Shown: positions 1 to 64,000 of the stretch, in pieces | Position numbering within the stretch: position 1 is the stretch's first letter | How the letters are laid out: each line of letters begins with the position of its first letter | DNA from: Isoetes taiwanensis | Taxonomy: Eukaryota; Streptophyta; Lycopodiopsida; Isoetales; Isoetaceae | Length of the DNA stretch: 64,000 nt | NCBI GenBank assembly: GCA_021234155.1 | Contig: JAJEKV010000059.1 | Coordinates: 2,682,182 to 2,746,181 of the forward strand | Direction of reading: 5' to 3' | Translations under genes and position numbers: made by a program | Notes under the pieces: model-generated | The model's database searches: none | Told to the model about the DNA's origin: nothing | What the model saw: the letters and a program-made list of their open reading frames with translations, nothing else

Positions 1-1363
1 AAGGGGTGACATCATAACATAGCATCTGATCATCCATCCATCCTAACATCATCTCGCAAGAGCTCCTACCCCATAGCTCAGACTCGTAGAGGATGACTGA
101 CGGCTCGGGGCACCAGAAGCAATGCAGACGGAGTTCATGGCACATGACGTTGGCTGGCATAGAGAACATGGCTAAAGGGTACCACATCCATCCACCCCTC
201 CTGTGCACACTTTGCAAATAGACTGAAAAGTGTCGGGGACATGACCGTAGCCTGCCGGGGATATAGCCGAAAGAGCTACTCCTGGGTTGCATCTCCCCAG
301 GCCCGATGAGGCAGGAAGGTTGCCCTTCCTGGAGGCATCATGCCGATGATGGGGTACTAGAGGGCCACCGCCCGTCTATGGCTACTATCGCCTATGATGA
401 CACACCACCTCAAAACGGTGCATGCCCGAGACTACCCCCAGTCTCACCCCGTGGGGTATCCCACGGCTAGCATCACCCATAAGCGGCGCCAAGCCTATGC
501 CCTGCCCTCTCGCGGTGGCAGGCCATTGGGCCTAGTCTCTTTCCATCATTGGACATCTCCCCCATTCTCAGCCGGTCTCGCCCCCTTCACCCACAGTCAG
601 GTGGGCTCTTGTGCACAGGCCGAATCTACTTGTGATCTAACAGAGCATCTAGGATCATGCTACTAGGCTGGGTCTCTACCCCCCTTCCCCAAACAAGGAG
701 ATATCACAGAAAAACAACAAAGAACATAATCCATCACGAAACAGGATAGAATAACAACTACTTCTATCTACCACAGAACTACTCCTATCATCTAGAAGGG
801 GTTCATTCTTAGAGGCTTCTATCTGGAGATCTAGGAAGGATCTAAGAATGAAACAAAATGCCAGATCGCCTCAATGCTAGCCTGTAAGCTGGCATTGGGG
901 CTCGAATCGACTCCATACCTTCATCCTGGTTGGCGCCCATCTCCAAAATGTGCCGAACTGCCTGGAAACTGCTGCTACTACTCTAAATGATGTTGTAAAC
1001 CAGCTCCTCCCTCCAAAAGAGTCAGATCTGTATGCTCAGGCGCAGCAAACAGAGTAAGGAAGCCCTAATGCAATGAAACTTGGCATTAGGGTTTCTTGAC
1101 CCTTTTGTGTGACGAATTTTAGGGCTTTGTGCCCTAAAGGATCTCATTGGTCAATTGCCACATGGCAATGAGGCATTGGCAAGTTAATGTTTCATAGGTT
1201 AAGGTTCCCTAGATGCAAATATATGATATTTGCATCTCCATGGTATGGTTGTATATGCTTACAACCATATGTGGGTCTCATGTACGTGGCTTTCGGGCTA
1301 CGTACTAGTGACGTACATGTATAATATACATATTTATAGCGTATATTATACTAGAACGTCACA
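1..1363 (-). repeat. 3' LTR of the chromovirus (truncated by the window edge)
   Basis: Base 1 corresponds to base 10635 in the other LTR, and the two copies then run in parallel to the shared end ACGTCACA (here ending at 1363, there at 12994). Differences are scattered single bases. This copy lacks the hAT-like insertion found in the other LTR, so it gives the empty-site sequence around 335-345. Short open frames within it are not supported as genes. Confidence 0.93.
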
Positions 1364-1376
1364 TTCTCCCCACCTT
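1364..1376 (-). other. Polypurine tract of the chromovirus
   Basis: On the minus strand the 13 bases next to the 3' LTR read AAGGTGGGGAGAA and run straight into the LTR start TGTGACG. A purine run at this place is where plus-strand DNA synthesis starts in LTR retroelements. Confidence 0.85.
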
Positions 1377-2242
1377 GAATTGATGTTGTCCGCAGCATCA
1401 CGGGTCTCCCCACCTTTGGAAAGAACATATCCCTCTAACTCTCCCTACCCTCAACTATTCGCATCCTGCAAAACAGAAGACATTTAACTTTAATAACATA
1501 TTATTATTAAAGTTAGAGTTCACACCTACAACATTATGCAAGGTCAAAAGTTCCTTGCTTACACCTACAAACTACAACAAGCCTAATTTAACTACTGCCG
1601 GCCGCTTGTTGTTGCTCGCTTCACGAGTCTCCGCCTAGTGTGACTCCATGCACTCCTCGTCTTCTTCACTGACATGCATCGGCACACTAAGCTATTAATT
1701 TAACTAATTAAGTTGGTTGTTATGGGAACCACCCATTAATTAGCCTAAGCATGGATGAAAGCATAACTTCCCGGCTAAGAAGATTATGATTCTTCTTTCA
1801 TCGCCGAGGAAGTATGCACTAACATGCCTAAATGCACTAAAGCCTACACCTCTCCCCTCGGCAAGCAAGGAGCAGGTGCTTTCCTATCTTATATGACACA
1901 TGCCCTAATGCATCCCACCCAGGTGCATCACCCTCCCGTGGGGGGTTCTGGCTCGGAGGGACTCCCCAGAATGCCCTCGTCCTTGCGAGTGATCACCTTT
2001 ATCCTGTACATGACCCCCCTATGGTCATGTGCACCAGAGGTGTCTTGTGGCTTAGGGAAGATCTTAAGGATTTATCCCATCCTTGCCACAATTGCCTCTT
2101 TACCATACAAGGGAGCGCATCGTGTGGTTTCTTGGTGCAACTTGGCCTAGAGAAACGATACGAATCTCATCATCGGCTGCTGGAGAAGTTACATGCACGC
2201 TTCCTTCCTGCAAAAGAGCATGCCTTGGAAGAACCACTCACC
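1377..2242 (-). other. 3' non-coding region of the chromovirus
   Basis: About 870 bases between the chromodomain stop and the polypurine tract. Open frames here are short, overlap on both strands and show no motif. I see no gene. Confidence 0.6.
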
Positions 2243-2473
2243 TCAAGAATCGTCATTGACTATGTCGTCGCTGCTCAATTCGGTGACGATTCTCCCTTTC
2301 TCCATAAACTCTGGGCACTGCTTCTTTAAATCTGATTCAAGTACCCAAGTCGCATCTTCCACTGGGAGTTGCTTCCACTTAACCAAATACTGACGGAATT
2401 GCGTTCTCCTCGTCTTCTTAACATCTCTTTCGAGGAGAAGTTCAGGAACGAGCTCAATGTGCTCTTCTGTCAT
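2243..2473 (-). pseudogene. Chromodomain at the C-terminal end of pol
   Basis: The 76-codon frame contains the signature YLVKWKQLP followed by EDATWV, the core of a chromodomain. In chromoviruses this module follows integrase and directs integration to marked chromatin. It follows the integrase-end frame (2483-2959) after a stop and a few codons. The first aromatic position of the typical methyl-lysine cage is not clear, as in group II chromodomains. I infer that it was once the C-terminus of the same polyprotein, now separated by a stop. Confidence 0.85.
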
Positions 2474-2482
2474 CTCTAAAAG

Positions 2483-5111
2483 TTATGATGTGTCCAATAT
2501 CTCTTCGGGATTGGGCACGTGTCTCTTCAGTAGACTCACGTGGAAGACATCATGGATCTTAAGATGCACTGGCAATTCCAACTTGTAGGCTTGATTGCCT
2601 ACTCTTTGAACTATTTTGAAAGGCCCTGCCCATCTTGGCGCAAGCTTCTTGCAATTGCCAATTCTCAATTTGGCTTGCTTCACCTTAATCTTTAGCCAGA
2701 CATTATCTCCAACTTGAAATTCTCTTACCGTTCTGTGCTTGTCGGCGATGCTCTTTTGACGGCTTCTTGCGGCCAACAAATATCCTCTTACTTCATCAAC
2801 AAGCTGCTCCATTTCTGCCAACATCTTTTGGGATACTTCCACTTTTGACACTGGATTGTGCCAAGTATCAGGAGTCAAACAATGGTATCCATAATTGATC
2901 ATGAATGGGGACATTTGCGAAGACTCCTGCTTTGTGCTATTATACGCAAATTCCACCAAGTGGAGATACTCTTCCCATTTGAATTGCTTGTTTCAAACAT
3001 AATTTCTGAGCATATCCTCAATTATTCTCTTTGTCCTTTCTGTTTGCCCATCCGTCTGAGGATGATATGCTGTGCTCATGGAGAGCTTCGTCTGAATTGT
3101 TGCAAAAAGATCTTGCCAAAAGGCGCTCATAAACTTGGGATCTCTATATATCAGAGTTTATCTCCCTAGGCATGCCATGCAATCTAAAGATCTCCTTTAC
3201 AAATAGGGCTGCTGCATCCAATGCCGTATCTGTGGTCTTGCATGGAATAAAATAAGCCATTTTTGATAGCTTATCTACTACAACCATCAATGCATCTTTA
3301 CCCCTTTGGGTTCTAGGAAGGCCCGTGATAAAGTCCATGCTCACCACTTCCCATTTGGCATTCGGGACCGCCAAAGGTTCCAAGGCACCTGGAATGCGAA
3401 GCTGCTCTGCTTTTGTCTGTTGGCATATCTGGCACTCACGGATATACCTTGCTATATCTTTCTTCATTCCCGACCAATAATAGATACTTCTTATTTTGAA
3501 GTAGGTTTTCATGAATCCAGCATGACCTGCTATTGGGCTGCTATGTGTATCGTGGAGGATCAACTTCCTTACTCCTGACGATTCTAGTACACAAAGCTTA
3601 TTCTTATGATAAAGAAGCTTACCTTCCTTTTTATAATTCTTGAAGGTCTCCCTTTCTGCATCCGTTCTTGCCTCCTTAGAGAGGCTTGCCCAAACTTCAC
3701 TAAATTCCTTATATGTTGGCAAGGTTTCCTCAATCTTTCCGCCAAATTCACTAACTAGCGTGGAGATTGCATTACAATGAACTCTTGTAATCAATGGATG
3801 CCTTGAGAGCGCATCCGCTACTTGATTCGACTTTCCTGGCTTATAAATGATCTCCAATTCATATTCTTCCAGGAATTCCATCCACCTTCTTTGCCTTAGG
3901 TTAAGGTGAGGTTGGGTGAACACATACTGAAGACTCTGGTGATCTGTCTCAAGCTTAAACTTCCTGCCCAATAAATAGTGCCTCCAGATTCTCAATGCCC
4001 TTACTACAGCCAACAACTCTTGGTCATGTGTTGGGTAGCGTGTTTCGGCATCGTTCATTTTCCTTGAGTCATATGCCACGACTCTTCCCTCTTGCATGAG
4101 AACTGCTCCTGTAGCTATGCGACTTGCATCTGTTGCTACAAGCTTATCCTTATCTGGGGCTGGCAAAACTAGCACTGGTGCTGTTATCAGAGCCTCCTTT
4201 AGCTTTTCGAAAGCTGCTTGCGCCTTCTTGCACCAATGTTCTTGCCAATCTTTGACCTTCCCAGACTTGGTAAGGTCGGTTAGCGGGGCTGCTATCTTTG
4301 CAAAATACTTGACAAACCTTCTATAAAATCCCGCCAATCCTAGAAAGCTCCTGACTTCATGGATATTCCTTGGGATCGGCCACTTAATTATTGCTTCTAT
4401 CTTGCAGGGATCTGTTGCTATCCCGTCTACTGATATGACATAGCCCAAATACTCGATCATAAAGGTCGCAAAATGGCACTTGGAGCGCTTTGCATACAAT
4501 TTGTGCCTTCTTAACTTGTCAAATGCCTTTTTCAAATGCATGACATGCTCTTCCAAAGACTTGCTATAGACCAAGATGTCATCAAAGAACACTATTATAA
4601 AGGAGTCTAAAAACTCGCGGAAGACATCATTCATCAAGCGCATAAAAGTTGCTGGGGCATTAGATAACCCAAATGGCATAACTGTGAACTCATAATGCCC
4701 ATATCTGGTTCTGAATGTTGTCTTGTGAATGTCTTGCTCCTTAATCCTTATCTGATGGTATCCTGACCTTAGGTCAATCTTTGAGAAGATTTTTGCTCCC
4801 TGCAACTGATCCATCAAGTCATCTGATCTTGGCAGAGCATATTTGTTCTTAATGGTGTGCTTATTAATTATAAGCTGTCTATAATCTACGCACATCCTTA
4901 AGCTACCATCCTTTTTCTTGACAAAAAGAATGGGTGCCCCAAATGGGGAGACACTAGGTCTGATGGACCCTAGGTCTAGCAAATCTTGCAACTGTTTCTT
5001 AAGCTCTACCAATTCCTGGCTGGACATCCTATAGGGTGCCTTGTTGGTTGGCTTTGTTCCAGGTTCCAATGCTATTTCACACTCTACTCCCCTGTGGGGC
5101 GGAAGTTGCAT
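2483..5111 (-). pseudogene. pol: pol: reverse transcriptase, RNase H and integrase, broken
   Basis: The frame 5111 to 3144 (655 codons) holds the reverse transcriptase with FFDD in place of YVDD near residues 175-178, RNase H with ATDAS near 326 and TDHQSL near 389, and the integrase zinc finger (H and H near 520-530, then CQIC near 560). The catalytic core begins at [13 protein letters not shown] at 3144-3146 interrupts the frame just after the NSD of the second catalytic Asp region. The same frame then runs on with [15 protein letters not shown], a TGA, and EFAYN, to the GPF-type C-terminal region ending at 2483. So one polyprotein frame carries two nonsense codons. YVDD to FFDD keeps both metal-binding Asp residues. 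Confidence 0.93.
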
Positions 5112-5374
5112 TATCTGATCTGGAAATTTACTTGCTTGGGTAGCTCGTCATCTTTCTTGCCTTGCTCATCTCTAGGCTCTATCATTTCAAGCTTAAAGAT
5201 GAACGCTACTTGTTCTTTCATCAAACTCTTGAAAAGTTCTATTCCTACCATACATTGCATGATGGGTTCAACCTTATTACCTGTGATTTCAATAATCTTG
5301 CCCTCGGGCATATGCAATGTGACTTTTCTTTTGCCACAATCAATTATGGCACCTGCCAGTCCTAGGTATTCCAT
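5111..5374 (-). pseudogene. Retroviral-type protease remnant
   Basis: The 87-codon frame begins at the second half of an aspartic protease: DLIVGMEYLGL just before its first Met, then IIDCGKRKVTL, corresponding to the usual ILGMDWL and IDC strand. The catalytic DTG half and the gag zinc knuckle are absent. The gag frame ends at 5390 and the very next codons are already the late protease, so an internal deletion removed both. The protein continues toward reverse transcriptase through a stop at 5111. This deletion alone would make the copy unable to process its polyprotein. Confidence 0.72.
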
Positions 5375-5389
5375 GCCGACAATGAGGTC

Positions 5390-6435
5390 CTATCTTCCAA
5401 TGTTCATTACCTCTGCTTTGCATTCCGCTTCTGCAACGGTTTTCGGGTCGATGGCCCTGACTATCTTCCGCAGCTCATCATTTAGGCCTGCTATATAACT
5501 GTCCACTGCTTCTCGTTCTGTTATCCTTGGAACATACAATCTCAGCTTCATGAGTTCCTCGGTGTATTTCTGAATTGAACGGTTCCCTTGTTGTAGCCTA
5601 TAGAACTGCTGTGCCATATCACTCTTGTGTTATTTGGGTACGTAATGCTTCTTGAAAGCCTTGGCGAACTTTTTAAACTTGCACGTGTTCCTGCTTATGC
5701 CATGAGTTTTTGCGTACCCCTTCCACCAGATCCTGGGTGCTCCGGTCAAATTGGTTGTTGCTACCGTGGCCATATCTCTGTCCTTCATACCATAAACTTT
5801 ACCATACTCTTCCATCTCGTCTAACCACGCCTCAGCCTCCATCCCCGATCTACTGGTTCCGGAAAATAGGGCCATCTTCTTTGCCCTATATATATTGCTA
5901 ATGCAGAGTCCACCTTTTTTTGATAAAGTGCCTTGGACTTGCCATGGCATCTCCTTTGATCTGCTTCCCCTTCATCTGAATCTGAGCTTGTGTCCGAGTC
6001 TGAATCTGTTGATGACTGGGAACTAACAGCTGGGTTTGAGCTGGGGGACCTTCGCCTCTTGCGTTTCTTGTCCTTCTTCTTATCATGTCCCCAGGCCTGC
6101 CTTTGTGGTTCCTCATTCTTGTTAGCAGATGCCGCTAAAAGAGCCTTGATTTGGCTCAGATCTGTCTTTATCTGAGATATCTTCTCCTCCGGTGTTAGGA
6201 CTCTTTCTTGTTCAAATAGCCGGCGAGGTGCAAACTGCCTTGGATGGGTCCTCTCTACGGGGATTTCTTGATCATACTGATCGGGATACCTAACTGCACA
6301 TATTGCATTTATTTTTAAATTATGAGCAACATTAGTTGTGTTCCTTGTTATTGCTGATATTTGCTTCATACTACAATAAGATATGAATAGATATGAGCAA
6401 AAAGAAATAAACACAACTTTATTTAATATCCGCAT
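5390..6435 (-). pseudogene. gag: gag capsid region with basic and Ser/Asp-rich leader, broken
   Basis: Three overlapping minus-strand frames make one gag region. 6435-5821 has a lysine/arginine block followed by a serine/aspartate run. 5950-5630 has the Ty3-type capsid motif: AEAWLDEME, then TNLTGAPRIWW. 5617-5390 has FYRLQQGNRSIQKYTEEL followed by IAGL, the conserved C-terminal capsid half. The joints are frameshifts near 5821-5950 and a TAA at 5630-5632. No CCHC knuckle remains. Gag would form the virus-like particle in the cytoplasm. Confidence 0.82.
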
Positions 6436-6468
6436 ATTTAGTGCAAAAAGATATTATGCAATAAAAAC

Positions 6469-7933
6469 TTAATGTCGTTTATCTGGATGGTCCTCCAGAT
6501 ATTTCCTAACCCGGGCCATGTCTAGAGGCTGTCTTAGGTTCCTGATAATGTTGGAGGCAGCCCCTCCTCTAAAAGCAGCCTCAATCTGCTCTTGCCCCTG
6601 GTTAGTCACATGAGCCGCTGTCACAACTAATCGGCCCGTTCTTACGTGCGGTATGGCGAAGTCGAGAAGACTCAAGGCAACTGATCTTTTCACTAGGATG
6701 ATATGGTCTGCATTTGCTGGCAATCTGGAGTGTCCCCCAAATCCTGATAGGGCTATGAGTGAAAAGACCGCTTCCTCCCCCCTTGGGCTAGATTGTCGGT
6801 GGAGCACCGCTATTCTTCCATCGGTGAGCAGTGGCAGGTAGTACTTTAAAGCACTAGTCCTATCACCCTTCTTTTCTGCTCCTCTCGATGCAGCCCTATG
6901 CCGACCTGCAAACTCATCTATGGGGACTTGGATCAACTCCCGGTCGTCCTCCACCCTAGTTGCTCGTGATGTCAGTTTTGCTGGAGCCACATGATGAGAT
7001 CTATCATCCTGTCTGCTTGATGAAGATTCTCCCCTTGATATATTGGTTGTCTTTCCCCTTATGCCCATCCGCTCTTGCAATGCTAGGAACTCTTCTTCGG
7101 AAGGGAGCTGAGCTTGTTCCATTATCTGTCTAAGGTGCCCATACGCTTCAATATCCGAAGTTGGTCGGCCCCTATAGGACTCCACTTCTGCTATCTCTGC
7201 AGGGAAATCTTGTGTCTCCCGGTCGATGAAGCCCTCTAGATCCTGTTGTCGAAGGAGGTGGAGGAGCTCGTCTTGCCTATAGCCCCTCTCCTGGCATTGG
7301 GGTAAGTTCTTGATGTCGTTTAAGAAGAGGTAAGCCTCCCCTTGAAGCATAATTGGGGTAAGACTAGTTATACCTAGCCCTAATGGTGGGGCTATCCTTT
7401 GTTGGTGCAGCTCATTATCAAGTGTTGCCTCTTCCTCTTCAGCTAATCTCTGCTCCTCTTCAAGGTCCATTTCCTGTTCTTCATCCTCTTTCTTCACTTT
7501 CTGATGCATCTTCCAACATGAGGATGTCCTGCCTTTGCCCTTGGGTTGCAAGGGGTTCGACTGCCAAGGGTTGAATGGAGGGTTGCCCTACTTCAACTTG
7601 GGTCCTATAGTTCATGAAGATTGCCAAGGCAGTTGTGAAAGAGAAGTACCCTACTCTATTTACAGACATGGCCATGTAGTCAGGCATACGAGTGACTTGA
7701 CTGCTAAGGTATCTAGCAATGTTAGGTACATGGCTCAGGGCTGCTGAGAGGGCTTGCTTAGGTACAAAGTATCCTGTGCATGGGGGTACTTCTGTCAAGT
7801 AGGGTCCTACCTTGGCTTGGAATTCATCAAGGACCTGCTGATAGAACGGTGTTGCTGCTAGGGTCGCCTCTAAGTCAAACTCATGACAGAAGACTGCAAA
7901 GACTGACTCAATGTCTACCTCAGTGACCATCAC
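6469..7933 (-). pseudogene. Extra acidic reading region of unknown function inside the retroelement
   Basis: Two minus-strand frames (7933-7481, 150 codons; 7551-6469, 360 codons) overlap around 7481-7551, where one ends in EDASESEERG and the other carries an E/D-rich run. A single frameshift would make one protein of about 480 residues. The first part has well-spaced hydrophobic residues (a globular look). The middle is Glu-rich, followed by Ser/Arg-rich linker and a C-terminal folded-looking region with KRSVALSLLDFAIPHV. I recognise no family. It lies upstream of gag on the same strand, where most plant chromoviruses have only leader, so it is either an extra element ORF or captured host sequence. 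Confidence 0.5.
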
Positions 7934-8636
7934 CTGAAGGTAGTTGGTGCCATGATAGAGTTGGAGTAGAGGATGACAAATAGAAGGTTGAACGTCTTAG
8001 GGAGCTGAAAGATCGCCTCAGAGCAAGAGCAAAGATTGCAAGGTGGAAATGAGAAGGTTTGAGGTCCTATTTATAGAGAAATCTAGGTGGCAAATTTCTA
8101 GGGTTTCGTGCTTAAGACATTTTTGGGTACTAAAAGGATGAAATCTTACTATTTTGGAGAGTTGGATCTACTTAGCAGGGTCTTAGGTTGAGATTTGGGT
8201 TACTAGGGACCAAATTTGGGGCAAATGCTCACACTGTGCGCGGGATGCCTAGTTGAGATTCTCAATTAGGCACCTGGCGCATAGTGTGAGTAAATGGGCT
8301 CATTTTGGGGTGAAAAGCTGCTCAAATTCAACAAGTAAGTAGTCCATTCTATCCTACTCGAAGAGTTGGATCGACTGGTATACTCACTTGTCAAGTTTGG
8401 AGCTGTTTTGATTGAGTTTGGGGGCAAATACTCACACTATGTGCGGGACGCCTAGTTGGGATTCTCAATTAGGCGTCTGGCGCACAGTGTGAGTAAATGG
8501 TCCAATTTACTCCACACAAGCCAGATTAACATGATCTAAACTATGGAACCTACTAAAATCAAGGCAATTACATACTATGACTACCAATTGACACAAAAAA
8601 AAAATACTTTTATATTAAGGAAAATTTAAGGTACAT
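7934..8636 (-). other. Non-coding spacer with hairpin repeats
   Basis: About 700 bases between the two extra reading regions. The only structure I see is the pair of hairpin repeats annotated separately at 8227-8291 and 8431-8494. No open frame here is convincing. Confidence 0.5.
8227..8494. repeat. Two copies of a 65-bp hairpin repeat
   Basis: Copies at 8227-8291 and 8431-8494. Each starts CTCACACT, contains CCTAGTTG and CTCAATTAGG, and ends AGTGTGAG, so each can fold on itself. A half copy and a full copy recur at 9935-9976 and 10114-10174, on the other side of the histone-type reading region. Confidence 0.8.
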
Positions 8637-9862
8637 TTAGGGTTTCTCAGAGGGGTCCCTCCTAATATCCCTTGCCAGTCTCATGTCCTTGGGCATTAGT
8701 GTCACCCTCTTGGCATGTACTGCACATGCTCTGGCATCTTCAAATTCTCTGACAATTTTCTGCTCTGCTGCTTCTTGCAAAGCTAGAAGACTCCCATCTG
8801 TGACCCTCATGTCCTTCCTAAATTCCTGAATAACTTCCCTGCAGAGCCTGACAAATGGGGCTCTGGGTATCAACATCCCATAGCTGTTCTAAAAATGCCT
8901 AAGCTCATGAGCCACTCTTGAAATCCTGCTTCTTCCCTTGAAGGGCTTCTTTGATGGCTCAGGTTTCTGTGGTGGGGGTTTTAGTGTGTCCTTTCTTTTG
9001 GGTACTCCCCCTGCTACCACCCTTGGCCTATGCTTCTGGTAATACTTATCATAGGCCTGATACATCTTCATAAATTCCTTGTAATCTTTCAGCTGCTGCT
9101 TGTATTCAATATCTTGCTTCAGCTGATAAGATTCTCTCTGTGGTTTCTTACTCTTCTTGGAGTTCGTATCATCCTTCTTCTCTGGCCATACCGGGTAAGG
9201 TGGGGGTCCCGGTTCTTGAACCTCATCTCCTGCTGCATCTTTCTCTGTTGCACCCGAGGTGCCTTCTCCTGGTTCTCGTGGAACTCTCACATCATCATCT
9301 TCTATATCAGATGATGAAGTTAGTGGCTCGTCTGAGCCCTCTCTCTAATGACAACCTTAGGATTCGGGGTTGTCTTGGTCTTCCTTTGGGGCTTGTCCAG
9401 TTGTGGCTTCTTACCTTTGGCAGCTGCCTTTTTCCTGGCTGCTTCCTCAGCTGCAAGCTGGGCTTCTTCCTCTGCTTTCTTCTTGGCTTCTGCCTCAGCT
9501 GCCAATTTCTTCTTCAACTCCCTATTCTTCTTCTTGAGAGATTGCTTATCTTGCTTATTCTTTGTCCTTCGTTCTTCCTCCCTCTTTGCTTCCTCCTCTT
9601 CTTTTCTCTTTGCTTCCTCCTCTTCTCCTCTCTTGGCCTCCTCCTGCGCTTTCCTTGCCTTCTCTTCGGCCCTCCTCGCCTTCTTGGCTGCGCGCTTGGC
9701 CTCCTTTTCTGCGGCTTTATTTGCAGCTTTCTTCTCTTCTAGCTTTCTTTTCTTGGCCTCCTTCTTGGCCTGTGCCTCTTCATCAGGAAGAGGTTCTTGG
9801 GGCGTTTCCTGTTCATCTGGGTTAGCTTGTTGCTCCGGGTTCTTGGGCTGATCCTCCTCCAT
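8637..9862 (-). pseudogene. Histone H3-fold protein with long Lys/Glu/Ala tail, carried inside the retrotransposon
   Basis: Frame 8876-8637 (79 codons) is a histone H3 core: [10 protein letters not shown] matches the alpha-1 region, [10 protein letters not shown] the start of alpha-2, [20 protein letters not shown] the end of alpha-2, loop 2 and alpha-3, and LARDIR the C-terminus. Loop 1 has the length of canonical H3. The frame continues upstream across one TAG (8889-8891) into 9290-8889, whose last residues SRISRVAHELRHF fit the alpha-N helix. The TAG falls where H3 has Gln of YQKS. Further upstream, after a frameshift in a GAGAGAG run near 9345, 9862-9320 encodes 180 residues of Lys/Glu/Ala-rich likely coiled coil. 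With the frameshift and stop ignored it is one protein of about 400 residues. Canonical H3 is about 136 residues, so the tail is far longer than usual. It lies on the element's sense strand, between primer-binding site and gag. I infer capture of a divergent H3 gene; a centromeric variant is possible but unproven. Confidence 0.85.
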
Positions 9863-9934
9863 GTCAGAACTGGTTCTTGGTCTGGCTGCTGTGTCTCAGG
9901 TTCTGGCTCGACCTGTTCTTCCGGGTTGGTCGAG

Positions 9935-10174
9935 GTTGGGATTCTCAATTAGGCGCCTGGTGCATAGTGTGAGTAATTGGCTCATTTTAAGGTTAGGTTT
10001 AATTAGTTTTGGTGAACTAACATGCATTCCTAGGTCATTTTTATGTGTAGTTCTACCTATAACATTACTTTTCCTAAACTAACTAACCTTCTAGCCAAAC
10101 AAGGGGCAATTACTCACACTGTGCACAGGGCGCCTAGTTGGGAATGCCAATTAGGAGTCTGGCGCACAGTGTAA
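9935..10174. repeat. Hairpin repeat copies flanking the histone-type region on its upstream side
   Basis: A half copy at 9935-9976 (CTCAATTAGGCGCCTGG then AGTGTGAG) and a full copy at 10114-10174 (CTCACACTGTGC to AGTGTAAG). They match the copies at 8227-8494. In between is short non-coding leader sequence of the element. Confidence 0.75.
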
Positions 10175-10385
10175 GCAAAGTGCTCACAGTCAGCTAGTTG
10201 CACCCAGTTTCCCCCCTTTCATGCTAACTTGACTACTGCTAGCTACTCAAATCTCCCTATGGGGAAAAATTTTTTTCCAATTTTGAAGTCTCACGCCTAC
10301 TTTCCCAGAACTTCGGATATACTTCTAGAATGTTAGTCCTACAGGGATAATGATCAGTGCTTGATCTTGGTGTGCCAAGATCATT

Positions 10386-10397
10386 GCTCTGATACCA
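10386..10397 (-). other. Primer-binding site, initiator methionine tRNA
   Basis: On the minus strand these bases read TGGTATCAGAGC, the standard plant site complementary to the 3' end of initiator Met tRNA. It is one base from the LTR start at 10399. It fixes the element's orientation and the LTR border. Confidence 0.93.
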
Positions 10398-10398
10398 C

Positions 10399-12994
10399 TG
10401 TGACGTCCCCAGCTAGTATACGAGCCCACACTCGTATATAGACTGGAGCTTTCCCCCAAGCTGAGCTACTCCCAACCTGAGGCCATCTGCCTGACATCTA
10501 TCCCTTAACGTGAGGTCAAGGCACGGATGGGAAGAGCAGACGTGTCATTCCCCCGTCTCCCTCGGAGCCTATCTATAGCGGAAGCAAACAAACATAAGAA
10601 CCATAACATCATATACAATATACATTCCACCCCAAAGGGGTGACATCATAACATAGCATCTGATCATCCATCCATCCTAACATCATCTAGCAAGAGCTCC
10701 TACCCCATAGCTCAGACTCGTAGAGGATGACTGACAGCTCGGGGCACCAGAAGCAATGCAGACGGAGTTCATGGCACATGACGTTGGCTGGCATAGAGAA
10801 CATGGCTAAAGGGTACCACATCCATCCACCCCTCCTGTGCACACTTTGCAAATAGACTGAAAAGTGTCGGGGACATGACCGTAGCCTGCCGGGGATATAG
10901 CCGAAAGAGCTACTCCTGGGTTGCATCTCCCCAGGCCCGATGAGGCAGGAAGGTTGCCCTTCCTGGAGGCATCATGCCGATGATCAGGGTGTTTTTTAGT
11001 GGCCCCGGCGGGCCAGTTGGCCACACATTCATATTTTTCGAAAAATAGTCGGCCACGCCGGAGTAGGATGCATTCGCACCATAACCAAATGGGGGTGGCC
11101 AGTTCAAAACACCAATTTATCGAATTTACTTCATAAGTGGCCAATTTGATATTTGCCCAATCTTCAGACCCGTAGGGCGTGGCCATTTCAAAATACTATG
11201 CGCAATAGAAATTTGCTAGGGTGGCCATTTAAACCATGGAATAATTTTATGCTTTTAGGATTGTGGCCAGGCTCTATATAGGCCAATTGTATGGATAGGA
11301 TTTCGCCACTTGTAGGGTAGCAAAATTAGCTTAATGTTTAGCCCTAAATTGGTGAAGGCATTCTAGACAGATAGTATCCTGACTAGATTCTTATGCTATC
11401 TATTCTACCTTCGTCAACCTTCATTTTCTCATTTCAATATATCGGCCAGTTTGCCAATGTAGTATTTTGGTATATTGTATATCTACTCGATGGCATTTCT
11501 TCATTTCGATTCTTTCATTTCGACCTTATTGATCATATTATACTTTACTTGTAACTTGTGTGTTATATAGGTGACTATCGATAACTTGAGAGCCTTGGCA
11601 CATATTGATTTGATAGCCTTTGCAAAATGAGACTATCATTTTCTTTCCTAACCACAAAGAAAACTTATGGTGCAAAACAAGTTTGAGAAGGCTCTAAAAT
11701 AATAGATGAGCTATCATGATCTCAATGATCAAGAGGGCTCCTCAACAAATATTGACCTAGTTACCATCTTTACATGTAGGATATACAGGTGTAGCCAATT
11801 GAATTTTTTGAAAAAAAAAATAGTTCCATGGTTTCACCATTTAAGTTACAACCCTTCGGTGTAACAATTACAAAAAGGGCCAGGCCAAGCTACGGTTAGC
11901 AATTTATCCAAAGCAAGTAGTGGCCAATATTTTATGCCCCATCAAATATGTAGGTAGGTTAAAAAATACCCTGCCGATGATGGGGTACTAGAGGGCCACC
12001 GCCCATCTATGGCTACTACCGCCTATGATGACACACCACCTCAAAACGGTGCATGCCTGAGACTACCCCCAGTCTCACCCCGCGGGGTATCCCATGGCTA
12101 GCATCACCCATAAGCGGCACCAAGCCTATGCCCTGCCCTCTCGCGGTGGCAGGCCATTGGGCCTAGTCTCTTCCCATCATTAGACATCTCCCCCATTCTC
12201 AACCGGTCTCGCCCCCTTCACCCACAGTCAGGTGGGCTCTTGTGCACAGGCCGAATCTACTTTTGATCTAACAGAGCATCTAGGATCATGCTACTAGGCT
12301 GGGGCTCTACCCCCCTTCCCCAAACAAGGAGATATCACAAAATAACAACAAAGAACATAATCCATCACGAAACAAAATAGAATAACAGCTACTTCTATCT
12401 ACCATAGAACTACTCCTATCATCTAGAAGGGGTTCATTCTTAGAGGCTTCTATCTGGAGATCTAGGAAGGATCTAAGAATGAAACAAAATGCTAGATCGC
12501 CTCAATGCTAGCCTGTAAACTGGCATTGGGGCTCGAATCGACTCCATACCTTCATCCTGGTTGGTGCCCATCTCCAAAATGTGTCGAACTGCCTGAAAGC
12601 TGCTGCTACTACTCTAAATGATGCTGTAAACCAGCTTCGCCCTCCAAAAGAGTCAGATTTGTATGCTCAGGCACAACAAACAGAGTAAGGAAGCCCTAAT
12701 GCAATGAAACTTGGCATTAGAGTTTCTTGACTCTTTTGTGTGACGAATTTTAGGGCTTTGTGCCCTAAAGGATCCCATTGGTCAATTGCCACATGGCAAT
12801 GGGGCATTGGCAAGTTAATGTTTCATAGGTTAAGGTTCCCTAGATGCAAATATATGATATTTGCATCTCCATGGTATGGTTGTATATGCTTACAACCATA
12901 TGTGGGTCTCATGTACGTGGCTTCTGGACTACGTACTAGTGACACACATGTATAATATACCTATTCATAGCGTATATTATACTGGAACGTCACA
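10399..12994 (-). repeat. 5' LTR of the chromovirus
   Basis: Bounded by TGTGACGTCC at 10399 and ACGTCACA ending at 12994. Length is 2596 bases, of which 997 are a nested hAT-like insertion plus its duplicated target, so the native LTR is about 1.6 kb. Compared with 1-1363 the match is continuous outside the insertion. It should hold the element promoter; I could not place a TATA box with confidence. Confidence 0.93.
10985..11973. mobile_element. Non-autonomous hAT-like DNA transposon nested in the LTR
   Basis: 989 bases bounded by CAGGGTGTTTTTTA on the left and TAAAAAATACCCTG on the right, imperfect terminal inverted repeats with the CAGGG start typical of hAT elements. It is flanked by identical 8-bp direct repeats CCGATGAT at 10977-10984 and 11974-11981. 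The homologous LTR at 1-1363 has a single CCGATGAT there, which shows the empty site. The motif GGCCA occurs many times near both ends, as expected for subterminal transposase-binding repeats. No transposase frame is present. Confidence 0.92.
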
Positions 12995-15217
12995 GCAGTT
13001 CTCAAAAATATCCATCAGTTCGAGGAGACTTGTCACGTTCTCCCTTTTGAGCTTGGCAGAGAAAATTCCGAAGAATGCATCTATATCATCATGAGTGGGT
13101 AAAAGCATGATAAAGGTGTCCACTTTTGGAACCTGCCAAAGTACATACACTAGGTACTCCAAAAACTGGTACTTTCTTTTTTCTTTCTCATGAAAATCAG
13201 TTTAAAAAATTCAAAATAAATGTCTATGACACATTGAGATTTGATGCTATGTGAAACACAAATCTAATAGAGACTAAAAAAGTTGCATCAACCCTTAAAA
13301 TCAATACTTATTTAGACATTACATAGTTCCAAAAGTACTCAGTGCTGGGTACCTTTTTAGGTACTTTTTTAGTCCCTAAAAAGTACTTTTTAAGGGACAC
13401 TTTAACATGCTTTTACCCGAGTGTGCCCAACCATCATGAATCCCACTTTCACAATCTTGAAGACTCCCACTGCAGTCAAGTATGACATTGCCCCAAACAT
13501 CCATCTATTCTTGTTTTCTTTCCAGCAGTTGTCCAACTGAACACATAGCTCCTCTGGCAGTTGTTTCTCATTTATGGGGAACTCATCCCAAGTCCTCCTT
13601 GCTTCTTTCAACACCTTCGATGTGAGCTCATTTATCTGCCTTTGATTGAGCTGCTAGTCATCCATCAAAGCATCAAAGATGGGGGCTGAGGGAGAAAACC
13701 TCCTCCCTCTATAGAGCCCCTCTCAAGTGTTCTCAAGCACTTGAAAATAGAGCTCACATGGATATTCGGATCGTCTCTCCATAGATCAAGCACAATGACC
13801 ATATGTGCCAGTTCCATGGCCATGAGTGAGGACACCTGCCAAGCTTACTTTCATTTGAAAAGCATTCTGGCATCGCTTGGGCAAAGGGTCTAGCTTTGGC
13901 AAGAAAGTCTTCTGCTGGTCCATCTTATCGTGTATTATGCACAAGTATTTGTCAGGTTGCATTTGTGAAAAGGTTCGCCATTGCCAATATAGTTGTCTAC
14001 ATGATACTTAGTCTGATTGGTGATCTACCATTTGCTCTCTGATTGCCATCCTTTCTTTCTCTATTGCAGTTGATGCAAGTGTATCCTTCAGCTGAATGCA
14101 GGTGTTGCACTTCGAGAAAGGCATTTGTTGCAAGACTACCACGTCCGAGAGTGAGTTTTCCATATCCTGCTAAATGTTGATTGTGAAAGTGTTCGACCTC
14201 CTATAGTTTCTAGAATAGCATTCATCTCTTTGAGGCACTCTTTCTGGATGTAATGTTGTGGCAACACCCTCTGCACTAGTTGGACACCATGCTCGTTCAC
14301 CTTGGATCTATGTGGCATAGATTGGGACATGTACCTGACAAAGCTCTCAAACACTGCAATGGCCCTCAAAGTGTTTGCCCTAGGCTTCAAAATCATGTAA
14401 TTGCCATACTGGAACAACTGATGCCCTCTTTTAACTTGTTCCCAGTATCTGTAAAATGATGTCTTGCTAAGACCAAGAATCCATCTTATTGCATTCATGC
14501 ATACCTTATGTTCTCTCAACAGATAAAGTAATATTCCTGTGTCTTTAGATGTGCTGCATTTCTATACAATGAGCATACGAAATTAATCATGTCCTTTTGG
14601 AGCTGACCAATGTACTGTGACCTTATGTCAACTAGCTCATCCACACTATATTTAATTGTGCAATCTAGACTGCAGCACTCCTGTCCCCTCACTGCCTCTA
14701 AGTTTTCCTTAGTTGCTGCTATGCTTCCTTTCCTTTTCAAGTATTTGGCACTTCTAGGCCTCTTAGGCACTTGTGGTTGTCTCTTATAAAAACAGTAGCG
14801 CCTCTTCCTTGTAATCAGAGGATGCACATCCATTACCATGTCTTCTGCATGGCCAGAGTTGTTCCTTGGGGTATCTTGAGATGGGCCTTCTAGGTGGAGA
14901 CCTTTCTTATCTTTGATATGTTTAATTGGCCATCTCAGTTGAGTTTGGAACTCTAGAAATCCCGAGCACACAATGCACTCACTGGAGGCCCCCTGGGACA
15001 TAATTGTGTCAAGCTGGATAAGGAGTTTCCCAACACCAACACCCAAGTGGTCCTCTCCAAGCCTCTCGTCATTGACACTATCGGATGGATCCACGGCCGT
15101 TATGATACCCTCTGCAAAAGCCTCCCCATTGCATGGGTGCACCAATAAGCATTCCATCTTTATCCATTGGAGCCTAGGACATTGCTTTCCTTGGGCCTTG
15201 TAAGATTCGGAAGCTAC
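12995..15217 (-). pseudogene. Transposase-like gene (DUF7869-type, HTHxDxD), copy 1, disrupted
   Basis: Minus-strand coding pieces: 15157-14516 (extends to a splice acceptor near 15217), 14519-14136, about 13860-13640, 13614-13402, and 13090-12995. Landmarks in order: VHPCNGEAF, an ITAVDPSDSVNDE block, a basic KRRYCF block, a Cys cluster near CCSLDC, a short helix-turn-helix-like GLSKTSFYRYWEQ, then QRVLPQHYIQKECL. The end of the gene reads VGHT, is cut by a 322-bp MITE, and resumes HDDIDAFFG. From memory VGHTHEDID is a hallmark of a large uncharacterised eukaryotic family (DUF7869) thought to be transposon-related. The chromovirus cuts the gene at 12994. A stop near 13650 and a stop/frameshift around 14160-14510 also break it. 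It matches the copy at 32648-34917 along most of its length. Confidence 0.7.
13097..13418. mobile_element. 322-bp MITE inside the transposase-like gene
   Basis: Ends are GGGTAAAAGCATG at 13097 and CATGCTTTTACCC at 13418, with the inverted match extending imperfectly for about 25 bases. Both sides carry GAGT (13093-13096 and 13419-13422), a 4-bp target duplication. Removing the element and one GAGT joins the host reading frame across its conserved motif. Superfamily unknown; a 4-bp duplication argues against hAT and Mutator. Confidence 0.85.
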
Positions 15218-15239
15218 CTATGGGAGACAAAGAAACCAT

Positions 15240-15535
15240 CTATCAAACATTATGTTATATACTTACCATAAAAGCAACCATAACAAGTAAATATAAACCA
15301 TTGGCATATAAGTAACCATAAGAAATAAATAAGAATACATAGCATCAAACCATATAAGATAAATCATTTAAGTAAATAAATCAAACCATATAAGTAAATA
15401 AATCAAACCATATACGTAGCACCAAACCATATAACCATAACAAATAAATAGAAATTTATGTAAACATCAAACCATCGGTATACAACCGTAAGAAATAAAT
15501 AAAAATAGATAGCATCAAATCATTGGCGTACACGT
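15240..15535. repeat. Degenerate AT-rich minisatellite
   Basis: Variants of AAACCATATAAGTAAATAAATC and AACCATAAGAAATAAATA-like words recur at irregular spacing. It sits just upstream of the transposase-like gene's first recognisable exon. No gene is seen. Confidence 0.6.
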
Positions 15536-16552
15536 GTCCATAAATGATGATGTGGTATGTCAACAGGCGTCTGACCTGTCACGCGGACTGCGCCACCATT
15601 ATTACGTCTTTCTCCCGAATCGAGGGGGCAGCCAGTAATAACTGCATGCTCCCCCCCTTTTGAATCCCTCTTTTCCTGTCATTTGGTATCCCGGCAAGCT
15701 TCTCTCTAGCTTTCTTCCTCCAAGTCCGGCGAGCTTTCACGAAGGTGCTCGCTCTACTCCATCGAGCAATCCGACGGTTTATGACAGTAGTATGGTCGAC
15801 TGATCAGGACGCTTCTAGCGTCGAGATTTTGCGCAGTTTGAGAGTTCTAACAGTAGATACTTTCTCAGAAGAAATTAAGCCTCCTATTCATGTTTTTTCT
15901 TTTTTTTTTTTTCATTTTTTAGTGCGCATCCATCTTTCCTAGTTCATCCTTTATGTTTCTTAACTATTTCTTATTGCTTTCCAGTCCCACAAATCCCTAT
16001 TCTCGAGGGTTTACTCTTAAGTGAAGAGAGAGGCAGACATGGAGGCCTCTTCAAACAAATCGAACAGGTAGTTCATTACCTCTGGCCCCTTGTTTTTAGA
16101 TAAAATTAATACACGTCTTTTTTCTTTTCTGTGGTGAAGCTGTTTTATGATTTTATACGTTTCCCATATTTTCTACACAGCTAGAAGCCAGGTCCAGGTC
16201 CAGTCCCTTTGTTTGAGTGAAGGCAAGACAGGTCAATTTCTACTGCTTTCTGTTAAATAAAGAAAAAATAATGTCTGATATTATAATATCATTTAAAAGA
16301 AGTTAGATCTGTCTAACTGTGGAGAAAAACCAATTGATATTCATAGTTACAGAGGTAGCTACAGATATTCCTACTTACGAGGTAGTTACAATGAGATATT
16401 CATGGTTGGATCTTTCATCACTGAAAGATATTCATAGTAAGAAGGCAGCTCCACGATAACAGAGGAAGCTGCAGCTCCACAAATTATGACAAAGATTCCA
16501 GTAAAATGGAGTCATTACTAATGTAGAATTTCTCATCCCTTGCAGGTCTAGC
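15536..16552. other. No gene recognised
   Basis: About 1 kb of mixed sequence with a T-rich run near 15900-15920. A 65-codon frame at 15745-15942 shows no motif and ends in homopolymer-coded Phe; I do not support it. Confidence 0.5.
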
Positions 16553-17085
16553 TTGTCGGGTGCAAGGGGCCATTCTCAACTCGCGAGTCGGGAAGGCCCA
16601 ATCTATCTAGCAGCAGGTCGAGAATCCCCTAATTCTCCACCATCTGCAAGCATTCTCGACTCGCGATGCCCCCATACTGCAACCCAATCTGCATTTTCGA
16701 CTCGCGAGTCGAGAATGCCTCAAATCTCTCACCATCTGCATGCATTCTCGACTCGCAAGTCGAGAATGCACCCATATTGCAACTCAAGACTGCATTCTCG
16801 ACTCATGAGCCGGGAATCCCCCACTTCTCTCACCATCTCGAACCATTCTCAACCGGCATTCTCGACTAGCGAGCCGATAATGCCCCACTCAATCACCATT
16901 TGCCAGCATTCTCGACTGGCGAGTCGAGAATGCCCCCTCTCTCACCATCTTCCAGGATTCTCGACTCGCCAGTCGAGAATGCCCCAGTCTCTCGCCGTCT
17001 GCCAGCATTCTCGACTCTAGAGTCGAGAATGCCCGATTCTCTCATCATCTACCAGCATTCTTGACTCGCCAATCGAGAATGCCCC
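16553..17085. repeat. Minisatellite of about 55-60 bp units centred on a Ser-type palindrome (CTCGACTCGCGAGTCGAG)
   Basis: About ten copies of the 18-bp palindrome CTCGACTCGCGAGTCGAG or one- to three-base variants, each followed by AATGCCCC and a CTCTCACCATCTGCCAGCATT-like spacer. Because the unit length is often near a multiple of three, an artificial frame of 155 codons runs through it; its repetitive translation is not evidence for a protein. Confidence 0.85.
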
Positions 17086-18060
17086 TTTCATGTGATCCAA
17101 CAGGGCTCATGCGATGTGATCCAACAGGGCTCATGCGAGTCGAGAACTGGTGGTCCAGTGATGCATTCCACACTCGCTGCCCACACGTGCCTTCCCCCCG
17201 TCTGAGTTGAGCTCCTTCGAACCATAGGCCTCGAATGTTCCGAAGGGGATCGGCTCAGAGGGGGCAAAGGCATGTAAGTGCATCGAATGGTGGATGAATC
17301 TTTCCCAAGGCCCATGTGACTGAGGTCTGTAGATGCTCTTGGTTATTCTCGCCTCCTGAGTCGAGAATAGGTCGTCCAGTGATGCAGTCCACACTCGCTG
17401 CCCACACATGCCTTCCTGCCATCTAAGTTGAGCTCCTTCGAACCATAGGCATCGAATATTCCAAAGGGGATCGGCTCATACGGGGCGATGACATGTAGGT
17501 ATATCGAATGGTGGATGAATCTTTCCAAGGCCCCTGTGCCCGAGGTCTATAGATGCTCCTCCTTATTCTCGACTCGCGAGTCGAGAATAGGTCGTCCAGT
17601 GATGCATTCCAGACTCGCTTCCCACTCATGCCTACTTCCCGTATAAGTTGAGCTCCTTCGAACCATAGGCATCGAATGTTCCAAAGGGGATCTTCTCAGA
17701 CGGCAAGAAGGCATATAGGTGTCCAATGCCCCTGTGCCTAAGGTCTATAGATGGTCCTCCTTATTCTCGACTCGCGAGTCGAGAATAGATCATCCAGTGA
17801 TGCATTCCACATTCGCTTCCCACTCATGCCTACTTCCCGTCTTAGAGGAGCTCCTTCAAACCATAGGCGTCGAATGTTCCGAAGGGGATCTTCTCAAACA
17901 GGAAGAAGGCATGTAGGTGTATTGAATGGTGGATGAATCCTTCCGAACGCCCCTGTGCCTGAGTAGATGGTCCTGGTTATTCTCGACTCGCGAGTCGAGA
18001 AAACTACATGGAGTCATGCATTCCACACTCCCTACCCACACATGCCTTCCCTTGCCGGCA
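17086..18060. repeat. Tandem array of about 197-223-bp units carrying the same palindrome
   Basis: Four to five units. Each contains the palindrome (at about 17345 degenerate, 17565-17588, 17763-17786, 17978-17998), then GTCGTCCAGTGATGCATTCC, CACTCGCTGCCCAC, GAGCTCCTTCGAACCATAGG, TCGAATGTTCCGAAGGGGAT and GAATGGTGGATGAATC. In the two best units the palindrome is perfect over 26 bases, the arms extending as TATTCTC. Open frames on either strand are repeats of each other and are left out. Confidence 0.85.
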
Positions 18061-18332
18061 CCTCTAGCTTGCTTTTTGGACTAAAGACCGAAGCAAGAGG
18101 GAGCTTTCTCCGGGCTCTTTCTAGATGGAATGACTTAACTAAAATTCGACCTGAACATGCCTCAGCCTCGTTGATTGCATGTTCCCTTGCTGAGCACGTT
18201 CTAGCACCGCCACAATGACAATGCTGAAATACGCTCAACAAGGAAACAAGCAGTCGAACAGACTCCAAGCAGATCTCGAAGTAGACCCCCTAAACCCGTT
18301 TAAAAAGTTCTAACTAATATGGAAGGATAGAC
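18061..18332. other. Boundary region with a weak possible exon
   Basis: A plus-strand frame to 18218 reads through from the array into LLFGLKTEARGSFLRALSR and ends at a stop. It has a coding-like composition but no motif, and its upstream part is satellite. I cannot support it as a gene. Confidence 0.3.
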
Positions 18333-18572
18333 TCACCTCTTTCTTAAGTATTCTTTGGGCCATTGTATAACAGATCCTGCAGCCTTCCGGATGGTCGTTG
18401 CTTCTTCGGTTGGCCTTATAAGCAAAGCATCTCCATTTATAACTTGTGTTATGGCGATCCTTGAGTATCCTTTCTCCATTGCACTGCAGTGGAGCAGGCC
18501 AGTATCCTCTAGCTCGTCCCCGATTGCAACCTTCGCCCCATCCGCAAGCAGCAGATTGACTAGCATATCCAA
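18333..18572 (-). pseudogene. DUF8039-like module from a plant transposon-related gene
   Basis: The 79-codon frame reads AKVAIGDELEDTG, then a short beta-rich stretch, then DALLIRPTEEATTIRKAAGS and VIQWPKEYL. This order (a changed G-x-L start, alternating hydrophobic strand, RP, TI..A.GS.I.WP) resembles the small DUF8039 module that I recall near the end of plant transposon-associated proteins. No neighbouring exon was recognised, so I treat it as a fragment. A splice acceptor upstream of the first Met is possible. Confidence 0.5.
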
Positions 18573-18655
18573 AACCTCAAGTTACACAACGTTATGATCT
18601 TGCTTCATAATCAAAGAAGAGCTTACCGCTTCTTCGCACCATATCTAGAAATCTG

Positions 18656-19182
18656 TTGAAGGAAAAGAACGATCCTCCAAGGCCCCTCACAGACTGGGGA
18701 TTTGAAGTGGGTGTCTGGTCATGTATGGCGAAGCGGAATGTACTCGGTGTTTGTTCTCGGGGTGATTGGAGTCCCTCTACTGAAGTGCAAGTTTATCTGG
18801 GGCCAAGAAAAGGCAGACTTTGTGAGGGACCTGGACACGTCTGTCACAAAAGGCACGGAGATAATGGTAAAAAAATTGGAAAGGGTTTATGAGGCCTACC
18901 AGGGATATGGTAAACATAACACTGTTATTATAGATGACAGCGCCTACAAGTGTTACCATAACTCGGACAAACACGATCCTGGCTAAGAGCTATCGACCAG
19001 AAGAATATGAAATAGATACTTGGCTCGCATACGACCTCGTTCCAGTGTTGGCTGAGGCCAGGTTTTCCATTCTGGTGGCCGATGTAATCAGGAGGTATCC
19101 GAATCTCGAGGAGATTGACCAGCATCGCATCTCCTTCATGAAAGCCACGGACGAGAAATTTTATGGTGATAAGGATACTTGA
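18656..19182 (+). pseudogene. FCP1/NIF-type CTD phosphatase-like domain, two frameshifts
   Basis: Three plus-strand frames line up as one domain. The first gives FEVGVWSCMAKRNV, the second VPLLKCKFIWGQEKADF, then KKLERVYEAY and NTVIIDDSAYKCYHN, the third ILAKSYRPEEYE, then DTWLAYDLVPVL. In the FCP1/SCP family this is the order WSSA, F.WDQ, DL..VW, TVLIDDSP and the C-terminal helix pair. IDDS holds the late catalytic-site Asp residues of this HAD-type phosphatase. The N-terminal DLDETL is not visible. Shifts occur near 18745 and 18975. I infer a decayed gene or base errors; the family call rests on the IDDS block and its spacing. Confidence 0.6.
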
Positions 19183-19223
19183 ATGTAATTATTTTGTAAC
19201 ATTGTGGAATATGTAGATGAACT

Positions 19224-19440
19224 GTATCATTTGTGACATATGAATTACTTGTATAATGATGTGGCATGGTCTTTCTCGACTCGCGAGTCGAGAAATGAAC
19301 CATTTGTATGGAATGAATGATCTTCAGCGTTTATGGTATAGGAATTACATGCACAAAGTTGTGGCATGGTGTTTCTCGACTCGCGAGTCGGGAAATGAAC
19401 CATTTGTATGGAATGAATGACTTCAACGTCTATCGTATTT
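19224..19440. repeat. Two direct repeats of about 104 bp, each with the CTCGACTCGCGAGTCGAG palindrome
   Basis: Units share GTGGCATGGT, the palindrome (19275-19292 perfect, 19377-19394 with one change), AAATGAACCATTTGTATGG and GAATGA. Around the first one the palindrome is perfect over 24 bases with TTT and AAA outer arms, unlike the TATT and AATA arms of the 17-18 kb array. Confidence 0.8.
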
Positions 19441-19530
19441 GAAATTGTTTGTTCGATCTGCGTGACTAATGGCACCGTGTTTGTTAATTATGGTCATGTT
19501 ATGTTATAGGAGGTAGCGGTCATGGTACAG

Positions 19531-19740
19531 AATGGAAGGATATACTCTTACCAGGGCTACGGAATAAGATTGCTAGAGAACACAATCGTTGTAGAAATGA
19601 GGAGGAGAAGATGAATGTTATGAAGCTACAGGAAGCGCAAGCGATACTGCGAGCTTTGGATCAAATCCACGGAGCATGGGGAAGAAGCGTATTTGACGCG
19701 GAGATTGAAGAAAGATCTCGAGTGGAGGCCGTGCAAGCTG
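19531..19740 (+). pseudogene. Coding-like exon fragment, unknown
   Basis: After a possible acceptor GGTACAG the plus-strand frame reads EWKDILLPGLRNKIAR, then a charged helix ending LDQIHGAWGR and EERSRVEAVQAGC. The composition is that of a helical protein segment. Around 19740 the sequence switches to the ParB-type pseudogene on the other strand, so the exon is cut there or ends there. No family is recognised. Confidence 0.4.
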
Positions 19741-21133
19741 GCTGTTTTCTAACAGCCTCACAATTATTTCTTTGCTTTTAATACCTTGAAGTTGTGTCCA
19801 AGGCACAATGCCCATACTTTTTTGTTTTGCTTCGGAATTCTTCTTTGGTTTCTTGCTCGTGCTGCTCTGTTGCTCCTTTAATTCTGATTCTTTACATGCA
19901 AAAAATTCTTTCTTGCAAGTCCCAGGCCTAAAAAAGGTAATTGGAATACTTAGTAAAGCAACCAACTGAAGAAGCACACATTTGCAGCTCTAATGATCAC
20001 GGTATGAATTTATACCAAAAGGGCTTGCGGCATAAATTTATACTGACAGGGTTTGCGGTATAAGTTTATACCGATAAGGCTTGAGGTATTAACTTACATC
20101 GATAGAGCTTGCGGTATAAATTTATACCGCAAGCCTCATCGGTATAAATTTACACCGCAAGCGTCAAAGGTATAAATTCATACCGCAAAGCCTCCGACGG
20201 TATAAATTAACTGTCGAGCCTCTACATTAAAAAATGAGTACCGTCGAGCCTCGATGGTATAAATTTATACCGTCGAGCCTCTACAGTAAAAAAATTAGTA
20301 CCGTCGAGCCTCGATGGTATAAATTTATACCGCTTTAAAGTCTTCCCTATTCAGGCTCTTGAATTCAAGAAACTCCCTGTGCATGGATCGAATTTTATCT
20401 ATTACTCTCATCTTTAATCCAAAGTCATTGTCAAGGTTATGGCTAACTGCAATGACTTTTGCTTCTTCATCAGTAAGACCTACATAGATGTGGGTTTCCA
20501 CTGTTTTCTAAATCTCATTTCTTTTTTCTTCTTTTGATAACTCCTTTCTAGCCTTGTAACTGTGTGTGTCACCAAGCAGGTAATAGGTATAGTCTTCAAA
20601 ATCTGCCTTCTTGTATTGGCTCAATAACTGTATTTGATTTTTGTCTACCATGACCACAAAAGGCGAGACATGAACATGCAAGTTTCTATGCATTCTCTGC
20701 TTTAGTATGGGCACATGTGCTGCGTACAGTTTTCTCACCTGTAGCACCCTAACCCCGTCTTCATTTTTAGGTGGCCTTTTAATGGTGCTTATACTTAACG
20801 AGATTGTTTGCTTATGTAGCTTTGTCTTGTTAATCTTTTTGAGAATGGCACTTGATCTGTCAGCAGGCTTAACTACTATGTCAGCTCCAGGCGCTTTGCT
20901 AGCTGCTTCCATGGATTCCTCTAATGTCAAAGCTTTCATTTTTTTGGGCTTCTTCGCAGGTGGTTCTGTGGTCAAGACAAGCTTCTAGCTGCAGTCATCA
21001 CCGGCACCTCTTCCTCGTACTCTCGTTCTGGGGAGTTTTCTTCTAAGTTCTCTTTTTCAAGAGGGTACCACAATCCTTTCACCACCCTTGGGTCTTCACA
21101 AAAAACTACAGGCTGGATAATGTCAATAATATC
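19738..21133 (-). pseudogene. ParB/Srx-like domain gene, truncated second copy
   Basis: In minus sense: a splice acceptor TTCTTGCAG, then an exon from 21133 reading DIIDIIQPVVFCEDPRVV and an acidic stretch; a one-base shift near 20985; then frame 20975-20508 with a basic KKPKKMK block, STIKRPPK, VRKLYAAHVPILKQRM, VVMVDKNQ and the ParB-type GDTHSYKARKEL. A TAG at 20508-20510 replaces a Trp codon of the other copy. The frame then runs on with [10 protein letters not shown] and VSHNLDND to about 20334, where a palindromic array begins. The next homologous piece (IVPWTQLQGIKSKE, 19820-19740) is followed by unrelated sequence. No methyltransferase part remains. It is clearly decayed and clearly homologous to the gene at 23833-32150. 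Confidence 0.85.
20000..20333. repeat. Array of GGTATAAATTTATACC palindromes
   Basis: About ten copies, spaced about 30-60 bases, of the 16-bp palindrome GGTATAAATTTATACC or degenerate forms, alternately flanked by GCTTGCG or CCGTCGAGCCTC words. Some extend to GCGGTATAAATTTATACCGC. The array begins directly where the ParB-type reading frame stops. Confidence 0.88.
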
Positions 21134-21279
21134 CTGCAAGAACACCAAACAATGTTTTAATTAAATGCACTTATTTTATAAATGCATTTAAAAGATTCCT
21201 TTAAAAAATTTGAACAAAGTTTAAAAAGGGCCCTTTTTTTTCAAGACTTTCAAATGTTAATGCATGACAGTTTAAATAT
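21134..21279. other. Short spacer or intron of the ParB copy
   Basis: AT-rich sequence between the first recognised exon of the truncated ParB copy and the fold-back element. It is likely intron. No other structure is seen. Confidence 0.4.
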
Positions 21280-22958
21280 AAGTGTGATTTATCTGCGTTT
21301 CGAGATAAGCAGATAAATCCGCTTCTTGAGGCTAGTTGGCGTGTCCCCCTTCGAGTATTTAAGTCTGCCTCCCTCGCCTTTCTCCCCATCAGCCGTTTCG
21401 AGCCTTCTCCTCCATCGGTCGCTGGTTCCCCCACCCCTCCCACCCTTTGATGCCTTTGGTTCTCCTTTAGTTTGGCCTTTTCCGCTTTGAGTGTTTTCCT
21501 TGTTGGGTCTGTTATTGCTTTCCTTTCTCTGTTCTTGCTTAGAGGTAGCCTCTACTATTTGCGTATAGTGGTTCTTTAGGTCCTCGTGCGACATTGGTGG
21601 CCCTTATCTTGAGTCTGGTTTTTGTAGAGACTCTTTGGTAGGTGCAGTAGCTTCCCCCTTTGGACATGCTTTGGTGTATAGGTCTTGCTTGCTTGGAGGG
21701 TTTTTGGATGTTGTGATGGCCCTCGTGTCGGTGTCATACCAGTTCTCACGCCGATCAGTGGGGAGGACTTGGGTATTGTGGTGGCCATCGTGCCTTGAAT
21801 CTTGGCCCGCCTTCTAGGGTTTGGGAGCCTTTGTGCTTGGGGTAGGGCCCGCGTGCCCGACTGGTTGCTTTGAAGGCCCTCGTGCCTGGGCGAGGGCCCT
21901 CATGCCCGTGGTTGTCGGCCCTTGTGCCCTTGTACTCTTTTGTGCACTTTTGTGATGGCCCTCGTGCCAGGTGGTAGGCCCTCGTGCCTGTGCGGTGGCC
22001 TGGTGGCCCGAGATGATTTCTGTTTTGCAGGCTTACGCGATGCTGCGGTTGGACGGGTTGCTTTGGAGGCCCTCGTGCCTGGGGAAGGGCCCTCGTGCCC
22101 GATGGTCGTTGGACGGGTGGTTTTGCAGGTTTAGGTTGGGAGCGGTTTATATGGAGGGATGTGTCGTCCCAGTGGCTTCCTCAGGTGGGGTCGTCGCTAT
22201 GCGTAGCCTGCAAAACAGAAATCATCTCGGGCCACCAGGCCACCGCACAGGCACGAGGGCCTACCACCTGGCACGAGGGCCATCACAAAAGTGCACAAAA
22301 GAGTACAAGGGCACAAGGGCCGACAACCACGGGCATGAGGGCCCTCCCCCAGGCACGAGGGCCTTCAAAGCAACCAGTCGGGCATGCGGGCTCTACCCCA
22401 AGCACAAAGGCTCCCAAACCCTAGAAGGCGGGCCAAGGTTCAAGGCACGATGGCCACCACAATACCCAAGTCCTCCCCACTGATCGGCGTGAGAACTGGT
22501 ATGACACCGACACGAGGGCCATCACAACATCCAAAAACCCTCCAAGCAAGCAAGACCTATACACCAAAGCATGTCCAAAGGGGGAAGCTACTGCACCTAC
22601 CAAAGAGTCTCTACAAAAACCAGACTCAAGATAAGGGCCACCAACGTCGCACGAGGACCTAAAGAACCACTATATGCAAATAGTAGAGGCTACCTCTAAG
22701 CAAGAACAGAGAAAGGAAAGCAATAACAGACCCAACAAGGAAAACACTCAAAGCGGAAAAGGCCAAACTAAAGGAGAACCAAAGGCATCAAAGGGTGGGA
22801 GGGGTGGGGGAACCAGCGACCGATGGAGGAGAAGGCTCGAAACGGCTGATGGGGAGAAAGGCGAGGGAGGCAGACTTAAATACTCGAAGGGGGACACGCC
22901 AACTAGCCTCAAGAAGCGGATTTATCTGCTTATCTCGAAACGCAGATAAATCACACTT
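21280..22958. mobile_element. Fold-back element with arms of about 755 bp
   Basis: Bases 21280 to about 22036 (starting AAGTGTGATTTATCTGCG) are repeated in reverse orientation from about 22203 to 22958, with a loop of about 165 bases. The arms are nearly identical: the same reading frames appear on opposite strands. Inside the arms GGCCCTCGTGCC-like words repeat many times. There is no transposase. The outer flanks do not show an obvious duplication. It could be a fold-back transposon or an inverted duplication; an assembly artefact is possible because the arms are so similar. Confidence 0.75.
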
Positions 22959-23203
22959 CTAGAGCCTAGTTGCACCTAGCAACACCCAACAACACCAACA
23001 ACCATGCTGTTGCTTGTACGTAGGTATCGGTCTTGAGTAGCTTTGGCCTTTAGGTCAACCTGTCCGTCAGTACCTTGTTAGGTTTGGCTGCTGCAGTGTG
23101 AAGCCTCGGAGAGGAGGTCCTTAGGTTCTTTCTTTTCTGCCTCTTTTTTTCAGCATGGTTGTTGGTGTTGTTGGGTGTTGCTAGGTGCAACTAGGCTCTA
23201 GAA
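22957..23203. repeat. Short inverted repeat element next to the fold-back
   Basis: Arms of about 50 bases: CTAGAGCCTAGTTGCACC to CAACCATGCTG on the left, the reverse complement ending CTCTAGAA at 23203, with about 145 bases between. It abuts the large fold-back at 22958. It may be a second MITE or the outer part of a composite. Confidence 0.7.
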
Positions 23204-23832
23204 GCACTTTTTAGCATGTTTTAATCATTCACGAAATTATTTGTGAAAAAGAGCTAAAATTTAAGCATTTTTAGCATGCTTTTTCTATCTACATGATCAC
23301 TCCAATAAAAATCATCTTATGACATAGCATTGTTGAAGGGCCCTAAGGCGTATTCATCCGTATCAAAACTAGATTTGTGTAGACTTACAAGCATATAATC
23401 GAATCATTCATCTTTAAGATTACTTAATTTGTTCACTTAAAGCAAATAATCGAAGTGCTAGCCTCTTTCCAATAGTTTAGAAATAAATGGTTGTTCTTCT
23501 TGCTTTTCTTATTAAAGAGTATGAATCAAACAACAATGAGTACAAATTAGTAATTTGAAGCTTTTACTAGTTGAAAGATGACTGACATGATCAAAATAAC
23601 TCAAGTTTTAGGAATCATTAAATTAGAAGCACAATATAAGCTTTAAAACAAGAAGATTACCAACATGTTACTAAGGAAAGAAAAATAAGCACCAAAGAAA
23701 TGGCAAATTGATTTACAACAAGTAGTTCTTAAACTTCATATTTCAAGCAAATGTTAAACTAGTAAAATGACTACCAAAGATAATTCACAAGTAGTTCTTA
23801 GACTTCATATCTAAAGCAAATGATAAACTAGT
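23204..23832. other. Downstream region of the ParB-methyltransferase gene
   Basis: AT-rich non-coding sequence. It holds a repeated AAGTAGTTCTTA(A/G)ACTTCATAT word (about 23720 and 23790). I see no gene; it may contain the 3' untranslated region. Confidence 0.4.
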
Positions 23833-24408
23833 TTAATAATCAATAGGTTCTTCTTCATCAGTTCCATTCTTCTCTTTCTCCTTTTCAAGGCCAATGTTTA
23901 CCAAAGGAATTGTTGATGAAGCCCTGGGAGTCTCTTCAAGAATTGTAATAGCAGGATCAAGCTCTGCAAAAACAATCTTCTCATCAGGCCTACCACTAGG
24001 TGGTGGCTGAATCTCAGAGAAAGTTTCTGTTAGAGTTCCATTATAGCTTTTGTCGCCTAACTCTTGATTTTCATCATGCAAGGACTCAAAAGAACTTATT
24101 CTTGATTTTATGAAACCAACATTTTCTTGATCAATATCAACACAGATAACGTTTCGTCCTTTCTTAAGGGCACAGATAGCAGTTGTTCCTGATCCAGAAA
24201 AAGCATCCAGCACCCAGTCACCTGGTCTTGAAAACCAAGTAATAAGCTTAGAAATTAACTCCTGGGGCTTTTGATAATGTGACACTATTGTCCCTGTCTC
24301 TGAGGATCTTTCAAATTTTGAAGCATAGCTGGATAACAAAACACGTTGCTTGGTGGTTGAGTTTCATCTGTTGTATTGTAATGCTGCATACTCCTTTTAC
24401 CATCAAGA
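23833..24408 (-). CDS. Exon e: methyltransferase motifs X and I, acidic tail
   Basis: The acceptor TTTATAG at 24409-24410 leaves one base to complete the codon left open by exon d. It reads [22 protein letters not shown], then a one-base shift near 24330, then [18 protein letters not shown] (motif X), [14 protein letters not shown] (motif I, the S-adenosylmethionine pocket) and [10 protein letters not shown] (motif II, Asp binding the ribose). The tail is acidic, ending EEEPIDY and TAA. The SNVFCYP to QKP spacing is that of N4/N6 methylases. Two frames share the shift, so a deletion or a base error is likely. Confidence 0.85.
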
Positions 24409-27400
24409 CTATAAACAAGATTACTTATTAAACGGGAGAGTAACATTGCTCCCGTTTCAAAGATTCCCTTCTAAAAAACGGCACTCTTTCAAAAGTGGCA
24501 CTTTTTAGAAAATGTTCATCACTTTGAGAAAACTAAAATTTATATTATGCAATTTTAGCCCCCCTACAACTCGACAACTTTGCATCTGAACACGGTTGCA
24601 TATTAAACGAGAGTGTTCCAGCACTCCCGTTTAAAGATTCCCTTCTAAAAAATATATGCACCATTCGAAATGGACCATTAAGGGGTCGTGTCCAAAAAAT
24701 CATAGTATTTACAATTTAATACATGCTATTTTAGCAGAAAATTATTTTTTCATCACGGGTCCAACAAATCAACACTTTAAAATAGAACTTTTAGGGGTTA
24801 AGTCCATAACACTATGGTGATTAAGATTTAATATATGCCATTTTGACTGCATTTTATTTTTTCTGGCACTGGGTTATTGTGAACCCTGAATTTAGGGGAA
24901 TATAGTTTTCAACACAAAATTGAAAAAAGGTCTGTAATAAAAGTTCTAGTATTTTCAAAATTTGAAGATAAAATCTTCAGAACTACCCACAAAATTTACA
25001 CTTAGTGAGCAAAGTGTATTCTGGAATACTTGCAAAACATACACTTAGTGAGCAAGTGTATTCCGGAATACACTTTTTCTCTACTTTAGAGTGTACAGTA
25101 AAGTGTGAGGACTGCTGAACGAGGGATCCAGCTCATCATTATTTTCATTTAGAAACAAAGACATGAAAAAAAAATATCAAACCTTTTTTGTATTTTGGAA
25201 TACACTTCGTTTTCTGTAATTGCAAAAGAGAAAAATAAACCAACATCAACTAGGCTTTTTGGCATTTTTAATAAGCCTGCGATTTTGATGCCTCGATTAT
25301 TTACATGACCTTGGTGAGTTTTTTGGTTTTTTTTGTAGGGATACGGGAATACGGATTTTAAATAATCTTTGTCTGGTTTGTGGTGACCAGGGATACTGGG
25401 TCATGGTCAAAAAAGAATTTGGGAAATGTATTCTGGAATACGTTTTGTATTCCAGAATAGGATTTTGCTATCGACGGGAGAGGGGGCGAATTTTTTTTCT
25501 CGCCTCCTCTGGTTTGATGCGGCGATAATCCTGCTCGGTGATCTACATCGACTCCATCTTGGTGTTTTGAAACCCTGAGTGTTGCTGGCGTCTGCTGGGT
25601 GATCTACATCGACTCCAGTTTCGTGTTCTAAAACCCTAAGTGTTGATGGCGGCTCTAGTCTGTTGCAGTGGCGGCTGTTGCGGTTGAAGATCAAGATCTT
25701 AGCTTCAGGGCAGAAATGGTTAGGTAAAGACCTCAATGTTTATTATAATAGACTGGTACATATGGATGAAGCTCGTTTGCCGCATCAAGCCTTGTTAGAA
25801 TCACAGTCAGCAGTAGGTCACAATGGATGGTACCAACAACTTGTCTCATGGTCAGAATGGTGGGGCATTAGTCTTGTAGATTTGCCAGATAGTGATGTGG
25901 GCTTGCGAGATCTAGTAATGGACAAAACATGGCAAAAACTATGGAGTCAACCAGGAGTTAAGATGGAATTCTATCAGAAGGAAGTGAATCCAATGTTGGT
26001 ATATGTGGAACAAGAGTATTTGCATGCACATGTAGGGTTGAGGAAGAGACGGCTCATATCACAAATGAGATTAAGTAGCCATCATCTAGAGATAGAAGCA
26101 GGAAGAGGGAATACACCACGTGAACTTCGATTTTGTCCTTGCTGCCGTGAAGCTCAAATTGAAGATGAACATCATGCTTTTCTAAAATGTAATATGTTTA
26201 CGGACTTGCGAAAGAAGTATAACATTGATGGAGCTAATTTTTCTGAGTTTCTTTCATTGGAGCCGACACTTCTAGGAGACTTTCTCCAAGAGTGGTGGGA
26301 GCTCCGAAAGGAAACTCTAGATTTGAACCAATATATCGATGAGATTGAGGCTCAAGGCCTCATTTAGTTGTATTATGCCGCCTATGGACCTGGGGGTCTC
26401 AAAGGGCGTGACAAATAAATAAATAAATAAATAAATAAATGTCTGAATTTTTTTTCTTGCTTAGTTAGAATGGATGTCTCGCTAGTCATGAAAGTGCACA
26501 ACATGGCCATTGCACTAGAAATTGTCAGCATACTAGATTTTCCAAACTAGAGAGTAGAGGCGTTCATTTTTCTGCACAAAGGTTCTGCCGTGTATTTCCA
26601 TGTCCAGATTCATGCATATGCTTACATGTTTTACAATCAGAGTGTTTAGTGTGCTTATGATGCATGCAATGCTTATTGAATGTAAAACCTGATGTGCCTA
26701 TGTTCTGTATTACAATTAACAAGTTACAAGAACTTTCAGATATCCATGAGAATTCCTCTAGTGAGAGAATAATCTCATCTGCAAAACAGTTTAATCTCTA
26801 GTGGTTAAATGATGACAATGTTTGTGATTGTGATAGGCACATCGTGGTTGCTTTGGGGTCATCTACAATGTCAGCAATTTCTTGTTTGAATGTAACTCCT
26901 TCAGTCTACTTTCTGCATCTCTCCATCCTTTTATGAAAAACGTTTTCTGGCAGCGTATTTTTCTCGTTTTTTCAACTGCTCATGAAACATACTCATTCTG
27001 TGTATTTCTGAAGCTCTAAAAAAATTTTACAAATGTTTTTTGTAGCTTAGCTTTGGAGAATGCATTTAACGCTATCAAATGATTCTGAAGGCCTTGTTTG
27101 GAGGCGGACATCCACACAATGTTATCAGCATAAGCAAAATTGGGATGCGCGATTGTGCAAGCATGGAGCCTTCTCCACCCAAAGTCTGCAAAAAGGACTC
27201 CAGTTCATCAACATAAAAGCCAAATAACGCAGGGAAATCTTCCTTTGTGAAGTGCCATTTGTGTATCGAATTTTCCCCTCACCATGTTTGTCAAGGTATT
27301 TTTATGAACAGTCATTTGATGAAACAGTATGTGTCTGGTTCTCATATTTGATGAGTTTTGGAAGTCAGATAGGTTCCGAGAAGAGGCAATGGTGTCAGTT

Positions 27401-30400
27401 TCCAGATTGCAGAGCTGAGTTTTAAGTTTATTTCCACTATGATTAAGATGTGATATTGTTAAAAACATCCCAAGATGGAAGAATTGGCAGGAATCGGAAA
27501 ATTTTCTTCTTTGTATCGTGTGGCTGTTTCCCAAATGTCCAATCTCTCCAGAAGTAGAATCATAATATTGATAAGTTGCAAGATGTAGAATTGTAGATTG
27601 ATAAGTTGCAAAAAGTTCAAATGCATTGCTAAAGTGGAAAGAATTCAAATAGAAAAATTATGGGCTTGTATTCATGGAGTAGACATGGTAGTTGTAGCAC
27701 TAATACCAACGATTCTAGATATCAAAACGGTTTCTCATTACATTTTTAGTAGAAACTAATATGATATTGAAAACTGTAACAACTTCCCACATTTTCCACG
27801 CATCTGGTTAAACATCTAAATGGAAATTGCAAGTGTGGAAGCATAGTGTGGAAGCACGAACACAAGCATGGAAAATTTGGGAGGTTTGGGAGAGTTAAAG
27901 GGCAAATTCAGAAGCAGGGGTTGCAGGGGTTACGTCTGTGAAAAAGATGGCAATGTTGATCTCTTTGTCAAAAATTTTGCTTTGATTTACACAAAACTTA
28001 AGCATCCATGTTCTAGACCCATGTCTATTTTTGCACAAAGACTAGGACATAACACCATGACTTAGGCTTTTGAATATTTGAGGTTCATACTAAGTCTCCA
28101 TTTATTCTTCAAAGATTCCAAAGATGCAGGATGGCCATTATAACGAGTGTGGGGTGCAGGTGATTTGAAAATATCCCATAAAACATGTAAAATAGACCTG
28201 AACATTTAGTTCACTGTACATCTCTTTCACCTTTGAAACATGTGAACGATCTGCCTTTCCATAATTATCCTAACATGCCAACAGTCAAATGTTAGGGCAA
28301 TTTCTGCATGATTGACTGATTGCTTCAAAGCCTACCTTGAGAATTGCTTTTTGTTCAGTGTTGGCATGTTGCAAAGCTTGGACAATTAACCACGAACATT
28401 TTGCATCTTCTATGTCAGTACCAATCTGAAAACATTAAAATGTTCATCAGAAGTTCAGAACGTGAATAGTGAATTAATATACGAGTAAAACTTATTTCAA
28501 CACCTTCCCAATAAGCTATGGGGTACCAAAGCAGTCCAGATAGTCATCCTGCATGTGACGCCATTTAAGAATTAAATAAATAGACAAGAGAAGGAAGATT
28601 GTTGTAGTATTGCTCATAAAGCAACCTAGTACTTGTTTGAAGTGATAAGATGAAACTTAGATCTAACCAGCTCTGAATTTCCTAGATCTTTAATGCTCGG
28701 TGATGGAAGAAAGAGCCATGCCAGATTCAAAGAACCGATGAGCATGATCCGATTCAAACCCTAAACCCTAATCGACCAACAGCAGCAGCCAAAGGTTCTG
28801 ATCCCATATGCGCCATCATGACTTCTTGTGAGCCGAAGTAGCAGAGGCCGAATCACACCTAATCGCCAGATCAGGAAAAAAAAGGTCGCCTCCCCTCCCG
28901 TCTGCAAAAAACTTATTCTGGAATACAAAACGTATTCTGGAATACGTTTTCCGCTTTTCGTTGTTTCCACGACCCAGTATCCCCCCTTTAAAATTTTTTT
29001 TCCTCCCTACTAAAATGTTTAAAAAATTGCATGAAAGCCCAGTACTTAAATTGTAGAGGTTGCAGCATGTGCAGAGGTTGCAAGCAAAGTGTATTCTGGA
29101 ATACACTTTGCCTCATGCGCGACGGGCAAAGTGTATTCTGGAATACACATAAGTTGTAAATTTTATATGTGATTGTGGAGATTTTATCTTCAACTTTTGA
29201 ATATACGAAATTTTTGTTACAGATTTTATTTTCATTATTGTAAAAACTTGTACTCCCTTAATTTTAGGGTTCTCTCAAAAAACATTGTTCAAAAAAATTT
29301 AAGTTGTAAAAAAAAACGTCACTTTTAAATGGTATTTTTTCCCTCTGCACAAAATAAATTGCTATTTTGGGGGGGTCAAAACATCATTTTATGTCTTAAA
29401 ACTTTTTTTTGCCCTATTTTGACCCCTTTTTTATTAAAAAAAGGGAATCTTTGAGGAATATTCCTTTTGCTCCCGTTTCAATGTTATTCTCCCGTTTAAT
29501 AAGTTATCTTGTTTATAATATCCAATATGGAGATACTCTAACTTACTGATTGTTCGAGAAAAAATGGGCAGTATATAGGGGAGGCTTAGCAATTGTTCTT
29601 GAACAGTGGCCAGCAAACCCATGGTTGGGATATTCATAGTTGCCTGACGATCTTATTTTGTTTTGTTTTATTTTGTTTTGTTACAATTTTCCACTTGTTT
29701 CTTATGACGGGTTTACTTCCCCGGGTCTTACTTGGGCTTCGGCCCCTTGCATGTACTCGTCCCATAACCCGCTGGGTTCCCGTGGACGTTAAAATCTTAT
29801 CTTATCTTATCTTATCTTATCCTATCTTTAACATTTGTTTTTATTCTGCAAGAACTAGAAATCAAAAAAATGAATGGTGCATTTCAAAATGGAAACATGT
29901 TTCAACTTACCACACACAACCCTCAAAACCAACATTGCAAATTATAGATAGTGGCTTTATCACAGACATTGTTTGAACATCTGAATGAAATAATATTACT
30001 CTCCAGTAGGAGGAGGTAGTGACCTCTTTAAATCCTTCCAGGAATGCTTCCACCTCTTTCCAAGTAAAAGCCTCATCATCAAAAGGACTATCCTTTATCT
30101 TGAAGCCATAAGGTATATTAGCGACGCATAATGTGAAGTTACGTGATTGAACTACTTGTTTCAATATCCTGCAGTCTCCAACTATGGCCTTGTATAATGC
30201 ATCTTGATTGAAAAGATAGAAATTTTCAAGGTCATTAGCTGACGCAGCTAGAGCAGCTTGACCTTCTGCTTGTGCTTTAAGTTTTTGCCTTTCTTCTTTA
30301 CAGCTTCTTACAAGTTTTAAAAACCCAGCAGGCAATCCATTAGACTTTTTCTACAAAAACAAGTCATTCTTTAGTACGAACATGATGTTTATGAAGTCCG

Positions 30401-32150
30401 AATAAAAGAAGTTGAGAAAGTAAACCCACTTGAGAACTTATAATCTAATTTTGAAGTACTAACCCATTTACTGAAGTTCGAGGCATATTCTTTAATCAAA
30501 GCATCTCTGGTTGTCAGCGGATAATTTGCTCTGCAGTCTTCCCAAGCATCCAGGTTAAGTGCTTTTAGTAGCTCTAGCTAGCAAGTTACAAGATCTTTTT
30601 GTCTGTACATGAGAATAAAACATTTTTAAAACATTTGTACTGATTAATCTCAAGAGCAAACAACTTACTGCTTTGCTTCATTTGCCATTTCTTCTAGAGT
30701 AAACTCCTTAGCCACGACTTTCTCCAGAAGATGAACTAGTGGCTCTTTGTCCTTAATGCCTTGAAGAGAAATCCATGGAACAATAGTCATCTCCTTCACC
30801 TTAGGCTTAGATAATTTCTTGCTTGCCTTAGGCGCTTTTTCCGTCACAGATTTAGTCTTTAGTTGATTATCTTGAAACATGGAAAAGATTTTTTCTTGAA
30901 GTTCCCAAATCTATGAAAACGCAAACTATTAATGCCAAAGGTTTCCTTAAATTTAAATGATTTTCTTTAATGAGCAAAAGAAACCACAAGATTACAACGA
31001 CCACAAATCTATGCACTCTTTTGGAAGAGTGAACTATCCTTAAGTAATCTAGATGCAAATAGTACACCATTGTTGACTATAGGAATTCCAACTTCTAAGA
31101 TTTTTTTGACAAGTAAGTAATGTACATAAGTGCACGCAGTATGAATTCATACACTAGCTTTTTAACACAAGCAATAAACACGCCAACTTGAGTTTAGATG
31201 CAAACCTTTCCACTTCTGAAAGCTAGTTGAAAATAGTTGTCAAACTTTTTGAAGCATGGATGGGTAACAGGTCACTATCATACTGAAGGCAACATTCTGT
31301 TACACAAGTTTCCTTGAGCTTTTGAAGAAGCGGGCCATTCTTTCTGAAGTCTTCACCGTAGCTTTGCTCAAAGTTTATGACTTTCCGATGCATAAAAAGT
31401 ATCTGATCAATGAAACTCATTTGGAGGCGATACTCATTATCAACATTATGAGATACGACTAAAACTTCTAAAACTTTTGCTTCTTCATCAGTTAGACCAA
31501 CATAAACCTTGGCTTCTACCACTTTCCAAGCAGGATTTTTGTTGTCTTCTTTCATTAGTTCCTTCCTTGCTTTATAGTTGTGTGTTCCACCCACGACACA
31601 ATATCGATAGTACTCAAAGCCAGCCTTATTGTACTCTCTTAGAGATGTACATTGATTTGGGTCAACCATAACAATCAGAGGAGTGACTACTGCTTCTTGA
31701 TTAGCCCTCATTCTATCTTTTAAAATGTCAATGTGAGAAGCATACAACTTTCTAACTTGCAAAGGTCTTTGTCCAGAAGCATCTTTAGGAGGTCTTTTGA
31801 TTGTAGCTGTGGAGAGCCTCATCGTGTCAACAACACGTTTGGTAGCATTGATTTGGTTCAGCAGCTTTGTGCTCCTATCAACTTCCTTACTTTTAAGTAC
31901 ACATCCAGGAGCTCTTTTCTTGTCCTTGGGCACTTCTGAACCCTCAATGCGTTGTACCTTCCTCTTCCTTTGCGAAAAAAATGTCTTTAACTTGCTTTCT
32001 TTTGTTTCTAAGCAAGTCCTTATCTAGTGCTCTAGCTAATCCCCCACCATCTTCTTCTTCCTCTTCCTCTTCCTCTTCCTCTTCCTCTTCCTCTTCCTCT
32101 TCCTCTTCCTCTTCCTCTTCCTCTTCCTCTTCCTCTTCTTCTACAGTCAC
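23833..32150 (-). CDS. ParB/Srx-like domain fused to a beta-class N4/N6 DNA methyltransferase (split gene)
   Basis: Minus-strand gene in at least five exons (described separately). Order: Glu tract, ParB-like domain, linker, helical region, methyltransferase motif IV, then motifs X and I. In the beta class of DNA amino-methyltransferases motif IV precedes motif I, and this order is kept. Exon joints 30474 to 30350 and 29911 to 24408 use GT-AG borders and match in phase, which supports one transcript. ParB-methylase fusions are known from phages and bacterial mobile elements; in a plant this suggests acquired or transposon-borne DNA modification. Predicted role: amino-methylation of adenine or cytosine in DNA, in the nucleus (inferred). 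Weak points: a shift between the Glu-tract frame and the ParB frame, shifts near 31255 and 24330, and Ile in the active-site motif (NIPY). It could be a recent pseudogene, an old domesticated gene, or intact with base errors. Confidence 0.75.
25735..26441 (+). mobile_element. 5'-truncated L1-like LINE, 3' end only
   Basis: Plus-strand frame to 26367 (stop TAG) covers the C-terminus of ORF2: [41 protein letters not shown], then the zinc knuckle [19 protein letters not shown]. The same region is in the LINEs at 49038-53051 and 53489-57661. The 3' end has a GGACCTGGGGGTCT hairpin and an (AAAT)n tail at 26411-26441. The 5' limit is approximate. Confidence 0.88.
27010..27245 (-). pseudogene. Old LINE reverse transcriptase remnant
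   Basis: Minus-strand reading gives [19 protein letters not shown] and, after a shift, [18 protein letters not shown]. These match LFGLFIDELE and FADDIVLIS of the complete LINE at 53489-57661. The second catalytic Asp is replaced by Asn (YADN). It lies inside the long inverted-repeat element. Confidence 0.7.
27246..28880. other. Interior of the inverted-repeat element, no gene recognised
   Basis: AT-rich with a 146-codon minus frame at 27208-27648 lacking any motif or convincing composition. The part at 28640-28880 resembles the left arm only loosely. Confidence 0.4.
29706..29829 (+). mobile_element. LINE 3' end with (CTTAT)n tail
   Basis: GTCTTACTTGGGCTTCGGCC, a palindromic GGGTTCCCG-type stretch, GTGGACGTTAAAA, then CTTAT repeated about eight times to 29829. 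The layout (short conserved 3' untranslated end plus simple-repeat tail) is that of a severely truncated LINE or a LINE-dependent SINE. The duplicated target was not found. Confidence 0.55.
29911..30350 (-). CDS. Exon d: methyltransferase motif IV region
   Basis: Begins after TTTTTGTAG in phase 0 and ends at the donor GTAAGTTG with two bases over. It encodes a helix rich in Lys/Glu/Ala, then [28 protein letters not shown], and [20 protein letters not shown]. The pattern GD, hydrophobic strand, then NIPY matches the GD...L and [DNS]PP[YFW] catalytic block of amino-methyltransferases, with Ile in place of the first Pro. The following acidic patch and long helix fit motifs V to VII. Confidence 0.75.
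30474..30576 (-). CDS. Exon c: helical region
   Basis: Encodes [18 protein letters not shown], then [17 protein letters not shown], ending at the donor GTTAGT in phase 0. The upstream acceptor lies in a GCTAGCTAG run; I could not fix its exact base or the phase with exon b. Confidence 0.6.
30669..30910 (-). CDS. Exon b: basic linker
   Basis: Borders: acceptor TTTTCATAG and donor GTAAGTTG. It encodes [13 protein letters not shown], a Lys/Ser/Ala-rich linker, then [19 protein letters not shown]. The VPW..LQGIK part is also present in the truncated paralogue (19740-19820), which confirms that the segment belongs to the gene. Confidence 0.75.
31206..32150 (-). CDS. Exon a: Glu tract and ParB/Srx-like domain
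   Basis: The frame from 31933 (open upstream to about 31980 as a basic [18 protein letters not shown] stretch) reads [36 protein letters not shown], then [15 protein letters not shown] and [12 protein letters not shown] followed by an Asn-containing [11 protein letters not shown]. That is the ParB N-terminal pattern: a strand giving value, then G-x-H-x-x-x-A, then a strand and the LTDEEA-N helix. ParB proteins bind CTP and DNA partners; some relatives cut DNA. The upstream Glu tract (32150-31944) is coded by a CTTCCT repeat and is in another frame. The exon end near 31206 (AAGTGGAAAG then GTTTGC) needs a one-base shift near 31255 to give [12 protein letters not shown]. Paralogue at 20340-21133. 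Confidence 0.78.
32051..32141 (-). repeat. (CTTCCT)n microsatellite encoding a Glu tract
   Basis: About 14 hexamer copies. On the minus strand one frame gives only Glu and ends MTVEEE at its start; the other frames give Lys-Arg or Gly-Arg. Because all three frames are open, slippage here could shift the frame ahead of the ParB domain. Confidence 0.9.
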
Positions 32151-32210
32151 AGTTAAAGTACAATTACTTTAAAAGAACCTCGTTCAGGGCAAAATCATAT
32201 TTCCAAATAT

Positions 32211-32238
32211 CCACCCTGGTTTTTAGGCCAGGCCACAT
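32211..32238. repeat. Shared 28-bp block, copy 1
   Basis: CCACCCTGGTTTTTAGGCCA followed by GGCCACAT. The same block with one extra T is at 42768-42796. Sequence beyond it differs. It may be one end of a transposon family; no partner end was found. Confidence 0.6.
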
Positions 32239-32647
32239 CAGGTACTCTCCAAACCGTTAGCCCATATAAGTTCCTGGATTTAAAAAAATATTCCATAATG
32301 TGTAAATCTCAAATTCGAAAGCGTAAATTGTAAATCTCAGATTTTTAAATCATAAAATATAAAGTATACAATGTAAATTTTAACCCGTAACATATTCTGT
32401 ATTTTTCAAACGTAAGTATAAAGTGTCATAAAGTACAAACTGTAGATCATTCAAAAATATTCCTGTATAAAGTGTAAAAATCTCAAATATGTTCATATAT
32501 CTTATGTGTGTCACAATCAAAATGCCGCTTATACCATCTCTTATACATCCAGTTATTCCATGCGTTACCGCCAACTCTAACAGCAAAACAGAGACAATTG
32601 TAGGAGAGAACCCGTACCTAAATAGTTACGCTCCACTTTGAGAGCTC

Positions 32648-34917
32648 CTATAGAAACATAATTATTTGAACTTCTTTGCCATATCCCTTCTTTAGGAACT
32701 GCCACTTAAAGGTGTCCTTCTGCATTTGATTAAGATTTGAATGCACTTCTACGATTTGAAGTCGAAAGGAACATAATAAGCGTAAGCACAATATATGTTT
32801 AGGAAGCCTTTTATAATAGAATCTCGTGATCTTGCTCAAAGCTCCTATATAGTTAGAACATTGCCCTTGCAAATCTAAGAAACTACCGACAAATAATCTG
32901 CCTTGTCGGATTCCATGGGTTGCTATGTCCCCGGGGGATTCACCTTTATCATATGAGTATATGCCACCTGCGTGCTCAAGGTGAGAAGAAACACCCCTAT
33001 ATACGTACGAAAAAGTGTTGGAAAAACACCCCTTCCATGGAGAAAATACACTAGAATGTCAGTAAGAGGAGGATTTAGACCCCTAGTATACGTACGAAAA
33101 CATCGAGAAAAAAACCCCTTCCATACACTCTCTAGGTTTATACGGATCTTCTGGGTGAATCCCCCGGGGCTATGTCGAACATAAGAAGGTGGTTAAGTTT
33201 TGCAAAATGCAATACAAAGTCCCTCTAAAAGAACTGGTGTAAAGGAGTTGGCAATCACTTTTCGTTAAGACAATGGAGGTGTCAATCTTCAAAGAGTTTG
33301 TTATTTGCCATAGATATTTGCAAAAATGGATGTTTTGTAGCAGTGTTCCAAAGCAGTCTCTAGAAGTTGATCAATGAGAAGCGGAAGTAAGGGGCTAGCC
33401 CCTTACCTCTTTCAAGATTTCTTAGACACTTGAAAATGGATCCTATGTGGAAGTTAGATCCATCCTCCCACATGTCTAGGACAAAATGGCCATAAGTACC
33501 AGCTCCATGACCATGAGTCAACATTCCAGCCAGGCTAACCTTCAACTGAAAAGCATTTCCACATGACTTTGGCATGGGATCAAGCCTTGGTAGAAATGTC
33601 TTGTGCTGGTCCATCTTGTCATGAATAATGCATAGAAACTGGCCCGGTTTCATTTTTGAGAATGTTCTGCACTGCCAGTATAAAGACCGGCATGTCTTCT
33701 GTTCAATCTGATGATCTGTGATTTGCTGCCTTATACACATTCTCTCATACTCTACTTGGGTGGAAGCAAGCAACTCTTTGAGCTCGATACATAAATTGCA
33801 CTTTGAGAAGGGCATGAACTTGGCAACCACAACATCCGGGAAATATTTAGCCCACATTCTACTAAACCCGGCCTGTGATAGTTCCCGTCCTCCTAATGAT
33901 GGTAGAATTGCATTGAGCTCGGCAAGGCACTCCTTCTGAATGTAGTGCTGTGGTAATACCCTTTGAGTAACCCGGATCTGACTCTCATTCACTTTGTGCT
34001 TGTGTGGCATAGATTGTGCCATGAATCTGACAAAATGCTCGAACGCGCTCACTGCTAGCAAGGTATTTGATCTGGGTTTTTGGGTCAATTGGTTCGAGTG
34101 CATATACACCCTTGTACCATCATCATACTGCTCCTTATATCTATAGAAAGAGGTTTTACCTATGCACGTAATCCATATTAGTGCTTTATAACACACCTTC
34201 CTACTCCCACATGGATACAACAGCTCTCCTGTCACATTGTCGTAATGTGAAGCACCAAACATTGTATACATTGAGTTAACCCTTCGTTCATGTGACATTC
34301 CCCAGAATTTTATTCTAATGTCAATGAGCTCACTTACTGGGTACGGAGAGATGCAATTGAGACTACAACATGCCTTCTCTTTAATCTTCTTCATATTGTC
34401 TTTTGTAGGTGCCCTTTTCTCTTCTCTAGACAGGGTCATCATGGTCTTCTGCTTCTTCCCAGTCTTCCTGACATGAAAGGTATATCTCCTCTTCCTAATC
34501 TGGACATGCTTAAAATTACATGAGCCCTCCTCTATTGTATCTGCATGCTCCACAGGTGGCTTGCCTCCATCATTGGGGGCTTGCAGACATTGACCATCGT
34601 CTTGTCTGAGGTATGCAATAGGCCATCTTAACTGAGTTCCAACCTCAACAACATTTGAACATACAAGGCAATCACTGGAAGCACTAACACCTGTCAACCT
34701 ATTCTCATATATTATGAGCATGCTGACTATTCCCACACCCAGATGATCATCTCCCAGAGCCTCATCATTCACACAATCACTTGGATCAACTGCTGTGATG
34801 ATTCCCTTAGCAAAGGTCTCCCCATTGCATGGGTGCACTATACCACAAGATGCCCTATACCAACTAGTCCTCCCTCCTTTAACTGCATCACTGGATTCCT
34901 TGGAAGACCCAAAAGCA
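32648..34917 (-). pseudogene. Transposase-like gene (DUF7869-type), copy 2, MITE-disrupted
   Basis: The main frame 34838-33360 is open for 492 codons and reads upstream beyond its apparent GTG start to about 34917 (YRASCGIVHPCNG). Landmarks: ITAVDPSDCVNDE, KRRYTFH, CCSLNC, GKTSFYRYKEQ (helix-turn-helix-like), QRVLPQHYIQKECL, FPDVVVAKFMPFSKCNLC, then CIIHDKMDQHKTFLPRLDP with several acidic residues, and GTYGHFVLDMW, IFKCLRNLERG. Cys pairs suggest metal binding. Downstream of an intron the frame reading LLMFDIATHG is cut by a MITE at 32930 and continues to SNLNQMQKDTFKWQFLKKGY and a stop at 32648. Function as a transposase or integrase-fold nuclease is inferred from the family, not shown. I do not see the HTHxDxD block here. 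Confidence 0.68.
32930..33168. mobile_element. MITE, CCCGGGGGATTCAC family, copy 1
   Basis: 239 bases with perfect ends CCCGGGGGATTCAC and GTGAATCCCCCGGG, flanked by identical 8-bp repeats GCTATGTC (32922-32929 and 33169-33176). Inside, TACGTACGAAAA occurs twice. Two more copies are in this window at 48615-48849 and 60103-60349. The 8-bp duplication fits a hAT-type transposase. Confidence 0.93.
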
Positions 34918-35400
34918 CCAAAAGCACTTTACATCCATATAACAATACAGTCATCAATTTGATTGAGTACTTACAGGTGGAATTGTGTTCACTCAATCAC
35001 AGACCTACAGCAAAATGCTGTACCGCTACAACCTTTGAAGTGGACTGATTAGATATTCAAATAAGGCAGTCTACGCTTACGCTTTCATGTGCATGGTTTT
35101 TTCAAAGCAACACAATTACTCTAGATTGCAGAAATTCCATGAAGGATCAAATGGCAGCTCTAAGAGGTCAGTTGCACAATGGAATTCGTCAATCTATAAA
35201 AATGCAATCTGTAAATGCACGCAAGTTCAAAAGAGAAAAAACAGGGTAGATTACATTATTCAGAAGCTTCCTTTCATAAAAAGGTTACAAACACGGTAGA
35301 TTACGTTAAATTCAGAAGCTTCCTTTCATAAAAAGGTTGGTAGTTTTGGACCTTGCATGCCAAGAATGAATTGCAAAGAGTTTTCTCATGTAGGAAACAA
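34918..35400. other. No gene recognised; short direct repeat
   Basis: The words AAGCTTCCTTTCATAAAAAG and GTTACAAACACGGTAGATTA-like sequence recur about 55 bases apart near 35265-35335. Open frames are short. Confidence 0.4.
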
Positions 35401-35404
35401 AATC

Positions 35405-35843
35405 AAATATGCAAAAATGATTCGCAAAGAGTCTGCTCATGATGCTCTTCAGAATTGGAATTCATATCCAAGACATACTTAAACTCCTCATAAACCTCAT
35501 CCTTCATCTTCAATCTCCAGAACACAACCATAAACGCTCATGAGCTCTAATGTTCCCATCACCAAGTTTGAAGCACTCTTGCAAATTCTCTACAATACCT
35601 TTGGCACTTCATTTACCCTAGGAGGAGAAATGGCAATAATAAATACCTTAATGGAAGAAGTAGGTTGCCTAAATGCTCCAGAGCCAAGGCTTTGACGAAT
35701 GGAGGTTGCCTAAATGCTGTAGAGCCAAAGGAAGCTGCATCTTTGGAGTCCAAATTTATTGCTTGATCTGCTTGTGTAATTGCATCTGGAACTAAGCTGC
35801 AACTCTTATTGACAGAACTGATAGACCAAGAACTGAGGGGCAA
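35405..35843 (-). pseudogene. Coding-like fragments, possible TPR-like gene remnant
   Basis: Minus-strand stretches read AITQADQAINLDSKDAASFG, then GIVENLQECFKLGDGNIRAH and, in another frame, KMKDEVYEEFKYVLDMN. The first resembles a tetratricopeptide helix pair, but a single repeat is not diagnostic. Frames change between pieces and a 41-bp near-repeat (AGGTTGCCTAAATGCT) interrupts at 35663 and 35704. I treat it as remnants of a host gene. Confidence 0.3.
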
Positions 35844-37064
35844 TGCTTCTCAACAGCTTTTGTTGAGAAGCTTGCCACTTGGAACGGAAAAATATGACAT
35901 CTTGCGCCCTAATATTTGCATCAGACACAATAGACCTAATGAGATGAGTACCTGGCTTCTGCAAATCGACTCAACAGGCCGGATTTCGGAGGAAGTCGTG
36001 TTTTTAGAAGAAAATGAGCGCAAATGAAACACATGCAACTCCGTTTCTTCCCGAACCCATTGCTAGAAGCCCGGAATTCGATCCGAAGAAAAACCCTTAA
36101 GCCTCTTTTCTTCTTTTCTTGGACATGATCTCTCGATGGATATTCCGGTTACCCAGTTTCATACCCCCCGCGTAGCAACACAACTGACCCATTGTTTACA
36201 GGCACCAACAAGTTTTGGCAGGTCACAAGCATATTCTAAGAATATGTCAAAATCCCACACAATCAAAGGTTTTGCCTCCCCCCTCCCCGGGGGCAACCAA
36301 AAAAAAAAAAAACTGCGTTTAGGTTTTCCTGCGAACCAGTCGTCCAAGGTAGAGGACCTGTTTCCCGCTCCGTTCTCCGCCACAGGTCATTTTGCTGATT
36401 TCGATTCTCTTGGATTGGAAAGACTCAGGAGAGACCAGGGCAGCAAAGCCAGGGGAGCAACAACAGGGATTCGATTGGATAGAGGCATGGGTCTTTCCAC
36501 AATTCTGATTTTGAAAATTCTTTTCATGCATGCAAGCAATTAGCAGCACCAAATTACTAGCTTCTTTACCAGCATATCCTTGCTGTCGAATGCAGGAAAT
36601 TTACCTTCAAGCTTCTTTTAGTTTTAAAAGAGTACTTATTAAGAAAGGTCTGAAGATACTGCTGCTGTCAAGGGGAACTTCAAGCTTTTCATTGTTCAAG
36701 GTTAGAGTTTAGTTCTTCATTTTCTCTTTGTTAAAGTGGAAATGTGACCAATTTCTCTCTTCATTCTGCTGTATATAGATCATAAATGGTGTAATTGCTC
36801 TAGTTTGATAGTTTCCTCTTTCTTAGAGTCCTACAAGCACAGCTTGATAGGATAAACGTCTTCCTTAGCCACAAACCTGTGCAATGAATCTTTTTTTTTT
36901 CACATTTATCATTTGTGGGTTAAGTATGCTGCCCACTAACAGATGTATCAACTCTTCATGATTTAAAGCTGCTAAATTAACACAAGCATTTGAAAGGGGA
37001 AGTAAAGGGAATGGCAGAAATGGGTTGGAGGCTAAAAGCCAAAGGGACTTGGACTCTGGAGCAG

Positions 37065-37112
<48 letters not shown>

Positions 37113-38036
37113 GCCCTTACACTGCAGGCTCATAATCTGCTTTTACAGATATGCTCATCCCATGGTCCTTTCTACAACAGTACTACAAATAGCTGCTGCC
37201 ATAACTCTGTTTGAGTCACCTTAGCTAAGCAAAAAACGAGCTCCTGAGCCTTTAAGCAGTCCAGTCACTAATCTGTTTTTATCTTCAAAACCCTCATCCT
37301 TGCCTGATACTGCCAATTCCCGTCCTTTTCCTGCAAGCCTAGTTGATGCAATACTCTTGTGTCTGAGAGGAGGCCAGTGAAGGCAAGTGCCCAATATATA
37401 ATGTGTTTTACAGATATTGTGTCGTTGTGTATTGTTGATAGCAGGATATATTCAGCTTTGTTTTCTTGCAGCAGGTGTTCATGTGCCATTACGGATGTCC
37501 ACCAGCTGTTTTACAAGAAGAAAAACTAACTTTGCGTTAAAGCTTATCAATGATTCTGTATCCTATGAGTGTTCATTAATGCACCCCCTTATACGGTCTG
37601 AAAAAACTCTGTTATGCTTTGTATGTGCCTATGGCCCCTTTGCTTCTTTCGGGACTGTCATTTTTGACCATTTCGGTCATTGTCTGAGGCTTCTTTCTTT
37701 CTTTTCTATTACTGGTGATTGGTGTCAGATCAAGTACTAAAAGAAAAGTCAGCACTGTTTGCTCTAATTTCGAATCAAATTCCCTTTGTTTAAGCACGTT
37801 TCTTCTGAGTTTGGTGGGTTTGTACACATAAAAAGCAAGACATTTCTTGTCTGGAAAAAGTTCATGAGCTTGGTTGGGTTCCTGGAAAGACAGTAATATC
37901 TTCCTCTTATTTCATAGTATGCTGGACACAAAAAGATAAAGTATTCTTCTGATTCCACCGCCCTTAATTTGCACATTTGACAGATTCTTTGTTCACGTGC
38001 CCTGCCCTTGGCCTGGCCAGCTTCAATCTTTAACTA
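35844..38036. other. No gene supported; contains a (CAGGCT)n microsatellite
   Basis: Open frames on both strands are short and lack motifs. A hexamer CAGGCT is repeated about eight times at 37065-37112; the 74-codon frame through it (36990-37214) is a Gln-Ala artefact of the repeat. A possible first exon of the 38.2-kb gene begins at 38037. Confidence 0.5.
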
Positions 38037-38139
38037 ATGAGAGGAGACCTGGCCATTACAGTTCTGAGGTTATGTGACCAGCTGGTGTCTAAGTATCCAG
38101 GACGTCGAAAGAAACTTGGCAACAACAAGAAAATACAAG
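38037..38139 (+). CDS. Possible upstream exon of the 38.2-kb gene
   Basis: An ATG frame reads MRGDLAITVLRLCDQLVSKY, then PGRRKKLGNNKKI, and ends at the donor CAAG then GTATGT. Its phase does not match the best frame of the next exon, so it may be untranslated leader or belong to another isoform. Confidence 0.3.
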
Positions 38140-38207
38140 GTATGTTTCTTTTCTCTGCTTTGTGAGTGTCGTGCAAACTCCGGTTTAAAACCTTGGTTTA
38201 ATGTAGC

Positions 38208-39114
38208 ATGGGAGTTTGGGAGTTTGGGATCGCTACCATTGCTACTCTTGGCTTGGTAGGAGGGACACTGTATAAATTTTATTGGAGGGATTCGGAGACC
38301 ATGGATGACTGGTCTCAACGTGAAGAGCTATTGACCATGATGATTCATGCCGCAGATCATCTCATGGTAATAATTTAATTTTACTTGTTTTATGATAATT
38401 TTATTACTTTAAGATGTTATACTAATTTGTATCTAATTTTTAGATTGGCTGTCATCTACGTGAACAAGAACGAGAAAAGTCTGCTGTTGATTCTGCTGAT
38501 TCTGTATTGTATATTCAAGTTAGCACTGCCAAGTAAGTGCTTTAATTGCTTAACTTGTTTGTTTTAATGTTTTTTAAGTTTTTTTATGATTTTTATTGCT
38601 TAACTTGTTTGTTTTAATGTTTTTTAAGTTTTTTTATGATTTTTATTGTACAGGTTACTTGCAGCCTTCAATGCTGCATCACGGTGCCGTTTTTCTCGCA
38701 CCATTCGTGAGAAGCTGACGAAGAGCTCTAGCAGGTTCACTTTTATATTTGCAAAGCTTAGCATTCATCCGCATGCGCAGCATCTGATTGCAGAGAAAGC
38801 AGTCGGAAAATCAAGCATTGACCTCCTCAACGAACTCTTGGAGAAAATTGAACCAATAAATAGCTTAGCACCTTTGGCTTTAGCTTTTAAGGAAATAGGA
38901 AGTATCAAGGAGGAATGTATCTCCTTGTTAAAAGTTTTAGATCCAAAAAAACTCAGATGGATCTCGGTGGAAGATTGGGATAGGTATTCAAAGGTGAGCC
39001 TTTATTATTAATTTTTATTCTTAGTTTTTTATTCTTAGTAAGTAGCATTACTTACTTTAGAGTTTTTTTTTTTCTTTTTAATAGGCAGAAGGGAATACAG
39101 ATGGACAAAGTTAA
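38208..39114 (+). CDS. Split gene for a 205-residue protein with one membrane segment, family unknown
   Basis: Exons 38207-38366, 38444-38532, 38654-38993 and 39085-39114, all with GT-AG borders and matching phases; translation from the ATG at 38208 to TAA at 39112. Residues 6-22 (FGIATIATLGLVGGTLY) form a membrane helix with basic and aromatic flank KFYWR, so the N-terminus is likely a signal anchor. Then follow ADHLMIGCHLREQEREK, a beta-like VLYIQVSTAK, a long amphipathic stretch with SIHPHAQHLIAEKAV, and LDPKKLRWISVEDWDRYSK near the end. I recognise no domain. The intact splice phases across four exons make it the best-supported host gene here. Intron 2 carries a 50-bp tandem duplication. 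Confidence 0.72.
38545..38644. repeat. Perfect 50-bp tandem duplication in an intron
   Basis: The block beginning ATTGCTTAACTTGTTTG is present twice, head to tail, with no differences visible over 50 bases. It lies between the donor at 38533 and the acceptor at 38653. Confidence 0.9.
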
Positions 39115-39144
39115 CTTTGAAGATTTTGAATAGCCATGCTATAG

Positions 39145-39520
39145 TAAGAATGGTTGATTAACCCATCTTTGCCTTACTTTTTTGGCTCTTGTGTCAATTG
39201 TTTGCAACAACATGGTCAAACAGATGAAAACTATCTATGTTGCTTGATGCTTCGATAAATTTAAAATCAGTGCACAGTTTTTCACTGCACAGTTTTTCAC
39301 TTGATGCAATTTTATTTATTAGTTCAACCTATTTATAGATGCTTGGATTGTGATTTCATGGATGGAATTACTCATGTATGGAAGAATGCAGAATTCGATG
39401 ATGCATGTAGGATAGTTGGAAAATAAGTAAAAAGAGTTTTATTATCCTTCCATGATCGCTGCATCTCCTCTTTCAAATGGTATTTTTCTAGCTTTGCATG
39501 CAAGTGGTTAAACAATAATA
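39145..39520. repeat. Direct duplication, copy 1
   Basis: Matches 40528-40960 with scattered changes and a few gaps: GGTTGATTAACCCATCTTTG, ATTGTTTGCAACA, TTGGATTGTGATTTCATGGA and GATCGCTGCATCTCC recur in order. It begins about 30 bases after the stop of the 38.2-kb gene, so it may derive from its 3' region. Confidence 0.8.
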
Positions 39521-40527
39521 TTAAAGGTTAGGAAGCATAGTTGTTTCTTATTGCCATCCTTTGCATTGGAATTTTGAATTAAACAATGTTCCAGTATGCA
39601 TAAATACATGGTTGTATCTCCTCAAGTTCTACTTGTGGACATCATTTTGCAATTTGCAATATTATGTAACATATAATCAAGGTGCTACAGCTTTCTTTGG
39701 TTAATGGATTATTCTTTTGCAGAAACTTGCTCTTTTAAATTAAAAGCCTTTTTAAATATGGTGGTCATAATCAAATGGGGAATATTGTTCATATTGGTCC
39801 CATTATAGCAAGCGCAGTTAATTCGTCATTTTGTAGTACACGCAATGTATGTGCAAGCTACGAGTTCAGCGATGCAAACTAATCAGAATGCTTATGTCTT
39901 CAAGGTTTTTATCTCAAGCATTCTACATATGCAGGAAATGGATGCAATTTCACCAAGGGTTCCATGCAATTGGTGTTCCTAATGAATTGTTTTTATTGTG
40001 CCCAAACTAGCCCAAGATGGCACAGGTGTACCTGCAAATTCTTAGAATGGTGTCCAAAGACATGAAGTATTATCTCGCAATCGTCAGGCTAGTTGTCCAA
40101 GGAAGTGACCCAGATCTATAGTACGGGGCTTTGCTTGGACAGGTTTTAAACCTTCTTATCTAGCTTCCATAGTACTAACTGATAAAAACCAGACCTAGCA
40201 GAAGTATGGGCTTTGGATACTATGGCAAAACCATATGAGTGGAGAATGCACTAGCCAATGTAGATTGTCAGTCCAAACAGAGATAAATATAGATTGTTGG
40301 CATGTGGGTCCATATTTTGATGCTAGCAGATTTGATTGTAGAAGGTTACAACCACCTTTAGTGCCTGGGGAAGTAGGTTGCATGCCAATATCAGAGTGAT
40401 GCCTTCAATTACAGTCTTAATATGAAATGACAGTCAATCAAGAGATCAACTGAACTATCCCAATGGCAGGAAATGGAAAAATGATGCAAAGGTACAAGTT
40501 AAACTTGGATGTTTGCTTTATTGCCCA
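39521..40527. other. No gene recognised
   Basis: AT-rich sequence between the two duplicated blocks. Open frames are short and motif-free. Confidence 0.5.
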
Positions 40528-40960
40528 TCTTTGGTTGATTAGCCCATCTTTACCTTATTCTTTTTTGCTCTTGTGCCAATTGTTTGCAACATGGTCAAAC
40601 AGATGGAGACTATCTACATTGCTTGGTGCTTTGAGAAATTCAAAATTAGTGCATAGTTTCTCACCTAATAGAATTCTAATTATTAGTTCAACATATTTAT
40701 AGGCAGTGTATTTGTTCATAATTGCTTCATGCTTGGATTGTGATTTCATGGAACTCTATACTTGCTGTATGTACTTGCACTCAGTTGCAAGGAATGCTTT
40801 TATCCAGATGTATAGAAGAATGCAGAATTTTAGGATGCATTCAAGATAGTTGGCAAAATAAGTAGAAAATATTTTATATTCTGCCATGATTGCTGCATCT
40901 CCCCTTCAAGATGATGATATTTTTCTCGCCTTGCATGTAAAAATAGGAGGTGGTTATGAT
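40528..40960. repeat. Direct duplication, copy 2
   Basis: Second copy of the block at 39145-39520; it has an extra stretch near 40700-40735 and 40755-40810. Confidence 0.8.
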
Positions 40961-41191
40961 ATAAACAGAAGAACTAATAGTCGTGTAGACAATAATGCAA
41001 CAAAAATTTGTGGCATACTACAATTATATAGCATTAAAGAGACCGTTTCTAATTCTCTTTCAATCTATATCAGTTCAATGATGGTGCACAGCTTGAAAAT
41101 GCGAATCTATTATGTTTTAAATTCGTTTTCTATCTTAAGAGGACTCAAGTGCTCTTGAAGCATTCTTTTAGTCTCATAGTTGGTGCTTTTC

Positions 41192-41317
41192 TGTAACGGT
41201 CCTAGCCGCTAAGAGTCCAGTTTATCGTGCATATTTGCATGTAAGAAGATTATTAATAATCTTCTTACATGCAAATATGCACGATAAACTGGACTCTTAG
41301 CGGCTAGGACCGTTACA
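41192..41317. mobile_element. Perfect 126-bp palindrome flanked by a 5-bp duplication
   Basis: Two 63-base arms with no mismatch and no loop: TGTAACGGTCCTAGCCGCTA at the left end, its reverse complement at the right end, meeting at ATTATT/AATAAT. Flanks are TTTTC on both sides (41187-41191, 41318-41322). Ends TGTAACGG and CCGTTACA look like LTR tips of Ty3/gypsy elements, and the 5-bp duplication fits retroviral-type integrase. Confidence 0.9.
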
Positions 41318-41322
41318 TTTTC

Positions 41323-42524
41323 AATTGAGGTGTGGAACTTTAGACTAGGAAATTCGCAGAGCCACCACTGTTGCACCTTCCCTTCGTAAACCTGCTCAAG
41401 TTTCTTCTGTTGATGGCGAGACTACTTGCACTGCTGCTGATGGTGATTTTGTTATGGGTCATCCTACTACTACTGCCTTACTCATGTTCTGTGCATAATA
41501 GACTTGAGTTTTTGAATCTTTTGGTTTTGTCCCAATGCACTGGACAATTTGCTGACACTTATTAATGCAAAAGATGGGTGCTGTTTAATGGGCAATCCTA
41601 CAGTGAAAATGGTCCTGGAAAACATGGTTTACATGTAAGCATGTCTTTTGGTGATGCACGCAACAACTCTCTTTGCAAAGAAGTAAGCCATTAATCCAAA
41701 TTTTTGTTTTTTAAGCTTTATGAGTAGAAGTATGCCAAATTGATGCATAGTATCTAGCATTATCACAGGGGGTCTTTTTTGTGGTTTTATACGTATATTT
41801 GCATGGTTTTACTATGATTCTGGGCCTGTATTCGTTGATGTGTATTGTTTGATATTTCTAGAGTGCGCCTTATCTGCACCGTTCATCTAGTCCATCTCCC
41901 ACTAATCTATGGGTGTACAATGGAGACTTTTTTCTAATGCCCTAATTGATGATCAAAATTTGGGGGCATTTGTGAGCAAATTTGAAACTCGACATGCACA
42001 GGTCAAGCACTTCAGTTCTAGGGTTACCCTACACAGATAGATAGATAGATGGATCTGAAATTCGTTCTCCAAATTCTTTTCTGGAATCACTCAAATTTGA
42101 GCAGGGCAAGCAGGGCTGCAAGCATGGCTGTCGAAAAACAAGTTAATGCTGTAGTTGCAAGAGTTACAGAGGCCGTTCATTCCCGGATGATCCTTTGCCA
42201 TGCCTTGCTAAGTTTGCTTCGAGGCTTCGCCGATTGACAAGAAAGGTATTCAAGGACTTTATTTTTACGTTCTTGTGGCTGCTTGGCTTCATTTGAAGCG
42301 GGAATGTCCAAGCTAAGTAGCTCCATTTCTTTAGGGTTTGAAAAGGAAGACAAACAGTTACTCTGCTCCGGTAGTTTCATGATAGATTTGTTGAAGAAAG
42401 ACCGTACGTTTTTGTTTTCCCTTTTCTTTTTCGTTTTGCAGGGATGACTTCCTGAAAAATAGCCGCCAAAGTGCAGCCTTATTTATCTTCCAATGTTCTA
42501 CACCCTCCAGTACGAACCTCTTGG
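41323..42524. other. No gene supported
   Basis: A hydrophobic 64-codon frame (41371-41565) overlaps a frame in another phase with Thr/Ala-rich sequence; neither has a motif. A short GATA run is at 42036-42050. Confidence 0.4.
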
Positions 42525-42690
42525 GGGGTGACATTAAAAAGGGCGACGGCTCACGAGTTTCTCGTGTACGTAATTACTGGCGTAGAAGAGGTACAAACCC
42601 TTGTATATCCCTCGGGGATGCCGCCTAGTGGTACGACGTTAAAAAATTCTTCTCCTTCTCCTTTTCCTTCTCCTTCTTCGAGACGTTTTC
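42525..42690 (+). mobile_element. Possible LINE/SINE 3' fragment with (TTCTCC)n tail
   Basis: CCTCTTGGGGGGTGACATTA-type sequence, CCGCCTAGTGGTACGACGTT followed by AAAAAA, then TTCTCC repeats to about 42680. The layout ACGTTAAAA plus simple-repeat tail resembles the element end at 29706-29829. No reading frame is supported. Confidence 0.4.
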
Positions 42691-42767
42691 ACAGAGATAG
42701 CCACCATATTGTGTTAAAAAACAGCAGATATGGCTTCATTCAGAGTAAAAACGTTGAATCCATGGGT

Positions 42768-42796
42768 CCACCCTGGTTTTTTAGGCCAGGCCACAT
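42768..42796. repeat. Shared 28-bp block, copy 2
   Basis: CCACCCTGGTTTTTTAGGCC followed by AGGCCACAT, as at 32211-32238. Confidence 0.6.
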
Positions 42797-44184
42797 TTCT
42801 AAGGTATCAATCAACCAAATGGGTCTTAAAAATTATCAATAACACTTCTAAATTCCACATTTTACTTACAACTCCATAATACAAGTGAACTAGCCATATA
42901 AATCATCAAAGGTACAAACTAATTATATTTAATTTCTTCATAATCTTCAAGTTCAAGTACATATAAACTCTAAAATTTTCCTCCATACTCAATTTCCATA
43001 TATAATTTCATTAATTATCATATAACAAGCACAATCATAGTTTTCAACAAATCAAATCATAGTGATCTCACCAAATTAGTTCCAATGGTCTCATAATAAT
43101 CTGTACCAATTCTTCATCTGCTACATCCTTATGTAGCTTCAACACATTTGCTGCATCCTTATGCAGCCTCGACACCTTGACAAGACTCCAAGGAGAAGAT
43201 GTCTTGGTTACCTGCAGCCAACCATGCAAACGTTAGCAGTAGACCTGGTAACGATGCAAGGGCCAAAAGGTAAGCTGTAAGACATCTTAGCTCATCGCCC
43301 TACACCTTAGAAATAATGTCAAGAAATATGAAAACATTGTATCATGCATTCTATAAACTTATATAAAGGCTGCTTACACCAGCCCCATAGCTTAGAGAAT
43401 CAGCCAAATGCATTTAGGACTGAAATTAACTTGAGGTACACTAACATAAAATAGCCACCTCCATGCTACTTACCTCAGCATTTAACCAGCTGATCATGTT
43501 GTGCCTTAACACATCATGTGAATGTGATTCCTATCATATCTACTCCTATCTAATTCTATGTGCTCTAGCTGCTTACCACAGCTTCATAGTATTGTATTAG
43601 CAACTTCTGGAAAATCTCAACCATTTCCATCTTACCTTTCTATGTGCCAAAATCACATCTTTTTAATTCCTACGTACTACAAGCAATCTTGTTAATATAC
43701 TATTTATACATCTAGTGTTTTAAACCTGTCTTATCATATGTTTTTCCACCTATTGCAGATCCATAACCTTCCTTTAAATCTAAACATGCCACATAATCTC
43801 TTATCCATCTAGCCTTATCATATTTATTACATCTAGCCTTATCATAAATTTGCTGCACCATATTTTGTAATCGATTTAGCATTCTATATCAGCAATTAAA
43901 ACCCTTACGACCCATATAAGCCAACTATAAGCAGGCTGCAAATATGTTTATGAAGATCCAGCAAAATGTTGGCTTCAATCATCATCTCATTAAGGCCAAA
44001 CTAAAACTATGTGGTCTCCAGGATAATATTGCTAAAGAATTTTTAACCACTGTGCCATATTCTCGCATTCTTAAGAATGGCAGACACTATTCGAAGCGAC
44101 AAAGGCATAACCATTGGCTATTCCTTACCAGAATCAACCATTGCTTCTCTTGAAGATTAATACATGGAAAACCCCAATTGAGCT
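42797..44184. other. No gene supported
   Basis: AT-rich. A CTACATCCTTATGTAGCTTC and CTGCATCCTTATGCAGCCTC pair of short hairpins lies at 43123-43170. The 69-codon frame at 43944-44153 has no motif. Confidence 0.45.
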
Positions 44185-44745
44185 ATTTGACTGAGGGATT
44201 TTTTGAGATCATAAAAAGGCCTTCTAAGAACTGTTGATTAAGCTGTCTGAACTACCAATCAAAAGACAGAACTGGTAATCCAGTCAGCAAAACAGTTATA
44301 ACTAACTCACTGGATCACATTTTCTAGCATAAGTATTGATATAAAAGTCCAAATGAGGTCTTGTTTGGTGGAATGCATAGATCTCATTGAGATCTTTCCA
44401 ACCTTGGATGGTTTGCATATCTTTTAGGCCCATAAGATAGTAAAAAATGCTAAAAACAACGGTTTTTTGGAGTTTGGACAATCACAAGTGGTCAAAATAT
44501 ATGCAAAGCACCCAAGATTGGAAAGATCTCGATGAGATCTATCTATTCCACTAAACGAGAGCTCATTTGGACTTTTTTATCAACAGTTATGTTAGAAAAT
44601 GTGATTCAGTGAGTTAGTTATAACAGTTTTGCTGACTGGACCCGTCAGGCTCTGATTTCTGATTGGTAGTTCATTTATCTTCATTTGGCTTAGTTGGCAT
44701 GTTTTGGAGGCCTTTTTGTGATCTCAAAAAAACCCTAATAACATG
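44185..44745. mobile_element. Fold-back MITE-like element with arms of about 240 bp
   Basis: Left arm from TGAGGGATTTTTTGAGATCA and right arm ending TGATCTCAAAAAAACCCTAA are inverted copies: AACTACCAATC, CCAGTCAGCAAAAC, GTTATAACTAACTCACTG, TCACATTTTCTA and AAGTCCAAATGAG occur in both in order. About 60 bases form the loop. No clear target duplication was found. Confidence 0.82.
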
Positions 44746-45536
44746 TCACCTTTAAGAAGAAATAATGATCACAGCTAACCTGAGTAGAGGCGCCTCTAAA
44801 TACCACAGCATCCTTTTGCTTCAAGTTGGCTTTTTTTTTTTGCTCTTGCATAACTAGATCATAGCATGACAGAGAATAGATTTTGTCAAGGCATTGTTAT
44901 GGATTATGCCTTTTGATCTTGCAAACTCTGCAGATAAACAACGGCCTTAGCCATCTGAGCACAACCGATTCAGCAGATTGGCCACGAAGTATCTCCATCA
45001 ATCAGGTTGCCGCCTTCACAAATTCGGCATGCTCTATATGAAAAATGATATGCAAAATAACCGTATACCCTAACTCTAGTAGTTATATAAAAAAATTTTT
45101 ACTTGGATGGTCCTCATCGATTTTAGAGCCCCCAAATAATTTTTGTGCTATCTTTCTCAGCCATCGTTCCCATGCCACAATTTTCTCATGCTTTTCCCCT
45201 TGAAAGGAAGGCCTTTGATAAAGGTGCCCTTATGAGTTTGGTGTTGCGTGAGGTGTCTCACGTGGTGGTCAGCCTTCGATAGCCATGCCACAAATAACTC
45301 AAGCTTTTTCTGGATGGCCACAAAGAAATATCCTATGCCACAAATAATCCAAGCTTTTACATTGAAAGGATGGCCCCACAAAAATATCAAGTGTCGATAT
45401 TATTTCTTTAGGCCCACATAATTCCACTTTAACATCCTTGCACAAGCAATCTTATCCCACCTATATCAATTACATTTACATCTATTCAAGAAGCCTTACT
45501 CATGATAACAATATGATTTATCTTACAAGAAACTTA
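44746..45536. other. No gene supported
   Basis: The words ATGCCACAAATAA and CAAGCTTTT recur at about 45283 and 45332. The minus frame at 45157-45390 spans these repeats and has no motif. Confidence 0.4.
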
Positions 45537-45560
45537 TCGCGGCGGCCAAGGCCGCCGCGA
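45537..45560. repeat. GC-rich perfect hairpin
   Basis: TCGCGGCGGCC, AA, GGCCGCCGCGA: an 11-bp stem with two-base loop in otherwise AT-rich DNA. Confidence 0.85.
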
Positions 45561-45617
45561 ACGTTTCTCTTTCTCAACCCCCTATTCTCCACCTACTTTG
45601 TTGTGGTCAATGACCAT

Positions 45618-45697
45618 TTTCGAGCCATGGCAAAAATGGCTCGGGCGTGCTAACGCGTGCCCTCGCTATTTTTGCCATGGCCCTCAAATTTTTTTCT
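45618..45697. repeat. 80-bp hairpin element
   Basis: Arms CGAGCCATGGCAAAAATGGC and GCTATTTTTGCCATGG with GGGC and GCCC nearer the loop, pairing around TAAC. A small MITE or stem-loop. Confidence 0.7.
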
Positions 45698-48151
45698 GGT
45701 AGCTGATCATGTTGATCTTCTTCCGACATGATCAACGTAAACAAAAAACGTAATAGTGGAGCAAATTAACTAAAGGATCATTTTCAGTAATGAGAAAGGA
45801 AGGCATGGTTATAGATTATTTTCAATGTCTGAGCCCATCGATGTGGAAAAGCTCTGGCTACCAGATCGGCATTAACCTTCAAGTGAATAAGAGACTGCAT
45901 CATAACTCGAGCTGCAACATAAAAATCATAGTCTCCACTCCAGATGTTCTCATATATAACAGTGTCACATACACGTTCTTATAGCATTTCTTTTAACCTG
46001 AGCATGAGCTGCGTACAAATGGTCAGGCAACAAATAGTGGCAGAAATATTTTGTGGCATACATGTTTTACCATTTTTGTCATTTGCAGTGATCTTTTCGA
46101 GTCTATTTACATTACATTCTATATGGAGTACACAAAAGTGAAAAAAAAGGGGTAACATTTATGTCTATCATCATTTCCCATTAAAGATCATGTACAATTA
46201 AGGTGTTCTTCCATCTTGCTTGATGGGATTGAGGGTGAATTTGGCACACGAATTTGAGCCATAAACACTAAATTTGGCCTCAAAATGGTCTTGCTTGGTG
46301 GTTCTTAGCTATGCAATTTTGGAGGGGTGGCTCGGAATCAAATGGATGGAAGCATAGCACCTGGTGTGCGTTAGAGCATTAGTGCGCATTAGACTTATAG
46401 CCCACATAGTTATAGAAAGCCCACCACCACAAGATTATAGAATGCCCCTCCAGTCTACCTCCTGTAATTCAAAAAGCTTTACACAATCTTATAAATCCCT
46501 TTCAAATGCCATAAAAATCAAGGAACAACTTTTGAAAAAACATAATGAAGAAATGGTTCATAGCAATGTAAATTGCAGTAGCACAATTTCTTGTGTTCTT
46601 TTCGATCTAAATTCGGTATCCTGCCATGTAATCTACGCTCGCTATGGAGAGCCAACATGTGGATATTTTCCATTATTTCACACTCAAATACCATTTAAAA
46701 AATCTCATGTTCCTTTAGCCCTTGAATTCAAGGCCAAATGCTGATTGTTAGCAAAATATGCATGAAGAGGAATGGCTATTAGGCCAGACTCACCCATAAT
46801 GGCATGCTCAAGGATGTTTATTGCTTAGCATAATGTCTTGGCAAATTAGACAACCCTATTATGTACTTGTGACTATAGTCAGATCTTCATATACAATATA
46901 CAAGGCATGAGCACTAGAAATAAGATATTCATTTATAGTACAAACACTGAACATACTTCACCAATTCCTCCCAAGCTTACATTTGAAAACAGGTTATCCA
47001 GCATTCTGCTTCAGCATCTCTTAAATTTCATCCAGAACCAACCATGCCTGATGCCCCCAATCACCTCTGCTGTTAACTCATTATTCTTCCATAGCTTTAA
47101 TCAAAGGATAATAGACAATGTTAATATGGAATACAACCTGCACAACAATTATAAGCTTTGAAAGCAATGCTGACCTGAATTGTTGGCATTTTCTTGACCA
47201 GGTGCAGATTGCAAAAAGAACTACTTAGAAAGGCCTGTATACTTGCAATAGAATGAAATTTTAAGTAATACATAACTGTGATTCCTACCAACGATTTCGA
47301 TACAGCAGTAACATCCACGTAATAGAACTTGGTGCTGCATCATGCAGCATTGTGGATGTGAAAGCAATAGGCACCTTGAGAGCTCCTAAACTATGGACTC
47401 AAAACATATGTCTATTATTTGACCTTACTTCTCATATGAGACTGACTTTGGATAAAACTCTACAGCAAGTTTTCCAGCTTAGGCTTCAAATAAATGTATT
47501 TCCTGCACCATGGAACCATCCTGTTCCATATCAAAGTTAAATCTAAAACCCCACATTGTAAGAAATTAACATAGAGGATCAAGGAGAGTCAATGGAACTA
47601 ACCATTCAATTACAGTTGCCTTGCCATTTTTTTCATTTTCACATAAGAAGACAATTTAGCACTCCAAATTCAGAAGATAATCTATCCTATGAAATTCGGA
47701 CACGCCCATACGAAAAAAACTTAGGCGTGTGGCACACGTTGAGTAATTGCATTCTAATATTCAACCCTAAAACCTAAAACTGCCTGCGCGCGGCGCGGGA
47801 CCGTTGGCGTATCGGCTTCCTGATCCTGAATATATTAATTCCATAACCTGCCAGATGAGTCATGGAGACCTTCACAGAGCTCCCTATATCGCTCTCCATG
47901 TATTTTTCTATAATAATTAATTAAATTGATTTTATCCTTCGAAAAAAAAAATATTTAGGCAAGCACAAAGCTACAAATTGAATCTTGACTCTCATAGCCG
48001 GGACCGTGATGCTCTCTTTCTCTTCGCTCCATACGGATTCACTACTCCACATGTACACATAAAAGAGGACATTTCATTCATGTAATAAAAGGCGTACATT
48101 ACTTTTGTCAAACAGTAGGCACATCAAACAAAACCATGGGTTCAAGCCCGA
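45698..48151. other. No gene supported
   Basis: About 2.4 kb of AT-rich sequence. Short frames (for example 46364-46744, 126 codons) show no motif, and codon use looks random. A GC-rich patch CTGCGCGCGGCGCGGGACCG-like lies near 47783. Confidence 0.45.
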
Positions 48152-48859
48152 TCATTCCATGTCTAGCCATACATCGACTAGATCATGAATATTGAATTCC
48201 TGAACCCTGTCCCTCAAACTTGAAGACAGCCAGCCATCCAAATCCTTGGCTGGGTATGTTGTGTGGTCTAGCAACACCATTGCCAGTGCCTCGCAGTCTT
48301 CAGCCTCCCTCTTCAACAGACTCCTGAAAACCGGTTTGAGATTGTTGTGAGTCTAAAGCTCATCTCTTTTTATCAGCCTCCGCAGCGCCTTTGCCCTATA
48401 AATGCGGGCTTTCAGATACATCATGGTCTCCATCATGTCTCCTCGTTCTAGTAAAAGCCCCTCGTTCTGCTCTCTTTCTTTTCCCTCCATACGGAGCTTA
48501 AGAAGCCGATTCCTCATCTCATTCAAATTCTTGGCCTGGAGTTCGTTCCGGACCTCATGCTGCAGCGCATTCGCCTCGCCCAGTAGAAATGCAGCTTCGC
48601 GGCTTACCCTAACCCCCGGGGGATTCAGTAGTGTTTGTAGTATAAGACACGTGCGTGCTATAAAGGGAGGTTTTTTTACCCTTTAAGTATTTGTATACTT
48701 ACCATTAGGGGTTTTTTCACCATTATCTGAGGCAAAATATATACTTTAGGGGTTAAATTAGCTTTCAAAGATCAGTATATTAGGGATGTTTTTGGCCAGC
48801 CTACGAACGCAGATGGTTTCCCCCTTTATTACTAAGTGCATCCCCCGGGCCCCAACCAT
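48152..48859 (-). pseudogene. Gene A of a head-to-head pair, family unknown, MITE in codon 3
   Basis: ATG at 48859-48857 is followed after two codons by the MITE at 48849-48615; the frame resumes REAAFLLGEANALQHEVRNE and runs to TGA at 48152. Without the MITE and one 8-bp repeat the length is 465 bases, exactly 155 codons, with one TAG at 48353-48355. Features: a long helical N-terminal half rich in Leu, Glu, Arg (LNEMRNRLLKLRMEGKERE), YLKARIYRAKALRRLIKRDE, then KPVFRSLL and a C-terminal LDGWLSSSLRDRVQEF, DLVDVWLDME. The same layout is in gene B (53170-57880): LQREVQSEM, MRRLLRDED, LEDLDRWMDMYDRR, HLDGLILVELGLD. I recognise no domain. Confidence 0.68.
48615..48849. mobile_element. MITE, CCCGGGGGATTCAC family, copy 2
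   Basis: 235 bases, ends CCCGGGGGATTCA and TGCATCCCCCGGG. Flanks CCCTAACC (48607-48614) and CCCCAACC (48850-48857) differ at one base, consistent with an 8-bp duplication. Inside it shares ACGAACGCAGATGG with copy 3. Confidence 0.88.
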
Positions 48860-49037
48860 TCCGACAAGGGCAGAAGACAAAGGCAGAGATGGGGATGAAG
48901 AAGACGGAGCAAGAAGGGAAGAGGCTGCGACAAGATAGAAATGACCGCAATACATATACTCTGGGGATCTAAATAATGCAAAATCCTATGACCCTTCGGA
49001 AGGGTTAGTGGCTCGAAATATGTTCGTGGCTCGAAAT

Positions 49038-52000
49038 AATAATAATAATAATATTTAATTATCATGCCCCTTAGGACCTTGAGGTCATGGAGCATCAATT
49101 TTTTCATATTTGATTGTATCTGAGTCAAAAGCAATCTATGTGACTCAATCGTTTTAAGATAACATCCTAATTTTTTCGGATCAATATCTAAGAGACTATG
49201 AAAATTACGAGCGCTGATATCAAATGAGGTTCTAAGCCCTGCGTATGCTGTGCATGTCAAAAACACATGTTCTTCATCTTCAATAGCTCCATCTGTGCAC
49301 ATCGTGCAAAGCCGTTCATCCCTTGGGGTACCAGCCCATCTACCCATCTCTACTTGAAGCTTATGTGAACCTGTGCAGTACCGTGCAATTGTTTGCTTCG
49401 GGGATCGAGGGATCTGAGCCTGGAGATAATCTTGATCTGAGTACACAATCATTGGATTTACCTCCGTCATGTAGTATGCCATTTTAGTCCCCTGTTCATG
49501 CCAAATGCGCTTCAGTGCTTGTGACTGTACCATGTCTCTTACTCCTACTTCCAAATCCGGCCAGCTTGTTATGCTGATCTCCCAACTTCCAGCCCAGTCC
49601 AACACCTCTCTATACCAGCCCATATTTGCAGATGCTTCCATGGCTTTCTTTGGGATCCTATCATCATCTAAAATGGATAGTTTATTCACAAATGTAATAG
49701 TCTGGATTAGTGCCTCTACTTCCAGTGGAAACAAACCCGCTTCTGCAAGCATAATCGGATATGGTGTTTGCTGCTTGATGCCAAGTTCCTCTTGCAAGAA
49801 GGTTTTCTGAATGCCTTCAACCTGTTTCCATAGTCCTTTGGATAGTGTAGGTCCCCATATAGGGGCGCCATATAATATTACTGTTTGGACAAGAGTCTTG
49901 AAGAGCATTCTTTTCAACCTCCAATCTTGTAGTGATGCTTTACGGCATCGTCTAAGCATACCATAAAGAGACATTTTCCCTCCTGCTACCCATCTCTTGA
50001 TACATTCTTTCCATTTATAATTTGCACAGAACTCGAGACCAAGATACTTATAATGGCTTACTGTCTCCAGCACTTCTCCAGCATAGGTGAACTGCGGTCT
50101 GTTCAGTGTACCACAGATCATGACCTTGGATTTGAGCAAGTTAACCTTCATTTTCTTTGATGCACAGAACTCGCTCAATGTTTGTAGGTGTTCCTGGAGC
50201 CTTCGGATGTGTCTGCCATAAGGACCACATCATCTGCATATAGTAACAATTGAATCACATAATCTCCTATTTGGATCCCAAACTGCCCTTTATGCTCCAT
50301 ATATGCTTGCAGCTCATCTATGTACAGCCCAAACAGCGTGGGTGATAACGGGCATCCTTGCCTTACCCCTATTGTGCTTTGGATCTCAGTAAGGTTGTCT
50401 GATAACCGTGCTCTCACTTCCTTATATAGCTGAGATACTGCACCTATAATTACTTCCGGGACTCCAATATCTTTCATACGATTGCCTAGTCCATCCCTTG
50501 GTACTGTATCAAAGGCTTTGGAGAAATCAATGAAAGCAAGGAACAATGCCTTTTTGGGTCTCTTTGCCTTTTCAATAAGCACCCTCAGAGTGAGTGCATG
50601 ATCCAAAGTATTATGCGTTTTCCTGAAACCTGCTTGACAAGTAGCCCGTTTCCCATTTTCATCTGCCCATGTGCTTAATTTACGCTCCAACACGCAGCCC
50701 AACAGTTTGGAATAGACACTTCCTACCATAATGGTCATGTAATTGCAGACATCTGTTTTTGTACCTGATTTATGTACTGGAACAACTTTATTTGATTGCC
50801 ATGACCTCGGCAAACCTTCCCTGGCTGCAGTGTTTAACTGATTAGTTAAGATTTGGAGGAGGACTTCACCTCCCCATTTGAGAAGCTCTGCGGTCAGCCC
50901 TTCAAGGTCTGCAGCCTTGCCATTTTTCAGATGCTCTAAGGCCATGCCTACCTCTTCAATTGTGAAAATGTCTTCCTTTACAGCTATAGACTCCATCCCA
51001 AGTGCGTCTTCATAATAGTATAAAGACCGTATTAGCCATAAGAGATCATCTTCCTTTAGCTGTTGGTGCTCCATATGACCACTGAGTTTGTTCCAAAAGG
51101 TTTTTGGATGCTTATGGAACCAGTCTCCAAGATCCTCTTGCCTTCTCAATTCATATTCTCTTTTCTTACCTCTGATCAGCTGCTTGTACCATTTTGGTTT
51201 CACTTTGATCCCTTTAGGTAGTTGGGCCCTTGCCTCTGTACATTCAGCATCCCACCAACCATTGCAAGGTACACCTATCTTCCTCGGTCTTGTGTAACCA
51301 AAACATTGCCCTGCCACTCTCATAATAGTATCCGTGAGTAGGACAGAATCAGCACCCAGCTGCCCATTCCAGGTAGTGTGACATAATGCCTGATCTAGGC
51401 GTTTCTGAAAAGCCTTGCGTTTAGTGTGATCCAGCTTCAGCTTGGGCTTAAACCTGATGGGTATTCTTGCTTCATTCAATCTCCCTTTCAATTCAAGATA
51501 CAGGCCCACATGATCTGATTCTGGCACTTTCTCTTGGAGTCTAAGACATTCCAATATGCTACTGTCATCAGGTGATATGAGCAGGTAGTCAACGACACTC
51601 TCTCCCATCGAAGTGATACAGGTGCTGGTATTGGTCTGTTGGAATCTCGTTATCCCATTCATGATTTTCAGCTCACATGTGGTACCAAAATCAAGCAGTT
51701 TATCTCCCATGGAGTTCCTTATTTGATCCGTGGACTGTCGTTTGAAACTCCTATCATCTATTTCTAGTAAGAGTGGATCTCCTTCCTACACATAAGATAC
51801 CGTCTGCGTCTCTTTTGTTCTGGCATTAAAGTCCCCTACAACTAGTACTTCTCCTTTATCTCTATACATTAAAAATTCTTTGGTGAGATCATGAAGCGGA
51901 TTATCTCTGTCCAGCACCGCTTGGTTATAGATAGCCATGTTTAGAGGAGCATAATAGCATGCTGCCATAAACACATGTTGATCTTCCAGCTCTATTTACA

Positions 52001-52283
52001 TCCACATGTGCTGTTTAAATTCGTGCTTTGCCACAGTCTTCACATGAGCAGCAATTCCTGCCCTGGCATATGCTGCCACACCTCCATAGCCTCGCCCCAT
52101 CGCATGTTCCCTCATGTTCCAAACAGAATCCACTAGATTGAAACCTGTGATGTCTGGAAGTGGGCGTGTTTGATGTTCCCATGTCTCGAGGAAGAGAAGT
52201 ATGTCCATTTTGCTTAATTCAGCCATGTTTGCATCTACTTTTTCTTGCGAGAGCCCATGTACGTTCCATGACAGCAGCCTCAA
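49038..52283 (-). pseudogene. LINE 1 ORF2: APE endonuclease and reverse transcriptase, broken
   Basis: Four minus-strand frames. 52283-51996: LLSWNVHGL and FLETWE, the endonuclease start with its metal-binding Glu. 51974-51786: CYYAPL and GDFNART. 51710-50175: ESDHVGLYLEL (catalytic His), then reverse transcriptase with AFIDFSKAFDTVPRDGL, GVRQGCPLSPTLFGLYIDEL and LLLYADDVVLMAD. 50178 onward: KYLGLEFCANYKW and the zinc knuckle CTMCTDGAIEDEEHVFLTC. Breaks: TAA near 51996, TAG near 51786, and a shift at 50175-50178. The last frame has no stop inside the element and reads through the tail into the flank. Catalytic residues are all present. Confidence 0.92.
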
Positions 52284-52295
52284 GGTCCCAAATCC

Positions 52296-53003
52296 CTAGT
52301 CTTTCTTCTTTCTCGTTACTACTACCTTTCCACTTCTATCAAGGTACGCAACAAAGCCTTCTGTTCTTGCCTCTTTTACTTTTGCCCACTCTCTTTTCTT
52401 AACTTCCAGTTGTGCAGGAGTTAGATCTATGTCAATCCAGATTTTCTGACCTTTCAGTGCTCCTCTATTCTGTAGAACTCTGTTTCTAGCTTGCTCAGTG
52501 CTGAATTTAACTAGAATCGGTCTATTATAGTTCGCTGGCTTGCCAACTCTTTTGCTATGAATGGCTTGAGGTTCATGTAAATGCATGACCTCCTTGAAGA
52601 ATTGTGCAATGACCTGATTGGTATCTTCATCCTCTTGTTCTGTCAGGCCAGATATTTTCAGATTTTTCACTCTAGTCTGTTCTTCCAATCTCTCTGTTGA
52701 GATACGTTCGTGGTGAAAATCCAGTTGTGTTTTAGTGGCGTTGGCTACCAAATCTGTTAGCTGGGACTGCAAGTGGTTTATAGTGGCATTAAGAGTAGAG
52801 GAATCGTCACATGCCGGTTTGGATAAGAGAGCTTTGAGCTCCAAATTCTGTGCTCTCAATTCTCTATTCTGGGTAGCAAGGTCTTGTATCAGATTTCTCA
52901 ATAGAGCAAGTTCTCCTTTGATTTCCTGAAGCGATCTGTAGACCTCTTCGTCATTGCTGGGTTCTCCTTTGGTGGGAGACCCAGCTTTCCTGCTTCGGGT
53001 CAT
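52296..53003 (-). CDS. LINE 1 ORF1: RNA-binding coiled-coil protein
   Basis: 235 codons, intact. N-terminal coiled coil (LQEIKGELALLRNLIQDLA, then LRAQNLELKALL), then the L1 ORF1-type RRM-like part: VKNLKISGLTEQEDED, RVGKPANYNRPILVKFS, LKGQKIWIDIDLTPAQLEVK. It would coat the LINE RNA as a trimer in the ribonucleoprotein. It lies 12 bases upstream of ORF2. Confidence 0.88.
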   Translation of the reverse strand: MTRSRKAGSPTKGEPSNDEEVYRSLQEIKGELALLRNLIQDLATQNRELRAQNLELKALLSKPACDDSSTLNATINHLQSQLTDLVANATKTQLDFHHERISTERLEEQTRVKNLKISGLTEQEDEDTNQVIAQFFKEVMHLHEPQAIHSKRVGKPANYNRPILVKFSTEQARNRVLQNRGALKGQKIWIDIDLTPAQLEVKKREWAKVKEARTEGFVAYLDRSGKVVVTRKKKD

Positions 53004-53051
53004 ACGAAAACCTAAGGCGGCAGACGTTGGTGACTCAGACGTTAGCGAGAG

Positions 53052-53169
53052 TATGTTCGTGGCTCAAAATATGTTCGTCGCTCGAAATATGTTCACGTGG
53101 TCCGAGGTGCCTCTATGTTCAGTTTTTCATCAAGGAATACTCGCCTTTATTCATTTCAGCGCCTTCAAG
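53052..53169. promoter_or_regulatory. Remaining shared upstream region of the head-to-head gene pair
   Basis: Together with 48860-49037 this makes about 280 bases between the ATGs of genes A and B once LINE 1 is removed. It holds three near-copies of TATGTTCGTGGCTCGAAA (49019, 53052, about 53071). A bidirectional promoter is inferred from the arrangement only. Confidence 0.35.
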
Positions 53170-53544
53170 ATGGTCGTAACAAGGCGTGCACACGGTTGTA
53201 CTATGGCTGAGATGCAACACCAGATCTCTCAGCCCATTCTTGTTCATGCAAATCAGTTGCAGCGAGAGGTGCAAAGCGAGATGAACGAGCATGAGAACAA
53301 ACAGATCAGTTCTATACTCAACAAGCAGTTGCATGAGGGACGCAACATCCGTGACAGCCATGGAAGATCTATACCTTGCGTCTGGGAGGAGGTTAAGGAT
53401 TGCCTTGTGTCTGTGAAACGGTATACTTACAGGATAAAAGCATAATGCGGAGGTTGCTGAGAGATGAAGACATTTGGCTTCACAACAGAACAAATTTGGC
53501 ACTTTCTACTAGGCGCTTAGTTCGGCGGCGCTTAACTGTTTGCG

Positions 53545-54318
53545 ATGTCCCTGAAAAGGGCAACTCAAAAGGGAGCAGAACCGTTAGAGGAGGAAGACGA
53601 TGCCGTACTTATGATCCGGACTTTGGTGGCTGAATTGAAGGCAACAAGAGAAGACATGAAGCACATTGCTGAAGATTTGAAAGCTGCTAGAGAAGAGATA
53701 CGAAATGTTCAAGTTGAGGTAAAGACAGTGAAGGATGAATTACAGGTGATCAAAAGCAGCATAAAAGAAGTGCAATTAGGATTGGATGTAGTAAAGGAGA
53801 CACTGGATGAATCCTCAGAGCCAGAAGCTGAACCTGAAAACCGTGAAAGTATGGTAGCACAGATTACTTCAAATATAGAGAACAAGGTTACATCTTTATT
53901 TGCACAAGGGCAGGAGCGGTTATCTGAGCAAGAAGAAAGGGCTGCAAGAGCAAGGAACATTATTGTTGCTGGTCTAAAGGAAGAAGAAGGTGAGACCATA
54001 AACGACACTGTTGATATGTTTTTTAGAGAATGCATGCATTTGGTAGACCCAGGAGTCTTATATTGCAGGAGACTTGGCAAAAAGGTAGAGGGCAGAAATA
54101 GACTGATATTGCTGAAATTTGGATCAGTTGAAGCACGAACAAGGGTAACGCAGCATAGAAATCATCTAAAAGGGCAAAGACTATGGTTAAATGATGATTT
54201 AACGTTGCAGCAGCAAAAAGAACGCAGACAGCTTTTAGAAGAGGTTAGTAGACTGAAAGATGAGGGAAAGAATGCATATATTGTTAATAATAGATTGGTC
54301 GTGCGTAACCGGGCATAG
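53545..54318 (+). CDS. LINE 2 ORF1: RNA-binding coiled-coil protein
   Basis: 257 codons, intact. A long coiled coil (LVAELKATREDMKHIAEDL, then VQVEVKTVKDELQVIKSS), an acidic ESSEPEAEPE linker, then RARNIIVAGLKEEEGE, RRLGKKVEGRNRLILLKF and LKGQRLWLNDDLTLQQQ, corresponding block by block to ORF1 of element 1. Start ATG is 56 bases inside the element. Confidence 0.88.
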   Translation: MSLKRATQKGAEPLEEEDDAVLMIRTLVAELKATREDMKHIAEDLKAAREEIRNVQVEVKTVKDELQVIKSSIKEVQLGLDVVKETLDESSEPEAEPENRESMVAQITSNIENKVTSLFAQGQERLSEQEERAARARNIIVAGLKEEEGETINDTVDMFFRECMHLVDPGVLYCRRLGKKVEGRNRLILLKFGSVEARTRVTQHRNHLKGQRLWLNDDLTLQQQKERRQLLEEVSRLKDEGKNAYIVNNRLVVRNRA

Positions 54319-57300
54319 GGAAATGCTGCCTCCAGGCTTTTAATTTGAAATGTACATGGATTGAATGAAAATACCATCATTAGTAATGATGCATTGTTCC
54401 AAGAATATGATATATTGGCCTTCATAGAGACATGGGAATCAGAGACCAGCAGGTTATTGGCAATTCCTGGATTTGATATTATTGATTCAGTTTGGAATCC
54501 CATTGGAAACAGCAGAAGGAGATGGGGTGGGATAGCATGCTATCTATGCGAAGAAAAACATTGTAAAATCTGTCACAATGGAGAGGAAAGATGAATACGC
54601 GCAGTATGTTTGGCTCAAAATTCACACAAATAAGACAGATATATACTTTGCAATTGCTTACTTCGCGCCATTAGATCCACAACCTGCTGCTGTCTATTCA
54701 AAAAAAGGCTTGAATGCCAATGACCCTTTTCTTCATTTAGCCTCTGACATTTTGAATTATCGGCAAAAAGGATCGGTTTTTCTAGCGGGTGATTTAAATG
54801 GCAGAATCAGTTACATGCAAGCCACGTTGCTATCAGGGGAAGGCAGTGATTTATGGTCAAATGAGTTAACTGCAGAACATGATGCTTGGCCAAGAGCGTC
54901 TGTAGACTGCATGCACAATAAGATGGGAAGGCATGTTCTTGCGTTATGCGAATCATTTAATATGATAATCTATAACGGCCTTCAAAAATATCCTGGCTCT
55001 GGAGGATTTACATGTTTCCAGCCCAATGGTTGTAGCACCGTTGATTTGCTAATTGGTGAACCAGCCAATACACATCTCATATCTGGATTTAGAGTGATGG
55101 ACAGGATTCCGGACTCAGACCATGCACCCTTGCACATCTGTTTGGATACAAAATGTAATAGAAGCCCGGTACCAGTATTACCACAACCGAAATTAAAGGT
55201 GAGCTATAAACTAGCATCTAAGTATGAAGATGGATTGGCGCAAAAACTGGAAAACATAATATGGGATGACAGCCAAGAAAGATATATGCAGATTCAATGC
55301 TTGATACAGGATGTAGCGTCCTCTGTGTTTGGGTATACAAGGCCGCAGGGGCAAAGGAAAAGAGATAGCAAATGGTTTGATAGAGAATGCTTGGATGCTA
55401 AGAGGTTATTTAAACAGAGCAAAGATATGCGTGATCTGAAAAACTATAAGAATATAGTAAAGAGGAAGAAAAGAGCATGGCTACGGCAGCATCAAGAGAC
55501 GGTTATGAATGAACAAGAGATAGTCCAAAAAAGTTTTTTAACAGATGCAAAAAACATACAGGCATAGGTAATATACAGAAGGATGACCTCTTCAATTTGG
55601 TAAAGACTTTATATCAGACTATTCATGAAGAAGGCTTTACACGTAGTGGAGAGACATCATTGCTTTTTACTCACGCAGATGTTTCTGATGCGCTTAAACA
55701 TATGGCAAATGGTCGAGCATGTGATTCAAATGGGCTGACAATTGAGCTTCTGAAATGGGGAGGATCCAAGTTACATGAAATTCTCGCTGACATATGTAAC
55801 GATGCGTTACGAAATGGATTTCCAGATTCGTGGTGCTTAAATAGAGTTGTACCTATTCATAAAGCTGGTAGCAAAGATGATGTGCGGAATTATCGGACCA
55901 TTTTGGTAAGCAATGTCTTCTGTAAATTATTTGCATCTATGTTGGAAAGGAAACTATCGCTATGGGCAGATGAAAATCATGCTCGGGCTTTTTGTCAAGC
56001 AGGTTTTAGAACCGATCACTCTACTTTGGATCATTTGGTTACATTGCGAGTATTATCTGAAAGTGCAAAGGGTGCTGGTAACAAAAGATATCTTGCCTTT
56101 ATAGATCTTACTAAGGCCTTTGATACAGTAAAGAGGAAGGATCTTGCATACAGACTGGAAATGCTACAAGTTCCAGAGGAACTCCGTTATGCAGTTGCAT
56201 GCTTATATGAAAGGGTGTTAGTAGAACTGTCTTTTCCATTTACAGGGTCAGAAAAGGTGCAAAAATACGATTGGGGTGAAGCAAGGTTGTCCTTGTTTGC
56301 CAACTCTCTTTGGGTTGTTCATAGATGAACTAGAAAATTGGATGACGAGACTCGGAGGGTTAGGAGTTCATTTGGGAAGATATGCCTTGCAGCTTCTGCT
56401 TTTTGCTGATGATATTGTTTTGATCTCAAAGAGCCCTACTGGACTGCAACGTCATTTAGATGTATTATGTGGCTTTTGTGAAGAAAAAAGCATGAGGATA
56501 AATCCCGATAAATAAAAAATAATGGTACTAGGAGGTCGGGATACCACATCTTTTTATGTAGGTGGTGTTCCACTTGAACAGGTTACGAATTATAAATATT
56601 TAGGAATCGAGGTGTCCAATAATTATAAGTGGACATTGGCAGCCCAGAAACGTGCATCAGGTGGTCTTAGAGCATTTTATGCTATGATGAATCAGTGTAA
56701 AATCAACAACTTTGAGCATTGGAGACTAAAGAAGCTCCTTTTTTGGGATACAAGTTAAAACAGTGGTTCTGTATGGAAGCCCGGTTTGGGGGCCAGGCTT
56801 GTCCTTAAAGGGGTGGAGTGATATAGAGAAGATACAGAAAAGATTTTTGATTGGTGAGTTGGGAGTAAAGGTGCAAACTCCTTATTGTATGATGTTGGCT
56901 GAAACAGGTCTACTACCTCTTGAGGTGGAGGCGTTGTGCAGAACCATCTCATTTGTTAATAGGGTTCTAGATATGGATACCGAATGGTTACCTCACCAAG
57001 CCCTTATGCATAGCACAACCGGTTGGTACTCTGATGTTAAGCGATGGGCAAGGAAGTGGCTTGACGATGATAATTGGCCTATATCCCGGAAATTTGAAGA
57101 GATACATGAGTATGTAGCTGCACGAGCAATTCGTAAACTTTGGAGAGTAGAGGATGATAAGGATGTGAAGAAAAAATTTTATTTGACTAATTTAAATGAT
57201 TTGGCAGAGTACAAAGAGCAGCCTTATCTACTCTCAAATATCAGCAGGAAAAAGCGAGTGCTTATTTCGCAAATGAGATTATCATCTCATAACTTGCGAA

Positions 57301-57575
57301 TTGAGACTGGTAGATGGGATGATACGCCTCATAATGAGCGGTTTTGTCCAAGTTGCTTAGAACCAGCTATTGAAGATGAAGAACACGCACTCTTGAAATG
57401 CACAGCATATGACCAGGCTCGATATGGCATCATAGCTTCAACACTTGGTGAACTATTTCTTTTGTCTGCACATACTCTGTTTTCATATTTTAGAGACCTT
57501 TCGAAGGAAAGAGAAGATATAATTGAGCTTTTTGCTCTTATGAGCAATTTTGACATTGACAGCGCGCTGAATTAA
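54319..57575 (+). pseudogene. LINE 2 ORF2: APE endonuclease and reverse transcriptase, broken
   Basis: 54361-54594 has DILAFIETWESE; 54578-55567 has AYFAPL, AGDLNGR and DSDHAPLHI, the endonuclease; 55597-56328 has NRVVPIHKAGSKDDVRNYR and AFIDLTKAFDTVKRKDL; 56276-56515 has LFGLFIDELE and LLLFADDIVLIS (the catalytic FADD); 56522-56758 and 56763-57575 give KYLGIEVSNNYKW, VWGPGL and the zinc knuckle CPSCLEPAIEDEEHALLKC. Shifts near 54590, 55570, 56280 and 56760 and a TAA near 56515 break it. RQGCPLSP is altered to KQGCPCLP. Confidence 0.92.
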
Positions 57576-58018
57576 GTGCCAATGTATTGATAACCATTTT
57601 GTATTCTTCGCCATAGAGGCCTGGGGGCCTAAATGGCTTGATCAATATATTAAATTAAATTAACAGTTTCAAACCCCTTTTTACACAGATGTATTTTAAA
57701 GAGAAAAGCAAGCGTGCTGATCTGGTATTCCAACTGGTGAATAGCACACCTTATTCGCTCGAAGATCTGGACAGGTGGATGGATATGTATGACAGGAGGA
57801 GCATTCAAGCGTTCCATTTGGATGGTCTTATTCTGGTCGAATTGGGCCTAGACCCGGATGATCGTATTGTGGTCGACTGAACTACGCATGCTGCATAGAC
57901 TGCTCGTGATGTTTTGGCTAAGTATTATATTTTGTTTGTTATATGTTTTTGCTTCTATGTATGTGATAAGTCAATAAGTATGTAATCCCCTTCTTCTGAA
58001 TAGAGAACTAAGATATAT

Positions 58019-58059
58019 AAAGTAAGTTGCCTCGCGCTTCGCGCGAGGCAACTTACTTT
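58019..58059. repeat. Perfect 19-bp-stem hairpin
   Basis: AAAGTAAGTTGCCTCGCGC, loop TTC, GCGCGAGGCAACTTACTTT. It follows gene B by about 140 bases. A factor-independent terminator is not expected in a plant; it may be a tiny mobile palindrome. Confidence 0.85.
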
Positions 58060-58069
58060 TTTGTCTCCC

Positions 58070-58210
58070 AATGTAAGGGCACTGCAAGGACACTAGGGCA
58101 CTGTAGGGGTCGTACTGTAGGTGCACTGGAGCACTGTAGGGGCACTGGGCTGTACGCTCTGGACTGTACCTCATGCCTGGCATTGTAGAATCACTGTAGG
58201 AGCAGTAATC
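58070..58210. repeat. Imperfect GCACTGTAGGGG repeats
   Basis: Five or six variants of GCACTGTAGGGGCACTG between 58076 and 58205. No gene inside. Confidence 0.6.
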
Positions 58211-58423
58211 GCGCCACGCGCGAGCATGCACCATGCGGTTATGCACAGCGTCTTGGGCTTAGCATCAAGTATATACGTAGTGTATATACAGGGTATGTAC
58301 ATTATTTCTCAATAAATTGCTTCCTCCGAATTACATTGTCTTCGTCTCTTCTGGCTTCTTGTCACTCCTCCTTGGCTGCGTCTCTTTCCTCCTCTTGTTC
58401 TTTGTCAACTAGCTTCCTTCTCA

Positions 58424-58999
58424 ATGCTGACTATACGAGAGCATGCTCGCTGGGATGAGGAGGACTGCCTGCAATCATGCACGAAAACGAATGGTCGCGG
58501 TTTGGTCGATGTTTGTAGCGACTTCTGGGAGTATTGCAAATGCAACAGTCCAACCAGGGAGCTTGCAAGGCAGCTGCTCAACTTCATTCTCGGCCGCTAT
58601 GGTGACCGGCAGATACCACTTAGAAGGATTGATCCAACTCACGCAATGCTTTGTCTCACTGCTTTAGGCATGACTGACCCCCCTCCAGATTTGAATGAAA
58701 GGCTGGAAGAGTTGAAGGACGTGCTCTTCCATGGTTATATGGCCCATTCTCTGAATGACTTCATACCGCAAGTCATTCCTGCTTGCGAAAGGAGCACGGT
58801 CTTGTTTTTCAGGAATGCTTACAATCACCATTACAAAAGTTTTGTGGATGCAGGCCAACAACTCTTGCGTGCCATGCAATTCGAGAACCTGTGGTTGTTG
58901 TCTAGATTCCCCAGCTGGGATGAAATAGGGTGGGACATAGGTTCGCTATGGATGCATAACCCGGGAATCCCAGAAAGCAGGCAGGCACGTCGGATTTAA
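58424..58999 (+). CDS. Hypothetical 191-residue protein
   Basis: An intact frame from ATG to TAA. The N-terminus MLTIREHARWDEEDCLQ is followed by Cys/Arg residues, then LARQLLNFILGRYGDRQIPL, LNERLEELKDVLFHGYMAHS, VIPACERSTVLFFRNAY and NLWLLSRFPSWDEIGWD. No signal peptide, membrane helix or known motif was recognised; the look is of an all-helical soluble protein. Codon use appears protein-like. Possible TATA words (TATATAC) lie at 58269-58290, about 140 bases upstream. Gene pair A/B does not resemble it. Confidence 0.6.
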   Translation: MLTIREHARWDEEDCLQSCTKTNGRGLVDVCSDFWEYCKCNSPTRELARQLLNFILGRYGDRQIPLRRIDPTHAMLCLTALGMTDPPPDLNERLEELKDVLFHGYMAHSLNDFIPQVIPACERSTVLFFRNAYNHHYKSFVDAGQQLLRAMQFENLWLLSRFPSWDEIGWDIGSLWMHNPGIPESRQARRI

Positions 59000-59476
59000 C
59001 GGGTGCTGAGACTGAGTGATGTGACTACTTGCCACATGTTTCAAAGGAGAAGACAATTTCCGGTGAATGTCCTATGTAGGCTATCTACCAATCTATATAT
59101 CTATCTATCTGTCCACAATCTGATAGTGACAACTTCGCATGGGTTATTTAAAATTAATAAGGTTATCTAGAACTAATAGATCCTAATTAGATCATAACAC
59201 ATACTATTTCCTCATAACACAAACTAATTAGCCATTTCAATCTACTCTGGAAAGTAATAAAAAGACATGGAGCACCCAGTTCTCGCGCTAGGCACGACAA
59301 GAGAACTAAAAAGATTACATTGAAGGATTTTAATGGAAAAGATGTTTGCATTTAAGGGCACAACGCCTGCTTCAACTAAAGGAATAGAAGAAAGGCCCAA
59401 GGCCTGCTTCATCTGTTTACAAAAAAAGCGAACTGGCTTCAAACTGGTTACAAAAAAACTGTTTACAACGACGGCT
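59000..59476. other. Intergenic, no gene supported
   Basis: Convergent spacer between the 58.4-kb gene and the minus-strand fragment. It holds a TATC run at 59098-59110. The long minus frame 59242-59634 is out of phase with the acidic frame described next. Confidence 0.4.
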
Positions 59477-59800
59477 TCAACCTTGAAGCCACCTACGGAA
59501 TTCAAGATAATCCTTTGCTGCATCTTTATCCACATCTGAAGCAGCTTCATGGGAGCTCTCCCCGCCAGAAGAGACTTCTTCGTCCACTTCCGACTCAGAC
59601 TCCCATAAGTAATCCTTCCAACGCTGCCTTTCATCTGCTTCCTCGGAATCCAAATCCTCCGTGCAGGTCTCGGAAACTTCGGAGCGCGAGTGGGAGTGGG
59701 AGTGGGAATTGGAGCGCGAGTGGGAGGCTGAGCGGCTTCTTCACGAACATGTAAAGGCTGGTCTGATTCGTAGGCATTATGATTTCGCTCATAGCGCGAG
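59477..59800 (-). pseudogene. Ser/Arg-His-rich and acidic reading region, probable host gene fragment
   Basis: In minus sense one frame reads RYERNHNAYESDQPLHV to about 59750. A shift leads to SRSASHSRSNSHSHSHSRS, then TEDLDSEEADERQRWKDYLW, an acidic ESESEVDEE block, DVDKDAAKDYLEFRRWLQG and TGA at 59477. The repeat SHSRS comes from GGGAGTGGGAGTG and GGAGCGCGAG repeats. It resembles the disordered tail of an SR-type or chromatin protein. No domain is recognised and the start is unknown. Confidence 0.4.
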
Positions 59801-59924
59801 TTGAAGTGCGTTCAACTACTAATTAATTTGTTAGCTCTTCTCTCTCCTCACTTCACGTATTTTTAAGTCTTCAAGCTATTATGCAAGCCAGGTCGCGCGT
59901 AGCGCGACTCGGAGGTCACCCACC

Positions 59925-60094
59925 TCATGCTGAGGTGGGCGACAGCGGACTCGCACTAAGCGCGACTTGGGTTGTCTAAGAGTAAAGACTTAACAATTTA
60001 CTTAAAGATTTAATATCACGAAAACCTTAGAGACCTTGGTGTGCAATCATCTAGACTGAGGTGGGTGACAGCGGACTCACGCTAAGCGCGACTT
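59925..60094. repeat. Two direct repeats with AGCGCGACTT
   Basis: CTGAGGTGGGCGACAGCGGA at 59930 and CTGAGGTGGGTGACAGCGGA at 60056, each followed by CTC, a CTAAGCGCGACTT word and a GGGTTGTCT/AGGATGTCC end. The second is broken off by a MITE at 60103. Related GCGCGAG or CGCGCGTAGCGCG words occur at 59678-59800 and 59885-59900. Confidence 0.8.
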
Positions 60095-60102
60095 AGGATG
60101 TC

Positions 60103-60349
60103 CAAGGGGGGTTCACCTTAATATCCCGTATGAACCATCTGAGTGTAAGAAGTGGGTTTTTTTTAGACTTTTTTCGTACGAAAATATATGGAGAGGGCTG
60201 TCTTTTTATTACATTTCACACCTTTCTGAGCTCGTATATTTCCTACATGGGTATTTTTCAAGATTTGATGAATCGTATACTAAGGGTTTTTTTGCTACCC
60301 TAGGAACGCAGATGGCATATCCGTATTGTATATGGGTGAATCCCCCGGG
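60103..60349. mobile_element. MITE, CCCGGGGGATTCAC family, copy 3
   Basis: 247 bases, right end GTGAATCCCCCGGG perfect, left end CAAGGGGGGTTCAC decayed. Identical 8-bp repeats AGGATGTC at 60095-60102 and 60350-60357. TCGTACGAAAATATAT and AGGAACGCAGATGG inside match the other copies. Confidence 0.92.
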
Positions 60350-60654
60350 AGGATGTCTAATAGCCTAAAGACTATAAAATATACTTAAAGACTCAATATC
60401 AGGAAAACCTTGGAGACATGTTTTAACTCATAACAGACAAGATGTTATACAGGTCTAGCATGTTTTAGCTGCATGCTACAACATGTTTCATTCAAGATCA
60501 GAAACTCAAGGAAATATTCGAAGCAACAGGAAGCAGATGAAGTTTATAGAAAGCTATTCTTGCTATAAACATCGTCTGGATCCATTGCCTCGACTAATTC
60601 CCTAAGATTCTGATCAAGGAATTAACCTGCTATAGACATGCTGCATGTCTTATT

Positions 60655-60700
60655 GCGACATCGGGCGACATCGGGCGACATAGGGCGACATCGGGCGTGA
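60655..60700. repeat. Decamer tandem repeat
   Basis: GGGCGACATC repeated four times with one change (ACATAGGGCG). Confidence 0.85.
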
Positions 60701-61426
60701 TATCCAGGAATGCGGTTAAGGTTAGTCTCAAGCTAGATCGCTAGAACAATCAGTAAAAATGATTTATGGAAATGGTAAAATTCCTAGTCGAGGGTAGGAC
60801 TGTATATATCAACATCAACACTGGGTTCAAGGTGATTCAGCCAAGCAACATTCGGTATCATAGGAAAAAGATGATCATTCACTCTTTAGCAGAAATCCCA
60901 AAATTTATCCACTAGTCAGGGACACATCAAGACTAATTGACAGTAGTTTCCGGGATGAAAGATTGGAGGGACATGCTTGCCGTGATACTTCGGACTTTCA
61001 AATTTTCAAATTTTCAAAGTTCCAAGAGCAACGGTAATATCTATACCGGTATATACATATACAGTTGAGTATGGGCATGCGTATGAAATAACAGACGGAT
61101 AATGACCAGCGGCGTTAAAATTCAAGAAATAAAATTTACATAAATAATGCGAACTAGCTAATAGGGGATTATCCAGAAAAAAGGTAAAAATATAGGGGTA
61201 ATAAGTATGTCTAATATAGAGAACACTGACATTAAACATCCTAAAATATCTAGTAGGTACGAAGGACAGAGAATATACCAAAATTAAAGGAAAATTTAAA
61301 TATTCTCACGGCTGGTGACTTGACGGACAAGATGGGTCTGAGGGGTAGGAGGACAGCCATAAGATCTACATAGATCGAACGGTGTCGATCAAATACTCGT
61401 ATGTATATGAAAATTGAGGTGTCTTG
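60701..61426. other. Intergenic, no gene supported
   Basis: AT-rich. The minus frame 61006-61281 is Tyr/Phe-rich without a motif. Confidence 0.45.
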
Positions 61427-61438
61427 AGTATATATAGA
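61427..61438 (+). promoter_or_regulatory. Putative TATA box of the cysteine-rich gene
   Basis: AGTATATATAGA, about 125 bases before the ATG at 61563, followed by a GC-richer leader. The position is as expected; nothing more supports it. Confidence 0.4.
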
Positions 61439-61562
61439 TTCAGGCGCGCCATAGCCTCATCAACTATTGGCCTCCATACCGCCCTAATTCCCGACCGCTC
61501 CGGCTCCATAGCCGAACTTCACCTAGATTTTTCCTTTTCCTCTGGAATCATCTTTCGAAGCT

Positions 61563-62117
61563 ATGGAAAAGAAGGTGAACAAGAGGGTCAGAATTAGCGA
61601 CCAGAGGGGCTCGCTAGCAAAGATGTCAGTTGCATGTAAACTAACGAGGATCAGGACTCGTTTGGAAAAGGAGGACAAGATAATTCGTATCAAGAAGCAA
61701 ATCCAAGACGGTGAACTGAAGATCCCGAAGGATATTGGGCCAGCAGAACTTTACTGCGTATGTAAAGATTGTGGATGCCATGAATTGCTATAGCTTAGGT
61801 GTGAGGATTGCAGGCGAATGCACTGCTCATTGTGTTACAGAATACACACTGCGAAGTGGATGGCAAAGAATGGGATAGAGGTTGAACTGGACGAGTGGCA
61901 CAAGGAGTTAGGGCCGAAGGGTGCAGCGGAGGTATCAGCAACAGATCAGAAGGCAAGAACATGCTTTGATAAGCTAACCGAGAGCCGGGAGACCATCAGA
62001 GAGGGAACACACCTGCTAGCAGAAGTTAAACCGACTAGGGAGCCAGATATTAGTTTCTTGAGGTGCGTGGTATGCGAGAAGATAAATCCTACAACAGACC
62101 ATTGTATTGCAGGATGA
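61563..62117 (+). pseudogene. Cysteine-rich zinc-binding-type protein with one in-frame TAG
   Basis: The ATG frame is basic at the start (MEKKVNKRVRISDQRGS), then LYCVCKDCGCHELL, a TAG at 61791-61793, and in the same frame LRCEDCRRMHCSLCYRIHT, a charged helix, and near the end LRCVVCEKINPTTDHC. At least ten Cys and three His in C-x2-C and C-x4-C spacing suggest two zinc sites, RING- or treble-clef-like, but I cannot match a family. With the TAG ignored it is 184 residues. TAG could be a nonsense mutation, a base error, or readthrough. Confidence 0.5.
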
Positions 62118-63671
62118 AGACATAACAAGTTGATCCGTGGCAGGAGGGGTGCTGAAAAGGGACAGACATGGAGGAGGCGGGATAGTTAGAGAAAAATTTT
62201 CTTTTGATTTTGAATTTTGTTTTAAATGTTGATGTTTTCGGAATCACTCATCTATAAATTGAGATCTAAATAGCCAGCAGCTGTGCAAGCCTGTTTAACT
62301 ACAGTTATATGGGCAGAGCATGATGTCAACTAACAGTTCAGGATATGGTGATATATCAGGGACCTCCACATGAATGATTAGAATAGCTATGGCAACTAAA
62401 CTTCCAAGAATAGCACCATGTGCTATGGAAGAATTTTGTACTCAAAGTTTAATGAATAGAATTGTGTTTATTGTCATAAGATGTGGGAAACACTAAAGAA
62501 TAGGTAAACTAACCATTGCTTATGTCTGACTGACACTCGAAATATAGCTATGACAAATGGCTTACAAATCACAGCTCAGGATTGGTGATACATTATAATA
62601 TAATTAGGATTGCATTCCTAGACACTATATGTAAAAGACTTGTAGAATAATTGTTAAAAATGTTTATAGTACTAGTGATATAATTTAGCTATACTATAGT
62701 CATGTTACACTCATGTTATGGAATAAACTATAGATGAAATATGACACAATAAGGACAGTAGGGTATTACAAATACAATATAGATACACACTATGGGACGA
62801 GAAGGTACGAGATAAGTATGTAAAATCACATAAGGGAATACAGGTACATGAGTATATAAGGACCGACGGACAAAAAACATGTGAGACAACAATAGATGTA
62901 ACCAAGCATGACAAAGGGGGCCACAGAAGCCTGTGAGGTGAATATCTCCCGACGGATCGGAGTACTGTCATAGAAACCACGTAAAAACACGTGGCGGAGA
63001 CGTACGTAGATGATCCAGGGGGGCCGCAGAAACCTGCCAGGTGGAGGCCAACCAAAAAGAATAAGCACGGGTCGGAGTACTGTCACAGAAACCACGTGGC
63101 ACCACGTGGCGGAGACATACGCAGACGACCCAAAAAAACAGAAACAAGAACACAACATCTATTGCAAAAACACAAGTATTCGAGGTGGCGAACAACTCGC
63201 CACCCTGCCTATGGAAGACAACCCATGTTGGGCAATCAGTCACACAACCTATAGAGAATCGCAAAGCAGCTATGGTATGGAGACCCCATCTAGGGTCGCA
63301 GAAACACCATAGTTGTGGAGATTCTCGCAGAGGGGATGGTGATCTGAGGAGAACCATCTTGGTACAACAGAAATATAAACAAAATTAACCAACTTAAGTT
63401 GGGGTAACAACTATAGCTAATCAACAGATGACAATCCCAAAAATGACGACATAAGTTATAACGAAAAAGTATGTTACAGAGTATCAAACAACATTCACCC
63501 ACTAACAGAAATAATGACAGAAATAATGACACCGCCACCCGAAATAGTAGGACGCCAAAGGGGATTCAAAATTCAAAATCATCGGGATTCAAAAACAGCA
63601 GAAGCAAGAGCAGCAAGTAGAGGCACCGCAAGATCAGAAAGAGAACAGCAGACGCACCAATCGATGGCAAG
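62118..63671. other. Non-coding, with a direct repeat at 62955-63130
   Basis: TCGGAGTACTGTCA(T/C)AGAAAC, CACGTGGCGGAGAC and ACG(T/C)AGA recur with an offset of 118 bases (62955 and 63073). The region may be the leader of the coiled-coil frame that follows. Short frames on both strands here lack motifs. Confidence 0.45.
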
Positions 63672-64000
63672 ATGGAAGGACCAGCAACCAAAAGGGATAT
63701 CGAAGAGATGTTGAGGAATCTCCACCAAACAATCCAGAACAAAAATGAGGAAGACATGAGGAAGACGGTGGGCATGGTGGATCAATTGCAGCAGAAAGTA
63801 GCAGGAGTAGGATCTGAGACCCAACTGCTACTCAGGGAAACAGAACAGGCGCGAATGGAAAGGCAAGAAATGAGAGCTGAAATTCATAACATCACTGAGT
63901 TAGCTAATAGACTAGATAAAGAATCAAGTAGTGAGTCTTGGAAATTCCATGATAAAGTTAAAGCAGTAATAGACGAGTTGCAATATCAAGAGAAAATCAA
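63672..64000 (+). CDS. Coiled-coil protein, start only (runs off the window)
   Basis: ATG at 63672 opens a frame without stop to the window end: MEGPATKRDIEEMLRNLHQ, then MVDQLQQKVAGVGSETQLL, ARMERQEMRAEIHNI and FHDKVKAVIDELQYQEKI. It has a long heptad pattern and is rich in Glu, Gln and Lys. It resembles the coiled-coil start of a retroelement gag or LINE ORF1, but nothing diagnostic is inside the window. Confidence 0.55.
   Translation, partial: MEGPATKRDIEEMLRNLHQTIQNKNEEDMRKTVGMVDQLQQKVAGVGSETQLLLRETEQARMERQEMRAEIHNITELANRLDKESSSESWKFHDKVKAVIDELQYQEKI

Follow-up and report, generated by a model that had tools for sequence, protein, structure and literature searches.

The closest described counterpart of the gene analysed here is carried by the Ectocarpus transposon family Sola1-1_Ec32, a 21.5 kb element with a ParB-methyltransferase accessory gene, and the paper describing it also cites green and red algal ParB-methyltransferase cases (PMC12477816). 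In a limited literature search, in which absence carries little weight, this was the only paper recognised on ParB-methyltransferases in transposons, and DUF7869 was not mentioned in the papers found. A second relevant system is formed by the VANC proteins, the anti-silencing proteins of Arabidopsis VANDAL transposons (PMC5735166). Bacterial-type amino-methyltransferase domains are further found in bdelloid N4CMT, which combines a chromodomain with the catalytic motif SPPY, and in the Marchantia 4mC methyltransferase; both are host genes (PMC8885841).

The window, i.e. the whole stretch of 64,000 nucleotides of Isoetes taiwanensis DNA that was analysed, contains on its minus strand a dead copy of a ParB-methyltransferase gene, hereafter copy 1. 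Chance is ruled out as the origin of this gene because a search of the 1.66 Gb source genome yielded 144 scored ParB exon rows, one of which is the window copy. Very probably, copy 1 represents the decayed accessory gene of a transposon, the ParB part of whose product would bind palindromes and the methyltransferase part of which would mark the element's own DNA.

A preliminary description, made from the sequence of the window without database searches, had proposed the fusion of a ParB/Srx-like domain with a beta-class amino-methyltransferase, and both domains were recovered. The ParB/Srx-like exon (ORF at 31226-32023, minus strand; 83-84% identity to three further genomic copies) matched PHROG 1033, 'ParB-like partition protein', with E 7e-7, and the C-terminal exon (23836-24363) matched Pfam N6_N4_Mtase (PF01555) with E 2e-16, a further PF01555 match reaching E 2e-17. 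The ParB part gave no Pfam match, and the related loci L003, L006 and L007 gave no PHROG ParB match. A fold search with a weak model of the ParB part returned four ParB-type and six sulfiredoxin chains as the best ten PDB matches; on the viral side, the best matches were two 'chromosome partitioning' proteins (E 1e-4 and 5e-4), with a phage 'DNA methylase' at rank 7. In a second fold look, again with a weak model, ParB-N and Noc led, with Srx close after, and for a first structure model, built on two window sequences (pLDDT 38), there was no ParB chain among the 50 of 156 fold matches listed. PDB sequence searches retrieved beta-class methyltransferases for the C-terminus and nothing usable for the ParB part or DUF7869.

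Beta-class amino-methyltransferases display their motifs in the order IV, X, I, motif IV having the form [DNS]-x-P-[YFW]. Copy 1 follows this order: NIPYG lies in exon 4, and exon 5 has QKP ahead of DAFSGSGTT. When relatives were searched for xIPYG, the motif was recovered in 13, 12 of which carry DIPYG (7/8 copies from the source genome and 5/5 of L003-L007); two own-genome copies gave none. The catalytic motif of the relatives is thus D-I-P-Y rather than the SPPY of the N4CMT type, and because of this D-x-P-Y motif the C-terminal domain is most likely an N6-adenine enzyme.

The exon-intron structure of copy 1, read against the exon series of its relatives, includes spliceosomal introns, as had been proposed. 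The ParB/Srx-like exon continues past its ORF in a different frame as far as the donor at 31206; its glutamate-rich 5' part, with a GAGGAA repeat, lies in another frame at 32050-32142, and on this side DNA homology with other copies stops near 32093. The previously suggested joint 31206/30910 stands and delimits intron 1 (30911-31205), which contains one palindrome GTATGAATTCATAC at 31139-31152. Exon 2 (30669-30910; 91-94% identity to exon 2 in two other copies) is followed by an additional intron 2 (30668-30603) and by exon 3 (30464-30602), which has an in-frame TAG near 30578. At the third intron, placed earlier between 30474 and 30350, the acceptor at 30350 was right and the donor was not, as it falls after 30464. 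Exon 4 (29911-30350) encodes methyltransferase motif IV (NIPYG, 30105-30119; mostly DIPYG in relatives).

Most strongly revised was the joint 29911/24408, which had been described as a 5.5-kb intron. The true intron 4 comprises about 65 bp (29846-29910), compared with about 60 bp in the three closest relatives and about 240 bp in the C1040 type. Comparison with L003-L007 and P0003 places the true start of exon 5 at 29820-29845 (RIKTNVKDR). The exon is then split by an insert of about 0.26 kb (29551-29819, ends approximate; other copies are homologous only as far as 29826), resumes with a second piece (29514-29550) terminating in a TATA target duplication, and is interrupted again by a nested 5.1-kb DNA transposon (24414-29513). 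The latter has inverted ends AACAAGAT... and the TATA target duplication, its arms being 95% alike over 39 bp including TATA. Exon homology is present on both sides of it, and relatives are uninterrupted at this position. The remainder of exon 5 (23836-24413) encodes QKP (motif X), DAFSGSGTT (motif I) and VDID (motif II) up to the stop. The supposed 5.5-kb intron thus consists mostly of a transposon nested inside exon 5, and the phase agreement across the span is therefore meaningless.

Spliceosomal introns combined with prokaryote-type domains could also suggest a bacterial-derived host gene that is functional at this locus. This reading is refuted by frame breaks at about 31960, 31245 and 24300, the in-frame stop, the mutated catalytic motif and the 5.1-kb insertion, and by the very many other copies.

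Across the source genome, first-look candidates numbered 2,850 for the ParB exon and 1,443 for the methyltransferase exon. In nine of ten copies read, a DUF7869 gene lies head-to-head with the ParB-methyltransferase gene. A listed DUF7869 row stood no more than 10 kb away from 18 of the 144 listed ParB rows (0.26 expected) and from 18 of the 150 listed methyltransferase rows (0.27 expected), with 17/18 head-to-head in both cases. The same two-gene order was present in L006 and L007, i.e. in both related loci with enough flank, and is missing from the window copy, which is truncated. In relatives, the gene thus lies in a DNA transposon on the strand opposite the DUF7869 gene, whose product is the putative transposase. 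Target-site duplications in the Sola superfamily are 4 bp long. As in this superfamily, inverted ends (AACAA...) accompanied by 4-bp target duplications (CTAC, ATTG and CCAA) were found in 3 of the 10 stretches, with 24, 24 and 28 matching bases per 30. Elements of this family are DNA transposons with two genes, measure about 9 to 9.5 kb and are numerous in the genome. The earlier suggestion that the gene is perhaps part of a mobile element thus proved correct, the gene being an accessory gene of this transposon, and the idea of a single horizontally gained gene has to be given up, since copy 1 is one among very many transposon copies. The pN/pS ratios were 0.04-0.25 among L003-L007 and, for the ParB exon, 0.04-0.33 in 10 pairs of copies within the source genome; judged by such ratios, both element proteins are under purifying selection in the relatives.

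Like Sola1-1_Ec32, the element is a DNA transposon whose accessory protein combines a ParB-like domain with a methyltransferase of the N4C/N6A type, and in both the gene for this protein runs in the opposite direction to that of the transposase (PMC12477816). Compared by description, it differs from Sola1-1_Ec32 in its size of about 9 to 9.5 kb, its DUF7869 partner, its abundance and its land-plant host, and its palindrome arrays offer a candidate target (PMC12477816). A ParB-methyltransferase in a transposon is thus already published (PMC12477816); what is new is the DUF7869 pairing, the palindrome arrays and the abundance.

The elements could alternatively be remnants of an integrated large DNA virus with a ParB-methyltransferase, since the fold matches include a ParB/Sulfiredoxin protein from a giant virus, Orpheovirus. 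We regard this as highly improbable in view of the element ends, the 4-bp duplications and the copy number, and IMG/VR searches with the ParB exon, with its alignment and with the DUF7869 protein confirmed no relative. In viral contigs, two distant methyltransferases were found whose host ORFs, as read from the ORF list, do not look ParB-fused. A large protein database yielded no match for the whole joined protein or the ParB exon; the methyltransferase part drew six, of which the three best had 57-62% identity over 38-44% of the query. The methyltransferase exon matched 546 phage records, all below 60% identity. For the 'DNA methylase' of Mycobacterium phage Vincenzo, the fold match and the protein name suggest a similar arrangement, with a ParB-like part ahead of the methylase. 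At the level of sequence, a search of 50,697 phage records with the ParB exon gave no match even when E values up to 1 were allowed.

The non-coding DNA of the transposon carries arrays of short palindromes. The ten stretches contain 130 exact copies of the 14-bp palindrome GTATRAATTYATAC, only one of them within a coding block; genome-wide it occurs at 12,879 sites, compared with 40 for the reversed control. Its sites lie in the promoter spacer shared by the two genes and in intron 1; in the larger subfamily, palindromes are additionally present in intron 4 and just 3' of the methyltransferase gene. Related elements bear a different palindrome in the same intergenic spacer, and the palindrome GTCGATGCnnnGCATCGAC was found in L004, L006 and L007. 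The window itself contains a ParB exon of a second subfamily (copy 2; 20334-20984, minus strand), which includes a stop and shows 52% identity to copy 1 and 75% DNA identity to the C1040 copy. At the position of its intron 1, the palindrome GTATAAATTTATAC is arrayed together with close variants (20000-20332), and next comes an exon 2 fragment (19747-19924, minus strand), behind which no methyltransferase exon was found in the window. Perhaps, as far as these sequences suggest, the palindrome type changes together with the protein between subfamilies (GTATGAATTCATAC, GTATAAATTTATAC, GTCGATGCnnnGCATCGAC).

Short motifs arrayed in non-coding DNA, here putative targets, are also found in the VANC system, which has in common with the Isoetes element an accessory protein encoded by the transposon, motifs in non-coding parts including an intron of the protein's own gene, and different motifs in related elements (PMC5735166). 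Unlike VANC, which causes loss of DNA methylation, the Isoetes protein has a methyltransferase domain and a ParB/Srx-like fold for putative binding (PMC5735166). With bdelloid N4CMT and the Marchantia enzyme, which are host proteins (PMC8885841), it shares a bacterial-type amino-methyltransferase domain in a eukaryote; here the motif is D-I-P-Y, the domain is fused to ParB and the gene belongs to a transposon.

The palindromes might instead be binding sites of the DUF7869 transposase, with the ParB-methyltransferase acting on element DNA in general or only regulating the promoter. Many palindromes do lie in the intergenic spacer, where they are open to either protein; related elements have a different palindrome in that spacer, and repeats in other DNA transposons provide an analogy. 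We nevertheless consider this explanation rather unlikely, as transposase assembly would be expected at the two ends, whereas intron 1 contains sites as well, joined in the larger subfamily by others in intron 4 and downstream of the methyltransferase gene. Moreover, ParB proteins typically target palindromes of about 14 bp. Less probable still, and in our view doubtful, is a restriction-modification or addiction module, in which the ParB-like part would serve as a nuclease or CTPase clamp and elements marked by the methyltransferase would be protected. In its favour, one of the fold matches bears the name 'ParB-like nuclease domain', and the methyltransferase could shield the same sites; the thousands of palindromes in this one genome would, however, argue against strong activity on unmarked sites.

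In the preferred model, the ParB/Srx-like part would bind the palindromes of the spacer and of intron 1, along with those that the larger subfamily has in intron 4 and directly after the gene, and thereby bring the C-terminal amino-methyltransferase, most likely N6-adenine-specific, to its own element to methylate it. The mark would distinguish the element from host DNA, and may serve to keep the promoter active against host silencing, to adjust how strongly the element is expressed or to guide the transposase. The authors of the Sola1-1_Ec32 study likewise suggest that the protein binds and marks the element encoding it (PMC12477816).

More tentatively, the family may represent a land-plant transposon with its own sequence-specific marking, in which a ParB-like reader of the element's palindrome is fused to an N6-adenine writer on very many copies, and palindrome and protein change together. 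This would suggest a second route beside VANC for transposons to identify copies of themselves and manage their own epigenetic state, protein and motif perhaps co-changing. DNA 6mA and 4mC are disputed as real marks in plants; a transposon-coded methyltransferase that is under purifying selection and has a candidate site at 12,879 positions tells where they could be sought. If the model is true, the host genome is expected to contain genuine, enzymatically written 6mA in one class of transposons and nowhere else.

The 3' terminus of copy 1, which carries the AACAATG... end, was located at 21148-21277 (minus strand; the corresponding ends of three other copies match it at 83-85%), and is preceded in the 3' flank by an insert consisting chiefly of a 757-bp inverted repeat (21278-23202). 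A truncated DUF7869-like ORF of another subfamily (33363-34928, minus strand) matched PF25273 with E 7e-4, which is below the cut-off, and shows 21-23% identity to the L006/L007 gene. It was considered as the partner of copy 1 and dropped, as orientation and subfamily do not fit; not being placed head-to-head, it is probably not copy 1's own. A second, decayed DUF7869-like gene lies at 13417-15217 on the minus strand.

The gene on the minus strand of the window (32142-23836) has a ParB-like exon and, behind it, exons for a methyltransferase. Because the ParB exon matched PHROG 1033 (E 7e-7) and the last exon Pfam N6_N4_Mtase (E 2e-16), the domain assignment of the preliminary description was right. 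Its 5.5-kb intron, however, was not borne out. Behind exon 4 lies a true intron of about 65 bp, after which exon 5 begins near 29845 (RIKTNVKDR), is split by an insert of about 0.26 kb, continues for 12 residues at 29550-29514, and is then cut by a 5.1-kb transposon with inverted ends (24414-29513; arms of 39 bp, TATA duplication counted in, 95% alike). The reading picks up at 24413 with SLDGKRSM, matching proteins P0001 to P0003. Elsewhere in the genome, the three copies most closely related to this one have an unbroken exon 5 that starts about 60 bp behind exon 4. This copy (copy 1) is a broken one: its frame is disrupted near 31960, 31245 and 24300, a TAG stands in frame near 30578, and it reads NIPYG where relatives show DIPYG. 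It resembles other copies up to about 32.1 kb, and a further insert precedes its 3' terminus at 21148. The 3' flank holds an inserted 757-bp inverted repeat (21277-22961; arms 99% alike, 171 bp apart). The earliest hint of repeated sequence was a shorter second copy of another subfamily at 20984-19747 (copy 2), with 52% identity to copy 1.

A search of the genome (1,658,258,908 bases) gave first-look counts, which are candidates and not proven copies, of 1,443 for the methyltransferase family (150 scored, every one above the cut-off), 2,850 for the ParB exon (144 scored and listed, including the window copy) and 9,902 for DUF7869 (150 scored); no DUF7869 was found in 14 control genomes. A listed DUF7869 match lay within 10 kb of 18 of the 144 listed ParB matches (0.26 expected) and of 18 of the 150 listed methyltransferase matches (0.27 expected), with head-to-head orientation for 17 of 18 in either set. 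At least 4 of the 144 ParB matches had a methyltransferase match within 6 kb, among the matches listed. Ten copies were read: the three most similar to that of the window, a fourth for which both exons were among the listed matches, and six at fixed steps along the ParB list. The head-to-head DUF7869 gene was present in nine (exception: C1059), as was exon 5 (exception: L037). When the ten were scanned for AACAA[CGT] ends flanked by identical 4-bp sequences, C1034 (9,466 bp, duplication CTAC) and C1037 (9,548 bp, ATTG) each yielded exactly one pair, and the remaining eight yielded none; inspection of homologous ends added a third pair in L035 (8,984 bp, CCAA). The inverted ends of C1034, C1037 and L035 were alike at 24, 24 and 28 of 30 bases, respectively.

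A pattern scan of prokaryote genome contigs gave 47 matches and five confirmed loci (L003-L007), all in a single bin labelled uncultured Trichormus (public cyanobacterial MAG CAKZGI01). Because the L007 gene has GT-AG introns and the other loci show the same exon series, these are apparently eukaryotic contigs inside a cyanobacterial MAG, perhaps derived from the fern Azolla. ParB and methyltransferase exons were present in all five; L003 contains stops, and the ParB exon of L004 to L007 is free of them. A head-to-head DUF7869 gene was found in L006 and L007 (PF25273, E 3e-51 and 1.5e-52), the two loci with sufficient flank to judge this pairing. Divergence among the five loci was 55-96% at synonymous versus 3-20% at non-synonymous sites, and the resulting pN/pS of 0.04-0.25 argues that both proteins of these related elements have been maintained by selection. 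In the source genome, pN/pS was 0.04-0.33 for the ParB exon in 10 pairs of copies, and 0.37 between copies 1 and 2 (126 codons). A region preceding the ParB part (in the ORF L007:3262-4959, residues about 70-170) is alike in L004-L007 and matched no Pfam family above the cut-off in L006 and L007.

The exact palindromic 14-mer GTATRAATTYATAC occurred 130 times in the ten stretches read, once within a coding block. C1034, C1037 and C1059, of the window-type subfamily, have palindrome sites in the spacer between the two genes and in intron 1. Members of the larger subfamily carry further sites in intron 4 and downstream of the gene, except L037, which lacks exons 4 and 5 and has its sites in the spacer and intron 1. 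Simulated intron-1 sequence with the same dinucleotides gave at most 0.005 palindromes per intron, and genome-wide there were 12,879 sites versus 40 for the reversed pattern. The predominant form was GTATGAATTCATAC in the window-type subfamily versus GTATAAATTTATAC in the larger one. None of these palindromes was found in L003-L007; the corresponding spacer of L004, L006 and L007 carries GTCGATGCnnnGCATCGAC palindromes, those of L003 appear degenerate, and L005 shows hardly any spacer in the stretch covered.

Position and abundance make the DUF7869 protein the probable transposase of the element. The palindrome arrays supply a predicted target for the second protein, whose ParB part would probably read the palindromes of its own element and whose methyltransferase part would write on that element; the D-I-P-Y motif makes N6-adenine a more likely predicted specificity than N4-cytosine. 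VANC of Arabidopsis is a precedent for a transposon protein that reads motif arrays in introns and upstream regions of its own (PMC5735166); the effector domain here is instead a methyltransferase. ParB-methyltransferase accessory genes of transposons are already known from algae, and the authors of the Ectocarpus report suggest the same general role for their protein (PMC12477816). New relative to the algal genes are the DUF7869 pairing, the 4-bp duplications, the palindrome arrays, and the abundance of copies in what is probably a land plant.

Other palindromes were seen in the window. The ends of the transposon at 24414-29513 (AACAAG) and its 4-bp duplication (TATA) resemble those of its host element, and its outer parts hold six GTATTCYGGAATAC palindromes; it is perhaps a relative with a different palindrome. 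Several perfect TTCTCGACTCGCGAGTCGAGAA-type palindromes, some in tandem arrays, lie at 16617-19438, with the copy 2 fragment on one side and a DUF7869-like gene on the other. A perfect 126-bp palindrome (arms of 63 bp, no loop) is located at 41192-41317.
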